From Brevibacterium sp. (GTDB lineage Bacteria > Actinomycetota > Actinomycetes > Actinomycetales > Brevibacteriaceae), in assembly GCF_031179145.1 (NCBI RefSeq), contig NZ_JAPSIB010000005.1, positions 106,500 to 170,499 of the forward strand: DNA of 64,000 bases, written 5' to 3'. The translations under genes were made by a program, and so were the position numbers. This document shows, piece after piece, positions 1 through 64,000 of the stretch (positions within the stretch are counted from its first letter, which is position 1; every line of letters starts with the position of its first letter). Below the pieces are notes generated by a model. It had not been told where the DNA came from. It saw only the letters and a program-made list of their open reading frames with translations, and did no database searches.

Positions 1-102
1 ATCATCGAGGTCGACGAGGCGGAGCTGAAGAAGGTGCGCGAGGCGTTCAAGAACGACACCCTCGCCGAGTACGTCGAGACCGCGCCTGAGCAGCACCTCT
101 GA
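1..102 (+). CDS. C-terminal end of an unidentified protein (partial)
   Basis: An open frame enters from the window edge and ends at a TGA at 100-102, giving 33 residues rich in Glu, Lys and Ala that look like the amphipathic last helix of a larger protein. No family can be named from so short a tail. It is followed by a strong hairpin terminator, which supports it being the end of a real transcription unit. Confidence 0.55.
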   Translation: MIEVDEAELKKVREAFKNDTLAEYVETAPEQHL

Positions 103-143
103 TCGGTCGGTCGTCCTGACCGGGCGACTGCCTGGAGACTGAC

Positions 144-180
144 AACGGCGGCTCCCTTCATCGCGAAGGGAGCCGCCGTT
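144..180. terminator. Strong hairpin terminator between convergent genes
   Basis: Two perfect 15-base arms (144-158 and 166-180) flank a 7-base loop. The stem begins AACGGCGG and ends CCGCCGTT, so both orientations have a short T run after the stem. It lies between the plus-strand gene ending at 102 and pgm, which ends at 201 on the minus strand, so it probably terminates transcription from both sides. Confidence 0.85.
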
Positions 181-200
181 CGTCTGTCAGCGCATCGGCC

Positions 201-1841
201 TCACTTGAGCACCGAGTCCACCAGCGTCCGCGCGTCCTTCTGCACCTGCTGCAGGTGCTCGTCGTCGCGCAGCGACTCGGCGTAGATCTTGTAGACGTCC
301 TCCGTGCCCGACGGGCGGACCGCGAACCAGGCGTTCTCCGTCGTCACCTTGAGTCCGCCGATGGGTGCGTTGTTCCCCGGCGCCGAGGTGAGCACCGAGT
401 CGATCTGTTCCCCGGCGATGGTCTTCGCGCTGACTTCCTCGGGCTTGAGCGAACCGAGTCGCGACTTCTGCTCCCGAGTGGCGGGAGCATCCTGGCGGGC
501 GTAGGCGCTGGTGCCATGCTTGGCGGCCAGACCGGCGTAGCGCTGGGACGGCGTCTGCCCGGTCGTCGCGGTCATCTCAGCGCCGAGCAGGGCGAGGATG
601 ATCCCGTCCTTGTCCGTCGACCAAACCTTGCCGTCACGGCGCAGGAACGACGCTCCCGCGGACTCCTCACCGCCGAACGCCAGGGTCGAGTCGAGCAGGC
701 CGGGGACGAACCATTTGAAGCCGACGGGAACTTCGAACAGCGTCCGCCGGTGGGCGGCGACGATGCGGTCGACGATCGACGAGGTGACCAGGGTCTTCCC
801 GATGGCCGCCGAGGTGGGCCACCCGCTGCGATGCTCGAGCAGGTAGTCGATGGCGGTGGCGAGGTAGTGGTTGGGGTTCATCAGTCCCGCGTCGGGGGTG
901 ACGATTCCGTGCCGGTCGGCGTCGGCGTCGTTGCCCGTGGCGATGTCGTATTCGTTCCGGGAGGCGATGAGGCCGGCCATCGCGAAGGGCGAGGAGCAGT
1001 CCATGCGGATCTTCTCGTCCCAGTCGAGCGTCATGAAGCTCCACGCCGGGTCGACCTCGGGGTGGACGACGGTGAGGTTGAGGTCGAAGTCCTCGGCGAT
1101 CGCGGCCCAGTAGTCGACGCTGGCCCCGCCCAGGGGATCGGCACCGATCTTGATGTCGGAGCTGCGGATGACGTCGATGTCGATGACCGAGGGGAGGTCG
1201 CCGACATAGTTGGCGATGAAGTCGAAGTTCTCGGTGTTCTCGAGGTGGAAGGCGCGCTGGAAGGACTTCCGCGGGATCTTCTCCCACCCGGCCTCGAGAT
1301 AGGCGTTGGCGCGGTCGGCGATCCACTTCGTCGTGTCGGTGCCGGCTGGACCGCCGTGGGGCGGGTTGTACTTGATGCCGCCGTCGGAGGGTGGGTTGTG
1401 GCTGGGGGTGACGATGATCGCGTCGGCCTGAGCGTCGGTGCGGCTCTTGCCGGCGTTGAAGCCGAGTACGGCGTGGGACACAGCAGGGGTGGGCGTGAAC
1501 CCGTCGCGTTCGTCGATGAGGGCGGGCACCTCGGCGGCGGCGAGGACCTCGAGCACGGTGAGGAACGCGGGCTCACTGAGTGCATGGGTGTCGCGGCCGA
1601 GGAAGATCGGCCCGCGGGTGCCGTGATCCTTGCGGAAGTCGACGATCGCGGCGGTGATCGCGGCGATGTGGGCCTCGTTGAATGCGCGGTTGAAACTCGA
1701 TCCGCGGTGCCCCGAGGTCCCGAAGCTCACGGCCTGGGCGGCGACGGAAGCGTCAGGGACGAGATCGTAGTACGAGTCGAGCAGGGCGGGGATGTCAACG
1801 AGGTCCCGATCTTGGGCAAGTTGGCCGGCGCGAGTAGTCAT
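201..1841 (-). CDS. pgm: Phosphoglucomutase (alpha-D-glucose phosphate-specific)
   Basis: Interconverts glucose-1-phosphate and glucose-6-phosphate in the cytoplasm, supplying glucose-1-phosphate for UDP-glucose and wall or storage polysaccharides. The protein is 546 residues, the same length as the E. coli Pgm type. All four signatures of the phosphohexomutase superfamily are visible: the phosphoserine loop TPSHNP (residues 145-150, Ser147), the Mg-binding loop GNDADADRH (303-311), the sugar-binding loop GGEESAG (390-396) and the phosphate-binding loop RPSGTED (509-515). The ATG at 1841 fits the usual N-terminus of the family. It is a stand-alone gene, convergent with the gene ending at 102. 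Identification is secure; its link to the glycopolymer locus downstream is only by proximity. Confidence 0.96.
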   Translation of the reverse strand: MTTRAGQLAQDRDLVDIPALLDSYYDLVPDASVAAQAVSFGTSGHRGSSFNRAFNEAHIAAITAAIVDFRKDHGTRGPIFLGRDTHALSEPAFLTVLEVLAAAEVPALIDERDGFTPTPAVSHAVLGFNAGKSRTDAQADAIIVTPSHNPPSDGGIKYNPPHGGPAGTDTTKWIADRANAYLEAGWEKIPRKSFQRAFHLENTENFDFIANYVGDLPSVIDIDVIRSSDIKIGADPLGGASVDYWAAIAEDFDLNLTVVHPEVDPAWSFMTLDWDEKIRMDCSSPFAMAGLIASRNEYDIATGNDADADRHGIVTPDAGLMNPNHYLATAIDYLLEHRSGWPTSAAIGKTLVTSSIVDRIVAAHRRTLFEVPVGFKWFVPGLLDSTLAFGGEESAGASFLRRDGKVWSTDKDGIILALLGAEMTATTGQTPSQRYAGLAAKHGTSAYARQDAPATREQKSRLGSLKPEEVSAKTIAGEQIDSVLTSAPGNNAPIGGLKVTTENAWFAVRPSGTEDVYKIYAESLRDDEHLQQVQKDARTLVDSVLK

Positions 1842-1969
1842 GTCCCTACCTTGCCAAATCCCCGCCCGGGCACACAGTCCTCGACCCCGAGGTCTTGAAT
1901 GGTGGACGATATCGGTTCACTTCAGGGGTGCCGCACAGGCGCGTCCCGGTCCGGCTTCTACCCTGCCGG

Positions 1970-2401
1970 CTAACCATCATCCGCCCGTCCGTCCTCGGGC
2001 CGGAATAGCCACAGCACAACGAACCCCGCTGCGACTCCGATGATCCCGCCGAGGCCGTTCGTCACGATGTCCCAGGCCTCGGGCAGTCGGGCGCCGCCGT
2101 AGAACAGGAACTGCACGCCCTCGATGCCGATGCTGGCCAGCAGGAGCACCGAGGCCCACCACCAATGCGGCCACAGGAGAACCAGGCCGAAACCCAGCGG
2201 AATGAACATGACGACGTTCCACACTCGTTCGAGGCGACCCGGCGTGAATGTCTCCGCATGGGGGAGCCAGCCGAACACCGCCTGGAACGCCTCCCAGACC
2301 TTGAAGTTGGCAGAGGCGATCACGCTCCCCGACGGGAACAGGATGAGCAGGACGCAGAGCGCCGCACAGGGGATGAGGATCGCGAGGCCGACGCGTCGCA
2401 G
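1970..2401 (-). CDS. VanZ-like family membrane protein, start uncertain
   Basis: A small hydrophobic protein with three to four membrane segments and the VanZ-family pattern (a Trp-rich core, IPLGFGL, then GIEGVQF near the third helix). VanZ-like proteins are named after a teicoplanin-resistance gene, but most have no known role. The first ordinary start in the frame is a GTG at 2323, giving 117 residues. However, the frame stays open upstream with a convincing first transmembrane helix (a Leu/Ile/Ala-rich run ending FPSGSV). No ATG, GTG or TTG exists between the in-frame stop and 2323, so a CTG at 2399-2401 is the best upstream candidate. The gene follows the rhodanese gene closely and is probably cotranscribed and translationally coupled. 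The family is fairly sure; the start is not. Confidence 0.65.
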   Translation of the reverse strand: MRRVGLAILIPCAALCVLLILFPSGSVIASANFKVWEAFQAVFGWLPHAETFTPGRLERVWNVVMFIPLGFGLVLLWPHWWWASVLLLASIGIEGVQFLFYGGARLPEAWDIVTNGLGGIIGVAAGFVVLWLFRPEDGRADDG

Positions 2402-2424
2402 CCCTCGGGTGGTCGTATATCGCC

Positions 2425-2754
2425 CTATTTCACCCAGGGTTCTTCACCGGTTTCGGACACGATCGGCTTGCCGTGGTCGAGGTTCCACGCACCCATACCG
2501 CCGTTGACGTTGATCGCGTCGAAGCCGTTGCCGTTGAGCCAGGCCGCTGCGCGGCGGGAGCGACCGCCGGTGCGGCAGATGACGTAGACGTCCTCATCGA
2601 GGGGAACCTCGCCGTAGCGGATGGGCAGATCGCCCAGGGGAATGTGGATCGCCCCTTCGATGTGCCCGGCCTGCCACTCGTCGTCCTCGCGCACGTCGAG
2701 GATTGGCGCCCCCTCGGGGATCTCTGTCACCTGGACCGAAGTTTCATCACTCAT
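2425..2754 (-). CDS. Rhodanese-like domain protein
   Basis: A single-domain sulfurtransferase of 109 residues, typical of stand-alone rhodanese modules of the GlpE/PspE kind. The active-site loop CRTGGRS starts at Cys60, the residue that carries the persulfide, and the CH2A-like segment GHIEGAIHIPL sits at about 30-40. It would move sulfur from a donor such as thiosulfate to cyanide or a thiol in the cytoplasm; the physiological partner is unknown. It lies upstream of the VanZ-like gene on the same strand and is divergent from the flavoprotein reductase beginning at 2812, with only about 57 bases between, so the two share a promoter region. Active-site arginines after the cysteine suggest an anionic substrate. 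Confidence 0.9.
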   Translation of the reverse strand: MSDETSVQVTEIPEGAPILDVREDDEWQAGHIEGAIHIPLGDLPIRYGEVPLDEDVYVICRTGGRSRRAAAWLNGNGFDAINVNGGMGAWNLDHGKPIVSETGEEPWVK

Positions 2755-2811
2755 GAATCCAGTCTAAGCACCGAGGCGAGCCCGAGCATCCCCTGGCAAT
2801 ACGATGGGCCT

Positions 2812-4077
2812 ATGGGCAAACGGATCGTCATCATCGGGGCAGGCCTGGCAGGCACCACCGCCGCGCGCGAGTTCGGCGAACGCGGTCAGGCAGTGACACT
2901 CATCGACCCGCAGGCGGGGGAGACATACGAGCGGCCGCCCCTGTCGAAGCACCTCTTCGACGGTTCCCGCTACCACCTGCCCTATCACCTCGGGTCCTCG
3001 GAGCTCGTGACCTTCGTCAGTGCCCGGGCACTGCAGATCACCCTCGCCGAGGCGACCGCCGAGTCCCAGCCACCTGCCGAGTCCCGGCCGACCGCCGAGT
3101 CCCAGCAGGACACCGCCGCCCCGTTCGGCGAGTCCGAGATCGCCGGCACCGTGTCCCTCGATTCCGGCGAGACGCTCGAGTTCACCCACTGCATCCTCGC
3201 CACCGGGATGGAGGCCAATGCTCCCCACGTCCCGAACTACCCGGACGCGCTTCCGGTCTACAACCTCGGCGAGGCGGAATGGATCCGTGCGCGCGTCGAG
3301 GCATCGACGAAACAGCTGAACGTTGGCGTGCTCGGTTCGGGATACCTGGGGATGGAGGTCGCGACCTCGGCTGTGGCCGCCGGTCATCGGGCCACCGTCT
3401 ACCTGCGGGGGACCGAACCGCTGCGCAGGCAGCTGTCGAAGCCGGTCCGTGACGCGCTCGTTGCCAGGCACAGGGACGCCGGCGTGGAATTCGTGATGAA
3501 TCTGACTGACCCGGCGGACATCCCGGCCGGCGTCCACGATCTGCTCGTGACCAGCGTCGGAGCCCGGCCCGAGCTCATCCCGATCAACGGGGACGTGCCC
3601 GAGTTCGCCTGGGATGTGAATGAGAAATTGGCAACATCGCATCCCGGGGTCTGGGCGGCAGGGGATTGCGCACGGGTGACCGCGGGTCCCTATGCCCTGG
3701 CCCACCCGTGGGCGTGCGAGCCGGTGGCGGAGACCCACGGGAAGTTTCTGGTCCAGCTGCTCACCGGCGAGACCGAGCAGCCGTGGTCCGACGTGCCGTG
3801 GCATTGGAGCTTCCAGGGCCCGGAGAAGGTCTTCACCGCCGGTCTGACCAGACCTGACGCGGGGGACGTTGTCATCCGCATGGGACCGGACGGGAAGAAG
3901 ATGCAGGTCTTCCACTTCGCCGGGCCGGAACCGGACGCTCTGCTCATCGGCGTCGAAACGCTGGGCTGGCCGCCGATGCAGGCCGCCGCGCGACGCGTAC
4001 TGGACGGTGGTCACATTCCGACGAGGGCGCAGATCGAGGACCCAGAATTCGACCTCAAGGCTCACAGCCGACTGTGA
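2812..4077 (+). CDS. FAD/NAD(P)-dependent oxidoreductase (ferredoxin-reductase type)
   Basis: A 421-residue flavoprotein of the pyridine nucleotide-disulfide oxidoreductase fold, closest in layout to NAD(P)H:ferredoxin/rubredoxin reductases. The FAD-binding motif GAGLAG lies at residues 9-14, the NAD(P)-binding Rossmann motif GSGYLG at about 175-180, and the second FAD motif as GVWAAGDCA near residue 280. The ATG at 2812 is chosen because the FAD motif follows at once; the open frame upstream is antisense to the rhodanese gene. No CxxC redox pair is seen, so electrons probably go to a separate protein. An odd insertion at residues 79-110 contains three copies of AES in a Pro/Gln/Thr-rich run, with near-identical DNA repeats, and looks like a local expansion between two strands of the FAD domain. 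Confidence 0.85.
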   Translation: MGKRIVIIGAGLAGTTAAREFGERGQAVTLIDPQAGETYERPPLSKHLFDGSRYHLPYHLGSSELVTFVSARALQITLAEATAESQPPAESRPTAESQQDTAAPFGESEIAGTVSLDSGETLEFTHCILATGMEANAPHVPNYPDALPVYNLGEAEWIRARVEASTKQLNVGVLGSGYLGMEVATSAVAAGHRATVYLRGTEPLRRQLSKPVRDALVARHRDAGVEFVMNLTDPADIPAGVHDLLVTSVGARPELIPINGDVPEFAWDVNEKLATSHPGVWAAGDCARVTAGPYALAHPWACEPVAETHGKFLVQLLTGETEQPWSDVPWHWSFQGPEKVFTAGLTRPDAGDVVIRMGPDGKKMQVFHFAGPEPDALLIGVETLGWPPMQAAARRVLDGGHIPTRAQIEDPEFDLKAHSRL

Positions 4078-4146
4078 GCCTTGGTTAGAGCGATCGCATA
4101 GACTTCCTTTGTTCGTAACCAGTCGCCGACGAGAGACCTTTCATTC

Positions 4147-5004
4147 ATGGATATGGCCAAGCTTGCTGCCGAGCACGGGCTCGAAAGAGTGGGTGGGCGG
4201 CCGTCTTTGCCCGAATACGTCAAGGAGCTGTGGCAGCGCAGCGATTTCACCCTGACTCTGGCCCGGTACCGGATCCAGAGCGAGAACGAACGCAACCGCC
4301 TCGGCATGCTCTGGGTCGTCCTGCGTCCCTCGTTCTCAGCGCTGATCTACGGACTCGTCTTCGGTTTCATCATGAAAGGCGTCGGCGCCAGGCCTGATGA
4401 CTTCGTGCCTTTCGTCATCATCGGCGTGTTCTCCCTCGAATTCTTCAACTCGTCGATGAACGGCGGCGCGAAGTCGATCATCCAGAACGCATCACTGGTG
4501 CAGTCGCTGCCGTTCCCGCGTATCGTGCTGCCGATCGCCACGGTGCTGCAGAACCTCCTCAACTTCATGCCGACGCTGGCGCTGATGATCATCCTGTCCA
4601 TGATCTGGGGATCGCGCCCAAGCTGGGACTGGCTGCTCTTCATCCCCCTGGTGCTGATCTTCTGGGTCTTCAATCAGGGCATTGCATTCATCTTCGCCCG
4701 GATCACGGTCCACTTCCGCGACCTCAGCCAGGTCATCCCGTTCATCTCCCGCATGATCTTCTACACCTCGGGAGTGTTCTTCAACCTCAACGACATGATC
4801 CAGAAGGTCGCGCCCGGCTGGCAGCCCTTTGCCGACTGGCATCCCCTCAACAACGTCCTGGCCATCAGCCGTGGGATTCTCATGAAGAACATGACCGTGC
4901 CCTATGAGTACTTCTTCAACCTCTCCGTCTGGGCAGTGGTGGTGTTCGTGTTCGGCTTCGTGTTCTTCTGGCGGGCCGAGGAAAGGTACGGTCGCGATGA
5001 GTGA
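4147..5004 (+). CDS. ABC-2 type transporter permease (TagG/Wzm-like), exporter 1
   Basis: Membrane subunit of an ABC exporter for lipid-linked cell-wall polymer or O-antigen-like glycan. It has 285 residues with six predicted helices, an amphipathic N-terminal region before the first helix and the ABC-2 pattern, including a conserved WxxLRPSFSALIY entry to helix 1 and FFWRAEERYGR at the C-terminus. The same C-terminal pattern recurs in the permease at 38490, so the two are relatives. Its stop overlaps the ATPase start by 8 bases, so permease and ATPase are translationally coupled. It sits at the left border of the glycopolymer locus and is likely to export a product of it. Which of the two exporters carries which polymer cannot be told. 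Confidence 0.88.
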   Translation: MDMAKLAAEHGLERVGGRPSLPEYVKELWQRSDFTLTLARYRIQSENERNRLGMLWVVLRPSFSALIYGLVFGFIMKGVGARPDDFVPFVIIGVFSLEFFNSSMNGGAKSIIQNASLVQSLPFPRIVLPIATVLQNLLNFMPTLALMIILSMIWGSRPSWDWLLFIPLVLIFWVFNQGIAFIFARITVHFRDLSQVIPFISRMIFYTSGVFFNLNDMIQKVAPGWQPFADWHPLNNVLAISRGILMKNMTVPYEYFFNLSVWAVVVFVFGFVFFWRAEERYGRDE

Positions 5005-5770
5005 GGCAGAGATGGCAGCGCCCGAAACCAACGAACAGACCGATCCGCCCGTCGTCATCTGCGACGAGGTCCACGTCAAGTACAAGACCCTGGCGACGGG
5101 GAAGAAGCTGGCGCTCGGCACGGCGAGCGGATTCCTCCAGCGCAAGCGCGAGCTGCGTGAGGTCCATGCCCTCAAGGGAATCAGCTTCATCGCCCACGCG
5201 AACGAGTCGATCGGCATCATCGGCAGCAACGGGTCCGGAAAGTCGACCCTGATGCGCACGATCACGGGGCTGACCCCCACCTCCTCCGGTGCGGTGTATG
5301 CCAGTGCCAGGCCCAACCTCCTCGGCGTCGGCGCAGCCCTCATCGGGGACCTGTCGGGCGGTCGCAACATCATCCTCGGCGGACTGGCCCTGGGGATGAC
5401 CCGGGAGGAGGTCGAGGCCAAGTACGACGACATCGTCGAGTTCACCGGTCTGGCCGACTTCATCGACATGCCGATGCGCACCTACTCCTCGGGCATGTCC
5501 CAGCGCCTGAAGTTCGGCATCGCCACCGCCGTCCAGCACGAGATCCTCATCGTCGACGAGGCGCTGGCCGTCGGTGACAAGCAGTTCCAGAAACGCAGTG
5601 AGGGCAAGATCCGGGAGATCCGCGAGAACGCCGGCACCGTCTTCCTCGTCTCGCACTCGATGCGCTCGATCAAGGACACGTGCAACCGCACGATCTGGAT
5701 CGAGAAGGGTGTGCTCCGCGCCGACGGACCCACGGAGGACGTCGTCAAGGAGTACGAGAACTTCAAATAA
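4997..5770 (+). CDS. ABC transporter ATP-binding protein (TagH/Wzt-like), exporter 1
   Basis: Nucleotide-binding subunit that pairs with the permease just upstream. It has 257 residues with Walker A GSNGSGKST (76-84), signature SSGMS (164-168), Walker B ILIVDE (183-188) and switch histidine His220. The long N-terminal stretch before Walker A and the lead-in YKTLATGKK are typical of polysaccharide and teichoic acid exporters (TagH, Wzt, RfbE). There is no C-terminal carbohydrate-binding domain, so it resembles the short TagH/KpsT kind that does not select a glycan cap. The ATG at 4997 overlaps the permease stop and lies in the right place for translational coupling. The next gene starts 10 bases after its stop. 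Confidence 0.93.
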   Translation: MSEAEMAAPETNEQTDPPVVICDEVHVKYKTLATGKKLALGTASGFLQRKRELREVHALKGISFIAHANESIGIIGSNGSGKSTLMRTITGLTPTSSGAVYASARPNLLGVGAALIGDLSGGRNIILGGLALGMTREEVEAKYDDIVEFTGLADFIDMPMRTYSSGMSQRLKFGIATAVQHEILIVDEALAVGDKQFQKRSEGKIREIRENAGTVFLVSHSMRSIKDTCNRTIWIEKGVLRADGPTEDVVKEYENFK

Positions 5771-5780
5771 GGGCGCCGAG

Positions 5781-7094
5781 GTGGTCGAGAGCTTCGAGGT
5801 CTTCGCCGATCGCGAGTCGATCGAGCCCACTTCCGCGCACGAAGGCACCAATGCTGCCCGATTCGCGATGATGGCCGCCCTCGGCCCGGGGCCGAACACC
5901 CATGGTGCTTCGTCGGACATGGTTGTGCCCGACGGTAGCCTCGCGAGCGTGGGACTCGACGACGACCTCATGGCGGCGCGGCAGACCCTGACGACGCCGC
6001 AGCACCAGAACCGTGAGGTGGAGTGGCTGCTCGATGCCTATGCAGCCGATTGCTCCGCTCTCCGTCGGGAGGCGTTCGCCGATCTCCAGGAGTCGGGAAC
6101 ACCACGGGCGCGACTGGCGCTGCTCGCCGCCGGACTCAGCAGCGGCCTGGAGCGCGAATCCGTGACGGCAGCTGCAGCGCTACTCACCTCGCTTCATTCG
6201 GTCGAGCGTGTCAATCGTCCGTTCGGCTGGACGGAGGGGCCTTGGACCTGGTCCGGCGGTGACCGGCAGGGGTCTGATGACGGCTGGCAGGGCTCTGGCG
6301 GCGACTGGCAGAGTCAGTGTGAGGATCCACTCGACCGAGCGTTGAGGACGCATAATCCGGATCAAGTAGTGAGAACGCTGCGTGATCTGGCCGAGCTGCG
6401 CGTGCGCCAAGGGTGGGAGTCTGGGGACGCTGTCGTGCGCGAGATCTCGTTGGCGCCGTTCCTGTATCAGCCGAAGGTGATCGACCCTGCGGACAGCAGC
6501 TCAGCTGCAGGGTCGTCCTCTGTGCAACGCCACGCGCGGACGGCGGGCGTCTCGACGATGGTGCATGGTACCTGGGACTGGAAGGACACCTGGTGGTACC
6601 CCGGAGGCGACTTCCACACCCTCATTCAGCGTGACGTTCGCGCCGACCTCTACGACGACGGCCAGGAGTTCTCCTGGTCCGGTGCTCTCAGCGAGGATCA
6701 GCGGAATCTCGCGGGCCAACGGTTCCATCGCTGGGCGGTGGCCGCGGGCGGAGGGAATGCGCTCCACACAGTCTTCGCATTCAGCTACGGCAGCGAGGTC
6801 CTCGCCCGCGCGGTGAATGCGGGGGTCTCGGTCGATGAGGTGGTGTTCCTCAGCGCCCCGGTGAACGCCCACCACCGCCAGATGCTCGACAAGGTGCGCC
6901 GCGTCGTCGACATCCGTTTGAAGTTCGACATCGTCCTCGCCGTCGCCCGCACCGCGCAGCGCCTGCCCAGCGCCCCCAACGTGCACGTGAAGCTCATCGA
7001 CCGGCTGTTCTGGAGCCACAGCGCGACTCACGACCCGGAGGTGTGGGAGGAGCTTGGGCTTGCGGCGGAAGTTGGGTTGGTTCCGCAGGCATGA
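5781..7094 (+). CDS. Serine alpha/beta-hydrolase-like protein with HEAT-like N-terminus
   Basis: The GTG start at 5781 is preceded by AAGGG overlapping the ATPase stop, giving 437 residues. Residues 80-140 are Leu/Ala-rich helices resembling a HEAT-type repeat. Residues 150-180 are a Trp/Gly/Asp/Gln-rich linker with short internal repeats. Residues 255-420 read like an alpha/beta hydrolase: an MVHGTWDWKDTWW oxyanion-type loop (260-272), a nucleophile elbow AFSYGS (Ser335), a possible acid in VVDIRLKFD (375-383) and a histidine in SHSATH (412-417). No secretion signal is seen, so it probably acts in the cytoplasm. Cotranscription with the exporter suggests a role in processing the exported polymer, for instance esterase or acyl transfer. 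Function is inferred; the family is not named. Confidence 0.6.
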   Translation: MVESFEVFADRESIEPTSAHEGTNAARFAMMAALGPGPNTHGASSDMVVPDGSLASVGLDDDLMAARQTLTTPQHQNREVEWLLDAYAADCSALRREAFADLQESGTPRARLALLAAGLSSGLERESVTAAAALLTSLHSVERVNRPFGWTEGPWTWSGGDRQGSDDGWQGSGGDWQSQCEDPLDRALRTHNPDQVVRTLRDLAELRVRQGWESGDAVVREISLAPFLYQPKVIDPADSSSAAGSSSVQRHARTAGVSTMVHGTWDWKDTWWYPGGDFHTLIQRDVRADLYDDGQEFSWSGALSEDQRNLAGQRFHRWAVAAGGGNALHTVFAFSYGSEVLARAVNAGVSVDEVVFLSAPVNAHHRQMLDKVRRVVDIRLKFDIVLAVARTAQRLPSAPNVHVKLIDRLFWSHSATHDPEVWEELGLAAEVGLVPQA

Positions 7095-7109
7095 GGAACG
7101 GGGTTCGGG

Positions 7110-7125
7110 CGTTCGGTAGCGAACG
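7110..7125 (+). terminator. Short hairpin after exporter-1 operon
   Basis: Six-base arms CGTTCG and CGAACG enclose a GTAG loop, 15 bases after the hydrolase stop and followed shortly by a short T run (CTCGTTT). It could be a weak terminator for the exporter-1 operon. It also lies just upstream of a TATAGT -10 candidate (7136-7141), so it might instead be an operator. Confidence 0.35.
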
Positions 7126-7135
7126 TCACCTCGTT

Positions 7136-7141
7136 TATAGT
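7136..7141 (+). promoter_or_regulatory. Candidate -10 element before the low-GC glycosyltransferase operon
   Basis: TATAGT in a 255-base gene-poor gap, about 30 bases before the small open frame at 7172. No good -35 box is visible at 17-18 bases, so this is a tentative start for the transcription unit 7172-12894. Confidence 0.3.
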
Positions 7142-7171
7142 GGTAGTTGAGCTGAGGCAGAATACCGAGAG

Positions 7172-7357
7172 ATGACCATGGAGCAAGCGAGCCGAGTAGA
7201 ACTCAATGTGCTGCATCTTGTGGGGCCCTCGAGTCGCAGTTCGAAAAGCCCAATCGGTCCGAATGGCAACCTTCGACGACATTACGAGACAATCCCAACG
7301 ATTGTCTTGACGAAGGGCGTCGCCGAGCAAATTGTCACTGGGATGTGCCTTGAATAA
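7172..7357 (+). CDS. Possible 61-residue leader peptide or gene remnant
   Basis: A small open frame starts at an ATG after a purine-rich CGAGAG and ends at a TAA that overlaps the TTG start of the next gene by 8 bases, as in a translationally coupled pair. The product (MTMEQASRVELNVLHLVGP at its start) has no membrane segment and no recognised domain; LNVLHLVG is reminiscent of a glycosyltransferase first strand, so a remnant is possible. Position behind the candidate -10 box and the coupling are the only evidence. Confidence 0.3.
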   Translation: MTMEQASRVELNVLHLVGPSSRSSKSPIGPNGNLRRHYETIPTIVLTKGVAEQIVTGMCLE

Positions 7358-8318
7358 GAAGACAGTCGCTCTCATCGGCGGTTCGCTGGTGCTATTGATA
7401 GCGCTATCCCTTGTGGCTTTGCCAGCCCTGGGTTATCAACCATTCGGCTTGGCGCTTGCCCTAGGCGTCATAGCGGGTTTCATCGGAGTCCACGTAGTTT
7501 TGTCCCGAAGGCAACATCGGTCCCTGTTGCAAGAGCTGATCAAGGTCGACAATCGGGTGAGCAAGGTGGAGTATCGCACTCAGCCCGTCCACGATATCCG
7601 CGGTTCGGTTGTCAAAACATCGGTCGAAATGCGTGAGGTCCTGGCGCATCTTCGCGAGCTTGCAGATGGGGGAGTCGCGGCATCCCCCTTGAGTTCCGAC
7701 GAGAGGCATGCGGCACCGTCGCAGTCGACCGAACGGTCCGTGTTCGCACCCGGGGCAATCCCCGCGAACGCAATTCAGGGTCGCCCGAGAATGCACATCG
7801 CAGGCCGGGACGCAGCAACGCAGGATATGAATCACCCAGGTGAGCGCAATCTCGCACGGGTACTACTTGCGGCTGAGACTGCTCTGCGGAGGGAAATCGC
7901 TTACATCGGCGGACAAGGCCTCATTCCGAGCCTGGAATCGGTGGGGTCGATAACTGGGGTTGCGCCAGGAATGGGTGAGGCAGCATTGTCGGTCTCCACA
8001 TCGTATTTCGTGATCGACTTGGATACCCTGTCCGAGACTCCTTGGCGAGGTGCGTTGGACGCAAGCAGAACACGTCTATTCCAGGAGCTCCGTACTATCG
8101 TGATGTCGGCTCGGAAAATGGGGATCGTAGTAGTGGTTCACGGCGATGACGTGCCGAGTCATTTTACAGCGTCCCTCGAGAACTTGGCACACGTCCGAAT
8201 TCGTAACAACGGGCTCACGCCTACTCGTTGGGGGCATGACGTCAACTCTGCCCTTATCGACGCTATATCAGCGTCTAAAGCCCACGCGCCCACCGGCGAA
8301 GGGACACAGCGACGATGA
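7350..8318 (+). CDS. Two-helix membrane protein of unknown function
   Basis: A protein of about 322 residues. The TTG at 7350 is preferred because it places a short NKK basic run directly before the first helix (about 8-27), followed by a second helix (about 32-50) and a cytoplasmic remainder of about 270 residues. The cytoplasmic part begins with a basic, coil-prone region, passes through a Ser/Pro-rich linker and ends with a globular part containing YFVIDLDTLSETPW and a strand-like IVVVVHGDDV. It overlaps the following glycosyltransferase start by 4 bases, so it is the first gene of that operon. It may anchor or organise the glycosyltransferases at the membrane, but no family is recognised. 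Confidence 0.6.
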   Translation: MNKKTVALIGGSLVLLIALSLVALPALGYQPFGLALALGVIAGFIGVHVVLSRRQHRSLLQELIKVDNRVSKVEYRTQPVHDIRGSVVKTSVEMREVLAHLRELADGGVAASPLSSDERHAAPSQSTERSVFAPGAIPANAIQGRPRMHIAGRDAATQDMNHPGERNLARVLLAAETALRREIAYIGGQGLIPSLESVGSITGVAPGMGEAALSVSTSYFVIDLDTLSETPWRGALDASRTRLFQELRTIVMSARKMGIVVVVHGDDVPSHFTASLENLAHVRIRNNGLTPTRWGHDVNSALIDAISASKAHAPTGEGTQRR

Positions 8319-10459
8319 AGATCTTGCTCTACGCTGATCTTGATCTTAGGTTGATTGATGGTTCGTCCACGTGGCTGGCCTCTTTGGCTGAAGTATTATC
8401 GTCAGGTGGACACGAAGTTCATGTACTGTCGAAAGTCCGATTCATTGAGAGCCGCGTCTTGGACCGGCTCCGAGATCGGTATCCTGAAGTGCAGATTCAT
8501 ATGCCGGCTGACCGCGACCCCGACTTGTCACCGAATCAGGCTGCGAGTCGCGCCGTGCGACTTCGCCAAAAGCACGACTTCGATGTGATCATCACTCGCG
8601 GATTTGCCGCCTGTCTCGCGTTCAGCGAGAAGACTGAGACCGCGTCTGTTCTGTGGTCATACATCACCGATCTGCCTTTTCCTATCGAGGAGCTTTCAAA
8701 CGATCAGTCGGAACGGCTACAGCGCGTAGCGACGGCGAGTCGGCGAATGTTCGCCCAGACTGAGGCTGCTCGTTCGTACCTCGAAGCCGTGGCACCCGCT
8801 GCGGCAGGAAAAACACTACTGATGCCTCCTATGATCCCGGACGAGGCGTTCGAACGTGACTCATCTGCGGCTGACACACGGTTGCGCTTGATCTATGCAG
8901 GGAAAATGGCAAAGCCGTGGCACACATACGAAATGCTCGATCTGCCAAGAGCACTTGCTGGTCGTGGCGTGGACGCAGAACTAGTCGTAGTGGGAGACAA
9001 GTTCCAGCACCATGAGCAAGATCCAACGTGGGCGAAAGGAATGCGCGAAGCACTTGTCGCTGCGCATGAGGATCCTGACAGCCACGTAACGTGGCTAGGC
9101 GGAATTGATCGCAATCGTGTGTTGCATGAGATCAGCAAAGCGCACGTGGGCATCGGCTGGCGTAGCGCAGAGCTTGACGCAAGCCTTGAAGTTTCTACCA
9201 AGGCACTGGAGTATGCCGCGTGCGAAACCGCGCCTTTGCTGAATGTCTCTGCAGATCATCTTTCCCTTTGGGGAGAAGACTATCCCCTGATCGTGGGAAG
9301 CGACGCTTCGGTCGAACAAGTGGCTGATCGCATCGCGAATATCGCACCGGATCTAGCTCTCACGGCCGCAGCAGCCCGCGAGGTTGCGACGGAATATTCG
9401 ATGTCTGCCGCTGCTACGCGACTCAAACGGTACTTGGTGAGAGGTGCAAGGTCGATACCGCGCACTGACAACGGGACAAAAATCGTGATCAGTTCCCACG
9501 ACTTCAAATTTCTCGGAGAGCTAGTTGACGGCCTGCGGCAACGCGCTGATATTGATCTGCAGTTTGACGGATGGACAAGTCTGCACACTCATGACGAAAG
9601 CTCGAGCATTCAGAAGAAGGCCGATGCCGATGTCGTATTTTGCGAATGGGCAGGACCTTCACTTGTCTGGCACGCTGAGCATAAGAACCCGGGGACGAAA
9701 CTTGTCGTGCGTTTACATGGATTTGAACTCCGAGGTCCATGGTTGGAAACCTTGAAGATTGACGGGGTCGATCATTGGGTTTTCGTCTCCGAACGATATC
9801 GTCAAATCGCAGTTGAAAACTTGAAGCTCGCCCCTGAAAAGACTTCGGTCATTCCAAATATGATCGAAAGCGATGATTTCAACAGACCGAAGCTTGCGGG
9901 GAGTCAGTTTCAACTCGGTATGGCTGGCATTGTTGGATATGGAAAACGTCCAGACCGGGCGCTTGACCTGTTGGAGCTCTTACTCGAATCTGACGAGCGG
10001 TACATGCTGCGCATCAAGGGTCGCCCTCCCTGGGACTATCCTCACGAGTGGCGCGATCCGTTGCAGCGGCAACTATACCTCGACTTCTACGCAAGAATTC
10101 GCAACAGTAAACACCTGCAGAACCGGGTCGTTTTCGAATCGTTCTCGCCAGATATCGCGTCGTGGCTCAGGGGAGTTGGCTTTATCCTGTCCCCGAGCCA
10201 CAATGAGAGCTTTCATCTTGCACCAGTTGAAGGGATGGCGAGTGGCGCAGTCCCTGTAATTTGGGAACGGCCGGGGGCCGAAGAGATTTTCGGACGAGAG
10301 TGGATCGTGCAAGGCGCCGATGAGGCTGCTCAGAGGATCGTGGACCTCAACAACAGCAATAAGTTGGCTGACGCCGCCGGACGAGCACGCCGGCAGTCAT
10401 TGCAATGGGATCGAGACCGAATACTGAATCGATGGTTCGACGTTCTCGGGGTGGAATGA
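8315..10459 (+). CDS. Tandem glycosyltransferase with two GT-B domains
   Basis: A 714-residue protein built from two GT-B modules. Residues 1-380 start MKILLYADLDLRLIDGSSTW and match GT4-type organisation, with the donor-site region around 285-300 (ALEYAACETAP). Residues 388-714 form a second module with a Rossmann start KIVISSHDFKF, an acceptor-domain VVRLHGFELRGPW and a C-terminal GT4 signature ESFHLAPVEGMASGAVPV (the E-x7-E motif, near 640). Both modules look intact, so one polypeptide may add two sugars. It overlaps the genes on both sides by 4 bases (ATGA), showing tight coupling. GC is lower than in the flanking chromosome. Donor and acceptor cannot be read from sequence. Confidence 0.8.
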   Translation: MKILLYADLDLRLIDGSSTWLASLAEVLSSGGHEVHVLSKVRFIESRVLDRLRDRYPEVQIHMPADRDPDLSPNQAASRAVRLRQKHDFDVIITRGFAACLAFSEKTETASVLWSYITDLPFPIEELSNDQSERLQRVATASRRMFAQTEAARSYLEAVAPAAAGKTLLMPPMIPDEAFERDSSAADTRLRLIYAGKMAKPWHTYEMLDLPRALAGRGVDAELVVVGDKFQHHEQDPTWAKGMREALVAAHEDPDSHVTWLGGIDRNRVLHEISKAHVGIGWRSAELDASLEVSTKALEYAACETAPLLNVSADHLSLWGEDYPLIVGSDASVEQVADRIANIAPDLALTAAAAREVATEYSMSAAATRLKRYLVRGARSIPRTDNGTKIVISSHDFKFLGELVDGLRQRADIDLQFDGWTSLHTHDESSSIQKKADADVVFCEWAGPSLVWHAEHKNPGTKLVVRLHGFELRGPWLETLKIDGVDHWVFVSERYRQIAVENLKLAPEKTSVIPNMIESDDFNRPKLAGSQFQLGMAGIVGYGKRPDRALDLLELLLESDERYMLRIKGRPPWDYPHEWRDPLQRQLYLDFYARIRNSKHLQNRVVFESFSPDIASWLRGVGFILSPSHNESFHLAPVEGMASGAVPVIWERPGAEEIFGREWIVQGADEAAQRIVDLNNSNKLADAAGRARRQSLQWDRDRILNRWFDVLGVE

Positions 10460-12894
10460 GTTTTATGCATCAATCAGCGGATCGCTCAGGCCAGGACCTC
10501 AGACCACACCTTGTTATGGCGGTGGGAAACCTTGTGGTGGGTGATTCACGGGTAGAGAAGGCAGCTATCTCTGCGCGCGACCTCGGATACAAGGTAACCG
10601 TGGTGGGCGTGCGCCGCCGAACCGTTCAGCAGGTTTCGTTTATTGATGGTGACATTCCTGTCGTAAGGCTGCCCATAGGACACGAAAACCATGATCGCAT
10701 CGCTGCAGCAGTCGCGGCTCGGGAAGATCGTTTAGCGTGGAGACGGCGACAGATCAACCGACTCCGGAAGCCTCTCAAGAGGCCTGCCTACCTGGCGCAC
10801 CGCAGCGTAGTCCGCAGTCGAGAAGCGGGTGTGAAAGCGAGCCGGCGTCTCGGGCGATCCTGGCGAACACTCTGGCCCCATCTCGTCGACTATGAAACTA
10901 CCTTCTTCGACGCATTCAAAGCGCTCGAACCCGATATTGTGCATGTGCATGACAGGCACCCGCTCCCCGGAGCTGCACAGTATTCCCGCTGGGCCGCGCA
11001 GACGCCGGGAGTGCGTCCCGTGCTGTGGCTTTACGACGCACACGAATATGTTCCGACCCAACACTTGCCTCCCCCGGTCGAGCAACAGGAGGCTTGGATT
11101 GCGGTGGAGGCTGAGTGCATTCAGCGGGCAGACGCTGTACTGACCGTCACCGACGAAATCGCCGAGCTGCTTCGGCGAAGCCACCGCCTCGCCGAGGCCC
11201 CGACAGTCGTCAGAAACCTGCCGAGCACAACGCAAGCTGATAAGAACACTCTTCGCACAGATGTACGGAGTGCAGTGGGGCTTGCATCGGATGTTCCGCT
11301 GGCTGTTTACGCCGGTGGCATCGCCCCCCAGCGCGGTGTTAGTACACTCCTGGAAGCACAAGCTCTGTTTCCGGAGTTGCATGTCGCCGTCCTCTGCAAG
11401 AACGACGGCGACCTCCGCGAAGACCTTCGAAAGCAAGCGAAACGGCTCGGGACACAGAAGCGGCTTCATCTCCTCGACTATGTTCCCGCCTCACACGTCA
11501 GCAAGTTCCTTTCCACGGCTGATGTAGGTATCAGTGCGCTCTTGCCAAGCGCTGCACATCAAGCCGCTGCTCCGACAAAAGTGTCCGAGTATCTCCACGC
11601 TCGCCTGCCAGTGGTCGTCAGTGATATGCGCGCTCAGGCTGAGCGTGTGCGGCGTTTGGGCTTCGGCGCAATCTATCCGAGTGGCGACTCCAAAGCGATG
11701 GCCGAGACGCTGAAGTACGTGCTGGCACATGCCTCGGAATACAAGGAAAAGATCACCGACGGAATCATCCTTGAGAACTCGTGGGAGGCGGATGTTCCCG
11801 GATTGGAGTCCATCTGGGCAAATCTCTCGCCGCACGATCGTCAGGTGCAGCCTCCGAAGAGGCATGAGGAGCCAGTAACAGTTTTCAGCAGAGAAGGTGG
11901 AGCTGAGAAGGCTTGGGGTCCTGCCTTTGAGGTTCTCGGCAAGAGAACGAGCGTCTTAACCGCTCTACCGCAACTTAAGCGAATCCGCGGGGACCTCACT
12001 GACGGCCGGTTCGTGCTCACCGAAGATGGTCTGCGGTTTCTCGACTTCTGGAGGCACGAAGCTGCGCGACTACGAGGTGTGTTCTATGAGAACCCGATCT
12101 CCTTGGTCGACAGCTGGTCCCCGGCGCTGACCACAGGGATCCTCTCAATGTCCGGAAAGCCGGCGATACGATTGCTCGCCAATAAGACCGTATTCGATGT
12201 TGACCGCCTGCGTGCCCGACACCCGTATCACTGGCTGCACGAGATCTCCGATCAGGAAGCGGATCGGCTCCGCTCAGAGTTTGTAGAGCTGCGTGAAAGC
12301 ATTGGTGCAAACGACCGCCGCGTTATGACCAACTGTCTGACGTCGAGCTGGTCGCTGGGCAACGTATCCACGTTCCTTCCGTCTCCGCTTGCTGTGGGCA
12401 ACCGGAACGACCGCCCTCTTCACGAGCCCTTGCGACTCGGGTGGTTTGCTGATCAACGGAGATCAGCGAGCGAGCGCACTGCATTGGAAAGTTTGCACTC
12501 CGCCGTGGGGCCAGAATTGAACGTCATCGAGATTGAGAACCAGAACACCTCAACAGACTTGAGCGACTTCGACATCATCATCGACTCGCTTTCCGCTGAT
12601 CTCCCAACTGCGAGTGGGCTGCGTGCGCTTGCCGCGGGTTGCGTGCTTGTTACTGGGAGTGCCGACGAGCAATCCAACCCCGATGGGCGAAGCGAAGTAA
12701 CAAGCGTCATTGCTGATATGCCTCTGGTCTACTCATCACCCGATGCGATACATTCCACAGTCACAAGCCTGCTGCAAGACCGGCAAGAAGTCGCGGAACG
12801 ACGTCGGCAGAGCCGAACTTTCGCTCTCCAGCAACTTTCTTTAATGGCGGTCGTTGCAAGAATGGAATCTATGATTTCAGCTTGCCGATCATGA
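10456..12894 (+). CDS. Glycosyltransferase (GT4) with long degenerate second domain
   Basis: Starts at the ATG that overlaps the previous stop and gives 812 residues. Residues 15-465 are a GT4 enzyme: an N-terminal strand HLVMAVGNLVVGDSRVEK typical of GT4 proteins, the acceptor-side pattern DIVHVHDRHPLPGA, a central YAGGIAPQRGVSTLLEA and a donor-site region with KVSEYLHARLPVVVSDM. Residues 480-812 form a second alpha/beta region (PVTVFSREGG to the end) with only weak likeness to a GT domain and no clear E-x7-E motif, so it may be a degenerate or acceptor-binding module. It is the last gene of the 7.2-12.9 kb operon and faces the TPR-methyltransferase. Confidence 0.78.
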   Translation: MSFMHQSADRSGQDLRPHLVMAVGNLVVGDSRVEKAAISARDLGYKVTVVGVRRRTVQQVSFIDGDIPVVRLPIGHENHDRIAAAVAAREDRLAWRRRQINRLRKPLKRPAYLAHRSVVRSREAGVKASRRLGRSWRTLWPHLVDYETTFFDAFKALEPDIVHVHDRHPLPGAAQYSRWAAQTPGVRPVLWLYDAHEYVPTQHLPPPVEQQEAWIAVEAECIQRADAVLTVTDEIAELLRRSHRLAEAPTVVRNLPSTTQADKNTLRTDVRSAVGLASDVPLAVYAGGIAPQRGVSTLLEAQALFPELHVAVLCKNDGDLREDLRKQAKRLGTQKRLHLLDYVPASHVSKFLSTADVGISALLPSAAHQAAAPTKVSEYLHARLPVVVSDMRAQAERVRRLGFGAIYPSGDSKAMAETLKYVLAHASEYKEKITDGIILENSWEADVPGLESIWANLSPHDRQVQPPKRHEEPVTVFSREGGAEKAWGPAFEVLGKRTSVLTALPQLKRIRGDLTDGRFVLTEDGLRFLDFWRHEAARLRGVFYENPISLVDSWSPALTTGILSMSGKPAIRLLANKTVFDVDRLRARHPYHWLHEISDQEADRLRSEFVELRESIGANDRRVMTNCLTSSWSLGNVSTFLPSPLAVGNRNDRPLHEPLRLGWFADQRRSASERTALESLHSAVGPELNVIEIENQNTSTDLSDFDIIIDSLSADLPTASGLRALAAGCVLVTGSADEQSNPDGRSEVTSVIADMPLVYSSPDAIHSTVTSLLQDRQEVAERRRQSRTFALQQLSLMAVVARMESMISACRS

Positions 12895-12963
12895 CGTACA
12901 CGGTACAGGCGCGACCCGGAACGAACGGCAAAGGACCAAGCGGTTCAGAAACAGAAAGCCTGA

Positions 12964-12974
12964 TGCTATATAAT
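12964..12974 (+). promoter_or_regulatory. Orphan extended -10 element
   Basis: ATGCTATATAAT forms an extended -10 box (TG, one base, then an AT-rich hexamer) between two convergent genes. Transcription from it would run antisense into the 3-prime end of the TPR-methyltransferase gene. No open frame of its own follows, so it could be fortuitous in AT-rich DNA. Confidence 0.25.
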
Positions 12975-13048
12975 TCGGGGTCGGGAAAGCGGAAGCGTCC
13001 CAGGTGGCGCAAACCTAACGAATAGCGCGGAAACTGATCAATCTGGCT

Positions 13049-14341
13049 TCACGAAGCATTAACCGCGGGAACTGAGTTCCTGCGCCCACTGAAAACGTAA
13101 AGCCTATTTTTCCCAACTCCGATCGGCAGCTCAGAAATCGAAAAGTCATCAAAGTATTGCGAATATCTTTGCTTTACTGCTAACTGGCTCTCAAAATGAC
13201 GGACATGACCGAACGTGTGAAAACTCGGAACTGAACAGTAACAAAGGATTCCGACGGGAAATTTTTCAATAAGTGACAAGTCTTCGAGCACGTGTTCAAG
13301 AACCTCCGTGCACACGATAGAGGTGGTAGGAGAACAATGTGGAAGGTCGGCTTTGATGATGTCCAGTACGTGGAAATCAGTGCCGGGGATACTCCGATCC
13401 AAGGCGGACCGGATGGCAATCGGGCTGTAATCAATACCAATATAGGGTATTGACATGCGCGACCTTAGGTACTGTGCGAACTGCCCGGGTCCGCATCCTA
13501 AATCGAGGACTGCGTCTGTCCCTTCAGCTTCGAGTAAATCACAAATTAACCGAAAGTGCTTTGCATCGTCAAGCTCGGATCCGTCTTTGCTGTACCGAAT
13601 CGAGCTTTCATACACAGCATCGTAATAGTCGACCGAAACTACACCACCTTGCGGACGTCCATTGGCTATCCAACGTGTAAGTTCCTCTGCAACCGCACTG
13701 GCTGCGGTATTATCCGGGCGGATTTCAGCTACTCGAAGGTACCGTTTTCTCGCCTCGGCATAACGGCCAACCTTCATTAAACTGTTAGCGTACAGTACTT
13801 GAGATGGCGCATGGTCTGCCTTCAGGTCAGCTACGATGCCGCGATGATGTGCTTCGCTATGGCGGTCGTCACCTTGGGCAGCGAGTTCCGCGAGCGCTAA
13901 GTGAGCGGGCACATGATCGGGTCTTAACACCAGGACCTTCGCAAACGCCTCCCTCGCGACTTCAGTTTCCCCTTGCTCCCGGGCAAGGCGCCCTAAAGAC
14001 TCCCATGCGATCACGGATTTGGAATCAAGCTGAGCTGCCTTGCGAAAAGCGGAAGCTGCCTCGGAGGGACTCTTCGATGCTGCTAGTGCGCGGCCAAGCA
14101 ATATTTGAACTTTCGCTGATTCAGGCGCAATTCTAGCTGCGCGGTCTAGCTCCGCGACCGCTTCATCGGTACGGCCAGCCTCTATTAGGATCTGGCCTAG
14201 GGTGGTCCTCCAGCCAAAATTGTCAGGGCTCATTGCAACAGCGTCGGCGATGAGGTCTAGCGCTGTACTTAGGTCGCCGGATTCTAGGGCTTTACGCCCG
14301 GCGACGTATTGATCGAGTGCACTTCTTTTGTTGCTATTCAA
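13049..14341 (-). CDS. TPR-repeat protein fused to an SAM-dependent methyltransferase
   Basis: A 430-residue fusion. Residues 8-215 contain about six tetratricopeptide repeats (for instance LGQILIEAGRTDEAVAELDRA). Residues 235-420 are a class I methyltransferase with motif I VLDLGCGPGQF (278-288), the acidic residue of motif II in YIGIDYSP (300-307) and a post-motif CTEVLEHVLED (344-354), as in small-molecule and sugar methyltransferases. The TTG start at 14341 is supported by an excellent ribosome site (GGAGGAG, 4 bases upstream on the minus strand). It is the only minus-strand gene between 4 and 20 kb and has its own promoter region. It may methylate a sugar or cap the growing chain, with the TPR part docking on the assembly machinery; this role is inferred. 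Confidence 0.82.
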   Translation of the reverse strand: MNSNKRSALDQYVAGRKALESGDLSTALDLIADAVAMSPDNFGWRTTLGQILIEAGRTDEAVAELDRAARIAPESAKVQILLGRALAASKSPSEAASAFRKAAQLDSKSVIAWESLGRLAREQGETEVAREAFAKVLVLRPDHVPAHLALAELAAQGDDRHSEAHHRGIVADLKADHAPSQVLYANSLMKVGRYAEARKRYLRVAEIRPDNTAASAVAEELTRWIANGRPQGGVVSVDYYDAVYESSIRYSKDGSELDDAKHFRLICDLLEAEGTDAVLDLGCGPGQFAQYLRSRMSIPYIGIDYSPIAIRSALDRSIPGTDFHVLDIIKADLPHCSPTTSIVCTEVLEHVLEDLSLIEKFPVGILCYCSVPSFHTFGHVRHFESQLAVKQRYSQYFDDFSISELPIGVGKNRLYVFSGRRNSVPAVNAS

Positions 14342-14749
14342 GACGCTCCTCCGGACAGCTGCATGCGCACGAGACTACCACGCGCGTGTGGTGTGCTTAG
14401 ATGAGCCAGCGGCATTGGTGGGGATAGAAGCCAGCCGGGTGCCGAACCGAGGGGCCCCGAAGGACCTACACGTCGTGAAAGTGTCAGTGCGCGGAAGCGC
14501 CGTACTTTCACGGTTCACTTACAACACGGAAGACATGATGTTCGGTCACCATGCGGCCAAGCGTAGGTCCAACCCCCAACCAGCCGGACAGCTCACCATA
14601 CCCATCGCACGAAGCGTACAAGTGGGGGAGTCTTCAGTTGCAATCCTAGCGACTGCTTCGCCCCTTGAGACTTCAGCGACGGCGCCGGCCAAAGCATAGC
14701 TTTCATGGTGGGTCCAGCCCAGTAACGGCTCTGATAAACTAGAACAGTT
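14342..14749. other. 408-base divergent intergenic region
   Basis: Lies between the divergent TPR-methyltransferase and coiled-coil glycosyltransferase genes. No convincing gene is present; the open frames inside it are short and low in coding character. It holds the ribosome site of the minus-strand gene (14346-14352), a nested hairpin (14475-14511) and a weak -10-like GATAAA near 14732 before the plus-strand gene. Both promoters are expected here, but no well-spaced -35/-10 pair was found. Confidence 0.6.
14475..14511. promoter_or_regulatory. Nested hairpin with GNRA-type tetraloop
   Basis: Outer 8-base arms GTGAAAGT (14475-14482) and ACTTTCAC (14504-14511) enclose an inner stem GCGC (14489-14492) and GCGC (14497-14500) capped by GGAA, a GNRA-type tetraloop. 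An asymmetric internal loop separates the stems. It lies within the divergent intergenic region and could be a structured leader or an operator; which strand is used is unknown. Confidence 0.4.
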
Positions 14750-16735
14750 ATGGGAAAATTGGACTTTGGCGCCTGGTGCCGCCACCTCTTCTTCGGAGAG
14801 CGGGATCGAACAAGCGATCCACAAAGTGAAATCACTTCCCCGACCACGTCAGGCCGGCGACCTGCGGGGGATCCGCAGGATACTACCGCGCCCGGAAGTC
14901 GGAGCGCGGCAGAGCATATCCATTCTGACAGAGTCGGAACACATTTTCCCGGTGCAACTGAACTCGAAGACGAGGATCAAGCTGGTCGCAGTAAAGTTGG
15001 ACATGAGCGGAGCCGGAGACGAGGTGTCGAGGATGCAGCCGCCGCAATCCGACACCAGGAACTATCACCGAACACCCGAGAAGACTTCAGTCCGACAGAA
15101 TGGGACGAGGGTCTCCCGCCGCGGGAGGGTTACACAATGGTGCAAACGGACCAAGTGGCGCCACCGGTAGACATTTCACGTCAGCAGGTGGCGGAACTCG
15201 AATATCAGCTTGAGACTATACAGGAACGCGAATCGTTACTTAAACAACGATTGTCCGCGACCGAGACTCGACTTTCAGCTTCCATGCGGCAAGTCGAAAA
15301 ACTCAAAGAAGGTGTGCGGGAGCAACAGTCACGAGTAGTGCGAGCCAACGAGAACGTTGCTCGAATTAAGGAAACCAGCAAGGAGCGCTTGGCAACTTCC
15401 TCCGAGCGAATTGAAAAGCTAAAATCTAGCGTGCAAGAGCAGCGCTTAAAAGTAGTTCAAGCTAATGAAAGAACAGCCCAGCTAAAAGATACATTAAAAG
15501 AACGTACTCAAGTATATAAAGACAAGCTTGCGTCAAGTAGAGAGAAGCTGATTCTAAAATCCTCTTTCTACGACGCGGCACGAAGATACTTCGGCATATA
15601 TCGACAGGGCTTCTTGTTTGATGAAATATCGAAATCCGAAGTAGATTTCGGAGCAGATGCTTATCTCTGCTTGCTTCCAAGTACTGTGCCCGCGGGACTT
15701 TCGTTGAGGCGCCTGAAGGGCGGCCGCGTTTTCTGTGATTCAGTTGAAAACGTCGAGGTTCACAAGCACTCTTTGGCGCCGCGTGTTCATCCACCGACTC
15801 TGGAGTTGATAAACTTAGCCGCCTTCGGATCTCTAATGGCTGCCGACGGTATACTCACGGTAGGTCACGCGCTGGCGAAGACACTCACTCGATTTGGTCC
15901 GCCGGTGCACGTGCTTCCCAACTATCGGTGGTTCGAGGACTCCCGCCCGGCCAACCAGCTTAGAGAAGACTGTGGGCTCAAACCCGATGATCGTCTTCTG
16001 TTTGCTAGCGGCAATGTGGTGGTGGGTTTCGAACCGGTCATACGTGCATTGGCAAGGCTACCTGAAGACGTGCACTTAGCCGCGTTTGTTAAGCTGAAAC
16101 CGGCCGAGTATGAAGAAAAGATTCACGAGGAAATACGCGAGCTTGGTCTAGCGGACAGGATTCACTTCTTCGACTTTGTGGAATATTCAAGGCTGGCTTC
16201 TCTGGCTTCGGATGCCGACGTCGGTCTGATTACAAGCGACGTCAGTAACCCTAATGGTGCAGTCGCATTACCCAACAGGCTTTTCGACTATTTGACCGCT
16301 GGTTTGCCGGTCATCGCGCCCCCGATGCCGGATGTCGTGGACCTCGTACAACGGCATCGGTTTGGGATAACCTTAAAAGAGGTAACGACCGACCAGTGGG
16401 TTGAAGCAATAATCAAAGTGCTGGAGGACAGAGAAACTTTCAAGCGCTATGCTTTAGAGGCAAAGCGCACGTTGACCTGGGAAAGTGGCGAAGAAGATCT
16501 TATCGAATTCCTGGGTAATCCGCAGACAGTTACACTCATAGGATTTCGGGATATTTCCCGTTATCAAAGATTCTTACGTATAACGAGAACGTTAACGTCC
16601 CGAGGCGTGAAAGTAAAGGCCGTGTTCTTATCGGATGACCCTGCTCCGGTAGATATCTCTGGTGCGGAGTTCTATTACTTCTCGAATCGTTACGGTCTTG
16701 GTGACGGCCCTGTTCGGGTAGACCACGAAAGGTAG
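14750..16735 (+). CDS. Coiled-coil glycosyltransferase (GT-B fold)
   Basis: A 661-residue protein in three parts. Residues 1-135 are polar and probably disordered. Residues 140-270 form a strongly charged coiled coil with a 39-residue repeat (EKLK at 183-186 recurs at 222-225; VVRANE and VVQANE recur at the same spacing). Residues 275-595 are a GT-B glycosyltransferase with FVKLKPAEYEEKI, DADVGLITSD and the donor-site region NRLFDYLTAGLPVIAPP (509-525). A short extra segment starting TVTLIGFRDISR resembles the first strand of another Rossmann domain cut short. The coil could oligomerise the enzyme or set chain length as a molecular ruler, as known for some O-antigen chain-length proteins; that is analogy only. 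It is followed 4 bases later by the PIG-L gene. Confidence 0.78.
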   Translation: MGKLDFGAWCRHLFFGERDRTSDPQSEITSPTTSGRRPAGDPQDTTAPGSRSAAEHIHSDRVGTHFPGATELEDEDQAGRSKVGHERSRRRGVEDAAAAIRHQELSPNTREDFSPTEWDEGLPPREGYTMVQTDQVAPPVDISRQQVAELEYQLETIQERESLLKQRLSATETRLSASMRQVEKLKEGVREQQSRVVRANENVARIKETSKERLATSSERIEKLKSSVQEQRLKVVQANERTAQLKDTLKERTQVYKDKLASSREKLILKSSFYDAARRYFGIYRQGFLFDEISKSEVDFGADAYLCLLPSTVPAGLSLRRLKGGRVFCDSVENVEVHKHSLAPRVHPPTLELINLAAFGSLMAADGILTVGHALAKTLTRFGPPVHVLPNYRWFEDSRPANQLREDCGLKPDDRLLFASGNVVVGFEPVIRALARLPEDVHLAAFVKLKPAEYEEKIHEEIRELGLADRIHFFDFVEYSRLASLASDADVGLITSDVSNPNGAVALPNRLFDYLTAGLPVIAPPMPDVVDLVQRHRFGITLKEVTTDQWVEAIIKVLEDRETFKRYALEAKRTLTWESGEEDLIEFLGNPQTVTLIGFRDISRYQRFLRITRTLTSRGVKVKAVFLSDDPAPVDISGAEFYYFSNRYGLGDGPVRVDHER

Positions 16736-16739
16736 ACAC

Positions 16740-17375
16740 TTGTTTCAGAAGAATTCGACGGTCCTGGTTCTTGCGCCCCATACGGACGATGGGGAATTGG
16801 GCTGCGGGGGGACTATTGCAAGGCTGATCCGTGAGGGTCATGAGGTTTACTATGTTGCCTTTTGCAGCTGTGATGAGAGTCTCCCCGAAGGAGTGCAACC
16901 AGGGACCTTGCGTGCTGAAGTAATGCGAGCTACTCAAGTGCTCGGGATATCTCAGGAAAGGGTTAGGGTTCTGGATTTTCCAGTTCGTTTCCTGGCGGAC
17001 CACCGACAGGCAGTACTGCAAGCTATGGTGGAACTCAATCGAGAACTTGACCCTGAAGCCGTATTTTGCCCCACCCGTGAGGATCTGCACCAAGATCATG
17101 GCGTGGTCGCTGCCGAAGCGATGCGTGCATTTAAGGCGCGGACGATTTTGGGATACGAGATGCCATGGAACAATATTTCGTTCGACGCCAACTTAATCGT
17201 CAAATTGGATGAAATAGACGTGGATCGTAAAGTGGCCGCGCTAGCCGAATACGAGTCGCAGCGTCACCGCCCCTACATCACTGAGAGGTTTATTCGGGGC
17301 CTCAGCCACTCACGTGGCGTCACGATTGGGCATGAGTACGCGGAAGCCTTCACTCTTTATCGCGGCGTGATCTGA
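16740..17375 (+). CDS. PIG-L family N-deacetylase
   Basis: A zinc-dependent deacetylase of the LmbE/PIG-L family, which removes N-acetyl groups from GlcNAc-containing substrates. It has 211 residues. Zinc ligands are visible in APHTDDGELGCGGT (12-25, His13 and the DD pair, with Asp as general base) and in the second motif HQDHG near residue 120. The TTG start at 16740 has GAAAGG upstream at a proper distance and leaves only 4 bases after the previous stop. It is followed three bases later by the GNAT-WbqC fusion, so a deacetylase and putative acyltransferases act in one operon. A sugar in the glycopolymer or its precursor is the likely substrate; mycothiol-type substrates are less likely in this context. 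Confidence 0.87.
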   Translation: MFQKNSTVLVLAPHTDDGELGCGGTIARLIREGHEVYYVAFCSCDESLPEGVQPGTLRAEVMRATQVLGISQERVRVLDFPVRFLADHRQAVLQAMVELNRELDPEAVFCPTREDLHQDHGVVAAEAMRAFKARTILGYEMPWNNISFDANLIVKLDEIDVDRKVAALAEYESQRHRPYITERFIRGLSHSRGVTIGHEYAEAFTLYRGVI

Positions 17376-17378
17376 CCA

Positions 17379-18521
17379 ATGGCTGGGACGCATATTGCTA
17401 TTCTGGGGGAGGAAGAGCTAAATTCACGCCTCCAAGAGCTACGCGCTGTTGACTCGGATATTGAGTGGATGTCCTGGGAGGACGAAGCTTACGCGGTTGA
17501 TCTGCCTAAAAAATGGGAGCTATCACGTTCTGCCGAAATCGATGGTGAAATTGTTGGCTATGCATTGTGTTCAGCCAAAGAAGATACACTCTGGCTTCAT
17601 AGGTTAGTAGTCAGCCCGCAGCACCGCGGTAGTGGGTTGGGAGCGCGACTGCTTCGGGAAGTCGAGCTCACCGGGCGTGCGCACGGCTTTCTCAAGGTTG
17701 GCTTGAAGACACCTGCCTTCAACGAATCGTCATACAGGTTTTATAGAACCCAAGGGTACCACGAGGCTTCCAGCGATACGGAATATATTCATTTGGAGAG
17801 AGCATTGAATTTAGTTACTGTCGGGGTGCACCAGCCGAACTTTCTTCCTTGGCTAGGCTATTTTTACAAAATGAGCCGTAGCGATGTTTTCGTCATCCTA
17901 GATGACGTTCTGGCGCCAAGCCGGGGATACTTCAATCGCTCGAAAGTTCTAGTCCAAGGCGAGGCGCGATGGTTGAGCGTCCCTGTCCATCGTAATGATG
18001 GATATATCAACCATATGACGACTGTCGGCGATGAATGGATCGCTAAGCATCTCGGTACCCTGAAACACAATTACCAGCGCAGTTCGTTCTACAAAGATTT
18101 GATGCCGGAGCTGACCGCAACCTTAAAACGTCATTCTGAAAGCGGTCTGTCCGAACTGAACCAGGCGCTTATTTCTCACGTGGCTTCATTGCTGGATATC
18201 TCAACCCCTACCGTAAGATCGTCCAAGTACGAGTTGAGCAGTAAGGGGGATGAGAGGCTCGTTGACCTCGTGCGTGGTGTAGGTGGTTCGTGCTACCTTT
18301 CGGGACATGGCGGGGATAACTATCAGGAACACGAAACGTTCAGTTCTGCTGATATAGAACTAACCTACACGGGTTTCGAGGGTATGCCTTATCCTCAGCA
18401 GAATACGGATTCCTTCGTTCCGGGGCTTTCGGCTATTGACGCTCTGTTCAACATAGGCCCGGATGCGACTCGGAAGTTGATCGACGACGCCCCCGACCCG
18501 GAGCCCGTACGTGTTTGTTAG
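17379..18521 (+). CDS. GNAT acetyltransferase fused to a WbqC-like domain
   Basis: A 380-residue two-domain protein. Residues 1-143 are a GNAT N-acetyltransferase with the acetyl-CoA pyrophosphate loop VSPQHRGSGLGARLL (79-93) and an FYRTQGY motif near the end. Residues 147-375 are a WbqC family domain, recognised by HQPNFLPWLGYFYKM (151-165), DDV and YLSGHGGDNY. WbqC proteins occur in O-antigen clusters and are thought to help attach amino acids or acyl groups to amino sugars; their chemistry is poorly known. Coming three bases after a PIG-L deacetylase, the fusion suggests that an amine is first exposed and then re-acylated. It is the last gene of the 14.75-18.5 kb operon. Confidence 0.82.
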   Translation: MAGTHIAILGEEELNSRLQELRAVDSDIEWMSWEDEAYAVDLPKKWELSRSAEIDGEIVGYALCSAKEDTLWLHRLVVSPQHRGSGLGARLLREVELTGRAHGFLKVGLKTPAFNESSYRFYRTQGYHEASSDTEYIHLERALNLVTVGVHQPNFLPWLGYFYKMSRSDVFVILDDVLAPSRGYFNRSKVLVQGEARWLSVPVHRNDGYINHMTTVGDEWIAKHLGTLKHNYQRSSFYKDLMPELTATLKRHSESGLSELNQALISHVASLLDISTPTVRSSKYELSSKGDERLVDLVRGVGGSCYLSGHGGDNYQEHETFSSADIELTYTGFEGMPYPQQNTDSFVPGLSAIDALFNIGPDATRKLIDDAPDPEPVRVC

Positions 18522-18804
18522 CTCAAATTTTAGAGTTCTAGGCACAGGCTCGGGCCTCGTTTTGTTGGGTACATGAACTTCGGGGCGTTTCCGGCAACTT
18601 GCCTTTGTCATGCTCTTAACTCGTTTCATCACCTGGAAGCTGTCCTAAGGGCGGTGTGTCAGTCAGCAGTTTTAAAAAATATGAGACCGCGAAATGCAGT
18701 TTCGATCACCATCGGATGGATCGTTTCACCAGTGATTCTGTGATTCCACTCCGACCTATTTTAGATTGCCTTGATATGATCTCAACTCTTCGAATGGCGC
18801 CTGA

Positions 18805-20040
18805 ATGAAAATTGCTATCGTCGTACACAACGGAGTTCGTCATGATGCCCGTGTAATCAAACAGGCTCAGACATTGAAGGCTGCAGGGCATTATGTGCAT
18901 GTCTTTGGATTGAGTGCAAACTCGCACGAAAAATTTTGTCTCGATGACGGTACGCCGGTTCAACTTGTGAGCCGCGGCAAAATTGACGTTTTGAAGTTCC
19001 TTGAGGAGCGTGGACTTGCACCCTCCAGAGAAAACAAGGTTTGGGCGTCGTTCACTGAACAAGGTCGCCTTGTGTTTGAGTGTGTTCGCGAAGTAATGCG
19101 TCCGGACGTAGTTCACATTCATGATCATGTGTGTTTGACAGCCGCAACCCGCTACAAAGATGCTTTCGCGGTCCCGCTGATTTGGGACGCTCACGAGATC
19201 TATGAGGACTTAGCTGGGCTCGACGACGTGCGACGGATAGTCAACCCGCGTATAATTCGGGAGAACGCTTCGCTCGTCACCGCGTTCATTACTCTCAACG
19301 AGAGCATCGCGCGCTTTTACGCCGGTCGATACCCGGAACTGCCTTCCGCTGTTCTCATTCCCAACGCGTCTCGTTTTTCGGGTGTACCGGTGTACGATGG
19401 ACGTTTGCATCGAGCGGCGGGTCTCGAATCCCATCAGCGCATTTTGCTATTTCAGGGTGGCTTCGCAGAGAATCGGGGTATCTCCACACTATTGGAAGTC
19501 GCTTGCCAACTGGACGCACGGTGGTCGGTGGTCTTTATGGGATGGGGAAAGCTCGAGAATTCGATACGCGCGCGTGCCTCTCAATTGAGCGATCAAGCAT
19601 CGACGCACGCCAGAGTTGTCGTAGTTCCCGGCGCGCCGCAACCTGAGCTTCCTCTTTGGACCGCGGGGGCCGCCCTAGGGGCGATTCCATACGAAGATAC
19701 CGGCCTCAACCATCGCTACTGTACACCCAATAAACTTTGGGAGTTCCCGGCTTCGGGGGTGCCTATTCTTGCTACCGATTTGCCGGAAATGGCGTCGCGT
19801 ATTCGGGCCGCTTCGATGGGGCTTATTGTCTCTGCCAATCTTGATTCCGCGGAAATCGGATGTGCCATTAATAGTCTTTCTGATGAGGATCTTGTTTTTT
19901 ATAGGCAAGGCGCCAAGAGATTCATAGCAGACGATAGCTGGGCACGATACGAGCCCAGGCTGCTCTCCGTTTATGAGAATCTACCCAACCTGCGTAAAGG
20001 TCTACGCAGTATATTCAGGGCGTTGGGCCCTCGTCGTTAA
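18805..20040 (+). CDS. Glycosyltransferase, GT4 family
   Basis: A 411-residue GT-B enzyme. The start MKIAIVVHNGVRHDARVIKQ is typical of GT4 proteins that open with strand 1 and an RVIK helix. PDVVHIHDHV and LIWDAHEIYEDLAG (acceptor domain), LLFQGGFAENRGISTLLEV (start of the donor domain) and NKLWEFPASGVPILATDLPEM (donor-site helix) are all present. It resembles in order and motifs the first domain of the protein at 10456, which shares DAHEY and GGIAPQRGVSTL, so the two are probably relatives. It stands alone after a 283-base gap of low-GC DNA and is convergent with the epimerase gene, 24 bases away. Donor sugar unknown. Confidence 0.85.
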   Translation: MKIAIVVHNGVRHDARVIKQAQTLKAAGHYVHVFGLSANSHEKFCLDDGTPVQLVSRGKIDVLKFLEERGLAPSRENKVWASFTEQGRLVFECVREVMRPDVVHIHDHVCLTAATRYKDAFAVPLIWDAHEIYEDLAGLDDVRRIVNPRIIRENASLVTAFITLNESIARFYAGRYPELPSAVLIPNASRFSGVPVYDGRLHRAAGLESHQRILLFQGGFAENRGISTLLEVACQLDARWSVVFMGWGKLENSIRARASQLSDQASTHARVVVVPGAPQPELPLWTAGAALGAIPYEDTGLNHRYCTPNKLWEFPASGVPILATDLPEMASRIRAASMGLIVSANLDSAEIGCAINSLSDEDLVFYRQGAKRFIADDSWARYEPRLLSVYENLPNLRKGLRSIFRALGPRR

Positions 20041-20064
20041 TTTGAGGCGGCTTGTAGGAGCACT

Positions 20065-21123
20065 TTAGTGGTGCTCGATCAGTGCGTTTGCAACTGCGTG
20101 CGCGGCGTTTCCTTGTCCATATGGGGAATTGCGTTGCTCTACCCCCGTAGGACGAGTTGCGGTTTGGGACAGTCGAGTGAGATCGGGATCGAGAACGTTC
20201 CAGCCGTCAGCTAGCGTTTCCACCCACTCAGTTTCGGTGCGAAGGGTCGTGCACGGCGTGCCGAGAAGAAAAGCTTCCTTTTGTAAACCTCCCGAGTCCG
20301 TAATAACTCCTACTGCTGCAACTACTGCCTTCACAACTTCCGGATAGCTCAGCGGTTCGACGAGACGCAGTGCTCCTCCGTTGAGCGGTATTCCGAACTC
20401 GGCAGCTTTTGCGACTAAACGCGGATGTGCAGGCAACACAACTGGAAGGGGAAGATCACGTAGGGCTTTTAGAACCGTCTCGAGACGCATTGCGTCGTCA
20501 GTGTTCTCAGCTCTGTGGATTGTGGCGATCAGGAAGCGTTCGTCTGGTTCAACGCCAGGCACTGGAGCATCGGAATTCTGAACCGCATCCCTGGTTAGGT
20601 AACAGACATCCACCATGACGTCTCCCACCAACACCGTGCGTTCACTCAGTCCCTCTTTTGCAAGATTTTGGGCCGCCGTTGCAGATGGGGCTAGGCAGAC
20701 GTCCGCTGCGTGATCTGTGAGCACTCGATTGTGTTCTTCAGGCATGCTCCGGTTGTATGATCGGAGGCCCGCCTCGAGATGCGCAAGGGGCAGGTGGAGT
20801 TTCACTGCAGAAAGCGCCCCTGCGATAGTGGAGTTAGTATCGCCGTAAACTAGTACCCAATCCGGTTGGAAGCTCATTAAAACCGAGTCCATTTGCGCTA
20901 GCATGCCACCTGTTTGGACCCCGTGGGTGCCGGAACCGACGCCTAGGTGTACATCCGGATCGGGGATGGACAGATCTTGGAAGAAGGCATTTGACATGTT
21001 CATGTCGTAATGTTGCCCAGTGTGGATGATTTTGTGATCCACGCCCAGATCTTCGAATACTCGAGCTATAGGAGCAAGCTTCACGAACTGGGGGCGGGCA
21101 CCGACGATGCTGACTACGCGCAT
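20065..21123 (-). CDS. UDP-GlcNAc 2-epimerase family enzyme (WbpI-like candidate)
   Basis: A 352-residue non-hydrolysing 2-epimerase of the WecB/WbpI family. The start MRVVSIVGARPQFVKLAP, the H-x-GQHYDMNMS segment, the pattern YGDTNSTIAGAL, HLEAGLRS followed by PEE.NR, and TDSGGLQKEA are family hallmarks. It is clearly different from the second epimerase at 29074 (GTRPEAIK type). Since the neighbouring genes make up a UDP-2,3-diacetamido-glucuronic acid pathway, this copy probably does the last step, C2 epimerisation to the manno form as WbpI does. It overlaps the upstream glycosyltransferase by a single base (TAATG), so it belongs to the same minus-strand operon (27391 down to 20065). The substrate assignment is inferred from context. 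Confidence 0.85.
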   Translation of the reverse strand: MRVVSIVGARPQFVKLAPIARVFEDLGVDHKIIHTGQHYDMNMSNAFFQDLSIPDPDVHLGVGSGTHGVQTGGMLAQMDSVLMSFQPDWVLVYGDTNSTIAGALSAVKLHLPLAHLEAGLRSYNRSMPEEHNRVLTDHAADVCLAPSATAAQNLAKEGLSERTVLVGDVMVDVCYLTRDAVQNSDAPVPGVEPDERFLIATIHRAENTDDAMRLETVLKALRDLPLPVVLPAHPRLVAKAAEFGIPLNGGALRLVEPLSYPEVVKAVVAAVGVITDSGGLQKEAFLLGTPCTTLRTETEWVETLADGWNVLDPDLTRLSQTATRPTGVEQRNSPYGQGNAAHAVANALIEHH

Positions 21124-23372
21124 TATGAAGCGGCCTCTCGTCCAGGGGTTTGGTATGAAATGTTATCAGTAAGCCTAGCGTTAGGCTGTTCCAGGAGGTC
21201 TTTCCTTACGACTGCCGCGCGGGCCTTCCATGATTCTTTCTCGTGTAGGTTTGTCCAGTCCGCTTCGTCCAAACCGAAATTCGATTCGAATGTATTGAGT
21301 GCAGTCGTGACCGATTCTGCTGCGCGGTCGACGACTGCTCCAGCCCTGTACGTTTCAATCAGACCTGCCGGGGAAGAGTTTCGATAGACCAATGCCGGAA
21401 TCCTCTTCTCGAGGTAGCTCAGCACCTTGAGCGGAAAGCTGGCAAAGCCGTACTCCGAGTCCAAAAGCGCCAGGCCCACTGCCGTGCCCTCGGTCGCGGG
21501 GAGATTGGCGAACTCGCCGCACTCGATTTGAACCCTGTGATGCGGCAGGTGCGAGGTCACCTGACGCGCGACAGCTTCGTCCTCGGCACGCACTGTCAAG
21601 TGCAATTGCCATTCGTTGTCACAGTCAGCCAACGCCTTCATCGCTGTCCGGAGCTCGTAGACGCCGCCGAGCCCACCGGTGTAAAAAACGTGGAGGGCTC
21701 CGTGTTGTGCAGAGTGAGAGCGCGGAGCCCCCAAGCAATTTGAAGAATCGATGCCGGGAGGTAGTGGTTTCCAAATAACGGTCTCCCCGTCGAAACTCCT
21801 GCGGAGAAGCTCATCAAACATGCGCGACGCTTCCCTTGAGGGAGCGTACATTATATCCGCGAGATCCCTCATATCTTCGAGCTCCGCGAGGCCGGCTTGA
21901 CGCAACTCGTCAAGACCATCTCCAGCTTGGGAAACAGAACTGTTAGGGTCAAGCCAATGGAAATCTCGTACGTACCACGCGAACCGGAGCCCGCATTTCC
22001 GTAGTTCACGTACACCTTCCCTGAGCGCGACTCGAGATTCCAGCGGCATAGGAGCCGTCGAGTTCTCCCCGTACCCGAAGCGGGGTTCTGCCCCTAAACG
22101 TACGAGGTTTATAGCGCCGTGCAGTCTTCGACGAAGCAAGTTCAGGTTGGAAGTCATTCTCACAAGAGGAACGCCGGGCTCTTCGAATGCCTGTGACATC
22201 GCTCTAATCCGTTGCGGACGGGCACCGTCATTACGGTTTTCTATTGCCGCTGTAGAGAAGAACAGATCGAATTCGTGTTGCTCAATGTCGACGACGGTCT
22301 CTTCGTGCCAATCGGGAAGTTCTTTAGCAGCGGCGGCCTCGAACTTCGTCCGAAACTCACTGGCGGAGGGAACGGATAGCCCACTGCTCTCAGGTGCCGT
22401 CTCGTGGTCTCGCACAGCAGTGGCAACCCGCTCAGCGAGCGCAGCCCCGCGGGCTATCCGTTGTTCATCGAGCTGCAGGCGGCGTGCCACCGCAGTATTC
22501 TCGATAGTCGCCTCAGCAAAGACTTCAACCGATTGGTAGAGCAGTGCGGCCCCCGCGAAAAAGTGATGTCCACCCTTGCCGATGAGTACCGCATGAGAAA
22601 TCCCGCGCGGTACGCGGCTCTTTACCGCGTCGCTCCAGCTCCTTCCCAGCTTCATATCATCTTCGGTATACAGCTGGTCGGCCGGGCAAACTTCTGACCT
22701 CCCGCCGGCCTGAGATATCGCGTCTTGCAAAATTTGTGAAATGCGTTCTTCAGCCGGAGATTGCTGCTCATGTGACGTCAGAATCGCGACGAACGCTGCT
22801 GCCGTTCTCTCCACCTGCTGCGCGTACAGGATCGGACGGGGAGCCAAAAGATGCGGCCGATCCGAACCGTGCGCACAAGCCTTGTCCATGGCAACAGTGC
22901 TATCGAACCACAATCGATCGCAAGACGAGAAGGCGCCGAGGAGCCGATTCTGACGAACTTTGTTGCTAAACCGGAAGTCGAGTTCGTGATGCAGGAACAC
23001 GCCCTCGATTGGCATATCTGGTAGTGATTCTCGAACCGCGTATACAGCTTCTGACCCCACTGCAATAGCGCGTGTCGCACGCAAGTTCTTTGCTGTGGTG
23101 CGGAGAGCATTCCCCGACGTGCTCGGATGCTGGTTCAGCCATACAACAGCGCACGCTTCTTTCCAAGCAGTCTGGGCGCTCTCAGTTAGAACGACTTGAG
23201 CTGGCCCCACACCCGCCAGCACCAGAAGTGGGCGCTCACTTGAACCGTGCGTAGCTCGCCCGCGAGGGACCAGATCAATCATCTTGCTACGCATCTCGAC
23301 TATCCAGTCGGCTACGTGCCGTCTCACTGTTTGTGGACAGTTCGATTGCTGATGAGGGCTATTCGCCGCCAC
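21123..23372 (-). CDS. Large glycosyltransferase-like protein
   Basis: A 749-residue protein whose GTG start at 23372 overlaps the end of the dehydrogenase gene by 14 bases; an internal ATG at residue 28 is an alternative. The N-terminal 300 residues read as a Rossmann-like domain (RPLLVLAGVGPAQVVLTES) with a helical stretch. The C-terminal half resembles a GT-B enzyme: MYAPSREASRMF, HVFYTGGLGGVYELRTAM at the start of the donor domain, and SEYGFASFPLKVLSYLEKRIPALVY where the nucleotide-sugar helix lies. It matches the style of the other long double-module glycosyltransferases here. It lies between two genes for uronic acid synthesis and may be the transferase for that sugar. No exact family is recognised. 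Confidence 0.7.
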   Translation of the reverse strand: MAANSPHQQSNCPQTVRRHVADWIVEMRSKMIDLVPRGRATHGSSERPLLVLAGVGPAQVVLTESAQTAWKEACAVVWLNQHPSTSGNALRTTAKNLRATRAIAVGSEAVYAVRESLPDMPIEGVFLHHELDFRFSNKVRQNRLLGAFSSCDRLWFDSTVAMDKACAHGSDRPHLLAPRPILYAQQVERTAAAFVAILTSHEQQSPAEERISQILQDAISQAGGRSEVCPADQLYTEDDMKLGRSWSDAVKSRVPRGISHAVLIGKGGHHFFAGAALLYQSVEVFAEATIENTAVARRLQLDEQRIARGAALAERVATAVRDHETAPESSGLSVPSASEFRTKFEAAAAKELPDWHEETVVDIEQHEFDLFFSTAAIENRNDGARPQRIRAMSQAFEEPGVPLVRMTSNLNLLRRRLHGAINLVRLGAEPRFGYGENSTAPMPLESRVALREGVRELRKCGLRFAWYVRDFHWLDPNSSVSQAGDGLDELRQAGLAELEDMRDLADIMYAPSREASRMFDELLRRSFDGETVIWKPLPPGIDSSNCLGAPRSHSAQHGALHVFYTGGLGGVYELRTAMKALADCDNEWQLHLTVRAEDEAVARQVTSHLPHHRVQIECGEFANLPATEGTAVGLALLDSEYGFASFPLKVLSYLEKRIPALVYRNSSPAGLIETYRAGAVVDRAAESVTTALNTFESNFGLDEADWTNLHEKESWKARAAVVRKDLLEQPNARLTDNISYQTPGREAAS

Positions 23373-24657
23373 CGATTACCAACCGCCGGACACCGCGCCA
23401 CTTTGCCGCGTCAGTCAAATTGCGTCCGTCCACCAGCACTCGCACTCCTGGGAATGAATCGTCATTGAGGTCACGATACTCTGGGTGATCCGCCTGCAGC
23501 ACGAGCCCATCGGCTACATCCCCGACTTGGGCGGGTTCGAAATTGAATGCTCGAAGCTCATCGTCACCGTACATGGGGTCGTGCACAGATACGATCGCGC
23601 CGCGCTCCTTGAGCAACGATACCGTCGGGAATACGCCGGAAAACGCTGTCTCCTTGACACTGCCCCGGTAAGAAGCGCCAAGCACCACTATGCGCTTGCC
23701 CTGCAGGTCACCCAGTTCCCCCTCGAGCAGTTGCACAGCATGTGCCGGCATGTTCATATTGGCTTCTCGAGCGGTACGCACAATGGTCGCTTGCGGGTCG
23801 TTGTACAGGTACAGGCGCGGATACACGGGGATGCAATGGCCGCCGACGGCGATGCCAGGTAGATGGATATGGCTGAAGGGCTGCGAGTTTGATGCCGCGA
23901 TAACCTTGTAAATATCGATCGAGTTCTGCTCCGCGAACTGGGCGAACTGGTTTGCAAGCCCGATATTGACGTCGCGATAGGTAGTTTCAGCCAGCTTCGC
24001 CATTTCGGCGGCTTCTGCCGTGCCCAAGTTCCATACGCCGTTGACTTCGGGAGCCAGGTCAGGTCGTTCGTCAAAGTCAAGAACGGATCGGTAGAAGTCC
24101 ATCGCACGTTGCGTTCCTTCTGACCCGAGGCCGCCCACAAGTTTGGGATACTTGCGCAGGTCCTCGAAAACACGGCCAGTGAGCACGCGCTCGGGCGAAA
24201 ATGCAAGGAAGAAGTCTTCACCTTCGATGAGTCCCGAAATTTCCTCGATCATCGGCTTCCATCGCTTGCGAGTTGTGCCCACAGGAAGTGTCGTTTCGTA
24301 TGAGATCAAGGTTCCCGGGGAGAGATGTTCGGCTAGCGAACGAGTGGCGTTCTCCATCCACTTGAAATCCGGCTGCCAAGTCTCGTCGTTGACAAACAAG
24401 GGAACAACGATGACGATGGCGTCGCTCCCGGGGATTCCATCCGAATACTCGGTCGTCGCGCGGATAGTGCCGGCCTCACGTGATTCGCTGAGTTTCCTCT
24501 GCAGGTCGAATTCCCCTGGGAATGGCTCAACTCCGGCGTTCACTGAGTCGACGACTCCTTGCTGGACGTCGACTCCCACGACGTCATGCCCTTTGGATGC
24601 AAATTGCACGGCAAGCGGAAGGCCGATCTTCCCGAGTCCGATGACGCTGATTCTCAC
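23359..24657 (-). CDS. Nucleotide-sugar dehydrogenase (UDP-GlcNAc 6-dehydrogenase, WbpA-like)
   Basis: Oxidises C6 of a UDP-N-acetylhexosamine to the uronic acid with two NAD+. The 432-residue protein has the NAD-binding start VIGLGKIGLPLAVQFA, a middle domain containing AFSPERVLTGR, the conserved segment RDVNIGLANQFAQFAE and the active-site segment PGIAVGGHCIPVYP with the catalytic Cys. The GTG at 24657 is chosen because it follows a GGAGAGAAGAAGAGG-like purine run and leaves 28 bases after the previous gene. With the next three genes upstream it reproduces the P. aeruginosa wbpA-wbpB-wbpE-wbpD set, so UDP-GlcNAc is the likely substrate; a UDP-ManNAc dehydrogenase cannot be excluded. Confidence 0.88.
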   Translation of the reverse strand: MRISVIGLGKIGLPLAVQFASKGHDVVGVDVQQGVVDSVNAGVEPFPGEFDLQRKLSESREAGTIRATTEYSDGIPGSDAIVIVVPLFVNDETWQPDFKWMENATRSLAEHLSPGTLISYETTLPVGTTRKRWKPMIEEISGLIEGEDFFLAFSPERVLTGRVFEDLRKYPKLVGGLGSEGTQRAMDFYRSVLDFDERPDLAPEVNGVWNLGTAEAAEMAKLAETTYRDVNIGLANQFAQFAEQNSIDIYKVIAASNSQPFSHIHLPGIAVGGHCIPVYPRLYLYNDPQATIVRTAREANMNMPAHAVQLLEGELGDLQGKRIVVLGASYRGSVKETAFSGVFPTVSLLKERGAIVSVHDPMYGDDELRAFNFEPAQVGDVADGLVLQADHPEYRDLNDDSFPGVRVLVDGRNLTDAAKWRGVRRLVIGGGE

Positions 24658-24685
24658 GATCTGTGCCTCTTCTTCTCTCCGTCGT

Positions 24686-25678
24686 TCAAGACAGGTTGAC
24701 AGTTGTTCTGGTTGTACTGGACTCGAGGATGGCCTCACACACTCGGAGCACCTCAGCTCCTTGTTGCAACGTGACAATTTCGCGAGTGCTGTCGCCGATG
24801 ATCGCATCGCGGAGGTATTCGTGCTCTACCCGCAGCGGCTCTGGCTTCGGGAAGGCGAACCGGGTGATATTCCCCTCTGCAACGCCGCGAAAGTGCGACA
24901 TTTCCTCCCACTCCGAGTTCACTGACGCATTTGCGTAGAACGTCAGATCGGAGGTGAGGGTGTCGGCGACGAACATTCCACCTTCGCCAACGACTGTAGT
25001 TCGCCGCTCCTTCGTCGGCGTCAGCCAGTTGACGAGATGATTCACTGTCACATCGTTGTTCAACAGCCCAGTAGCGGCGACCATGTCTTCATGCTCCCTC
25101 CCCGACTTGTGCAGTGATTGACTGGCCACACATTTGTATCCGCAGTCGGCTACCCAAACTGTGAGGTCGATATCGTGAGAGGCAAGATCCTTGACCACGC
25201 CGACATCCGCGATCCTGCGTGGGAACGGTCCCTGCCTGCTGGTCGAGATTTGATAGATATCGCCGAGGTCACCTGACTTCAACCGACGGCGCAATTCCTG
25301 CAGCGACGCGTTGTAGCGCTCGATATGACCAACCGCCCCAACTAACCCTGCGGCTTCGAAGAGTTCGGCGAGCTCAACTGCCTCTGTGTACGTTCCTGCT
25401 AGCGGCTTCTCGATCAGCGCATGCACTCCAGCAGCAGCCAGCTTCTTACCGACTTCATAATGGAGATGAGTTGGTACAGCTACCACGCAGTAATCGATAC
25501 CGTATTCGATCAGCGAATCAATATCGGAAAACACCGGCAGGTCTCCCGCTACGCCGTGTGGATCACCGAAGGAGTCCGCTAGAGCGACAAGATCGACGCC
25601 CTCCAAGGTATGCAGAATCCGAGCATGATGGCGTCCCATCATGCCTAAGCCGATCAATCCGGCTCTCAAGTTGCCCAT
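24686..25678 (-). CDS. Gfo/Idh/MocA oxidoreductase (UDP-GlcNAcA 3-dehydrogenase, WbpB-like)
   Basis: A 330-residue NAD-dependent oxidoreductase. The Rossmann motif GLIGLGMMGRHHARIL (residues 7-22), the conserved EKPLAGTY (the Lys of the EKP motif is central to catalysis) and the GHIERYNA segment containing the family histidine are present. The ATG at 25678 is chosen because it starts one base after the aminotransferase stop and puts the nucleotide-binding fold at the N-terminus. In the WbpB/WlbA pathway such an enzyme oxidises C3 of UDP-GlcNAcA to a ketone, which the aminotransferase next door then aminates. The gene order and partners support that role here. Confidence 0.88.
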   Translation of the reverse strand: MGNLRAGLIGLGMMGRHHARILHTLEGVDLVALADSFGDPHGVAGDLPVFSDIDSLIEYGIDYCVVAVPTHLHYEVGKKLAAAGVHALIEKPLAGTYTEAVELAELFEAAGLVGAVGHIERYNASLQELRRRLKSGDLGDIYQISTSRQGPFPRRIADVGVVKDLASHDIDLTVWVADCGYKCVASQSLHKSGREHEDMVAATGLLNNDVTVNHLVNWLTPTKERRTTVVGEGGMFVADTLTSDLTFYANASVNSEWEEMSHFRGVAEGNITRFAFPKPEPLRVEHEYLRDAIIGDSTREIVTLQQGAEVLRVCEAILESSTTRTTVNLS

Positions 25679-25679
25679 G

Positions 25680-26792
25680 TCACGCTCCTGCCCGTACGAC
25701 GGAGTTGACGCCATTCACGATGCGCTCGAGATCGCCTTTACCGAGTCTGGGGTGGACCGGCAGGGAAAGGCATTCCTCGGCCGCTCGCTCAGTCGTCGGT
25801 AGCTCGAGCTCCGGCGCGAAATCAACCAGAGACGGCAATCTGTGATTCGGCACTGGATAGTAGACACCTGTCCCGATATTGTGCTCGTCTTTGAGTACGT
25901 TGGCAATCTGATTACGGTCGTCTGCGCTTGCGCCATCGATGCGGACCGTGTACTGGTGATAGACATGCTTGCGCCCCTCCGGCACGGGCGGTGTCACGAC
26001 GCCTACCAGGCCATCATCGAGTGCAGCAGCGTTAGACTGACGGACGGCTGTCCATTCAGCCACTTGTTGCAACTGAGCGCGACCGATAGCTGCGTGCACG
26101 TCGGTCATGCGGTAGTTGAACCCGACAACTTCGTTCTCATAGCGTCGTTCCATACCCTGGTTTCGGTAAACACGAACGAGTCGCAAAAGTTCCTCATCGG
26201 TTGCCGACACCATACCGCCTTCGCCGGAGGTCATGTTCTTCGTGGGATAGAGCGAAAAGGCTCCGAACATCCCGAATGTCCCTACGTGCTGGCCTCTGAA
26301 CTCAGCAAGGTGGGCCTGAGCTGCGTCTTCGAAGAACAGCAGGTCGTTCTCATCGCAGACAGCCTGGAGTGCCGCAATATCTGCGGGCAGCCCGTACAGG
26401 TGGACCGCCATGACCGCTCTGGTGCGGGCCGTAATGCTATTTCTCACTGACTCCGGATCGAGTGTGAAGGAATCGATGTCGATATCGGCGAATACCGGTG
26501 TTGCCCCCGAGAGGGCGACAGAATTGGCAGTGGCAGCGAAAGTGAAAGATGGCACGATGACCTCATCGCCCGGTCCGATGCCCGCTGCGAGAAGACCCAA
26601 GTGGAGGGCGGAAGTACCCGAATTCACTGCTACGCAAGTGGTCGTCTTGGCTATCTGCTCGGCGAACTCAGTTTCAAAGGCCGCGACTTCTGGCCCTTGC
26701 GCGATCATGCCCGTCTGGAGCACCGCGTCCACTGCCTTACGCTCGGCGTCACCAATAATCGGCGACGCTGGCAATATGAACTCATCGCTCAT
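25680..26792 (-). CDS. DegT/DnrJ/EryC1/StrS sugar aminotransferase (WbpE-like)
   Basis: A PLP-dependent aminotransferase of 370 residues that would transfer an amino group to the 3-keto sugar made by the neighbouring oxidoreductase. Visible landmarks: VNSGTSALHLGL (phosphate-binding), PSFTFAATAN, FFEDAAQAH (Asp that contacts PLP) and SLYPTKNMTSGEGGM with the Schiff-base Lys. NYRMTDVHAAIGRAQL is typical of the family. It overlaps the upstream acetyltransferase by 4 bases (ATGA) and is one base from the next gene, so the three are translationally coupled. Assignment to the C3 amination step is from the gene set. Confidence 0.9.
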   Translation of the reverse strand: MSDEFILPASPIIGDAERKAVDAVLQTGMIAQGPEVAAFETEFAEQIAKTTTCVAVNSGTSALHLGLLAAGIGPGDEVIVPSFTFAATANSVALSGATPVFADIDIDSFTLDPESVRNSITARTRAVMAVHLYGLPADIAALQAVCDENDLLFFEDAAQAHLAEFRGQHVGTFGMFGAFSLYPTKNMTSGEGGMVSATDEELLRLVRVYRNQGMERRYENEVVGFNYRMTDVHAAIGRAQLQQVAEWTAVRQSNAAALDDGLVGVVTPPVPEGRKHVYHQYTVRIDGASADDRNQIANVLKDEHNIGTGVYYPVPNHRLPSLVDFAPELELPTTERAAEECLSLPVHPRLGKGDLERIVNGVNSVVRAGA

Positions 26793-27391
26793 TCTGTGAC
26801 CTTCTCCAGTTCTTCTGCGTTGTTTATCTCTCGGTAAGTTTCACCTGTGGAGGTATCCAGCCACAGACCGGCGTCGTTTTGTTTGAGAGGCAGGCCGGAC
26901 TTGCCGACCCAATTGATGCGACGTGCAGGTACTCCGGCGACGAGTGCGTGCGGCATAACGTTTCTAGTTACCACAGCACCGGCGGCAACTGTGGCCCATG
27001 CCCCGACTCGGACCGGCGCGACACACACGGCGCGGGCACCAATGGATGCACCTTGCTCGATCTTGACGCCGACAGCATCCCAGTCATTCGCATCCTTCTG
27101 ACTGCCGTCCGCATTGATCGCGCGTGGAAAAGTGTCATTGGTCAGTACAGCTGCCGGTCCGATGAACACGCCGTCCGCGATCTCCGCAGGTTCGTAAACG
27201 AGCGCGTAATTTTGGACCTTCGAGTTGTCGCCGATCTGCACACCCGATCCGATATATGCACCTCTACCAACGACGACGTTCGTGCCGAGACGCGCGTCAT
27301 TACGCACCTGGGCTAAATGCCAGATCGAGGATCCCTCGCCTATGCGAGCACTTGGGTCGACGTCGGCCGATTCTTGAATTCGTACGTTCAT
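26789..27391 (-). CDS. Hexapeptide N-acetyltransferase (WbpD/WlbB-like)
   Basis: A 200-residue acyltransferase with a left-handed beta-helix. The imperfect hexapeptide ladder (ARIGEGSSIWHLAQVRN, then TNVVVGRGAYIG) and the segment KVQNYALVYEPAEIADGVFIGPAAVLTND match the WbpD/WlbB type, including the acidic residues and Asn lining the UDP-sugar site. VAAGAVVTRNVMPHALVAGVPAR closes the helix. It would acetylate the C3 amine of UDP-2-acetamido-3-amino-glucuronic acid using acetyl-CoA. The ATG at 27391 is the first gene start of a minus-strand operon that runs to 20065. Confidence 0.9.
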   Translation of the reverse strand: MNVRIQESADVDPSARIGEGSSIWHLAQVRNDARLGTNVVVGRGAYIGSGVQIGDNSKVQNYALVYEPAEIADGVFIGPAAVLTNDTFPRAINADGSQKDANDWDAVGVKIEQGASIGARAVCVAPVRVGAWATVAAGAVVTRNVMPHALVAGVPARRINWVGKSGLPLKQNDAGLWLDTSTGETYREINNAEELEKVTE

Positions 27392-27452
27392 AGGTGCGCT
27401 TTCTTGACGGTTTCCTGCGCGCTCGCGCGCACGGATGCTAACGTAGTCGTCA

Positions 27453-27469
27453 CCGTATGAAGCATACGG
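27453..27469. promoter_or_regulatory. Inverted repeat upstream of the di-N-acetyl uronate operon
   Basis: Seven-base arms CCGTATG and CATACGG with an AAG spacer lie about 60 bases upstream of the acetyltransferase start and downstream of wecC. The compact 17-base dyad has no T run, so an operator is at least as likely as a terminator. Confidence 0.4.
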
Positions 27470-27600
27470 CAACGGCCTGCCGAAAATACAACAGCCGCAT
27501 TGCATCTAAGACACCCGACGAGGAGAGCCGCGGCAACTTCGCTTCCGACATCTGTCACCCGTTCCCCCTTACTCGGTGTCAAAGAGGGCGGCGGAATCTT

Positions 27601-28860
27601 TCAACTCCATACTCCACGAGTATCGTGGACGATCTTCTGCGCCAGGAGCGCAGGGTCGAGATGGACGAACTCGTTGTGGTCAACAAGAAGGAGCACAATG
27701 TCGGCGGCCCCGATGGCAGCAACCGTCTCTTCCAGCGTGACATTGTCCCGCGCGGCCAGTTCCGCAGGCAGCTCTTCGATGTTCGGCTCGACGGCCAGGA
27801 TCGAAGCGTCCGGTAGTTCGTCGGCCAGGCGGCCCACAATGTGGCCGGCAGGGCTCTCGCGTAGATCGTCAACGTTCGGCTTGAATGCGAGACCCAGAGT
27901 TGCGATCTTCACGTGGTCGATGCGACGTGCTTGGAGGAGCAGCTTGTCGAGGACGAATTCGGGCTTCGAATCGTTGACCTTACGGGCGGTCCTTATGAGT
28001 GACGACCTTTCCGGTGAGGCCGCGACGATGAACCAGGGGTCGACGGCAATACAGTGACCTCCAACGCCTGGTCCGGGCTGCAGGATGTTCACTCGGGGGT
28101 GATGATTGGCCAGTTCGATGAGTTCCCACACGTTGATGTCGAGAGAATCTGCGATCATCGACAGCTCATTGGCGAAGGCGATGTTGACGTCGCGGAATGC
28201 GTTCTCCGTCAGCTTCGACATCTCGGCGGTTCGTGCATCAGTCATGAGGAATTCACCCTCACAGAAGAGTTGATAGAGCTCCCGAGCCCGTTCGCCGGCA
28301 TCCCCGTTGAGCGTGCCGACAACTCGGTCGTTGGTGCGCAGTTCGATCATAATTCGACCGGGCAGCACGCGCTCGGGACAGTGGGCGAAGTAGATAGTTT
28401 TCGCCGTATCAGGCTCGAGCGTAAGATCCGGACGTGCAGCTAGCACCGTCTCAGCCAGAAACTCGGTCGTGCCCGGGGGGGAGGTCGATTCGAGGATGAG
28501 GAGTTCGTCGCCTGCGAGCAGCGGAGCGATCTGTTCACCAGCAGTCTTGATGTAGGAGAGATCCGGCTTCTTTCCATCGGAGAACGGAGTGGGAACGGCC
28601 ACGATATAGATATCGGCATGAGGCATCTCCGTCGTGGCCCTGAGTCGTCCCTGAGCCACGGCGCCAGCAACGGTGGTGACCAAATCCGGTTCCACGAAGG
28701 GCACTTCGCCCGCATTGATCACGTCGATGTTCCGCTGGTTGATATCCACCCCGACGACATTCGCCCCTGAACTGGCGAGGACCGCTGCGGTTGGCAATCC
28801 GATGTATCCGAGTCCGATGACTGCAACCGACGGGCGAAGGCTTCCGGGATGGAGGTTCAT
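27601..28860 (-). CDS. wecC: UDP-N-acetyl-D-mannosamine dehydrogenase
   Basis: Oxidises UDP-ManNAc to UDP-ManNAcA with NAD+. The 419-residue protein shows near-verbatim WecC landmarks: AVIGLGYIGLPTAAVLA at the N-terminus, VGVDINQ, EVPFVEPDL, ESTSPPGTTE, HCPERVLPGR, KLTENAFRDVNIAFANELS and NILQPGPGVGGHCIAVDP with the catalytic Cys. The ATG at 28860 places the NAD motif at residue 14. It is divergent from a wecB gene, and together they convert UDP-GlcNAc to UDP-ManNAcA. It is distinct from the dehydrogenase at 23359. Identification as WecC is strong by motif likeness to the E. coli enzyme. Confidence 0.94.
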   Translation of the reverse strand: MNLHPGSLRPSVAVIGLGYIGLPTAAVLASSGANVVGVDINQRNIDVINAGEVPFVEPDLVTTVAGAVAQGRLRATTEMPHADIYIVAVPTPFSDGKKPDLSYIKTAGEQIAPLLAGDELLILESTSPPGTTEFLAETVLAARPDLTLEPDTAKTIYFAHCPERVLPGRIMIELRTNDRVVGTLNGDAGERARELYQLFCEGEFLMTDARTAEMSKLTENAFRDVNIAFANELSMIADSLDINVWELIELANHHPRVNILQPGPGVGGHCIAVDPWFIVAASPERSSLIRTARKVNDSKPEFVLDKLLLQARRIDHVKIATLGLAFKPNVDDLRESPAGHIVGRLADELPDASILAVEPNIEELPAELAARDNVTLEETVAAIGAADIVLLLVDHNEFVHLDPALLAQKIVHDTRGVWS

Positions 28861-29032
28861 CAAATTGTGCTCCAGACTGGTGAGTCGAGGTGGAATCTGT
28901 TCCACCTGAGCACTGCAGACGAGTGCCGGAAAGATAGCAACAACTGAGATGATAGTGAATGACGTCAACGTGATGAAACTTCGGGGCGTGGCGCCTTGAA
29001 TTTGACAGACGCGGAAACCAGAAGATTCCTGT

Positions 29033-29041
29033 TGCTATATT
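29033..29041 (+). promoter_or_regulatory. Extended -10 promoter for wecB
   Basis: TGCTATATT is an extended -10 element. A TTGACA at 29002-29007 lies 28 bases upstream, too far to serve as its -35 box, so the extended -10 type is favoured. The start of transcription would fall inside the inverted repeat at 29042-29058. Confidence 0.4.
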
Positions 29042-29058
29042 GTGGCGGTGACCGCCAC
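29042..29058. promoter_or_regulatory. Inverted repeat overlapping the wecB start region (operator candidate)
   Basis: Perfect 7-base arms GTGGCGG and CCGCCAC with a TGA spacer lie between the extended -10 box and the ribosome site. A bound repressor here would block wecB transcription; an RNA hairpin in the leader is the alternative. Confidence 0.45.
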
Positions 29059-29073
29059 GACCAAGGAGGTTGA

Positions 29074-30225
29074 GTGAGTGCTGATCTGCCGTCAGGCGTC
29101 CCAAAGGTCATGGTCATCTACGGAACTCGTCCAGAGGCCATCAAGGTCGCCCCGGTGATAAAGGCTCTCGACGAAGACGGGGCGCTCTCACCGATCGTCG
29201 TCGTCACCGCTCAGCATCGCGAGATGCTCGACCAAGTCAATGAGGTGTTCGGCATCGCCCCCGACGTCGACCTCAACCTCATGGCACATGGTCAGACGCT
29301 CAACGATATCGCCGGAAGCGTCATCACTAAGCTCGACGCCGTGCTCGTCGAGCACAAGCCCGACGCCGTTCTCGTCCAAGGCGACACGACCACTGTGATG
29401 GGTGCAGCGATCGCGGCATTCAACCGGGAGATTCCGGTCATTCACCTGGAAGCCGGGCTGAGAAGCGGGGATATGAGTTCTCCCTTTCCGGAGGAGGCGA
29501 ACCGGAAGATCGTCTCGCAGATCGCTCGGGTCCACCTCGCCCCGACCGATGTGTCCCGTGAAAATCTCCTCCGCGAGGGGGTTCGCCGCGAGAATATCCA
29601 CGTCATCGGCAACACCGTCATTGATGCGCTCCAATGGGCCGTGTCCCGTCCCGAGAAGCTCACTGCATCCGAGCTCAGGGGTCTCGACGAGGGCGGTCGA
29701 CGAGTTCTCCTTGTCACTACCCACCGGAGGGAGAACCTTGGTGAGAACATGGTGCGCATCGGCAATGCCATGCGCCGGCTCGCGATTTCCTACCCCCATC
29801 TGGTCATCGTGTGGCCTGCGCACAGGAATCCGAAGGTCCGCGCGTCGATTGCGCCGCAAATCGGCGACCTCGACAATGTGATTTCGATAGAACCCGTGGG
29901 ATATGGGGAATTCTCGCACTTGATCGCACGGTCCGACATCGTCCTCACCGACTCCGGTGGCCTCCAGGAAGAGGCCCCTAGTCTGGGCAAGCCGGTGTTG
30001 GTGCTGCGGGAGAACACCGAGCGCCCGGAGGCAGTGGCCGCTGGCACGGCCAAGCTCATCGGCACGGCGGAGGACCGCATTGTTGCCGAGGTGGCGCAGC
30101 TCCTCGACGAAGAATCGGCATACGCCGCCATGGCAAATGCGAGCAATCCTTATGGAGACGGTCAATCTGCCGAACGTAGCGTGTCTATCATCCGAGACCT
30201 ACTCAGCGTTGCTCAGAAGCAGTAA
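29074..30225 (+). CDS. wecB: UDP-N-acetylglucosamine 2-epimerase
   Basis: Converts UDP-GlcNAc to UDP-ManNAc, feeding the divergent wecC product. It has 383 residues with VMVIYGTRPEAIKVAPVI at the N-terminus, TAQHREMLDQV, VQGDTTTVMGAA, HLEAGLRSGDM, PEEANRK and TDSGGLQEEAPSLGKPVLVLR, all typical of non-hydrolysing 2-epimerases. The GTG start at 29074 has a near-perfect ribosome site AAGGAGG at 29063-29069. Its last 13 bases overlap the end of the convergent glycosyltransferase gene. There are two epimerase genes in this window; this one is the classical WecB type and would serve both ManNAcA and any ManNAc needs. Confidence 0.94.
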   Translation: MSADLPSGVPKVMVIYGTRPEAIKVAPVIKALDEDGALSPIVVVTAQHREMLDQVNEVFGIAPDVDLNLMAHGQTLNDIAGSVITKLDAVLVEHKPDAVLVQGDTTTVMGAAIAAFNREIPVIHLEAGLRSGDMSSPFPEEANRKIVSQIARVHLAPTDVSRENLLREGVRRENIHVIGNTVIDALQWAVSRPEKLTASELRGLDEGGRRVLLVTTHRRENLGENMVRIGNAMRRLAISYPHLVIVWPAHRNPKVRASIAPQIGDLDNVISIEPVGYGEFSHLIARSDIVLTDSGGLQEEAPSLGKPVLVLRENTERPEAVAAGTAKLIGTAEDRIVAEVAQLLDEESAYAAMANASNPYGDGQSAERSVSIIRDLLSVAQKQ

Positions 30226-32105
30226 TGCTCAGGCGCGAATCCGAAGGAATGGACGTCGCTATTGGCCAGGAGGTGATCAGAGTCGACTGACCATGTGTGC
30301 GAGTGATCGCCGCGCACCTGGACGAAGTTGAATCGATCGGCCGAATAGATACGCGCACCGGCAGTTACCAACCGGCGTTGGAGTTCGGTGTCTTCCCCCT
30401 GAGTTCTCTCCGCGAATGGATGCTCAATGAAGAGTTCTCTGCGTCCCATCAATGTCGGGCCCATGACGAGGTCGGTGTATCGGTGCTCTCGCTCCGGAAA
30501 TCGACACATGACTACATTGCGCCCTCGGAGATACAGATAGTGGGCTTGCTTTCCGACGAGGTCCGCGTCGGAGTACCACAGCGCGGCCAATTGATCGGAT
30601 AGGTAGTCGGCACCGTAAATGTCGTCATCATCCATTTTCGTAACGATCGTTCCCGAGGCTGCGGCAACTCCGAGGTTGAGGCAGGTTCCCAGTGGTTCGG
30701 CTGCCTCCACACGGACGACCGTGAGGTTTTCAATCCCCTCATCGGCAGCGCGGGCTGCCAAATCCGGCGGAGCTTCGAAGCCGTGTGTCACGAGAACTAG
30801 TTCTCGGTCGGCGTGGATCTGTTTGGCGTGAGTGGCAATGACCTCGCCTAGGTGCTGCGGTCGGTTGGTTGCCACCACAGCGGAAATCGAGGCCTGGAGT
30901 GGGTTGCTGTGGGACAACCCAAGCGAATCCATCACAGTGAGGGCGCGGTGGGTGTAGGTATGCTCACCCCATATGCGCCGTTGAGCTTTATGAACAGCCC
31001 GATCCCTGAGTTCTTTACTACGCACGAACGCACGCAGAACGTATTCTGCGTCCTCCTGAATTTCAGGTTGTGGGACTTCGTCTGCGGGGAAGAACTCTTT
31101 CGTAGCAGCGCTGGGAGTTGTGATCACGGGAGTTCCTGCCGCGGTGATCTCAAAGATCCGTCTCGCGCACATGCTCGGCGAGTCGACGACGGAATTGACG
31201 TTGAGGAAGACCTTATAGTGTTTGTAAGCAGTCAGCAGATTCCGGTAAGGAAGCGATCCGATGACGTGTTCGGCGAGCTTGCCAGGAAACTGATATCGGT
31301 CGTCCTCGCCGAGGAAGCGCGAGTAGATTTCGAGGCCGTATTCCATCCGTGCTGAAGCTCTGGCGGCCGCTCCAAGCAGCATCTCCATCTGTTCGCGGCG
31401 TTCTGGATACTTATGAGCGAAGTACATGCCAGCAAAGGCAATGTCTCGCTCCGCGAAATCCCGGGCCGGTCGTGCAGGATTGTGAATGGCGGGCTGGGCT
31501 GCGAATGGCAGAACCGTGACCCGGTCGTGGCCCAAGCGAGCCTGGTATTCGGGGACCAGTCGAGAATCAGTGGTGAAGACGACATCGCACAGTTTCGCCA
31601 AAGGTAGGAAATCTTCGAAGTGAGGCGGATCTTCCTTGTTCCAGAACACAATAGGTAAGCCTCGACGCCGGCTCTCGGCCAGCAGTTCGACGATCTCCGA
31701 GCTAGGACCGGAAGGTCCGGTGAGCTTGTACTTCCAGTCGCCTGAGTTTCCGTTCCACGCGGACTCGATGAAGACGAAGTCAAGGCCGTCGAGGTCCTTC
31801 GACCAATTCGTAGCCGAGAGTTCGGTTGTAGACCATTCGAAGCCGAAGCTCTGCGCAGAGAACTCATCGAGGATGACACCTACACGGCAATGGTCGAACA
31901 CCGGAGTCCGTGGCGGGACTGGCATGGGAGGAAAGAGCTCGGCCAAAATCTCGTTCGACAAGCTGCCCGCGGTAATTCGGCCCGAGGGCTCCACCGATCC
32001 TTGAGTGATCGAACGGCGGCGCCTCCAGGTTGAAAGCTGGGAAATCCCTCCCTTGCGCCAATGCCAGAGGGCAGTTCTCAGTGTGCGAAGCGGCATCCTG
32101 TCCAC
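30213..32105 (-). CDS. Double glycosyltransferase (CgeB-like GT-B plus GT2 domain)
   Basis: A 630-residue protein with two transferase modules of different fold. Residues 60-390 match spore-coat CgeB-like GT-B proteins: VGVILDEFSAQSFGFE, PIVFWNKEDPPHFEDFLP, DIAFAGMYFAHKYPERR and RRIFEITAAGTPVITTPS. Residues 408-625 are a GT2 (GT-A) domain beginning ISAVVATNRPQHLGEVI, with the metal-binding KMDDDDIYGADYL and a late GED acidic motif. The GTG at 32105 is used; an ATG three codons later is possible. Two modules suggest two additions by one enzyme. It lies alone on the minus strand, divergent from the dehydratase and overlapping wecB at its 3-prime end. Confidence 0.83.
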   Translation of the reverse strand: MDRMPLRTLRTALWHWRKGGISQLSTWRRRRSITQGSVEPSGRITAGSLSNEILAELFPPMPVPPRTPVFDHCRVGVILDEFSAQSFGFEWSTTELSATNWSKDLDGLDFVFIESAWNGNSGDWKYKLTGPSGPSSEIVELLAESRRRGLPIVFWNKEDPPHFEDFLPLAKLCDVVFTTDSRLVPEYQARLGHDRVTVLPFAAQPAIHNPARPARDFAERDIAFAGMYFAHKYPERREQMEMLLGAAARASARMEYGLEIYSRFLGEDDRYQFPGKLAEHVIGSLPYRNLLTAYKHYKVFLNVNSVVDSPSMCARRIFEITAAGTPVITTPSAATKEFFPADEVPQPEIQEDAEYVLRAFVRSKELRDRAVHKAQRRIWGEHTYTHRALTVMDSLGLSHSNPLQASISAVVATNRPQHLGEVIATHAKQIHADRELVLVTHGFEAPPDLAARAADEGIENLTVVRVEAAEPLGTCLNLGVAAASGTIVTKMDDDDIYGADYLSDQLAALWYSDADLVGKQAHYLYLRGRNVVMCRFPEREHRYTDLVMGPTLMGRRELFIEHPFAERTQGEDTELQRRLVTAGARIYSADRFNFVQVRGDHSHTWSVDSDHLLANSDVHSFGFAPEHYCF

Positions 32106-32391
32106 GGTGTGTTCCTCTCGTTGGAGATTTGCGCTCCACTCTGCGCAGAACCCGATCGCATGGTAGCAGGCAGTCTTCTAGCTCGAACCGGTCTCTGAAG
32201 CAGACGAGGCTTACCGGTGCGAGCGAGTCGGAGACGAACGGAACAGTGCCGCCGATGCTCATGTATGTATCCCGGCACTGCCAATAGTACAATTGTGAAG
32301 TTGAATAGCGCTCGGCGGAGTCTGACCGATACAGGCGGAGCCGTGAACGCATCTGCTTGTCAGGGCGCTGAATCCGAGCGAAAAGAGGACT

Positions 32392-34347
32392 GTGGGAAGC
32401 AACTCAGAGCCCATGCCCTCACGCGCCCAACTGCCCGGGAGTATCAGGGCGCTCGTTCTGTCCCTGGGCGACGGCATCGTCTTCGCTTTCCTTGTCGTTG
32501 CGATGACGCTGGTCCGTTACGACTTCCATATGGAACTGGTGAATGTTCCCGGGACGATCGTGTGCTCGGCCATTGGATTTATAGTCTTCCTCGTTTGTGG
32601 GCCGCTCGCGATTTACCGCGGTCGGTATCGTCGCGGGTCGACCGACCAGTTCACGGCGATCATCGGGACTGTGGCGTTGGCAGTTGGGCTGATGTGGGTC
32701 GCCGAGTTCGTTTTTGCCAGTCGGCTTCTCATCCCCACCAGTGTGCCGATCGCTGCCGGTGCGATGATGGTCGTCTTCAAGAGCCTGGAGAACTGGGTCC
32801 GCCGCAACCTGCGTCAGCGCACTCTGTCGACCTCAGGGTCATCTCGACCGACTCTTGTCGTCGGGGCTGGCGATCAGGGAATGCTCGCTCTGGACATGAT
32901 CGAACAGGATAACCGCAACGAATACGTTGCCGTCGGCATTCTCGACGACGACCCGAGCAAACGTCATTTGCGCTACAACGGCACCCGGGTTCTCGGTCCG
33001 ATTTCGGATGTCGCGAATCAGGTTGACCGCACTGGTGCCGGTGTGATCATCGTCGCGATCTCGGATCTTCCTCCGGAGGTGCTCCAGGGCATCGCGTCGA
33101 CTCTCGACTCCCGCCCGGTCGAAATCAAGATCATGCCGAACCTCGAGGAATCCGACTACCTCCGTCCGGCCCCGGACGCGCACGACATGGCCGACCTGCG
33201 TCACCGGAACTTCCGCGACATCAGCCTCGAGGACCTCATAGGTCGTAAGCCGGTCTCAACCAATGTCGAGGATATCTCGTCGGAAATCGCTGGCCGGGTC
33301 GTCCTCGTCACCGGTGCCGGAGGCTCGATCGGCTCCCAGCTGTGCAGACAGGTGGCTCGTTTTGACCCAGCCAGACTGATCATGACCGACCGCGACGAGT
33401 CCGGTTTGCACGCCACTCAGCTCGGACTCGAAGGTGCTGCGCTGCTGACGAGCGAAGACCTCGTGCTGGGTGACCTGCGGGACTCAGGTTTCATCGAAGC
33501 CCTCGTCGCCGAGGTGAAGCCCGACATCATTTTCCACGCTGCAGCACTGAAACACCTGACGTTCCTCGAACGCTTTCCAGAGCAGGCCGTACGCACCAAC
33601 ATCGGTGCGAGCCTCGACCTGCTCGACGCCGCAGTCGCCAACGGCGTCGAAGCATTCGTCCACATCTCGACGGATAAGGCCGCAGGGCCGACTTCAGTCT
33701 TGGGGCGAACGAAGTACTCTATCGAGAGAGCGGTTGCCTCTGTAGCGGCACAATCAGGTCGGAAGTACATGTCTGTGCGCTTCGGCAATGTCCTTGGTTC
33801 CAGAGGGTCAGTCCTCGAAACCTTCGTCGCCCAGGTGGCCGCCGGGGACCCGGTAACGGTCACGGATCCAGAGGCCACTCGCTATTTCATGTCGGCTGAC
33901 GAAGCCTGTGAACTCGTCCTGCAGGCCTCGGCAATCGGCAGTCCGGGAGAGACCCTCGTGCTCGATATGGGCGAGCCGATCAGGATCGACGACCTGGCAA
34001 AAAGGGTCATCGCACTGTCTGGGCATCCCGGTGCCCACATCGTCTACACCGGACTGCGGCCGGGAGAGAAGCTCACAGAATCGCTCCTGTCCTCGGACGA
34101 AGCCGACAGGCGTCCCAACCACCCGCTCATCACTCAGGTGTCGATCTTGCCGATTGACATCGACGCACTGAGGCAAATCGTCAACGCCGCCCGTGACCCA
34201 AAAGTCTATGCTCATCGGGAGGAACTGATTGGCGAGTTGGAGCGGATCGTCGACGGGACCATCGGGATCGAGGCCGGCGAGATGGGCGCGGAGATCGTTG
34301 CCTCGGAGGATGGCTCCGGATCGCAGGACGCCGGGGTAGCCCACTGA
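32392..34347 (+). CDS. Membrane nucleotide-sugar 4,6-dehydratase (CapD/WbpM-like)
   Basis: A 651-residue membrane protein. Residues 20-130 hold four helices, followed by a CoA-binding-like Rossmann domain (TLVVGAGDQGMLALDM, 154-169) and a catalytic SDR domain starting VLVTGAGGSIGSQL (304-317). Such enzymes make UDP-4-keto-6-deoxy-GlcNAc for sugars such as FucNAc, QuiNAc or bacillosamine. The catalytic segment reads STDKAAGPTSVLGRTK; Lys441 is present, but the residue four before it, usually Met or Tyr, is Leu437. The GTG at 32392 has GAGG close by; an ATG at 32413 is an alternative. It begins an eight-gene operon, overlapping the next gene by one base. Product sugar is inferred. Confidence 0.87.
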   Translation: MGSNSEPMPSRAQLPGSIRALVLSLGDGIVFAFLVVAMTLVRYDFHMELVNVPGTIVCSAIGFIVFLVCGPLAIYRGRYRRGSTDQFTAIIGTVALAVGLMWVAEFVFASRLLIPTSVPIAAGAMMVVFKSLENWVRRNLRQRTLSTSGSSRPTLVVGAGDQGMLALDMIEQDNRNEYVAVGILDDDPSKRHLRYNGTRVLGPISDVANQVDRTGAGVIIVAISDLPPEVLQGIASTLDSRPVEIKIMPNLEESDYLRPAPDAHDMADLRHRNFRDISLEDLIGRKPVSTNVEDISSEIAGRVVLVTGAGGSIGSQLCRQVARFDPARLIMTDRDESGLHATQLGLEGAALLTSEDLVLGDLRDSGFIEALVAEVKPDIIFHAAALKHLTFLERFPEQAVRTNIGASLDLLDAAVANGVEAFVHISTDKAAGPTSVLGRTKYSIERAVASVAAQSGRKYMSVRFGNVLGSRGSVLETFVAQVAAGDPVTVTDPEATRYFMSADEACELVLQASAIGSPGETLVLDMGEPIRIDDLAKRVIALSGHPGAHIVYTGLRPGEKLTESLLSSDEADRRPNHPLITQVSILPIDIDALRQIVNAARDPKVYAHREELIGELERIVDGTIGIEAGEMGAEIVASEDGSGSQDAGVAH

Positions 34348-35384
34348 TGGCTCTCCAGTCGCTGGTGATCCTCATCGTGGCCTCCACTGTCACAATGATC
34401 AGCGCTCTTATCGTCTTTCCGTTGATGCGGCGTGCCGGGATTGTCGACATCCCCTCTCATCGATCATCACACACTCAGGTGACCGTACGCGGTGGCGGAA
34501 TCGCCGTTGGTTGCGGAATCACTGCGGCGACCGTGGTCGCGATGATCTGGAACCTCTCCGAGCACGGCGTATTCGGCATCGGCAGCACCTTGATCCCGGT
34601 CGCATTCCTTCTGCTCACCTGGTGCTACTCGACCATCGGGCTGAATGATGACCTCGACTCGCTGCAGCCCATCGGCCGTCTGCTGGGGCAGGTCATACTT
34701 GCCTTGGTATTCAGCGCCTGCATCGCCATATTCTCAACCCACGGAATCGCGCACATCCTCGCATTCACCATCATCGGCGTCAGCGTAGTCAACGCTGCGA
34801 ACTTCGTCGATGGGCTCAACGGCTACGTCGCCGGTTGGACGATTATCACCGGCGCATGGTTCGCTTTTGTCGGCTTCTGGAACGGGGAGAACGACGTCAT
34901 GCTTCTCTCCCTCGCACTGACGGGGGCTGCGGCCGGGTTCCTCCCGTTCAACATTGGTCAGGCCAGGGCCTTCTTGGGCGATACCGGAAGCTACGGCATC
35001 GGGGCCGCGGTGTTCGTCATCGCGGTGTGGCTATTCGTTCTGGGAGTTCCGATCGTCGTCATCATCGCGCCTATGATCTTCGTCCTCTTCGACGTCGGCC
35101 TCACTCTCGTGCTGCGTCTGTTCCGGGGAGAGAACATCTTTCTGCCGCATCGGCAGCACATCTACCAGCGGATCCAGCAGGCAGGTTGGACTCATGGGAG
35201 AGTGTCCCTCTTCCACGCCGCGCTGTGTGTCCTGGCTTGTGTTCTCGCCATCCCGACACTGTTGAGCGGCAATGTCGCAACCACGTATCCGGCACATGTG
35301 TTCTGGGCCGGCCTTCTGGCCCTGTACGTTCTGTTGCCTTTGTGGTTGCGGAAACGCGACGACGCCGGGACGGTGCTTACATGA
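34347..35384 (+). CDS. Undecaprenyl-phosphate sugar-1-phosphate transferase (WecA/TagO-like)
   Basis: An integral membrane enzyme of the MraY/WecA family with about 10 helices and 345 residues. It transfers an amino-sugar 1-phosphate, usually GlcNAc-1-P, from UDP to undecaprenyl phosphate and so starts the polymer chain. Conserved loops are visible: the HxxxxVRGGG motif (HTQVTVRGGG), NAANFVDGLNGYVAG, AFLGDTGSYGIGA and the histidine-rich FLPHRQHIYQRI that defines the polyprenyl transferases. Its start overlaps the dehydratase stop by one base and its stop overlaps the next glycosyltransferase by 4 bases. Pairing with a CapD/WbpM-like enzyme suggests the initiating sugar may be a 6-deoxy-HexNAc rather than GlcNAc itself. 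Confidence 0.9.
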   Translation: MALQSLVILIVASTVTMISALIVFPLMRRAGIVDIPSHRSSHTQVTVRGGGIAVGCGITAATVVAMIWNLSEHGVFGIGSTLIPVAFLLLTWCYSTIGLNDDLDSLQPIGRLLGQVILALVFSACIAIFSTHGIAHILAFTIIGVSVVNAANFVDGLNGYVAGWTIITGAWFAFVGFWNGENDVMLLSLALTGAAAGFLPFNIGQARAFLGDTGSYGIGAAVFVIAVWLFVLGVPIVVIIAPMIFVLFDVGLTLVLRLFRGENIFLPHRQHIYQRIQQAGWTHGRVSLFHAALCVLACVLAIPTLLSGNVATTYPAHVFWAGLLALYVLLPLWLRKRDDAGTVLT

Positions 35385-36733
35385 GAATTCTGCTCCTGAC
35401 ACATTACTACTACCCAGAGGTCGGCGCCCCGCAACGGCGCTGGCGCATACTCGTCGATCACCTCCGAGCGGCAGGTCACCAGGTCATAACTGTCGCTCCC
35501 CATCCGCACTATCCGTATCCCGATCGTGACCGATTCTTCGACTCCCAGGTTGGCCGCGGCAGACGCCGGGTGGACCTTCGGCTCCGAGGCACCTGGGATG
35601 CCGGAGTCGAAGGGGAGCGGATCCTGCGTGTGCCCTATCTGCGCAGTGGCTCGTCCATGACGCGGCAGATGCTCGATCAGGCGGTGTCGGCAACCGGTGC
35701 CATGTCCATTGTCCTCGATCGACTCCGCGGCAGTTCAAAACCCGATGTCGTCGTCTCCACGACTCCTGCGTTGCCATATCTGCTCGCTGGAGACACCCTG
35801 TCGCGGATCCTGCGCGTCCCCCATGTTGCCGAGGTGCGTGACGCTTGGCCAGACCTGATTTCGGAGATGAATCTGGTCACGAGTGCCGTAGGGAAATACC
35901 TGCCGCGCAAGTTCACGAGCTCCGTCGAGCACGCACTCCTGCCTGACCTGCTTACCCGAGCCCAACGGCGCGCCGCGGTCGTGGTCGTCACCACGGAGGG
36001 CTTCAAGCGCCGTTTGGAGGATCGCGGTGTCACCGCTGAAGTAGTGCGCAGCGGAGTCTCGCCCGCAGAACTCGCCGGCGCCTCAGGGCTGACCGCAACG
36101 GGCGCGATCCCTGTGGTCTCCTCCTCATTCGACAAGCCAAGTGAGTCCACCACGCCGAATCGTGCGGAAGCGCGGTCTGGTCTCAACCTGCTCTACGTGG
36201 GGACTGTCGGTCGCTCCCAGGACCTCGGCACCTCGATCCGTGCCCTGGCCCGCACAGAGGGTGTTCGTCTACGCATCGTCGGTGATGGCGTCGACACAGC
36301 GGCTCTCAAAGCTGCCGCGGCAGAAAACGATGTCCCCGTCGAATTCTTCGCTCAGCACGCCGGAGCGGAACTCGCAGCCCATTGGGAATGGGCCGACGCC
36401 GGGCTTGTCAGCCTCAGTCCGCTCGAATCCTACGAGTGCACGGTGCCCTCGAAACTCTACTCGCTCATGGCACGCCGGATTCCGGTCCTCGGTGTCGTCG
36501 CCGGCGAGGCTGCTGACATCATCACCAGCACCGCCGCAGGCGAAGTGGCGGACCCGGGAGACATCGACTCGATAGCAGCAGCGATGACCACTATGCGAGT
36601 ACGCATTGAATCCGGAGCGGAGTTCGGCACCAATTCCTCAGCTGAGGAGCCCCGCGAATGGGTGATTCGGCACGCCTCGGCTGCGACCATGGGACACGAC
36701 TACGAACGCATCCTCAGAGGGGTGGTCGCATGA
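35381..36733 (+). CDS. Glycosyltransferase, GT4 family (WbuB-like)
   Basis: A 450-residue GT-B enzyme. MRILLLTHYYYPEVGAPQRR is the typical opening of WbuB-like GT4 proteins, followed by PDVVVSTTPALPYLLAG and HVAEVRDAWPDLISEM (acceptor domain). The donor domain begins LNLLYVGTVGRSQDLGT and contains VPSKLYSLMARRIPVLGVV. A Ser/Thr-rich linker (about 240-260) separates the domains. The ATG at 35381 overlaps the WecA-like stop by 4 bases. In other bacteria such enzymes add the second sugar, often FucNAc, to the undecaprenyl-linked first residue, and the position right after the initiating transferase fits that. Confidence 0.88.
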   Translation: MRILLLTHYYYPEVGAPQRRWRILVDHLRAAGHQVITVAPHPHYPYPDRDRFFDSQVGRGRRRVDLRLRGTWDAGVEGERILRVPYLRSGSSMTRQMLDQAVSATGAMSIVLDRLRGSSKPDVVVSTTPALPYLLAGDTLSRILRVPHVAEVRDAWPDLISEMNLVTSAVGKYLPRKFTSSVEHALLPDLLTRAQRRAAVVVVTTEGFKRRLEDRGVTAEVVRSGVSPAELAGASGLTATGAIPVVSSSFDKPSESTTPNRAEARSGLNLLYVGTVGRSQDLGTSIRALARTEGVRLRIVGDGVDTAALKAAAAENDVPVEFFAQHAGAELAAHWEWADAGLVSLSPLESYECTVPSKLYSLMARRIPVLGVVAGEAADIITSTAAGEVADPGDIDSIAAAMTTMRVRIESGAEFGTNSSAEEPREWVIRHASAATMGHDYERILRGVVA

Positions 36734-38493
36734 ATCTGCTCTTCGTCGCCCGTCAAATCACCAATGTGACCTCGACGACGTTCTCCCATATCAACGACGA
36801 CCATGTGTTCTTCGGCATGCAGCTGGCGCGACGCTTGCCTGGTCCGTTCTCGCGTCTCGCGGGTCATGCTCTCGGTCGGTTCCCCGGCGATGCGGCTCAG
36901 GCTGCCTCTGCATGGCTGCTCGGCCAGGAGACGAAAGCAAAGGACCTAGTGGCAAATTCGCGGACCCCATCTCGGCTGCTCGGGGAAATCGCACTGAACC
37001 TCGGCCTCCTCGAGCAGGCTGAAGCTATTTCAGATGCGCTGCCCGAAGCTGCCGCACTGAGCTCACGAATCCATTGGACCAAAGGCCAGCTCAACGAGGC
37101 CATCGAAGCTGTGCCAGCTGGAGCTCGCCGAGCGAGGCTCCTCGATGAGCTTCTCTGCCTGCAGCCAGGCTGGTGGCCGCAGGTAACTATTCACGTCACA
37201 GCCCGACCGGCCCATGACTCGGGAGAGGACTCGGCAGCAGGCTCGGTGGGAGAAACCTCCCGACCCGCAGCGCTCCACGTGCTGACGAACTCCCTGCCCC
37301 ATACGCGCTCGGGTTATGCCTACCGCTCGCATGCGATCCTGGCCACCCTGCAGGACGCCGGGCATCGAGTGGCTGCCGTGACTCGGCCCTCCTACCCGGT
37401 GACGATCGGACGGGTGAGTTCGGGACCAGTCGAGACCATTGACGGTATTGACTACTTGCGGCAGGTGCCGCTGCGTCCTCTGCCCACACCCACCGCTCGG
37501 CTGAGCGATCAGGCAAGCTGGATCGTCGCCCAAGCACAGGATCGCGGTGCGCAGATCCTCCACACGACGACGCACTATGTCAACGGTCTGGCCACCGGTG
37601 CAGCCGCTCGAGCAGCCGGGCTGCCCTGGGTCTACGAAGTCCGCGGCGTCCTGGAGGAGACTTGGGCGGCGGCCGGCGGCACTCCGGCCGAGCGTGCCGC
37701 ACGGCGTGCCAGCCAACGCTTCGAACTCATGCGGGCCAAGGAGATCGAGGTTGCGAAGGCCGCCGATGCCGTCATCACACTGGGTGAGACCATGCGCGAG
37801 CATCTGGTCGCAGGCGGAGTCCCGGAGGAATCGATCACTCTTATACCGAACTCGGTCTCCGAAGCCGTCGTGAACGCAAGCATCTCACGTACCCCCTCCG
37901 AGGTGAGAGCCGGTCTCGGCCTGCCCGAAGCTGGCATCTGGGTGGGAACAGCGGCTTCGATCGTGGGCTATGAAGGACTCGACGACCTCGTCGACGCCGT
38001 CATCCTCGCCAGGGACACGGGCATCGATCTGCGCCTACTTATCGCGGGCGATGGTGTCGCCTTGCCGGACCTGCGTGAACGTGCTGGAGCGTTGGGGGAG
38101 AATGCGCTCTTCACCGGAAGAGTGTCACAGGCTGAAGCGATCGAGTATCAGCTCGGCCTTGACGCTATCGTTGTCCCGCGGAAGGACGAACCGGTGTGCC
38201 GGCTGGTCACTCCGATCAAACCGATCGAAGCGATGGGTCTGGCGAGGCCGGTCGTCATCTCAGATCTGCCGGCCCTGAGAGAACTCGTTCCGGACAGTGC
38301 AGGATTGTGCGTGTCCCCCGAAGATCCGGGAGAATTGGCTGACGCACTGTCGCAGTTGGCCTGCGATCATAGTGCGAGATTGAAGTTTGGACGGAATGGA
38401 CGTGAACATGTTCTCGGGACACGGAGGTGGAAGGACATCGGCCGACGGTACGGCCAGACCTATTCCCACCTCGTGGGAGCTGATGCGAAGTGA
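36730..38493 (+). CDS. Glycosyltransferase, GT4 family
   Basis: A 587-residue GT4 enzyme with a helical N-terminal extension of about 180 residues that resembles degenerate tetratricopeptide helices. The glycosyltransferase part begins ALHVLTNSLPHTRSGYAYRS (near 205), continues with LPWVYEVRGVLEETWAA and VITLGETMREHL, and its donor domain includes WVGTAASIVGYEGLDDLV, VPRKDEPVCRLVTPIKPIEAM (E-containing donor motif) and PVVISDLPALRELV. ATGA overlaps on both sides tie it to the preceding GT4 gene and the following ABC permease. It probably elongates the lipid-linked glycan just before export. Confidence 0.87.
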   Translation: MNLLFVARQITNVTSTTFSHINDDHVFFGMQLARRLPGPFSRLAGHALGRFPGDAAQAASAWLLGQETKAKDLVANSRTPSRLLGEIALNLGLLEQAEAISDALPEAAALSSRIHWTKGQLNEAIEAVPAGARRARLLDELLCLQPGWWPQVTIHVTARPAHDSGEDSAAGSVGETSRPAALHVLTNSLPHTRSGYAYRSHAILATLQDAGHRVAAVTRPSYPVTIGRVSSGPVETIDGIDYLRQVPLRPLPTPTARLSDQASWIVAQAQDRGAQILHTTTHYVNGLATGAAARAAGLPWVYEVRGVLEETWAAAGGTPAERAARRASQRFELMRAKEIEVAKAADAVITLGETMREHLVAGGVPEESITLIPNSVSEAVVNASISRTPSEVRAGLGLPEAGIWVGTAASIVGYEGLDDLVDAVILARDTGIDLRLLIAGDGVALPDLRERAGALGENALFTGRVSQAEAIEYQLGLDAIVVPRKDEPVCRLVTPIKPIEAMGLARPVVISDLPALRELVPDSAGLCVSPEDPGELADALSQLACDHSARLKFGRNGREHVLGTRRWKDIGRRYGQTYSHLVGADAK

Positions 38494-39389
38494 ATGAGCC
38501 CACGAATCCGAGCGAAGTCAGGAATCCACTCGGGCTGAGCACGATCCCTTCGGTCTCCAGTGAGGGGCTCGTGCCTGTCGGCAAGCGAACCAGTTTGCGC
38601 AGCTATCTTGCAGCGCTGTGGAACCGTCGACATTTCATCATCGCCGAATCGCGTGCCAAGATGAGCGGTTCGACGCGGAAGAATCTCCTCGGTTACGGCT
38701 GGTTGTTCCTCAACCCATTGCTTTCGGTACTTGCATTTTGGTTCATCTTCGGTTTTATCCTCCAATCCTCCCGGGGCATTGAGAACTTTCTTGGCTATTT
38801 GGTCATCGGTGTCTTCTTCTTCCAGTTCACTGGAAAGAGCATGACCGGTGGAACTGGATCGATCCGCGCAGGTGCCCAGATGATCAAGGGCTTCCAGTTC
38901 CCGCGTGCCGCCCTGCCGATCTCCACTGTGGTGAGGAACTTCCTTGATTTCATCCCCACGGTGGCCGTCATGCTTGTCCTCATCGCGGTCATTCCTCCTG
39001 CCGAAGTGATCACCTGGCGAGTGATCCTCGTCATCCCGGTGATTGCGCTGCAGACGATCTTCAACGTCGGACTCGCGTGCCTGCTGGCCAGGATCGGACA
39101 CAAGATCCCGGACCTGACGAACTTCATGTCCATCGTCAGCCGGTTCTGGCTCTACGGCTCGGGCGTCTTCTTCTCGATTGAAGACCGTCTGGCTGATTAC
39201 CCTGCGATCCTCACGGCGATGCAGTTCAACCCAATGCACGCGTACCTGACTTTGGTGAGAAACTCCCTGCTCTACGGTGTCGACTCACCAGCTTGGTTGT
39301 GGATTTTGGGCACTGTATGGGCATTCGGGTTGCTCATCGTCGGATTCCTGTTCTTCTGGCGAGGGGAGGAGAGCTATGGTCGACTCTGA
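38490..39389 (+). CDS. ABC-2 type transporter permease (TagG/Wzm-like), exporter 2
   Basis: Membrane subunit of the second polymer exporter. It has 299 residues and six helices after a polar N-terminal tail of about 50 residues. NLLGYGWLFLNPLLSVLAFWFIFGF and the end FLFFWRGEESYGRL match the permease at 4147, and the overall layout is the same. The GTG at 38490 overlaps the glycosyltransferase stop by 4 bases, and its own end overlaps the ATPase start by 14 bases. Being inside the operon that begins with the initiating transferase, this exporter is the most likely route for the glycan made by the 32-38 kb genes. Confidence 0.9.
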   Translation: MNEPTNPSEVRNPLGLSTIPSVSSEGLVPVGKRTSLRSYLAALWNRRHFIIAESRAKMSGSTRKNLLGYGWLFLNPLLSVLAFWFIFGFILQSSRGIENFLGYLVIGVFFFQFTGKSMTGGTGSIRAGAQMIKGFQFPRAALPISTVVRNFLDFIPTVAVMLVLIAVIPPAEVITWRVILVIPVIALQTIFNVGLACLLARIGHKIPDLTNFMSIVSRFWLYGSGVFFSIEDRLADYPAILTAMQFNPMHAYLTLVRNSLLYGVDSPAWLWILGTVWAFGLLIVGFLFFWRGEESYGRL

Positions 39390-40728
39390 ACCCCAAGCTC
39401 CCAATATCGTTGCTGAAAACGTCCAAGTCCGGTACACGGTCAACACCAACGACCCCGGTCAGCGCTCACAGGGTCTGCGACGCATTGGAAACGCCATGCT
39501 TGGGAGGAGGGGACAGACAACCGTCCGGGCGCTGCGTGGAGTCAATCTCGTCGCGCGTGAGGGCGAGATGGTGGGCGTCGTCGGAGCCAATGGTTCCGGG
39601 AAGTCGACGTTCCTGCGCAATATCGCCGGTGTCGAGCAGCCTGACCGGGGGCGCATTCTCGTCCGCTATCAACCGCTGCTACTCGGCGTGAGCGCCGCTT
39701 TGCAACCGGCCCTGTCCGGAAGTGAGAACGTTCGCTTGGGGTGTCTGGCGATGGGTCTGTCACCGGAGGAAGCAGCTGAGGCCTTCGACTATGTGGTCGA
39801 GCTCTCTTCCTTAGGTGCTGCCATTCATCGACCAATGGGCACATACTCCTCGGGAATGGGCGCCAGGTTGCGCTTCGCGATCGCGTTGGCCGCTCGACCG
39901 AAAATCCTCCTCATCGACGAAGCACTCTCCACAGGTGATGCGACTTTTGCCGAGCGCAGCGAGAGAGCTATGGATGAGCTTCTGGCTGAGGCGGGCACCG
40001 TCCTTTTGGTGAATCACGCAGCGAAAGTGATCCAAGAACTGTGCACTCGTGCTGTGTGGATGCACAAGGGTGAGATCCTCATGGACGGCCCCGCCGAAGC
40101 GGTGGCGGAGAAATACCGATGGTGGGCCTGGAACGTCGCCAAGGGCAAGGAGGACGTCGCTGAGAAGCTGCTCCACGATATTGTCAGAAACGCCGTGAAA
40201 GAAGAGATCAACATCCTCGAACCGGAACTGGTGAAGAACCCCATTCCACGTCATGCGGCACGCGCAACGAAAAAGGAACGCGCATTTGCGCGCCATATCA
40301 AACGCCGCGATCACGCCGAAGTCATTGAAGAGACTGCGACACCCCTACTTGCCTCCGCAGAGTCTCAAGTCTGGCCGGAAAAATTCGAAACACCGCAGAG
40401 CCCAGCGAAGTTTCCGGCGTTGCCCAAACCCGCCTCGGAAGCCTTCAGCGCGGTGAAATCTCAGGCCGGTCCACCCCCTCTGAGGCTTCGACCCAGCGAC
40501 AAAAAAGTCATTCTGCGAGCATCCGATCCCCTCGACAGGGCTTCGGCAATTGCTTCCGAAGGAGATCTCACCGGGCGCCGTCTGGCCTTGCAGGCCCGCA
40601 AGGTCGCGGACAAACGCTACCAGGACCGACAGAAGCGGCGTGATATGGACGATTCGGAATCAGTGAGCGCCTCGAAGACCCCGCATGAAAGCTCCATCGG
40701 CACGCATTCAAGGGATTCCAAACGATGA
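39376..40728 (+). CDS. ABC transporter ATP-binding protein with long charged C-terminal tail, exporter 2
   Basis: ATPase partner of the permease just upstream. Residues 1-245 form the nucleotide-binding domain with Walker A GANGSGKST (70-78), signature SSGMG (158-162), Walker B ILLIDE (177-182) and His214. The remaining 200 residues are rich in Lys, Arg, Glu, Pro and Ala, with basic clusters such as RQKRRD near the end, and do not look like the beta-sandwich carbohydrate-binding domain of Wzt. They are probably extended or disordered and may bind another cell-wall protein or an acidic polymer. The ATG at 39376 lies inside the permease end. The DUF6270 gene overlaps its stop by 4 bases. Confidence 0.9.
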   Translation: MVDSEPQAPNIVAENVQVRYTVNTNDPGQRSQGLRRIGNAMLGRRGQTTVRALRGVNLVAREGEMVGVVGANGSGKSTFLRNIAGVEQPDRGRILVRYQPLLLGVSAALQPALSGSENVRLGCLAMGLSPEEAAEAFDYVVELSSLGAAIHRPMGTYSSGMGARLRFAIALAARPKILLIDEALSTGDATFAERSERAMDELLAEAGTVLLVNHAAKVIQELCTRAVWMHKGEILMDGPAEAVAEKYRWWAWNVAKGKEDVAEKLLHDIVRNAVKEEINILEPELVKNPIPRHAARATKKERAFARHIKRRDHAEVIEETATPLLASAESQVWPEKFETPQSPAKFPALPKPASEAFSAVKSQAGPPPLRLRPSDKKVILRASDPLDRASAIASEGDLTGRRLALQARKVADKRYQDRQKRRDMDDSESVSASKTPHESSIGTHSRDSKR

Positions 40729-41612
40729 ATATAGCGATCTTCGGGTCTTGCGTGAGCAGAGACACCTGCGAGTTCGCTGCTGATGTGAACGTCATCGCTT
40801 ATGTCGCTCGACACTCGGTGACGAGTCTTCTGTCTCCTCATGGCGAATCAGGTGTCGCATTTGGCGCGCTCGAGTCCCCGTTCCAGCGACGCATGGTCAA
40901 GAGCGATCTTCGAGGAGACGGTGTCGACAGACTGGTCAAGCAGGCCCATCTGATCGACGTTGTCCTCATAGATCTGGTCGACGAGCGTCGGGGCTTCTGG
41001 TTGTTTCCTGACGGCACCGCGATGACGAACTCCCTCGAAATCGAATTGTGCGGTGCTGGAGCGAGAGCGACAGAAGCAGGTGCACGCTTGGTGGCTTTTG
41101 GGACCGACGAGCATTTTCAGGCGTGGCAAAAGGGCTTCTCCATGCTCATCGATAAGCTGAAGAAGGCCGGGATCTGGGACAAGACTATTCTCTTGGACAT
41201 CGAGTGGGCGGGCGCTGTCGACGGAGCTCCGCACCCCAAGAACGATGCGGCGGCGAAATTCGGTAGGCGGTTGCGGAAGGTACAGCGGGCGGCTCGGGAT
41301 TCCAGGCGCGCACTTACCAGCGGGAAGGGAGCGGCTGAAGCGCTCGGCCAGTTGCGGAATACCAAGTCAACTGAATCTGAGGAGTTCGCGGATAGGGCGG
41401 CCCGGGCCAACGCCGAGTACGTGCGCTACCGCAGGATTGCACAAGCTGCAGTTGCGACCGTGATCACGAGGCGAAGCGATGAAGTAAGAATAGGACCGGA
41501 TCATAAATGGGGTCCGCAGCCGTTCCACTACCGGGACGAGGACTACGTGTCCATCGTCAATAGCATCTACGAATGGCGAACTTCGACGAATCAAGATCAG
41601 CGACGAGCTTGA
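40725..41612 (+). CDS. DUF6270 (GSCVSRD) protein, possible SGNH-like esterase or transferase
   Basis: A 295-residue cytoplasmic protein with the DUF6270 start MNIAIFGSCVSRD, where GSC (7-9) replaces the GDS block of SGNH hydrolases. IDVVLIDLVDERRG could be the second block, and HPKND and WGPQPFHYRDEDYV near the end supply candidate Asp/His residues. Family members are common in capsule and teichoic clusters, but the reaction is unknown; acyl or phosphoryl tailoring is a reasonable guess. It is the last gene of the 32.4-41.6 kb operon and overlaps the exporter ATPase by 4 bases (ATGA). Confidence 0.75.
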   Translation: MNIAIFGSCVSRDTCEFAADVNVIAYVARHSVTSLLSPHGESGVAFGALESPFQRRMVKSDLRGDGVDRLVKQAHLIDVVLIDLVDERRGFWLFPDGTAMTNSLEIELCGAGARATEAGARLVAFGTDEHFQAWQKGFSMLIDKLKKAGIWDKTILLDIEWAGAVDGAPHPKNDAAAKFGRRLRKVQRAARDSRRALTSGKGAAEALGQLRNTKSTESEEFADRAARANAEYVRYRRIAQAAVATVITRRSDEVRIGPDHKWGPQPFHYRDEDYVSIVNSIYEWRTSTNQDQRRA

Positions 41613-41939
41613 AGCAGCAGACGATCCGGACTTCATTGACTGTTGTCCTTCAGTGTTCGGGTTGCGGACATATCGATTCGGACGCCTAGCTTCTTATCCC
41701 GCAGGGTCCTGCTAGTCCAGAGTCGGCTCCTACAGCTACGAAGTTTCAGGCTCGGATTAGAAATCTAAAATGCCGAGTGCGGTCTCGTTACCGCCGATGA
41801 CTTGAGAAGTTGTGAGTCGGTTGCCAGTGCGGTGGATCAATGGACTCATGGGACGATTGGAGTACAAGAAGTTCCGGCAAACTACCGACGGTTCCTCTTC
41901 TCTGAATCCATTGACAAAAGCGGCGGGAGACCAAGTCGA
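41613..41939. other. 327-base gap before the lipoprotein gene
   Basis: No convincing gene is seen. It holds an AT-rich hairpin (41751-41777), a weak TAAAAT -10 candidate within it (41766-41771) and the ribosome site of the lipoprotein gene. An open frame runs in from 41802, but that extension lacks any signal-peptide logic and is treated as leader. Confidence 0.5.
41751..41777 (+). terminator. AT-rich hairpin downstream of the exporter-2 operon
   Basis: Outer arms CTCGG and CCGAG and inner arms TTAGA and TCTAA form a 27-base interrupted stem. It lies 139 bases after the DUF6270 stop. It could be a terminator of that operon, or a leader structure of the lipoprotein gene. Confidence 0.35.
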
Positions 41940-43505
41940 GTGCGCATTCGTTTTCTGACTCTTTCCATGGCAGTGTGTGTCCTTCTGACGTCGGCATGCA
42001 CACTCGAGGACCGCTCAGATGCGCAATCCACGGAAGCCAGTGAGTCTTCAACCCCACAAATATTCACTCAAAAGTTCACGGGCCCAATCAACGGCGACCC
42101 TACGACCATCAACATCTCCGACAAGCGCACTGGCAAGAAATTCCGCGACGACAACATCGGGATCTCCTTCGAGTCGACGGAGCTCGCAGATCCCAGGATC
42201 GACCCGGCCGCCTCGAACCTCGATGACCTGCTCAACCACCTCGGCGATCCTGCGCTGCGCTTTGGAGGGAACGAACTGGACAGGCGGGTGTTCTGGACGT
42301 CGACGGGGGAGAAGCCGACGAAGTCGGAACAGGTCGTCGTCACTCCGGATGATCTCAAGCGGCTGAAGAAGCTCGTCGACGCGACCGGTTCCACCGTCAC
42401 CATCGGCATTCCGCTGGGCGCCTACGATCCGCAGCGCGGAGCCGACATGGCAGTGCACGCGGTCGACATCCTCGGCGACTCCCTGGTCGGCCTGGCCATC
42501 GGCAACGAACCCAACGGCTACACGATCAAGTCGGTTCCCAACGGTGCCGTCCGGGGCTCGGGGTGGAACACCGCTGAGTACTCCAAGCAGCTCAAGGCAT
42601 ATGTCAGTGCCATTCATGCTAAGCGCCCGGACGCGCCCATCATCGGGCCGGACGTCTACGAGGGGAAGTGGATGGACGCCTTCCTCGACGCCGACGTCAA
42701 GAACACGGCTGCCCTGTCTCAGCACTGGTATCAGCTCTACGAATGCTCGTCGACGAAAGTTCCCGGTCGCGGGCCGCAGGCCCAGAACCTCATCGACCCC
42801 TTGGCCAAGGACAGCGCGGAGAAGATCCTCGACATCGGTCTGTCCAAAGCCGAAGGCGCCGGCCTCCCGCTCTGGCTGGAGGAGACCGGGACGACCAGTT
42901 GCCCCGGCACCAACGACGCCTCACGCACCCATGCCACCGCACTCTGGGCTGTTGACTATTCCCTCTACGCGGCGACTCTCGGCGTCGAACGCATGGCGAT
43001 GCACTCGATGCTCGGCGCCTGCCTCGGCGGAGCGCCGATGTCCCTCGTCTGCGATCCCGCCGACCACGGGACCCAGTCGTCGACCTTCACCGGGCGCCCC
43101 CATTACTCCGCGCTGCGCCTGCTGGTGCCCAGCACCGGCGGCAGCTTCCTTGACACCACGGTCAAGGGTGGGGGAAACATGAGCGCGTACACAGTGAGCA
43201 AGGACGATGGGAACACCTTAGTCACGACGGTCGTCAACGCCAACGACGCCAAGACCTCCGGCGGCAACCCTGTCACCCTGATCGCACCGCAGGGGTACAC
43301 GGTGGCCGAGGCCGCGCAGGTCCACGCGCCCTCGAACGAAGCCAAGAACGCCACCGCGGTCCACCCGTCGACGCCATTGCCCAAGTCGGTGCCCTACAGC
43401 GGACCGGCTCGGCCCAGCGACGACCCGAAGGCGACCGAGTTCGACATCGACCTCGCCGCGAGCAGCGCCACCGTGCTCATCTTCCGCAAAGAGAAATCAG
43501 CCTAG
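41940..43505 (+). CDS. Lipoprotein with glycoside-hydrolase TIM-barrel (clan GH-A, GH79-like)
   Basis: A surface lipoprotein of 521 residues. The GTG at 41940 gives a short signal peptide with a lipobox ending LTSAC (Cys20); an ATG nine codons later is also possible. The mature part has a polar Ser/Glu linker and a TIM-barrel-like body: GISFESTELADP, LRFGGNELDRRVFW, then IGNEPNGY with the likely acid/base Glu190 and LWLEETGTTSC with the likely nucleophile at 314-315, the NEP...E arrangement of clan GH-A. The end is beta-rich. The opening and GNEP pattern recall GH79 beta-glucuronidases and heparanase, which would suit a uronic-acid-containing wall polymer. Exact family and substrate are inferred. 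Confidence 0.78.
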   Translation: MRIRFLTLSMAVCVLLTSACTLEDRSDAQSTEASESSTPQIFTQKFTGPINGDPTTINISDKRTGKKFRDDNIGISFESTELADPRIDPAASNLDDLLNHLGDPALRFGGNELDRRVFWTSTGEKPTKSEQVVVTPDDLKRLKKLVDATGSTVTIGIPLGAYDPQRGADMAVHAVDILGDSLVGLAIGNEPNGYTIKSVPNGAVRGSGWNTAEYSKQLKAYVSAIHAKRPDAPIIGPDVYEGKWMDAFLDADVKNTAALSQHWYQLYECSSTKVPGRGPQAQNLIDPLAKDSAEKILDIGLSKAEGAGLPLWLEETGTTSCPGTNDASRTHATALWAVDYSLYAATLGVERMAMHSMLGACLGGAPMSLVCDPADHGTQSSTFTGRPHYSALRLLVPSTGGSFLDTTVKGGGNMSAYTVSKDDGNTLVTTVVNANDAKTSGGNPVTLIAPQGYTVAEAAQVHAPSNEAKNATAVHPSTPLPKSVPYSGPARPSDDPKATEFDIDLAASSATVLIFRKEKSA

Positions 43506-43558
43506 ACCACGCTGCACTCGAGCGGGCTGGTCCAGGCTGACGAAATCGGAGAGCGAAC

Positions 43559-45484
43559 TCAGACTTTCTGGACAGACGGTTCTGCGGGGTCGAGGTCCAA
43601 TTGCGCGAAGACGCTCACCGGAGTTGCGGCTGCGTTGTCCAGCGCCACAGTCGTGCGGGTCGCCGAGTATTCGGCGAGCACCTGTGTTGCCGGCTCACTG
43701 AGGGAAAGATCGTGGACAAAGAGTGCTGCCGAGTCGCAGGCGGAGACGAGGAACAGCCGGTTGACCATGAGGTCGACGAGCTCACCGGACTCGAGGGCTT
43801 CCACGGCGGCCACGAAGCGGGCATCGGTACGGTGTCTCACCTCGGCGAGGTCGAAGGCATCGATGTCGGGCACGATGTGGACATCGATCCTCGGCTCATT
43901 GCCGGTGCCGCGGCGGCAGTCGTAGGAGAAGCGATTGACCTTGGTGTCGCGGACGATGACGTACTCGGCGGGTCCCTCAGCGTCGAGGCGCAGCGTCGCG
44001 GTCGGGTGGGTGCGTCGGGGCAGAACGTCCTCGGTGAGCTCATAGGTCTGCGGCAGTGTTGCGATCCACTCTCCACCGGATTGGTCATAGGCGACGATGC
44101 TGCGAAGTCCACGAAGATCGTCGATCTCCGGGTGCAGCCTCTGCTGTTCGTCGGTGTACTTGACGAACGGCAGGTGATGATCGGAGAGGAACTGCAGGAA
44201 CCTCGTGCGCCCCAGCGTGCCTTCGAGGTACCAGTTCGCGGCACTTACCGGCGTCTGATCCGGATCGACGCGGACCTGCAGGGCACGGGCGCCGTCGTGA
44301 TTGAAGCAGTGGACTTCATCGACTGTGGTGGTCGAAGAACCCGTGTGATCAGAGAGGAACCGGCGCATGATGGCGAGCATCGTGGGCAGTGCCTTGCGGG
44401 CCACCTCGCCGTGCTGGCCGTCGACGCGGTACTTGGAGAGACCGGGGACGTCCTCGACGAGTTCGATGAGCGAGTGGTTGCTCTGCTCGTCGGTGTTCGT
44501 GTAGAAGTAGTCGATCGTGCGGCCTTCGGCGAAGTAGTTGCGGATGAGCCGCTCCGGCTGCGGGACCGAGTGCATTCCTTCCTGGGCGAAGATGTTGTCC
44601 TTGAAGAAGGGTTTGTCCAGGTAGTAGCGCAGGTTCATCTGCGGCACGGCGACCAGCAGACGCGCCTGGGGGTGGTTCTCGGCGTATTGGATGGCGATGC
44701 TGCCGCCCTTCGACGCCCCGAAGAAGAGCATCTGGTCTTCGGCGATACCGTAACGATCGATGAAGCCCTGAATGACGTCATTGACCCTCTGGACGAGGGA
44801 CCGGCCGCCGTTGTCGACGAGCATGTAGGAGCCTGCCGCCAGGTAGCGATCCTGGAAGCAGACCATCAGGGTGTCGCTGAGGTCCGCGTCGGTGAGGGCC
44901 TTGAGGTAGCTCACCGCGTAGGAGATGCGCGACGTCGAGGGACCGAAACCGGGGAAGGTGATGAGTAGCTTCGATGGTGAGGTGGTGTTGCCGCGCAGCG
45001 AGTAGAACACGTCGCCGTGCTGCTCGACGCCGTACTGCTTGTCGTAGGCCACCTGCTGTGGGGTGGTGAATGCCCCGTGCCCGATCTGCAGGCTGAAGGA
45101 GGAGTCGATCGAGAGGCGGAACTTCGCCACATCGGATGATGTCACGATGATGTTCCGGTACTCCAGCGGGAAGCCCTTGGCGGGTGGTTCGATCTCGTTG
45201 CCGTAGACGACGGTCGAACCCTGGAGGAGCTGGAACGATTCGCCCTTGAACTTCTGCCAGTCGTCAATGCTGAGCTTCGCGAAGTACATGCCCTTGGGCA
45301 GGCACTCCGAGGTGAAGCGTCGGACGTGGCCGTCGAGTCCCTTGGCGGCGAGCTTCCTGCGCAGGGGCTCAGCCTTCTCGGAGGTGATCGCCGTGCGTGC
45401 GAGGTTGCGGACCGTCGGTGAGTACGCCGCCCGCTTCGCCTGATTCGCGAGCGTACGGCGCAGCTTGGCCGCGGGGTTCGTCAT
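43559..45484 (-). CDS. Alpha/beta hydrolase-like capsular or wall polymer protein (XcbB/CpsF-like candidate)
   Basis: The ATG at 45484 overlaps the TagF-like stop (ATGA), giving 641 residues; the longer open frame upstream is antisense or out of frame to that gene. After a basic helical N-terminus (1-50) and a beta-rich domain, residues 170-400 form an alpha/beta hydrolase: LLITFPGFGPSTSR (oxyanion region) and FFGASKGGS with nucleophile Ser258. The C-terminal 230 residues are another beta-rich domain. The architecture recalls XcbB/CpsF-type proteins of capsule clusters, some of which act in glycerol-phosphate polymers, but this is from memory of motifs. Coupling with a TagF-like enzyme suggests action on the same polymer. 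Confidence 0.68.
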   Translation of the reverse strand: MTNPAAKLRRTLANQAKRAAYSPTVRNLARTAITSEKAEPLRRKLAAKGLDGHVRRFTSECLPKGMYFAKLSIDDWQKFKGESFQLLQGSTVVYGNEIEPPAKGFPLEYRNIIVTSSDVAKFRLSIDSSFSLQIGHGAFTTPQQVAYDKQYGVEQHGDVFYSLRGNTTSPSKLLITFPGFGPSTSRISYAVSYLKALTDADLSDTLMVCFQDRYLAAGSYMLVDNGGRSLVQRVNDVIQGFIDRYGIAEDQMLFFGASKGGSIAIQYAENHPQARLLVAVPQMNLRYYLDKPFFKDNIFAQEGMHSVPQPERLIRNYFAEGRTIDYFYTNTDEQSNHSLIELVEDVPGLSKYRVDGQHGEVARKALPTMLAIMRRFLSDHTGSSTTTVDEVHCFNHDGARALQVRVDPDQTPVSAANWYLEGTLGRTRFLQFLSDHHLPFVKYTDEQQRLHPEIDDLRGLRSIVAYDQSGGEWIATLPQTYELTEDVLPRRTHPTATLRLDAEGPAEYVIVRDTKVNRFSYDCRRGTGNEPRIDVHIVPDIDAFDLAEVRHRTDARFVAAVEALESGELVDLMVNRLFLVSACDSAALFVHDLSLSEPATQVLAEYSATRTTVALDNAAATPVSVFAQLDLDPAEPSVQKV

Positions 45485-47562
45485 AGGCTCAGCATCCTCT
45501 CGATGATGGTGTCGTTGATCCTTTCGGTGTCGACACCTTCGAAGAACCGTTCGCTGCGGCGAGCGAACTCCGGATCGGATTCGGCATAGCGTTCGGCGGT
45601 GATGTGCACGACGAGCTCCGCATGGTCGGTGAAGACCGGGCCCAGGCCCTCGGAGCGATAGTCGAGTCGGCTTTCGTACGGCTGCTCGTGGAAGAAGTCG
45701 CTCGCGTCCCACTGGTAGTAGGCGATCGGGGTGCCGACGAAAGCGGCGTCGAGCACGGCAGAGCTGTAGTCGGTGAAGACGAACTCCGCGGCGGATATCG
45801 CCTCGCGGTAGCTGAGCTCCGATCGCACCACGCGGCGGGAGAACGAGAACTGCGCGGCCCGCTTCTCGATGTTGGGGTGCAGTTTGACGTGCAGGGTCCG
45901 ATCCGTGCGCTCGAGGTAGTTGAGCAGCGCCCTGTCCGTGAGCACGGCATTGATGGCCTGGAAGTACTGGGAGCCGCGGAAGTGCTCGGGGGAGGCCTGA
46001 TGGAGGTTGAACCGCCACGTCGGCATGAAAAGCAGGTCGCGTGAGCCCTCCGAGTCCCGGCTCAGCGTCTGCAGTCGGGGGAGTCCGGAGTTGAGCGTCT
46101 CGACCGGGGCCACGGTCTTGAGGTAGTCGGCTTCGACCTTGCCGGTGGCCACGAAGACGTCGAAGAACTTCGACGCCACCCAGTTCGACATGTCGTTGAG
46201 CTGGACGCCGTGCTGCAGGTAGACGAATCGCGAGTTGGCGAGCGTCTTGCCCTGGTGCCGCAGGTTGAAGATCTGCGAGGACACCACGAGGTCGGAGCGG
46301 AGGAAGAGTTCGTAGAACTCTGGGGTGAAGATCGGCACGAGCTTGAAGCCGCGCGCGGACAGCCTCTCCCAATCGGGGGATTTGGGATTGAGCGCGAAGT
46401 ACGCCTGGGTGAACTCGGGGTGCTCGGCGGTGAAGTGAGCATAGAGGTGCTCGGCGTTGTCATCGGCCTGCATCGGGCGGTCGAAGAACAGGATGACCGA
46501 GTCCGCGGTGATCGGTCGACGGTAGAAGTCATAGTGGTCCGGCGAATCCAGCTCCGGACGGAGGTCGCGCGGCAGGTAGGACTTCACAACCGTCAGGGTC
46601 TCCTCGCCGAGTTCGATCCGGTGGAGGACCACATCGGAGGATTCGCCGAGGTGGCCGTCGCGGGCGATGCCTTCGTCGCGGCGGTCTCTGCTGTCGCTCT
46701 GATCATGCGGGGCGTCATCGAACACCAGGTAGGCATCCTGGTCCGACAGCTGCTTGAACAGGTGCTCCTTCGTATCCGGCCGGTCCAGCCACCGGATCCA
46801 GGCGCATTCGAAGGCGTGCATGTGCTCAGCCAGATCGAGGTTCTTCGTCAGATCGAATGTGCTGACAAGTCCGCGGAGGTGATCGAGCGTGACGTCGGTG
46901 CGTTCCGTTTCGCGCAGGCCGCGGAGGAACAGGACGAGGTGCCGCAGCAGATGCAGGCGCATCGAGCTCGACGGAGTCGGAATCAGCGGGACGAGCCGGG
47001 AGACGTCCGGCTGCGGGCTGATGCCGATGGCGGAGCTGGTGTCGGATGAGACGGAATAGCCCTCTTCGAGCGGAGTGACCGAGTTGATGGACCAGTACAG
47101 GCGGTACGCCAGGTACACGCCGGTGCGGTCGACGTCGCGGATCGCATCGAGAACATCGCCGAGGCGACCGACATTGAATGCGACGCCGTAGACATCCGTG
47201 TCGCGGGTGTAATGGTAGTTCCGGTCGATCGATGTCGACGCGAACTGCTTGGGAATGGCGCCCGTGTACTTGAATGGCTCTGCCAGGTAGACAGTCCTCG
47301 AGCTGAGGAACTTGAGGAGAGTCGGAAGGTAGGTCGCAGTGATCTGGTGAGTCTGTCGGACGAAGACGATGTACTTGCTGCCAACCGTTGCGCAGAGCTC
47401 AGTGATCAGGGCGGTGGTCAATGGCTCTTCGACGACGCGAACCGTGAACTCCGACTCCCAGCGCAGACGTGCCGACATGAGGCGGCGGTAGGTGGTCGAT
47501 TCGCGATCCAGTGGCGCGGGCGCCTCGATAACGACGGTGAGCAGGTGCTCCTGAACGGCCAT
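45481..47562 (-). CDS. CDP-glycerol glycerophosphotransferase family protein (TagF-like)
   Basis: A 693-residue enzyme whose C-terminal half (about 340-690) is the polyglycerol/ribitol phosphate polymerase domain. Landmarks include VSSQIFNLRHQGKT, FVYLQHGVQL (His for catalysis), LLFMPTWRFNL, LHVKLHPN and FVFTDYSSAVLDAAFVGTPIAYY, which line the CDP-polyol site. The N-terminal 330 residues begin with a GT2-like strand (LLTVVIEAPAP) and may be a degenerate GT-A or acceptor module. It would add glycerol phosphate, or a related polyol phosphate, from a CDP donor to a membrane-bound acceptor. No CDP-glycerol synthase (TagD) is visible in the window. It is the first gene of a minus-strand pair. Confidence 0.88.
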   Translation of the reverse strand: MAVQEHLLTVVIEAPAPLDRESTTYRRLMSARLRWESEFTVRVVEEPLTTALITELCATVGSKYIVFVRQTHQITATYLPTLLKFLSSRTVYLAEPFKYTGAIPKQFASTSIDRNYHYTRDTDVYGVAFNVGRLGDVLDAIRDVDRTGVYLAYRLYWSINSVTPLEEGYSVSSDTSSAIGISPQPDVSRLVPLIPTPSSSMRLHLLRHLVLFLRGLRETERTDVTLDHLRGLVSTFDLTKNLDLAEHMHAFECAWIRWLDRPDTKEHLFKQLSDQDAYLVFDDAPHDQSDSRDRRDEGIARDGHLGESSDVVLHRIELGEETLTVVKSYLPRDLRPELDSPDHYDFYRRPITADSVILFFDRPMQADDNAEHLYAHFTAEHPEFTQAYFALNPKSPDWERLSARGFKLVPIFTPEFYELFLRSDLVVSSQIFNLRHQGKTLANSRFVYLQHGVQLNDMSNWVASKFFDVFVATGKVEADYLKTVAPVETLNSGLPRLQTLSRDSEGSRDLLFMPTWRFNLHQASPEHFRGSQYFQAINAVLTDRALLNYLERTDRTLHVKLHPNIEKRAAQFSFSRRVVRSELSYREAISAAEFVFTDYSSAVLDAAFVGTPIAYYQWDASDFFHEQPYESRLDYRSEGLGPVFTDHAELVVHITAERYAESDPEFARRSERFFEGVDTERINDTIIERMLSL

Positions 47563-47868
47563 GTAGTCCTCATCCGTGGTCGTGTGGCGGCATTTCTCGG
47601 CGACGGGCCGACGGTCAGGTGTTCATTCACCCGCGGCTCGGCGACCTGTGGGTCACCTCGGCGTGACGAGAGTTCTCGGCGATGCTACAGGTTGTCCTGC
47701 GACTTCCTCTGTGGTAGAACGACCGTAGTTGACAGCATCTGACGTGATCAGAGGCTTGAGTAGCGACAAGGTGACTGTCTGCAAGTGACGGTTTTGAGCT
47801 GGAGTTTTCCGGGTCCGGCGTCCGGGCGGAGTCGCGGAGGAGTGGGTGGGGCGGGTAGCCTGCCGAGC
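47563..47868. other. 306-base divergent promoter region
   Basis: Separates the TagF-like gene (minus) from the hexapeptide acyltransferase (plus). No gene is seen. The plus strand has a plausible promoter (TTGTCC at 47692-47697, 17 bases, TAGAAC at 47715-47720). A copy of TCACCTCGGCG lies at 47653-47663, seen again in two other intergenic sites. Confidence 0.55.
47692..47720 (+). promoter_or_regulatory. Candidate promoter of the acyltransferase-GT2 operon
   Basis: TTGTCC and TAGAAC are separated by exactly 17 bases; each matches its sigma-70-type consensus at four of six positions. The distance to the GTG at 47869 would leave a leader of about 140 bases. Confidence 0.4.
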
Positions 47869-48669
47869 GTGAAGAAGCTCACGAGTCTGGCAGACTTCTC
47901 TGACGACGACGGCAACGTTGTTGAATCGCCGACAGTATTCGACAAGAACATCGCGATCACAATCCGCGGCAGGAACAACCGGATCATCGTCGACCCTCGC
48001 GCGCGGATCAAACGGCTGCTCGTCGTCTTCGACTGTGACAACGGGACCCTGATCATCGGACCCAATGCGCGGCACGGCTTCGCGATGAACATCCGCATCG
48101 GCCAGGACGCCACGGTGAAGATCGGCGCAGACGTCACCACCACAACGATGTGCATCGTCAGCGCCGTCGAAGGGGCGACCGTCGAATTCGGCGACGACGT
48201 GATGATCGCGAGCGAGAACCAGTTCCGCGCCGACGACGGCCACCCGATCTTCGACGTCGACACCGGGCTGCGAGCCAACCCGGTCAAGGACATCCGGATC
48301 GGCAGCCACGTCTGGTTCGGCGCTCAGGCGGTCGCGCTGGGTGGGGCTGACGTGGGGGATGGGTCGGTGATCGGTTTCCGCAGCGTCGTCACCCGGACGA
48401 TTCCGAACAACTGCATCGCGGTGGGAACTCCGGCCAAGGTCGTGCGCCGGCACATCGCCTGGGAACGTCCTCACCTGTCATTCGTCGCCCCTCCCTATAA
48501 GCCGGACATCTCGGCGATTGCGAAGAGCGAGGGCTACTGGAGGCACACGGAAGAGGCGGGGCCGGTTGAAGAGACTGTGCCGAGCGAAGCGGCTCCGGTC
48601 GTGAGGGCGTCGAAGCCCGGGATTGTCGAGAGAGTGCTGGGGCGGTTCGGGTACGAGAAGGTGCGGTGA
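47869..48669 (+). CDS. Hexapeptide-repeat acyltransferase (LbetaH)
   Basis: An O- or N-acetyltransferase of about 266 residues. Residues 30-190 show beta-helix character (IAITIRGRNNRIIVDPRARI, then GQDATVKIGADV and VEGATVEFGDDVMIAS) and end with the CatB/LacA-type segment IGSHVWFGAQAVALGGADVGDGSVIGFRSVVTR (two parts) and VGTPAKVVRRHI. The C-terminal 60 residues are Pro/Glu/Ala-rich. The GTG at 47869 starts shortly before the fold; a GTG at 47785 would add a Gly/Arg-rich tail and is less likely. It may O-acetylate the wall polymer or a precursor. Next gene follows after 53 bases. Confidence 0.83.
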   Translation: MKKLTSLADFSDDDGNVVESPTVFDKNIAITIRGRNNRIIVDPRARIKRLLVVFDCDNGTLIIGPNARHGFAMNIRIGQDATVKIGADVTTTTMCIVSAVEGATVEFGDDVMIASENQFRADDGHPIFDVDTGLRANPVKDIRIGSHVWFGAQAVALGGADVGDGSVIGFRSVVTRTIPNNCIAVGTPAKVVRRHIAWERPHLSFVAPPYKPDISAIAKSEGYWRHTEEAGPVEETVPSEAAPVVRASKPGIVERVLGRFGYEKVR

Positions 48670-48722
48670 GCCTCAAAGCGCCATGAGCAGACGCCCAGGC
48701 GCGATATGGGAAGATTGAGAGC

Positions 48723-49802
48723 GTGTCGAAACGTTCTGAATCCCTGACCCCGGACAGCCTGCCGCCGCTGGCCGAGCTCCCCGGAGTCTCCTACATTATG
48801 CCCGTGCTCAACGAACAGGAGCACATCGCCAAAGCGATCACGACGATCCTGGCGCAGGAGTACGACGGCGACAAGGAGATCGTCATCGCGCTCGGGCCCT
48901 CCACCGACGACACGAACCGGATCGTCGCCGACATGGCCACCCGGGATCCGCGGATCAAGACCGTCGACAACCCCGAGGCCGCGACGCCCATCGGCCTCAA
49001 CCTCGCAGTCGCCCAGACCACACAACCGGTGATCATCCGCGTCGACGCGCACTCCGGACTGGCGCCCGATTACACCCGCCAAGGCGTCACGGTCCTCTCC
49101 GAGACCCGCGCCGCCAACTGCGGCGGGCTCATGCACGCCCGCGGAAAGACCGCCTTCCAGAAGGCCGTCGCCCGCGCCTACATGTCACCCGTCGGCCTCG
49201 GCGGTCCCGCCTACCACTCCGGCGACGAAGCGCAGGACTCGGAGTCGGCCTACCTCGGCGTCTACCGACGGGAAGTCTTCGACCACCTCGGCGGCTTCGA
49301 CGAAGGGCTGCGACGCGGGCAGGACTGGGAGCTCAATCTGCGCATCCGCGGCGCCGGCGGGCGCATCCGCTTCGATCCGCGACTGCAGGTCTCCTACTGG
49401 CCGCGCGCGCACTGGTCGAACATCGCCAAGCAGTTCTGGGCCACTGGGATCTGGCGGGCCGAACTCATCCGCCGCTACGGGTCGAAGAACTCGATCCGCT
49501 ACTTCGCGCCGCCGGTGCTCGTGCTCGGGATGACAGCCAGCCTGATCGAAGCGCTCCTGCAGCTGGGCGGGCAGACGAAACGGTGGCCGAGGTTCCTGCG
49601 CCGCTTCACCTCACTCGTCCACGTCCCCAGCTTCGCCTACATCGCCGCGATCATCGCCACCGCAGGCAAGGCCAAGGACTGCGGCCGCCGCGAACGCTTC
49701 TGGTTCGGACTCGTCCTACCCACCATGCACCTGTGCTGGGGTGCAGGCTTCCTCAAGGGCCTCGTCACCGGAGCCGGCACCACGACGGATGGCAGCCGAT
49801 GA
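48723..49802 (+). CDS. Glycosyltransferase, GT2 family
   Basis: A 359-residue GT-A enzyme with C-terminal membrane helices. VSYIMPVLNEQEHIAKAI (residues 22-39) is the GT2 start, RVDAHSGLAPDYT holds the DxD-like DAH motif, and GFDEGLRRGQDWELNLRIRGAG contains the ED/QDWELN acceptor motif. Two to three helices follow after residue 260. The layout resembles ExoA-type succinoglycan transferases. The GTG at 48723 is the only start in phase with the domain. Its stop overlaps the next gene by 4 bases. Sugar donor unknown. Confidence 0.87.
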   Translation: MSKRSESLTPDSLPPLAELPGVSYIMPVLNEQEHIAKAITTILAQEYDGDKEIVIALGPSTDDTNRIVADMATRDPRIKTVDNPEAATPIGLNLAVAQTTQPVIIRVDAHSGLAPDYTRQGVTVLSETRAANCGGLMHARGKTAFQKAVARAYMSPVGLGGPAYHSGDEAQDSESAYLGVYRREVFDHLGGFDEGLRRGQDWELNLRIRGAGGRIRFDPRLQVSYWPRAHWSNIAKQFWATGIWRAELIRRYGSKNSIRYFAPPVLVLGMTASLIEALLQLGGQTKRWPRFLRRFTSLVHVPSFAYIAAIIATAGKAKDCGRRERFWFGLVLPTMHLCWGAGFLKGLVTGAGTTTDGSR

Positions 49803-50638
49803 GCACTGCAGATCGCACCCCTGTGCCCGAGCGCCCGGAGCCGAAGAAGTTCAACGCCCCGCTGATCGCCGGCGCGGTCGTGGTCATCGGCGTCATCGTC
49901 GTCCTCCTGTTCAACGCCTTCGCCCCCCGCGAGAACCTCACCGTCGACGCCCTCGAACACCCGGCCGTCGCCGCGCTCGACGGGGGATCGGCCGTCTACC
50001 CCGCCAACTCGAAGCTCGCCTTCACCGAAGACGTGAAGTTCGGCTACCTCCCCGCGCCCACCCTCGCCGAGCTCGGCGACGGCACGGTCGTCGCCGCCGA
50101 CCCCAAACTCGCCCCCGAGCTGATGGGTGCGACCGGCGGCCTCGACAAGCTCAACCGCGACACCTTCTCCGACCTGAGCATCAGGTCCCCGCGCGAGGGC
50201 AACTCGGCCGGAGAGCCGATCACCTGGGATGAGACCGTCGACAGCTTCGCCGGCACCACCGTGCTCATGCCCCAGATCGAACCCACCGAACTCGCCGACA
50301 AGGCACTGGCCCCCATCGCCGAGGCGAAGGCCGAGAAATCGACGATCGTGCGGACCTCGAACCCCGAGGTCGCGGCCGCGGCCAAGTCCGCAGGCATCGC
50401 CGCGATGTTCGTCGGCGACTTTGCCTCCGCGAGCGCCGAGGAGCTGAAGTCCCAGGGCTATACGATGATCGCCGTCGACGCCGCAGACGTCGACACCTGG
50501 CTCGACTCGGGCCTCGAGGTGTGGGCGACCGGCGTGAAGTCGAAGGAGCAGCTCACGGAACTGGCGAAGAAGGACATCTTCGGCGCCCTGAGCACCAACC
50601 CCTACGCCATCCAACCGTCCGCCGTGAAGACGGACTGA
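49799..50638 (+). CDS. Membrane-anchored GDPD-like protein lacking catalytic residues
   Basis: A 279-residue protein with a cytoplasmic N-terminus of about 20 residues, one helix (LIAGAVVVIGVIVVLLF, 23-39) and an outside domain. The outside part follows the order of a glycerophosphodiester phosphodiesterase barrel: an ANSKLAF segment where family members have ENTLAAF, VAADP where they have SHD, a PTLAELG loop, and DIFGALSTNPYAI where they have GVDGIITDNP. The His and Glu/Asp metal ligands of true enzymes are not seen, so it may be a pseudo-enzyme that binds glycerol-phosphate polymer. Family assignment is by pattern and tentative. It overlaps the GT2 gene by 4 bases. Confidence 0.6.
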   Translation: MSTADRTPVPERPEPKKFNAPLIAGAVVVIGVIVVLLFNAFAPRENLTVDALEHPAVAALDGGSAVYPANSKLAFTEDVKFGYLPAPTLAELGDGTVVAADPKLAPELMGATGGLDKLNRDTFSDLSIRSPREGNSAGEPITWDETVDSFAGTTVLMPQIEPTELADKALAPIAEAKAEKSTIVRTSNPEVAAAAKSAGIAAMFVGDFASASAEELKSQGYTMIAVDAADVDTWLDSGLEVWATGVKSKEQLTELAKKDIFGALSTNPYAIQPSAVKTD

Positions 50639-50646
50639 CACGAGAA

Positions 50647-50663
50647 CCGAGGAATCACCTCGG
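50647..50663 (+). terminator. Small hairpin between GDPD-like and DUF3151 genes
   Basis: CCGAGG and CCTCGG with an AATCA loop, 9 bases after the GDPD-like stop and 41 before the DUF3151 start. There is no T run, so termination would be weak. Confidence 0.35.
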
Positions 50664-50704
50664 CGACGGACAATCGCACACGGACACACACTAAGGAGAC
50701 GCAC

Positions 50705-51166
50705 ATGACTCAGCCCATCGGGAACCCCTCGCACATCGGCAACCTCAATGCCGGGCAGCTGGGCCCGCAGCCCACCTACTTGCCCGAGGACCACGCCGAC
50801 GTCGAGGCAGGCAGGCGACTGGCTGCCGGCGAGGAGGCCCTCGACATCGTCGCGGACCTGCCCGCCTCCTCCCTGGCGTGGTCGGTTCTCGCCGATGAGG
50901 CGTTCGCCGATGGCCGCCTCGTCGACTCCTACGCCTACTCGCGCGTCGGCTACCACCGCGGCCTCGACGCCCTGCGCGCCGCCGGCTGGCGTGGAGCCGG
51001 CCCGATCCCGTGGTCGCACGAGATCAACCGCGGATTCCTCCGCGCGCTCTACGCCCTGGGACGCGCCTCGGCGGGGATCGGCGAAGCCGAGGAAGCGGCC
51101 CGCATCGAGGACTTCCTGCGCGCCTCGGATCCGAGCGCGATCGACGCCATCGCCGCAGGCGAATGA
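50705..51166 (+). CDS. DUF3151 domain protein
   Basis: A 153-residue cytoplasmic protein of the DUF3151 family, which is restricted to Actinomycetota and usually sits near fructose-bisphosphate aldolase or purA, as here. Family features visible are LGPQPTYLPED near the N-terminus, SSLAWSVLADEAF, DSYAYSRVGYHRGLDALR and the GFLRALYALGRASAGIGE helix. It looks helical and TPR-like; the function is unknown. The ATG has a clear AAGGAG ribosome site 8 bases upstream. Confidence 0.88.
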   Translation: MTQPIGNPSHIGNLNAGQLGPQPTYLPEDHADVEAGRRLAAGEEALDIVADLPASSLAWSVLADEAFADGRLVDSYAYSRVGYHRGLDALRAAGWRGAGPIPWSHEINRGFLRALYALGRASAGIGEAEEAARIEDFLRASDPSAIDAIAAGE

Positions 51167-51193
51167 CGTTACGCTGGGCTCAATGACGTTACG
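51162..51193 (+). repeat. Two direct copies of AATGACGTTACG spaced 20 bases
   Basis: Copies at 51162-51173 and 51182-51193. The first includes the DUF3151 stop codon; the second lies 18 bases before the SDR gene start. Each contains a TACGNT -10-like hexamer. The 20-base period is two helical turns. Confidence 0.6.
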
Positions 51194-51210
51194 TTGAGCG
51201 GGGGACCGGC

Positions 51211-52734
51211 ATGGACGTGAACACTGAGATCATCCGCAGAACTCTTACGCCGCGCCGGGTGCTCGTGCTCGGGGCGACCGGCTACATCGGCGGTCGCCTC
51301 GTGCCGCGCCTGCTCCAAGCCGGTCACCACGTCAGCGTCGCAGTGCGCTCGCCCGAGAAGCTCGAGGGGGTCCCGTGGGCCGGCGACGTCGACGTCCATC
51401 GGGTCGACCTCGACGACGGCAAGGGCCTCGTCGAGGCGATGGCCGGCATCGACGTCGTCCACCATCTTGTTCACTCGATGGGTTCGGGCAGCGACTTCGA
51501 GACTCGCGAGGCCCGCACCGCCGCCCGGGTCGCCGAGGCTGCGGAGAGCGCCGGGGTCAGCCGCATCGTGTATCTGGGTGGGCTGCATCCCGAAACGGAG
51601 TCGCTGTCGACCCATATGCGGTCGCGGGCGCAGGTCGGGCAGATCTTCCTCGACTCCGCAGTCGACACGGTCGTGTTCCAAGCCGGGATCATCATCGGCT
51701 CCGGGTCGGCCTCGTTCGAGATGATCCGCCACCTCGCGATGAAACTGCGCTGGATGCCCGCCCCCAACTGGGTGTCCAACCGGATCGAGCCGCTGTCCGT
51801 GCGCGACGTCCTCTACTACCTCATCGCCGCCGTCGACATCACCGAGCCGGTCAACCGTGCCTTCGACATCGGCTCGCGCGATGTCCTCACCTACGCCGAG
51901 GTGATGCGCGCCTTCGCCCGCATCGCCGGGCTCAAGCCCCGCCACGTCGTCTCCATCCCGCTGCCGGCGCCGAAGCTGTCGGGACTGTGGGTGGGCCTGG
52001 TGACGCCACTGCCGTTCTCACTGACGCTGCCTCTTGTCCAGTCGCTGCAGGAAGACGCCGTGGCGTCGGAGCGCGACATCGACTCTCTCATCCCGCCGCC
52101 GTCGACCGGGCTGCTCAGCTACGAGCAGGCCGTGCGGCTGGCTTTGCAGCGGGAGACCGAGGGCGCCGTCGACACCAATTGGGATGCCGACACCGGTGTG
52201 CTGGCACGGGCGGCTGACCCGCTGCCCAATGATCCGCAATGGGCGGGGCGCAGGCCCTACACCGATGACCGGACGTTCTTCTTCCCGGGCGTATCTGCCG
52301 CGCAGCTGTGGTCCGTGGTCGTCGGGATCGGTGGGGCGAACGGCTGGTACTCCTGGCCCTTGGCGTGGAAGGTCCGCGGGGTTTGGGACAAGATCGTCGG
52401 CGGCGTCGGCCTCAACCGGGGACGCCGCCTGCCCGACTCGCTGCGGGTGGAGGATCCGGTCGACTGGTGGCGCGTCGAGGCTCTGGAGCCGGAATCCCGG
52501 CTGCTCCTGCGCGCCGAGATGAAGATGTCCGGGGATGCGTGGTTGGAGTTCACGGTGGAGGAGGGCGTGACTGGTGGCGGTCGGGCGGGGTGCCGGTACC
52601 GGCAGCGGGCGCTGTTCGTTCCTCGCGGACTGCGGGGAGAGCTCTACTGGGCGTTCGTCTCACCGTTCCACCGGCTGATCTTCCCGCAGATGGCGAAGAA
52701 CATCGAGAAGGCCGCCCGGCGGGTGCCGCGATAG
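51211..52734 (+). CDS. NAD(P)-binding SDR protein with DUF2867 domain
   Basis: A 507-residue two-domain protein. Residues 12-300 are an atypical short-chain dehydrogenase with VLVLGATGYIGGRLVPRLL (NAD(P)-binding, GxTGxxG) and VVHHLVHSMGSG; a Tyr-x3-Lys motif is not obvious, as is usual for the atypical class. Residues 350-505 match DUF2867 (WSVVVGIGGANGWYSWP, ending YWAFVSPFHRLIFPQMAKNIE), a START-like lipid-binding fold. Such fusions are common in Actinomycetota and may act on a hydrophobic or quinone-like substrate; the reaction is unknown. It follows DUF3151 by 44 bases that hold a 12-base direct repeat. Confidence 0.87.
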   Translation: MDVNTEIIRRTLTPRRVLVLGATGYIGGRLVPRLLQAGHHVSVAVRSPEKLEGVPWAGDVDVHRVDLDDGKGLVEAMAGIDVVHHLVHSMGSGSDFETREARTAARVAEAAESAGVSRIVYLGGLHPETESLSTHMRSRAQVGQIFLDSAVDTVVFQAGIIIGSGSASFEMIRHLAMKLRWMPAPNWVSNRIEPLSVRDVLYYLIAAVDITEPVNRAFDIGSRDVLTYAEVMRAFARIAGLKPRHVVSIPLPAPKLSGLWVGLVTPLPFSLTLPLVQSLQEDAVASERDIDSLIPPPSTGLLSYEQAVRLALQRETEGAVDTNWDADTGVLARAADPLPNDPQWAGRRPYTDDRTFFFPGVSAAQLWSVVVGIGGANGWYSWPLAWKVRGVWDKIVGGVGLNRGRRLPDSLRVEDPVDWWRVEALEPESRLLLRAEMKMSGDAWLEFTVEEGVTGGGRAGCRYRQRALFVPRGLRGELYWAFVSPFHRLIFPQMAKNIEKAARRVPR

Positions 52735-52943
52735 GAAGCCTCGCGAGTGACCCACTATTTTGCTATAGAAGATCGTGAGTATGGTCATCGCAGTCGAGCG
52801 TAGCGGGCGAGACCAAGGGCCCTCGCGTGCTCGGCAGCCTCGATATCAAAACCGAGACTTTTGCACAGCAACGCCGGGGTCGCAGCCGTAAGATCTGCCC
52901 CCGTGAGTTTAGACGGATGTTCTAGGCTAGAGGCAGAGAGGCG

Positions 52944-54071
52944 GTGTGCGTGAACTTCAGTGAAGAAAAGAACCAGTTGCGATGGCCCAAATCTGTATTC
53001 GTAGAAGAGGCAGCTGAACTTTTCAATGAACCTCATTCCCCTCTTTGGGAGAAACGTTTCGAACTTCTGCTAGAAGATGCGTTTGTGGGTGCGGCCGACA
53101 GCGAGCCCGCTAGACAGCTTGCCGTCGTAACACCGATGTGGGGTCAGACTCTTGACCAACCGCCAAAGGGATCCCCAACGCGCAAGTTGCTTGCGGATCT
53201 CATCAAGATGGCAAGAGACGGAGAAGTGCGAGAGTACAGCCCGCACAACCGTCCCTACTGGTCGCAACGTAAGCATGAGGGCAGGGAAAACAATGCCCGA
53301 ATGTCTGTGGCGGCTCTTCAGTTCACCGACTTCGTTCTCGAGTTGGAGGAACGTGGATACTTGGAGAAAAGCTTCGGGAAAGATTGTCCGGACGATCCTT
53401 CGCGCTCAGATCCTTCCGAGATTATGGCTCGAAAAGTTGACCGTGCAGACCTTTGGCCGCTCAGCCCCAAACGCCTGGCTTCCGACCTCGACCTCTTCTG
53501 CGATGCCATCGAAGTCATTCATGACCTTGTCGCAAGACCGCGCAGTCGTGTGCAACACTCGTTCAATGATTGCGGGTGGCACTATGAAGATTTCTCGTCG
53601 ACAACGGGGATGAAGATATACCGGTGGCGGATAAACGCGATCTGTGAGAACAACGAACTTAATGTACGAATTTCCAACATCGGCGAGGATGTCGGGAGAA
53701 TGGTTATCATCACAGATCTGGCTCGGTCTGACCTCATTGATTCCGCGGCATCCTCCTCCGGTTCAGCCGGAGGTGCGGTCAGACATGCTATCGCGCTGTT
53801 CAGGAAACGGGACGCCGACGAGCATGACAAGCGCTCTGCGATCGTATCTCTCGCCTACATATTGGAGGAGAGAAGGGCCAGACTCAAGCAGGAATTATTC
53901 AAGAAGGATGAAGGCTCGCTGTTCCAAATTGCCAACGAGTTTCACATCCGGCATAAAACAGCGAGTCAGAAGGCAGACTACGACCCAGTATTCCTTGATT
54001 GGGTTTTCTGGTGGTATTTAGCGACAATTGAATTGACCAATCAGCTCCATGAGCGGGAATCCGAAGAATGA
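52944..54071 (+). CDS. Unrecognised soluble protein, possible accessory or defence gene
   Basis: About 373-375 residues, depending on GTG at 52944 or 52950; the latter has better spacing from GAGAGG. The protein has no membrane segment or signal peptide. The first half is mixed alpha/beta with FSEEKNQLRWPKSVFVEEAAE at the start. The middle has a beta region around CGWHYEDFSSTTGMKIYRWR. The last 110 residues are helical, with an FQIANEFHIRHKTASQKADYD-like stretch and WVFWWYLATIELTNQL, reminiscent of HEPN-like helical bundles, though no RNase motif can be stated. GC is lower than that of both neighbours, and it stands alone with gaps of about 210 and 260 bases. Function unknown; phage-defence role is a guess. 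Confidence 0.65.
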   Translation: MCVNFSEEKNQLRWPKSVFVEEAAELFNEPHSPLWEKRFELLLEDAFVGAADSEPARQLAVVTPMWGQTLDQPPKGSPTRKLLADLIKMARDGEVREYSPHNRPYWSQRKHEGRENNARMSVAALQFTDFVLELEERGYLEKSFGKDCPDDPSRSDPSEIMARKVDRADLWPLSPKRLASDLDLFCDAIEVIHDLVARPRSRVQHSFNDCGWHYEDFSSTTGMKIYRWRINAICENNELNVRISNIGEDVGRMVIITDLARSDLIDSAASSSGSAGGAVRHAIALFRKRDADEHDKRSAIVSLAYILEERRARLKQELFKKDEGSLFQIANEFHIRHKTASQKADYDPVFLDWVFWWYLATIELTNQLHERESEE

Positions 54072-54333
54072 CTGTCGAGTGGTGTTGTAGCACGAGGAAC
54101 AATTTGCTGGAGGAACCAGTTCAGCGAGTGCAGGCGAGAGTGGGCTAAATCGACTGCAGGCTTATCGCCGCCTAATGAATCTTTGGCCGTCACGCCCGTC
54201 CTGCTTTTGGCTACATATTAATCGTCCTATGCATGTGGACCGCGCAACCCGTTGGGTCAGATGCTGGCCTGAGCTCGAGCATCAAACTCCGGTTCGTTCG
54301 CATCGGCCAGGAGGTCAGGTTCTCGGGAATAGC

Positions 54334-54831
54334 TCAGAGTCTTGGTGCGCGAGCGCCCTCTGGGTTCAGGCGGACGATCTCGCTGTTGAGCACGGTCGCG
54401 AACCCCACCCAGCCGGCGTAGGAAGTGAGCAGGAGCGCGGAGGTGCGGTCCACCTCGGCGGCTTTCTTGATCAGTTGCAGCGTCGACGCTTCAAGGGCCA
54501 CGGAATCGAGCAGGGACGCCCGCGGGCGCTGCGCGGAGAAGAACAGCCAGCTCCAGGCGACGTTGATCGTCATATTGACGGCAAGGTTGCGAGTGAACGT
54601 GCTGCGGGATGCCTGGTCGGGCAGTCGGTTGAGGACTCGCCCGGACGCGATCGTCGTCAACGCGTACAGCGTGGTCCATGCGGGACCGAAGACCCAGCCG
54701 GGCGGCTGCCACGTCGGTTTCCGCAGGCTCTTGTACCAGTGAGAATCAACCTTCGTGCCCAGTGCGCCGAGCACGGCTGCCCCGGTGCACAGGGCTGCGG
54801 GGAGTGCGAAGTGCTTCGAACTGTCTCTCAT
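54334..54831 (-). CDS. TspO/MBR family protein
   Basis: A 165-residue five-helix membrane protein of the TspO family. The tryptophan-rich signature WYKSLRKPTWQPPGWVFGPAWTTLYAL (in two parts) around residues 32-58, VNMTINVAWSWLFF and the late TSYAGWVGFATVLN are the family hallmarks. TspO proteins bind porphyrins and steroids and influence tetrapyrrole levels and stress responses. The ATG at 54831 is the only start that keeps the first helix. It is a single gene, divergent from purA with about 170 bases between. Confidence 0.92.
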   Translation of the reverse strand: MRDSSKHFALPAALCTGAAVLGALGTKVDSHWYKSLRKPTWQPPGWVFGPAWTTLYALTTIASGRVLNRLPDQASRSTFTRNLAVNMTINVAWSWLFFSAQRPRASLLDSVALEASTLQLIKKAAEVDRTSALLLTSYAGWVGFATVLNSEIVRLNPEGARAPRL

Positions 54832-54947
54832 CTGCTGAGTCTATGCAGACCCCCACGGGTTCGGGAAGACCTGCGGGACGGCAACTCGCCTGGTCGGAAT
54901 ACTCGCCGTGGTCCGCCCGCGGGGAACGTCGCGTCGGGGTGACCCAG

Positions 54948-54953
54948 TAGACT
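54948..54953 (+). promoter_or_regulatory. Candidate -10 box of purA
   Basis: TAGACT fits the actinobacterial TANNNT -10 pattern and lies 48 bases before the purA start, with a weak -35 region. No riboswitch-like fold was recognised in the leader. Confidence 0.3.
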
Positions 54954-55000
54954 GATCCGGTACTGACTCCCTCTCTTTCACTTCGGGGTGAACTTAACTC

Positions 55001-56287
55001 ATGCCAGCAATCGTTGTGGTCGGCGCTCAATGGGGCGACGAAGGTAAAGGCAAAACCACCGACATCCTCGGCACCAGCGTTGACTACGTGGTCAAGCCGA
55101 ACGGCGGGAACAACGCAGGCCACACGGTTGTCGTCGGTGGGGAGAAGTACGAGCTCAAGCTGCTTCCGGCCGGGATCCTCTCACCCAATGTCGTGCCGGT
55201 CATCGGCAACGGCGTGGTCGTCAACCTCGAGGCCCTGTTCGAAGAGATCGACGCCCTGGAATCCCGCGGCGCGGACACCTCGAAGCTGCGGATCTCAGCC
55301 AACGCCCACCTCGTCGCGCCCTATCACCAGACGATCGACAAGGTGACGGAACGATTCCTCGGCAAACGGGCCATCGGCACCACCGGTCGCGGCATCGGCC
55401 CGGCGTACATGGACAAGGTCGGTCGTCTCGGCATCCGAGTGCAGGACATCTTCGACGAGTCGATCCTGCGGCAGAAGATCGAAGGATCGCTGCGGCAGAA
55501 GAACGAACTGCTCGTCAAGGTCTACAACCGTCGCGCAGTCAGCGTCGATGAGATCGTCGAATACTTCCTGCGCTACGTCGATCGCCTGCGTCCCTACGTC
55601 GCCGAGACCGAGCAGATGCTCAACGACGCCCTCGACCGGGACGAGGTCATCGTCATGGAGGGCGGCCAGGCGACCATGCTCGACGTCGACCACGGCACCT
55701 ACCCGTTCGTGACCTCCTCGAACCCGACCGCCGGTGGATCGTGTGTCGGATCGGGCATCGGCCCGACCCGGATCAACCGGGTCGTCGGCATCGTCAAGGC
55801 CTACACCACTCGCGTGGGTGCCGGACCGTTCCCCACGGAGCTGTTCGACGACATGGGCGAATACCTGCAGAAGGCCGGGGGAGAGTTCGGCGTCAACACC
55901 GGTCGCCCGCGCCGCTGCGGCTGGTACGACGCCGTCATTGCCCGCTACGCCTCCCGCGTTAACGGCTTCACTGACTACGTGCTGACTAAGCTCGACGTGC
56001 TCACCGGCATCAAGGAGATCCCGGTCTGCGTGGCCTACGACGTCGACGGCCAGCGCCACGACGAGATGCCGGTCAGCCAGTCCGACTTCCACCACGCCAA
56101 GCCGATCTACGAATACTTCGAAGGCTGGGACGAGGACATCACCGGAGCCCGGACCTTCGAGGACCTGCCCGCGAACGCGCAGAAGTACGTCCTGGCGCTC
56201 GAGGAGATCTCAGGCTGCCGGATGTCGGTCATCGGCGTCGGACCCGATCGCGAACAATCGATCGTGCGCCACGACCTGCTGGATTGA
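55001..56287 (+). CDS. purA: Adenylosuccinate synthetase
   Basis: Catalyses IMP + aspartate + GTP to adenylosuccinate, the first committed step of AMP synthesis. The 428-residue protein has the N-terminal P-loop [11 protein letters not shown] (7-17), the [10 protein letters not shown] motif with the catalytic His, the [14 protein letters not shown] loop, [19 protein letters not shown] (IMP binding) and [16 protein letters not shown] (GTP binding). Length and motif order are standard. It is followed 10 bases later by the HAD gene. Confidence 0.97.
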
Positions 56288-56297
56288 GGAGGTCCCC

Positions 56298-56972
56298 GTG
56301 GCTCAGTTTCAGATCCGTCCCGAGTACGTGTCGTTCGATAACTACGGGACCCTCATCAGTTGGCATATGAATGACACCGCCCGAGAACTGACCCGGGGAC
56401 AGCTGGATGACGAGCAGTTCGCCGCGTTCACGGCAATCTTCCGCCGGTATCGCTACGACGCCGTGTTGGGCGACTACCTGCCCTATGACACCATCCTGCA
56501 GAACTCCTTCGATCGCGCGTGCAAGCGGCACGGGATCGAATCAACGCCGGAGGCCGGAACGGTGCTGGGTGAGGCGGTCGCATCGTGGGGCGCCCACGAC
56601 GGCATCGTCGAACCGCTGACGACCATGGGCAAGAACTACAAGCTGGTCATCCTCTCCAACGGGGATGACTGGCATTTGAACAAGTCGGTGGCTCGCCTCG
56701 GCGCCGATTTCCACGCCGTCCTCACTGCGGAGCAGGCGCAGTCGTACAAGCCGCGGTACCAGGCGTTCGAGTACATGCTCGAGACATTGAACGCTCGGCC
56801 GGAGGACTTCCTCCACGTCTCCTCGCACACCCGCTACGACCTCATTCCCGCCGATGACCTCGGGTTCACCAACAAGGTGTACTTCAACCGGGGCTTCGAC
56901 CCGCACGCTCGGGCGTACAATTACCGGACCGTGGCGTCGCTGGGCGAGGTCAATGCGATGCTGGGGCTGTGA
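56298..56972 (+). CDS. HAD-superfamily hydrolase (2-haloacid dehalogenase-like)
   Basis: A 224-residue class of HAD enzymes related to L-2-haloacid dehalogenases. Motif 1 is FDNYGTL with nucleophile Asp14, motif 2 is ILSNGDD, motif 3 Lys lies in SYKPRYQAFEYML and motif 4 is HVSSHTRYDLIPADDLG. The order and the arginine-rich cap (FRRYRYDAVLGDYLPY) fit the type II dehalogenase layout. The GTG at 56298 has an AGGAGG ribosome site right after the purA stop. Whether it dehalogenates or removes phosphate cannot be told; it is likely cotranscribed with purA. Confidence 0.88.
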   Translation: MAQFQIRPEYVSFDNYGTLISWHMNDTARELTRGQLDDEQFAAFTAIFRRYRYDAVLGDYLPYDTILQNSFDRACKRHGIESTPEAGTVLGEAVASWGAHDGIVEPLTTMGKNYKLVILSNGDDWHLNKSVARLGADFHAVLTAEQAQSYKPRYQAFEYMLETLNARPEDFLHVSSHTRYDLIPADDLGFTNKVYFNRGFDPHARAYNYRTVASLGEVNAMLGL

Positions 56973-57090
56973 GACGACGAGGCGGCAAGGTCGAAGCGGA
57001 TCGTTTTACACCGTGGGCCCATCACCGACGGCTGAACTTCCACCATCAATACCGAACTTCCTCGGTGCCCTGTGCGAGATCGATGTCCAG

Positions 57091-57106
57091 TTCCTCCTAG
57101 GAGGAA
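57091..57106. promoter_or_regulatory. Perfect 16-base palindrome TTCCTCCTAGGAGGAA
   Basis: A fully self-complementary site, without spacer, in the 168-base gap between the convergent HAD and cupin genes, 35 bases past the cupin stop. It could be a protein-binding site or a terminator-like foldback; with no loop, an operator is more natural. Confidence 0.4.
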
Positions 57107-57140
57107 TGATTCTGCGATATTCGAGCCAGGCATCCTGGTC

Positions 57141-57521
57141 CTAAGACCAGACGTACTCCACGTCGTCGATTGAATCTGTCTTGTACACGTATACGAACTC
57201 GAGGGGAACGTCGCCGGTATTGCGGATACCGTGCTCTCGGTTCGACGGGATGTACACTCCCGAACCGGCACGCACGGCGTGCTCGATGCCCTCCAAAATC
57301 ACGACGCCCCGGCCCGTGAGAACTTGATACACCTCGGCCGCAGCATGACAGTGAAGACCCAACCACCCGCCGGGCTCAAGGCGAGCGACACCCGAGCACA
57401 GGTCTTTCGTTGGCGTGCTGCCATCTCCAATGACTGTCCGGAACGAGATCTTTCCGCGATCGTCAGACCAGACCTCCTTCTCTGCTTCGTCGATGTGCCG
57501 GGTTGTAGGTGTGGCGGTCAT
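57141..57521 (-). CDS. Single-domain cupin protein
   Basis: A 126-residue cupin. Metal-binding motif 1 reads GLHCHAAAEVYQVLTGRGVV (G-x-HxH-x-E, residues 55-74) and motif 2 is PSNREHGIRNTG (His at 97). Motifs and spacing are those of metal-binding small cupins; the substrate is unknown. It stands alone between two intergenic gaps, convergent with the HAD gene. Possible roles include a sugar isomerase, a dioxygenase or a lyase of the Ddd type, but nothing here picks one. Confidence 0.87.
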   Translation of the reverse strand: MTATPTTRHIDEAEKEVWSDDRGKISFRTVIGDGSTPTKDLCSGVARLEPGGWLGLHCHAAAEVYQVLTGRGVVILEGIEHAVRAGSGVYIPSNREHGIRNTGDVPLEFVYVYKTDSIDDVEYVWS

Positions 57522-57698
57522 TCTTTGCCCTCCTCCGTGTAGCTGGATCGCTCAGACGTTCGCTTCTGATGCCTCGATGCAGAGACAGAGTTCCGGCTCC
57601 CAAGTTTCCGTGCCGGGAACCCGACAGTGACATTGCCACTGCTGCCGGAAGATCTGAGGTCGTCCTGTGCTGACGATGCAGCAGTGAGTGGGCAACGG
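57522..57698. other. 177-base gap between cupin and flavoprotein genes
   Basis: No open frame of coding character and no clear hairpin terminator was found. It must hold the promoter of the minus-strand cupin gene, but no well-spaced box pair could be read. Confidence 0.4.
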
Positions 57699-58709
57699 TC
57701 ATTCTCCTGCGAACCGGTTCGCAGGCGGGGCCGGGTGGGGTGTCGGGCTATCGGTAGGGTGTCCGCGCACCGAGGTCGCGCAGGCGATTCCTGCGACTGT
57801 TCCTGTGCCAATGGCGACTGGGATCAGCTGCAGTCCCGCGGTGATGTCCCCCGCGGCGTAGACCCCGTCGACGCTGGTGAGTTGGAAGTCGTTGACGATG
57901 ATTCGGCCCTCGTGGTCGAGTTCGCATCCCAGCTGTTGGGCGAGGTCATGGACGGGGTGATGGCCGTAAGAGAAGAAGACAGTGCCACCCTTGACGAGGT
58001 TTCCACCTGCCAACCGCACTCCGCTCAGAGCTCCCGGTGCCCCGACCAATGACTCAGCGACACCGTCCACGACGTCAATCTCATGACTGGCCAGCGTAGC
58101 CCGCTGGTCGTCGGTGACTCCGTCGACGGTGGGGTCGTTGATGATCCGCACGGTGTCGGCCCAGTCGAGCAGTTCCGCTGCGTACTCGGGCAACTGGGCA
58201 CCAGAACCCAATACGATCACCGTCTGACCACGAGCGGTGTACCCCTCGCAAGCCGGGCAATGGTGAACGTCGACGCCGTAATGATCGCTGAAGCCGACGA
58301 TCTGCGGGAGCTGGTCTTTCACCCCGGTGGCCAAGATCACCCGTCCCGCGGAGATCTCGCCGTCGCCGACAGTCGCGTGAAACAGACCGTCACCATCTTG
58401 GTGCAAGGATGAGACCGTCCCGTGGCGAAGAGCCACGTGGGGGTACTGTTCCAACCCGGCACGGGAGTCGATGAGCAGCTGCTGCGGGGTGATCGGATCA
58501 CGGCCCAGCAGGCCGTGGGCACGATCAGCAGGAAGATTCCGCTGATTCCCTGCGTCCACGACTACAGTGCTGCGCCAGTACCGCCCTAGCCAAGTGGCTG
58601 CGGACAGCCCGGCAGGACCTCCTCCGACGACAAGGGCATCGACAACAGGGGGAAGATCGGAGCTCATCGGCCCTCCACGGCTCGTCGCAAGTACTGCATC
58701 ATCAGTCAT
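57699..58709 (-). CDS. Thioredoxin-reductase-like FAD/NAD(P) oxidoreductase
   Basis: A 336-residue flavoenzyme in the thioredoxin reductase fold. FAD motif GGGPAGLSAA (about 29-38), redox pair CPAC within VHHCPACEGYTARGQ, the second Rossmann motif VLGSGAQLPEYAAE and the closing GVYAAGDITAGLQ are present. A start at 58709 or 58667 (MSSDLPP) fits; the shorter lacks a non-conserved 14-residue tail. The second Rossmann motif GSGAQ lacks the last Gly of GxGxxG, so NADPH binding may be altered. It is divergent from PucR. Its partner is unknown; no thioredoxin gene is nearby. Confidence 0.86.
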   Translation of the reverse strand: MTDDAVLATSRGGPMSSDLPPVVDALVVGGGPAGLSAATWLGRYWRSTVVVDAGNQRNLPADRAHGLLGRDPITPQQLLIDSRAGLEQYPHVALRHGTVSSLHQDGDGLFHATVGDGEISAGRVILATGVKDQLPQIVGFSDHYGVDVHHCPACEGYTARGQTVIVLGSGAQLPEYAAELLDWADTVRIINDPTVDGVTDDQRATLASHEIDVVDGVAESLVGAPGALSGVRLAGGNLVKGGTVFFSYGHHPVHDLAQQLGCELDHEGRIIVNDFQLTSVDGVYAAGDITAGLQLIPVAIGTGTVAGIACATSVRGHPTDSPTPHPAPPANRFAGE

Positions 58710-58836
58710 AGCTCATCCTACGGAAACACAGGCTCTCCACGAAGGGCCTTCTTCACCACACCTGACGAGCCGACCCTGAGCACGGCCTTGCCATGCGCAC
58801 GCCTCGGTTGAATCACCTCGGCGGTACCATCGACGT

Positions 58837-60462
58837 GTGAGCCTCAGCCTCCGGAAACTTCTCGAGAATCCCTCGCTCGATCTTCGTCTCATCGTCGACC
58901 CGAGCGAGGATTCCGCGTCTGAGGCTGCCCTCGACCACGAATTCGAGTGGCTGCACGCGACCGACATGATCGACCCGACGCCGTTCCTGGGACCGGCAGA
59001 AGTCATCCTCACCCTGGGCTGGCAGTTTCCGATCACCGACTCAGTCGACCCGTCCGTGTCCGAGGTGCGGGTCCCCGCCGACAAGCTCGAGAAGATCTAC
59101 GACGACTATGCCGCACTGGTCGCTGCTCATGGGGTGATCGGAATCGGGTTCGGTAGCGACGTCGTCCATCGTGGCGTGCCACGCCCTCTCGTCAACGCGT
59201 GCAGCAAACACAGCCTGATTCTCTTCGATGTTCCCTACGAGATCTCGTTCATGGACCTGCTCCAAGAGGCTGCACGCGTCGTTCAACGGGACCAGAGTGA
59301 ACGGCAGACTCGTTCACTGCGGGCGCAGAAGGCGATCGCTCACGCAGCGACCCGGCGCGATGGACTCAACGCAACCCTGCGAGAAACAGCACGCCAACTG
59401 GGCTGCGGAGTGTCCCTCTTCGATTCGCTCGGACACTCGGTGATCACGGTCGAAGCGCCCAGAGGACCGCGAGTCGGTGAAACCGAGATCGCTCCGGTCG
59501 TGAGAAAGGCACTGACCGAGCAGCTGCGATTCTGCACTGCGCAGGTCAGCGACGAAGTCGAGGCCATCGTCCAGATGCTGGGTGAGTCGACCGATCCGAC
59601 GGGTGTTCTCGTCCTCACTCTCAGCGAAGGTTTCGACGACGTGTCGCGGAATGTTCTCTCCAGCGTTCTCGCGCTGGTCAGCGTCTCCCTCGAGCAGAAC
59701 CAGGCGCTCGCCTCCCTGCACACGACACTTCGCCAAGCCCTGCTCCAGCTGCTGCTCTCGGGCAACATCGGCATGACGCGGCACATCCTCGAAAGCGTAT
59801 GGGGGCCGCTCCCCGTCCCGCCGATGGTCGCGATGGTGGGCATCCCACGACGATTCGAGGTCACACGGATTCTGCCGCGACTGGAGTCGATGACCTCCAA
59901 CGACGAGGCGCCTGTGTTCTACGCGCGATACCAGAATGACCTCGCGGTCCTCCTCCAGGCCGAACACGTCGAGCAGGTGATCGCGCATCTCGAACCCTTC
60001 GACCTGGTCATCGGGCGATCCCGCTGCGACCGCTGGGACGGACTCGAACTCGCCCTCGAAGAGGCGAGGAAAGCCGCCGAGTACGGCATCCGCACGGGGA
60101 AGACCGGGGCGATCGCCTTCTCCGGAATCTGGCAGGACGGGGTCGCCGACCTCATCGATGCTTCGGACGCCTCCCACGTCTCCAGACGAGTCCTGGCGCC
60201 CCTCGCGAGATTCGACAAATCGAACAATGGCGAGCTGATCACCACCCTGAGGGTATGGCTCGAGAACCACGGCAAACTCCAGCCCGCCGCACGAGCACTC
60301 GACGTGCACCGGCACACTCTGATGGCGCGTCTCGAGAAGATCGCCCAACTGACCGGTTCCGACCTCGATGACTTCCAAGTCCGCGCGAATCTTGTTCTCG
60401 CACTTCGCTATTACCGCCAAGGGGCGGCTGATGAAGGCAACGGAAACTCGTCGATGCCCTGA
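58837..60462 (+). CDS. PucR family transcriptional regulator
   Basis: A 541-residue activator-type regulator. The N-terminal PucR domain (residues 1-130, MSLSLRKLLENPSLDLRLI onward) is followed by a GAF-like central region (about 155-290) and a C-terminal helix-turn-helix of the PucR kind (ENHGKLQPAARALDVHRHTLMARLEKIA, in two parts, residues 480-510). The GTG at 58837 gives the full N-terminal domain. PucR proteins often control purine, amino-acid or amine catabolism genes beside them, so the permease-dehydrogenase operon following it is the probable target. Confidence 0.92.
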   Translation: MSLSLRKLLENPSLDLRLIVDPSEDSASEAALDHEFEWLHATDMIDPTPFLGPAEVILTLGWQFPITDSVDPSVSEVRVPADKLEKIYDDYAALVAAHGVIGIGFGSDVVHRGVPRPLVNACSKHSLILFDVPYEISFMDLLQEAARVVQRDQSERQTRSLRAQKAIAHAATRRDGLNATLRETARQLGCGVSLFDSLGHSVITVEAPRGPRVGETEIAPVVRKALTEQLRFCTAQVSDEVEAIVQMLGESTDPTGVLVLTLSEGFDDVSRNVLSSVLALVSVSLEQNQALASLHTTLRQALLQLLLSGNIGMTRHILESVWGPLPVPPMVAMVGIPRRFEVTRILPRLESMTSNDEAPVFYARYQNDLAVLLQAEHVEQVIAHLEPFDLVIGRSRCDRWDGLELALEEARKAAEYGIRTGKTGAIAFSGIWQDGVADLIDASDASHVSRRVLAPLARFDKSNNGELITTLRVWLENHGKLQPAARALDVHRHTLMARLEKIAQLTGSDLDDFQVRANLVLALRYYRQGAADEGNGNSSMP

Positions 60463-60679
60463 CCGGCACGTTTCGTTCTGGTTGACCGACCACCGACGCT
60501 CGACAAAGTGTCCAGCCCGAGCCGACTTGGGTCGACGGATTTGTGCAGCCACCGGCGCGGATCCCGCTTGAGGTTGTCGAGTTCATCTGCAGTTTCCAAC
60601 ACTGTGTCGATGTTCCTCAGGTCGTCCCAGGCACTAGATTGTCAACGGCGCAATCACGCATCACGGGCAAAGGAGCACA
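60463..60679. other. 217-base gap between pucR-type and APC genes
   Basis: No gene is seen. A TAGATT -10 candidate near 60634-60639 and the AAAGGAG ribosome site of the APC gene lie in it. It is the natural place for a PucR binding site, but no clear dyad was found. Confidence 0.45.
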
Positions 60680-62113
60680 ATGATGACGAAATTGAAGCGG
60701 AGCCTCGGATTCGGGGCGGCCTATGCTGCCTCGACCGGATTGGTCGTCTCCGGCACGGCAATGGTGTCCCTCGGCAACGGGTTCGGCATCGGCGGACTCG
60801 CCTTCGCGATCCCGGCCTTCGCCGGGCTGATCATCATCACCATGGTGGCGATCTCTTACGGAGAGCTGGCATCGATGCTGCCCGGCGGTGGAATGGTCGG
60901 CGAGTACACACTCCCGGCGCTCGGACGTCTCATGGCGATCATCGCGGTGCTCGGCGGGTACCTCGTCCTCGTCTCCGCCGACGGTGGAACTCAGCTCCTC
61001 GTCGCCGGAGAGTCCTTCGAATCGCTGACAGGATTCCCCGCCGCAGCCTTCTCCTTCGGCCTGCTCATCATTCTGCTCGTCCTCAACATCTCAGGCGTCG
61101 ACATCTTCGCTCGGGTGCAGATTCCTGTCGTCTTCGGCATGATGGGCATCCTCGCGATCATGGGAGTCGCCGGGGTCCTCGGCCTCTCGAATCAGCCGAC
61201 CGTCGACAACCCGGTCCTCAACACCGACTGGGGCACACTCGCTTCGATGGGTGCGGTGGCGATCTGGCTCTACATCGGAATGGAGTTCGTGGCACCCCTC
61301 GCCGAGGAGGTGCAGCGTCCCTGGAAGAACATCCCACTGGCTATGGTCGTCGGCGTCGCCACCATCTTCGTCGTCGACGTCCTCTTCGGGTGGGGCGCTA
61401 CTCACTACGCGAATCTCGGCGAAATGGCGGAATCCTCCATTCCCCACGTCGTCGGAGCCACCGCGATCTTCGGCGCCGCCGGAGGATTCATCATGACGGT
61501 CGTGACGATCCTCGCCTCGTTCTCCACCGGCAACTCCTACCTCGCCGCGATCCCACGCATGCTCTACGGCCTGGCCAACGAGGGACTGCTGCCGAAGTGG
61601 CTGGCGAAGGTCAGTCGACGCTCGCGCGTGCCCTGGACGGGAATGCTCGTCACCGCCGGGTGCATGGCATCGGTGCTCGTCTACTCGACGATGTCCGACG
61701 GTGGCATTGACCTGATCCTCCAACTCGTCAGCATCGCCTGCACCACGTGGCTGCTCAGCTACATCATCGCCCAGGTCGACGTCATCGTCCTGCGCAGGCG
61801 GTACCCCAATGCGAGCCGGCCCTTCAAGACGCCGTTCTACCCGCTCCCGCAGGTCATCGGAATCCTCTCCTGCACCTACCTCATCGTGTTCATCGTTCCC
61901 GAGCTCGAAGCCAGGTTGGTTGTGTGGGGAACCGCGGCCGTCATCATCGCCGCAATTGCGCTGTTCGGAGTGGTCTGGCTCAAACTCAACCGACTGCCTC
62001 TGTTCACGCCCACCGACTTGGTCCAAACTCAGACGAACATCGTCGATCGGTCCGAAGCTCTCGAAGGTGACAACCCGAGCGGTCCCGTCGCATCCGTCAC
62101 CCGCGAAGTCTGA
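60680..62113 (+). CDS. APC superfamily amino acid/amine permease
   Basis: A 477-residue transporter with 12 predicted helices. The helix 1 segment VSLGNGFGIGGLAFAIPAF, the helix 2 segment GELASMLPGGG with the GEL motif, LYIGMEFVAPLAEEVQRPWKNIP (helix 6 region) and YGLANEGLLPKWLAKVSRR mark the APC fold. The ATG has AAAGGAG 6 bases ahead; a second ATG three bases later is possible. It likely imports an amino acid, polyamine or amino alcohol. It is followed after 12 bases by an unknown gene and then the alcohol dehydrogenase. Confidence 0.92.
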   Translation: MMTKLKRSLGFGAAYAASTGLVVSGTAMVSLGNGFGIGGLAFAIPAFAGLIIITMVAISYGELASMLPGGGMVGEYTLPALGRLMAIIAVLGGYLVLVSADGGTQLLVAGESFESLTGFPAAAFSFGLLIILLVLNISGVDIFARVQIPVVFGMMGILAIMGVAGVLGLSNQPTVDNPVLNTDWGTLASMGAVAIWLYIGMEFVAPLAEEVQRPWKNIPLAMVVGVATIFVVDVLFGWGATHYANLGEMAESSIPHVVGATAIFGAAGGFIMTVVTILASFSTGNSYLAAIPRMLYGLANEGLLPKWLAKVSRRSRVPWTGMLVTAGCMASVLVYSTMSDGGIDLILQLVSIACTTWLLSYIIAQVDVIVLRRRYPNASRPFKTPFYPLPQVIGILSCTYLIVFIVPELEARLVVWGTAAVIIAAIALFGVVWLKLNRLPLFTPTDLVQTQTNIVDRSEALEGDNPSGPVASVTREV

Positions 62114-62125
62114 AGGGCGGGGACC

Positions 62126-62761
62126 ATGAAGAGAATCTGGAGCAAACCGCAGAAGAACGCCCTCGACGGCGACGGCCCGATCGTCGATCGAGCTCGGCAG
62201 GCGCTCTACCGGGTCGCAGCCCAATTCGGTGAAGTCACCGATCGGGAGCGGACGCAGGCCACAGTGACAACTCCCGACGGACTCGAGCTCGTCTTTGCGT
62301 ACGACAACGGAAACTACATCTTCTCCAGGGTGTACAACCTGTCCATCTCAACAGTGCTTCCAATGGGCACCGAGGTGCAGGCAGGCACTGAGGTCGCGTT
62401 CAAGGGAAGTGCCGGGCCGGCTTTCGTCCCGGCCAAGACTGCTGGTGGTCTCGCCGTGGCAAGGACCGCGACGACGACGGCCTCCTCGGCGACGACCACC
62501 TCGGCGATGGCCGACCTCAACGCGGTCGCGGGTGACCACCTGCGCGGGATCGACCTCCTGTCCGCCCAAGTCCGCTCCCAGGCGGGCCGGCGGGTACTCC
62601 ACCTCACTCCGATGGGCGGCTCCTTCGTCTGGGTGCTCATCCCGCCGGTCTTCAAAGCAACGGCCTTTCCGCCGGGCGAGCCCGGCCGGATCCTTGAACT
62701 CATCCGCGCACTCCGCGGATTCTCCACCTCCGCCACCACTCCGAAAGGACATCACGCATGA
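62126..62761 (+). CDS. Unrecognised 211-residue protein in the APC-ADH operon
   Basis: A soluble protein with no signal peptide. Residues 1-100 are beta-rich, with a conserved-looking TTPDGLELVFAYDNGNYIFSR. A Thr/Ser/Ala-rich linker spans about 112-130. Residues 130-205 include VLHLTPMGGSFVWVLIPPVF and a last helix. Its start follows the permease stop by 12 bases, and its own stop overlaps the dehydrogenase start by 4 bases, so it is a true gene by context. The function is unknown; cofactor or substrate binding for the dehydrogenase is possible. Confidence 0.7.
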   Translation: MKRIWSKPQKNALDGDGPIVDRARQALYRVAAQFGEVTDRERTQATVTTPDGLELVFAYDNGNYIFSRVYNLSISTVLPMGTEVQAGTEVAFKGSAGPAFVPAKTAGGLAVARTATTTASSATTTSAMADLNAVAGDHLRGIDLLSAQVRSQAGRRVLHLTPMGGSFVWVLIPPVFKATAFPPGEPGRILELIRALRGFSTSATTPKGHHA

Positions 62762-63873
62762 GCACTGTCGACGTCAGGGCAGCAGTCTTCACCGGGCCGA
62801 ACAAGCCCCTCGAGATCCAGGATCTGAGCATTCCCGCCGAGCCGGGACCGAACGAGGTCCTCGTCCGGCTCGCAGCTTCGGGCGTGTGCCACAGCGACCT
62901 CCATGCTCTCGACGGCGAGTGGGAGACCCCGGCTCCGCTGGTGCTCGGTCATGAAGGCGCCGGAATCGTCGTCGCAGTCGGTTCCGAAGTCAACGACCTC
63001 GAGGTCGACGACCACGTGATCCTGTCCTGGACGCCGTCGTGCCAGAAGTGCGAATTCTGCGTCTCCGGGCGTCCCGTTCTGTGCCAGTTGGCGAACGAGA
63101 CCGCGTACAAGCACGTGTTCTTCGACGGCAAGCCCCGGCTGAGTGCGGGCGACGAGGAGGTCAAGAGCTTCCTTGCCGTCGGCTCCTTCGGCGATCACGC
63201 GATGGTCCCGGCATCGGCCGCGATCAGGATCCGCAAGGACGCTCCGTTGGCCCAAGCCGCGCTGGTCGGCTGCGCCGTGACCACCGGAATCGGTGCGGTA
63301 GTCAACACCGCCGAGGTGGAACCCGGCAGCACCGTCCTCGTCGTCGGATGCGGGGGAGTGGGCCTCAACGTCGTCCAGGGCGCTCGACTGGCAGGTGCCA
63401 GGCAGATCATCGTCGCCGACATCAGCGAGGACAAGCTCGAGCTCGGGCGGAAGTTCGGCGCCACCCACACGATCAACAGCAAGGAAAACAACCTCGTCGA
63501 GGCCGTCCGCGAACTCACCGATGGGCGAGGAGTCGACTACGCTTTCGAAGCGATCGGCCTGCCCTTCACCATCGAAGCCTGCTACGAAGCGATTCGCCGA
63601 GGCGGCACCGCAGTGGTTGTGGGACAGGTGGCCGACGGCGTGAAGATCTCGATCGACCCATTCGTCATGAGTGACCAGGAGAAGCGGCTGGTCGGATCGA
63701 ACTACGGCTCGAGCCGCCAGTCGATCGACTTCCCGAAGATCATCGACCTCTACATGGAAGGACTCGTCGACCTCGATTCCATGATCACCGACCGGATCGC
63801 TCTGGACGAGGTCAACGAAGCGTTCGACGAGATGCGTCAGGGGCGGGGCATCCGCAGCGTGATCGAGTACTGA
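62758..63873 (+). CDS. Zinc-dependent alcohol dehydrogenase (MDR family)
   Basis: A 371-residue medium-chain dehydrogenase. Catalytic zinc ligands are in GVCHSDLH (Cys) and GHEGAGIV (His). The structural-zinc cysteine set reads CQKCEFCVSGRPVLC, and the nucleotide-binding motif is VVGCGGVGLNVVQGA. The layout is that of class III-like/NDMA-dependent alcohol dehydrogenases. It would oxidise an alcohol or reduce an aldehyde with NAD(P). Coupling to the unknown protein and an APC permease under a PucR regulator suggests catabolism of an amino alcohol or similar compound. Confidence 0.92.
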   Translation: MSTVDVRAAVFTGPNKPLEIQDLSIPAEPGPNEVLVRLAASGVCHSDLHALDGEWETPAPLVLGHEGAGIVVAVGSEVNDLEVDDHVILSWTPSCQKCEFCVSGRPVLCQLANETAYKHVFFDGKPRLSAGDEEVKSFLAVGSFGDHAMVPASAAIRIRKDAPLAQAALVGCAVTTGIGAVVNTAEVEPGSTVLVVGCGGVGLNVVQGARLAGARQIIVADISEDKLELGRKFGATHTINSKENNLVEAVRELTDGRGVDYAFEAIGLPFTIEACYEAIRRGGTAVVVGQVADGVKISIDPFVMSDQEKRLVGSNYGSSRQSIDFPKIIDLYMEGLVDLDSMITDRIALDEVNEAFDEMRQGRGIRSVIEY

Positions 63874-63896
63874 GGCGAGGCTTCCTCCAACTCGTG

Positions 63897-63955
63897 GATC
63901 GAGGTCATTTTGGTCTGATGTTTCCTGGTGGGAACGGACCAAAACGACCTCGATC
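63897..63955. repeat. Long inverted repeat after the dehydrogenase gene
   Basis: Arms of 19 bases (63897-63915 and 63937-63955) match with one mismatch around a 21-base spacer. The arms begin GATCGAGGTC and end GACCTCGATC. No T run follows, so it could be a terminator of low efficiency or a palindromic repeat element. Confidence 0.65.
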
Positions 63956-64000
63956 TGCGCTGTGACCCGATTGAGGCAGGGGTCTCACATGGAATGTGTT

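Follow-up and report, generated by a model that had tools for sequence, protein, structure and literature searches.

A predicted operon for UDP-ManNAc3NAcA in a surface-polymer locus of Brevibacterium

The locus described here lies in a 64,000-nucleotide window (the whole stretch of DNA that was analysed) and raises the question of which nucleotide sugar its operon makes, in what order of steps and for what kind of polymer. An earlier note had proposed the WbpA-WbpB-WbpE-WbpD-WbpI route known from Pseudomonas, leading to UDP-2,3-diacetamido-2,3-dideoxy-D-mannuronic acid (UDP-ManNAc3NAcA). From the gene set, the substrate-type residues of the epimerase and the co-inheritance of the genes, all observed in this study, we infer that the operon very probably makes UDP-ManNAc3NAcA from UDP-GlcNAc, with neighbouring glycosyltransferases and an ABC exporter building an acidic surface polymer. 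The steps would comprise C3 oxidation, amination and N-acetylation, a C6 oxidation and a C2 epimerisation. These five chemical steps and their product stand, on the evidence of the epimerase residues and of co-occurrence; comparison with the Wbp enzymes recovered a WbpI-type epimerase (the residue Ala18 excepted) and a WbpD-type acetyltransferase, whereas the WbpA and WbpB types were not recovered and one-to-one orthology with these two had to be given up.

Gene set and co-inheritance

All five genes lie on the minus strand at the positions given in the note, each giving a strong family match. Four of them are contiguous: a WbpD/WlbB-like hexapeptide N-acetyltransferase (26789..27391; 76 bits), a DegT/DnrJ/EryC1 sugar aminotransferase predicted to carry out the C3 amination (25680..26792; PF01041, 395 bits), a Gfo/Idh/MocA oxidoreductase (24686..25678; 71 bits), predicted to be a UDP-sugar 3-dehydrogenase not of the WbpB type, and a UDP-sugar 6-dehydrogenase (23359..24657; TIGR03026, 305 bits). 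The gene for a non-hydrolysing 2-epimerase of the WbpI type (20065..21123; PF02350, 299 bits) is set apart from these by that of a 749-aa protein, a probable GT-B glycosyltransferase (21123..23372, same strand). Three start codons were set from the length of homologues, giving a likely ATG at 27391 for the acetyltransferase (ORF open to 27505), ATG at 25678 for the oxidoreductase (ORF open to 25714) and GTG at 24657 for the 6-dehydrogenase (ORF open to 24807).

The best solved relative of the acetyltransferase is 3mqg, an acetyltransferase of lipopolysaccharide biosynthesis (104.7 bits, E 7e-29), and the enzyme is 38-39% identical to the acyltransferases encoded in three plasmid clusters whose oxidoreductase is WbpB-type, both of which point to the WbpD/WlbB type. 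The aminotransferase belongs to the same superfamily as WbpE, the best WbpE sequence scoring 208.9 bits and being outscored by five distinct PDB sequences, a point against the preferred explanation. Its identity is 44-48% to members of the haloarchaeal modules described below and 34-40% to members of WbpB-type clusters.

Within a sample of 59 genomes of relatives, the acetyltransferase was found in 15, the oxidoreductase and the 6-dehydrogenase in 14 each and the epimerase in 12, and all 12 epimerase genomes fell inside the set of every other gene. A sample of 246 genomes of the class gave the oxidoreductase in 52, the 6-dehydrogenase in 48 and the epimerase in 36; the oxidoreductase was present in all 48 genomes with the 6-dehydrogenase, and all 36 with the epimerase held both enzymes. 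The module is widespread, with the two oxidation enzymes occurring together in 48 of the 246 genomes, and the set, with an oxidoreductase of this type, is conserved between families of the class. Only 25 of 80 loci had all five genes, with flanks of at most 8 kb considered on each side, which counts against the preferred explanation. The module does not reflect chance, since these genes are found together again in further families of the order and the class.

The two oxidation enzymes and the order of steps

A profile built from three plasmid-borne WbpB-type sequences, which share 52-61% identity and of which one matches solved WbpB at 574 bits, gave no match to the oxidoreductase. Single WbpB-type sequences yielded partial-length alignments of 32 bits or less, and two haloarchaeal sequences aligned over the full length at 110-114 bits. 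Neither Pseudomonas aeruginosa WbpB nor Thermus WbpB was among the solved-structure matches listed by sequence, profile, Foldseek or superposition. The nearest solved relative by sequence, among the matches listed, is GnnA (7bvj), the UDP-GlcNAc 3-dehydrogenase of the Acidithiobacillus GnnA/GnnB pair of lipid A synthesis, at 25-27% identity; by profile, GnnA reached 113.8 bits vs. 85.4 and 70.9 for two WlbA enzymes, with five other Gfo/Idh/MocA sequences (e.g., myo-inositol dehydrogenases) ranking between GnnA and WlbA among the profile matches listed. Direct orthology with WbpB was rejected, given the lack of a WbpB-profile match and the higher scores to haloarchaeal sequences and GnnA, and sequence comparison places the enzyme outside the WbpB subfamily. 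Against the model for archaeal UDP-GlcNAc 3-dehydrogenases (NF040723), the oxidoreductase scored 188.6 bits, under the curated cut-off of 450, as did three haloarchaeal homologues (202-247 bits). The structure comparison does not separate GnnA from WlbA: the predicted model superposes equally on the two (Z 37.1 and 36.9, respectively), and among the matches listed 12 other Gfo/Idh/MocA entries stood above GnnA, as did 13 entries in the Foldseek search. According to the available part of its description, the GnnA/GnnB route leads to 2,3-diamino-glucose for lipid A and has no C6 oxidation or C2 epimerisation (PMC8036547).

The 6-dehydrogenase is 36-37% identical to three haloarchaeal enzymes, 41% to a Priestia enzyme and 27-29% to the references from wbp clusters, one WbpA (29%) and one TviB. 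Judged by pairwise identity to these two reference sequences only, it did not group with the WbpA type and is closer to the haloarchaeal and Priestia enzymes. By these comparisons, both oxidation enzymes come from branches other than WbpA and WbpB, and both match a haloarchaeal module. On plasmids of Salinibaculum, Halobaculum and Haloterrigena, three records picked for an oxidoreductase match, the same enzyme types follow the operon's order (acetyltransferase, aminotransferase, oxidoreductase, 6-dehydrogenase), and in Salinibaculum an epimerase gene lies about 1.1 kb further on. The haloarchaeal oxidoreductases are only 30-32% identical to that of Brevibacterium, and the modules are known here from their sequence; a fourth haloarchaeal record, picked for its epimerase, had none of the other module genes up to 9 kb away. 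The Pseudomonas Wbp pathway has the same chemistry, with the epimerase of a P. frederiksbergensis plasmid cluster 45% and its acetyltransferase 39% identical to the Brevibacterium enzymes, but differs in its oxidoreductase subfamily, its 6-dehydrogenase and its gene order.

In the textbook order, to which we give just short of an even chance, the 6-dehydrogenase would act first, on UDP-GlcNAc, and the oxidoreductase would then act on C3 of UDP-GlcNAcA like WbpB and WlbA. The product is the same as that of the Pseudomonas route (PMC10622841), and the Streptomyces genes for UDP-ManNAc3NAcA were assigned to a P. aeruginosa-like pathway (PMC13274773). Also in favour of this order, the structural fit to WlbA, solved with UDP-GlcNAcA, is as good as that to GnnA, and the oxidoreductase accompanies the 6-dehydrogenase without exception in the class sample. 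Against it, the profile scores favour GnnA over WlbA, the WbpB profile is without a match, and in two plasmid clusters of Streptomyces the C3 genes have no 6-dehydrogenase in the surrounding 10 kb.

Three haloarchaeal plasmids share the operon's enzyme types and their order, which suggests, without proving it, that C3 is modified before C6 is oxidised. Tentatively, and with a probability somewhat under one half, we put forward an alternative route to 2,3-diacetamido uronic acids that begins at C3, is common to actinobacteria and haloarchaea and reverses the Pseudomonas order. A GnnA-like oxidoreductase would oxidise UDP-GlcNAc itself, the aminotransferase and acetyltransferase would then yield UDP-GlcNAc3NAc, and a dedicated 6-dehydrogenase would act on this diacetamido sugar, with epimerisation last. 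Such an order would explain why just the two oxidation enzymes, whose substrates would differ, stem from other branches, and annotation of these genes as WbpA and WbpB would be mechanistically wrong. Genomes with the oxidoreductase and no 6-dehydrogenase (at E 1e-110) were sought as a test of step order, and four of the 52 were of this kind. In three of them the oxidoreductase has the acetyltransferase and the aminotransferase as neighbours. Two of these three are incomplete drafts (86% and 93% complete); the third (3 contigs, 100% complete) is no more than suggestive because its genome has three UDP-sugar dehydrogenase matches elsewhere, two clear and one marginal. The fourth has a weak oxidoreductase match (46%) with only the aminotransferase beside it.

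The surrounding locus and the polymer

The 749-aa protein has no Pfam or NCBIfam match. Its C-terminal half (residues 382-726) is similar to four ORFs that match glycosyltransferase group 1, in two cases above Pfam's cut-off, and its low-confidence model (mean pLDDT 56) gave weak matches to GT-B folds, so that the glycosyltransferase role suggested earlier is probable. The region also encodes a WecC-type UDP-ManNAc dehydrogenase of a parallel UDP-ManNAcA route (27601..28968, minus strand; NF008286, 562.8 bits, above the cut-off of 459), a WecA/MraY-family sugar-phosphate transferase (34347..35384, plus strand; PF00953, 91.5 bits), a PF04464 glycerophosphotransferase (45481-47562) and two ABC exporter pairs whose closest type is that of teichoic-acid/galactan export. 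One of these pairs is at 38490..40728 on the plus strand, its permease scoring 46 bits against NF050109 and its ATPase 164 bits against NF010065, each under the cut-off. This gene content supports a predicted role as a surface-polymer locus. The window holds no tRNA and no Rfam family at the gathering threshold.

The view that the sugar is mainly Gram-negative does not hold, as ManNAc3NAcA is established in actinobacterial polymers. NMR shows it in a polymer of Streptomyces griseus, where the utr locus is linked to a teichuronic acid-like polymer joined to wall teichoic acid (PMC13274773). Like the operon, utr has a UDP-sugar dehydrogenase, an aminotransferase/oxidase pair, an acetyltransferase and a 2-epimerase, proposed for UDP-ManNAc3NAcA; two glycosyltransferases of utr, UtrC and UtrF, are likened to TarS and TarM, and the sections consulted name no ABC exporter. 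The likeness to utr is by description, and several Streptomyces loci other than S. griseus have an oxidoreductase of the operon's type (58-59% identity). The polysaccharide of Cutibacterium acnes HA043PA2 contains two ManNAc3NAcA residues by NMR and is ascribed to the biofilm matrix and the cell wall (PMC6598116). Three Cutibacterium genomes other than C. acnes encode the epimerase (65-66% identity), the 6-dehydrogenase (68-71%) and, in 3 of 3 cases, the oxidoreductase (64%), which unlike in the operon is not within the 8 kb surrounding the epimerase in any of the three. Genes for this acidic sugar are not new for actinobacteria; the operon would now place the known pathway in Brevibacterium, for whose wall polymers no title on a ManNAc3NAcA wall polymer was found among the literature matches listed.

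Nearby glycosyltransferases and an ABC exporter would put ManNAc3NAcA into the acidic surface polymer, for which analogy makes the label "teichuronic-type" plausible. The sugar may instead go into an exopolysaccharide or a loose capsule and not a wall-bound teichuronic acid, a reading somewhat less likely than not: the C. acnes polymer belongs to the matrix as well as the wall, the exporters fall under the cut-offs curated for teichoic acid export and no wall ligase family was found in the part of the window's proteins that was scanned, while the glycerophosphotransferase in the same region and the wall attachment of the Streptomyces polymer argue against it. A polymer of this kind is a receptor for antibacterial umbrella toxins in Streptomyces (PMC13274773). 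With an epimerase found in only 2 of 37 genomes of the genus, the locus might therefore determine how susceptible its host is to rivals or phages.

The 2-epimerase and the predicted product

UDP-ManNAc3NAcA is the likely product, and the epimerase is, judged from its sequence, the best-supported member of the set. Its best match among solved structures is the UDP-GlcNAc3NAcA 2-epimerase of Thermus thermophilus (8sxv, 343 bits; next different enzyme 259), for which three substrate residues have been described (PMC10622841). Equivalents of Tyr96 and Trp307 (Thermus numbering) are present in the Brevibacterium enzyme and without exception in the loci compared, 80 actinobacterial and 6 distant. 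The third residue, Ala18, is Leu in Brevibacterium and in all 80 actinobacterial loci and Ala in the 6 distant relatives; Leu is also seen in some UDP-GlcNAc epimerases, which counts against the preferred explanation. WecB-type epimerases carry Gln and Arg at the Tyr96 and Trp307 positions, and so does the WecB-type UDP-GlcNAc 2-epimerase of the same locus (29074..30225, plus strand; TIGR00236, 457 bits), which served as an internal control. Plain redundancy with WecB was rejected because the locus holds this true WecB with Gln and Arg at the diagnostic positions. It is very unlikely that the epimerase merely duplicates UDP-GlcNAc 2-epimerase activity and that the operon ends at the gluco sugar UDP-GlcNAc3NAcA, as in Streptomyces antibioticus. 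In favour of this reading, the wecB model TIGR00236 is passed at 268 bits, position 18 is Leu, and no epimerase match at E 1e-80 was found in 12 of the 48 genomes that have both oxidation enzymes, so that the gluco sugar itself may have a use elsewhere; but the Tyr96 and Trp307 equivalents, the 49% identity to the Thermus enzyme vs. 31.5% to the same-locus WecB, and the nesting of the epimerase set inside the module in both genome samples all stand against it.

A predicted gene set for UDP-2,3-diacetamido-mannuronic acid

The five open reading frames named in the earlier note are all present on the minus strand, and the transcription order is NAT (acetyltransferase, 26789-27391), AT (aminotransferase, 25680-26792), GFO (Gfo/Idh/MocA oxidoreductase, 24686-25678), DH6 (UDP-sugar 6-dehydrogenase, 23359-24657), a 749-aa protein (21123-23372) and EPI (2-epimerase, 20065-21123). 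All but the 749-aa protein were assigned by Pfam and NCBIfam to the expected superfamily. The locus, from a 3.83-Mb source assembly of 44 contigs, holds a real and seemingly complete predicted UDP-ManNAc3NAcA pathway; its kind is known, its host is new. The match to the WbpA-WbpB-WbpE-WbpD-WbpI route that the note had proposed holds for the five superfamilies and for the nearness of EPI to UDP-GlcNAc3NAcA 2-epimerase, but not for GFO, which is outside the WbpB type, nor for DH6, which is closer to haloarchaeal and Priestia enzymes than to the WbpA compared.

The closest solved relative of EPI was the Thermus thermophilus UDP-GlcNAc3NAcA 2-epimerase (343 bits), followed by a different enzyme labelled UDP-GlcNAc 2-epimerase (4neq, 259 bits), with the remainder at or below 162 bits. 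According to PMC10622841, the Thermus enzyme has Trp307 in place of the arginine of UDP-GlcNAc epimerases, Tyr96 in place of His/Gln and Ala18 in place of Leu/Met. The window EPI keeps the equivalents of Tyr96 and Trp307 and carries Leu at position 18; this Leu-Tyr-Trp combination was common to all 80 actinobacterial EPI loci, and Ala-Tyr-Trp was found in 6 of 6 distant relatives (two haloarchaeal, Pseudomonas, Priestia, Sulfitobacter and Deinococcus). The WecB of the window locus has Val-Gln-Arg at positions 18/96/307, with Gln and Arg also seen in seventeen WecB-type sequences of relatives and in two more distant ones. The 749-aa protein matched no Pfam or NCBIfam model and had near-full-length homologues in only 2 of the 80 named loci, both from Brevibacterium (L075, 54%; L074, 31%); it is probably a GT-B enzyme, its likeness to glycosyltransferases lying in the C-terminal half.

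Oxidation enzymes and the order of steps

An annotated wbpA on a Pseudomonas frederiksbergensis plasmid stands in one row with genes for an oxidoreductase, acyltransferase, aminotransferase and epimerase; among solved structures the oxidoreductase of this row scored 574 bits against WbpB 3oa2 and 298 bits against 3o9z, which likewise bears the name WbpB, with no other match at E 1e-8. The oxidoreductases of a Sulfitobacter and a Deinococcus plasmid cluster share 61% and 52% identity with it, respectively. A profile of these three WbpB-type sequences did not match the window GFO, whereas a profile of three haloarchaeal oxidoreductases scored 133.6 bits; pairwise, the WbpB-type sequences gave partial alignments of at most 32 bits, compared with full-length alignments of 110 and 114 bits for two haloarchaeal ones. 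DH6 shared 41% identity with a Priestia enzyme and 36-37% with haloarchaeal ones, compared with 29% for the annotated WbpA and 27% for a TviB. Judged by these comparisons, the window pathway is not built of Pseudomonas enzymes throughout. The literature searched, which mostly lacked subscription papers and supplements, yielded no statement that oxidation enzymes of the GFO and DH6 types form other branches.

The haloarchaeal likeness extends to gene order. In three records chosen from the oxidoreductase matches (Haloterrigena turkmenica pHTUR04, Halobaculum salinum and Salinibaculum litoreum), acyltransferase, aminotransferase, oxidoreductase and nucleotide-sugar dehydrogenase follow one another as in the window, and in S. 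litoreum an epimerase (47%) lies about 1.1 kb beyond this four-gene module. A Halorientalis record, chosen for its epimerase, had no further module gene within 9 kb.

Against solved structures, a profile of 28 GFO sequences (that of the window and those of 27 other loci) placed Acidithiobacillus GnnA, a UDP-GlcNAc 3-dehydrogenase, at the top (113.8 bits); WlbA of Bordetella and Chromobacterium scored 85.4 and 70.9 bits, with other Gfo/Idh/MocA dehydrogenases in between. The GFO AlphaFold model (pLDDT 90) fitted GnnA (Z 37.1) and WlbA (Z 36.9) equally; for 12 further entries the fit was slightly closer. Against the NCBIfam model of archaeal UDP-GlcNAc 3-dehydrogenases GFO reached 188.6 bits where the cut-off is 450, and membership in that family is therefore not claimed. 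Because the oxidation enzymes deviate most from the Pseudomonas route and GFO is nearest to an enzyme acting on UDP-GlcNAc, it is reasonable to infer that C3 modification would come ahead of C6 oxidation. Two Streptomyces plasmids encode GFO (50-51%) together with AT and an acetyltransferase-like domain and lack a 6-dehydrogenase within 10 kb, and the near-complete genome G171 has NAT-AT-GFO and other UDP-sugar dehydrogenases without a DH6 homologue; both hint weakly at the C3-first order. The conventional order may still apply in the window pathway.

In the Streptomyces plasmid loci (L067:5065-11035 and L068:5412-11008) the oxidoreductase, the aminotransferase and the acetyltransferase-like domain are accompanied by a NUDIX hydrolase, a dioxygenase and a phosphopantetheine-binding protein, possibly a natural-product cluster with a diamino sugar. 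Genes for flagellin and FlgK-like proteins are close to the G171 trio (L161:9043-11699), a hint that a diacetamido sugar may be used there to glycosylate flagellin.

Distribution and co-inheritance

Both the sugar and its pathway have been reported in actinobacteria. PMC13274773 describes a GalNAc and ManNAc3NAcA polymer on the wall teichoic acid of Streptomyces griseus, which serves as an umbrella-toxin receptor; its authors propose a P. aeruginosa-like pathway made up of a UDP-sugar dehydrogenase, a paired aminotransferase and oxidase, an acetyltransferase and a 2-epimerase. PMC6598116 describes two ManNAc3NAcA residues in a C. acnes polysaccharide. On these accounts, the window locus is a further member. 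The module oxidoreductase was present at 64% identity in three Cutibacterium genomes.

The nearest EPI loci in named genomes, at 73% in Brevibacterium sp. XM4083 and 71% in B. renqingii REN4, point to Brevibacterium as the genus, and EPI occurred at 71% identity or more in 2 of 37 genomes of the genus sample, the source genome included. In G033, of the same genus, the pathway gene order and most neighbours are kept. Identity is 71-85% for the pathway enzymes and lower for the 749-aa protein, at 54%, and for five glycosyltransferases, at 46-69%. Close homologues among 59 relatives numbered 12 for EPI (at least 58% identity; next full match 41%), 14 for GFO (at least 52%; 29%), 14 for DH6 (at least 57%; 41%) and 15 for NAT (at least 58%; 45%). 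The GFO and DH6 sets were the same, the EPI set was nested within the others, and one genome (G052) had NAT without EPI, GFO or DH6. In the class sample of 246 genomes, for which cut-offs were set after the sample of 59, 52 had GFO, 48 had DH6 and 36 had EPI. GFO was never missing where DH6 was found, nor either of the two where EPI was found; such co-occurrence counts are inflated by relatedness, though the genomes cover many families. GFO and DH6 were present without EPI in 12 genomes, as expected if these use the gluco sugar. Within flanks of up to 8 kb per side in the 80 named loci, DH6 lay near EPI in 67, GFO in 44, NAT in 43 and AT in 41, with all five together in 25.

Surrounding locus

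By its gene content, the region is a surface-polymer locus. A WecB/WecC pair for UDP-ManNAcA (27601-30225) adjoins the operon, and the polymer may therefore contain two different mannosaminuronic acids. Elsewhere in the window are a WecA/MraY-family transferase, a 4,6-dehydratase-like protein and many glycosyltransferases. Two separate polysaccharide ABC exporter pairs (4147-5770 and 38490-40728), nearest to teichoic acid/galactan exporters at scores under the cut-off, suggest two surface polymers or one locus assembled from two. A PF04464 glycerophosphotransferase (45481-47562) points to a teichoic acid component in the region, and a PIG-L deacetylase followed by a GNAT-WbqC fusion protein (16740-18521) possibly provides additional sugar N-modification.
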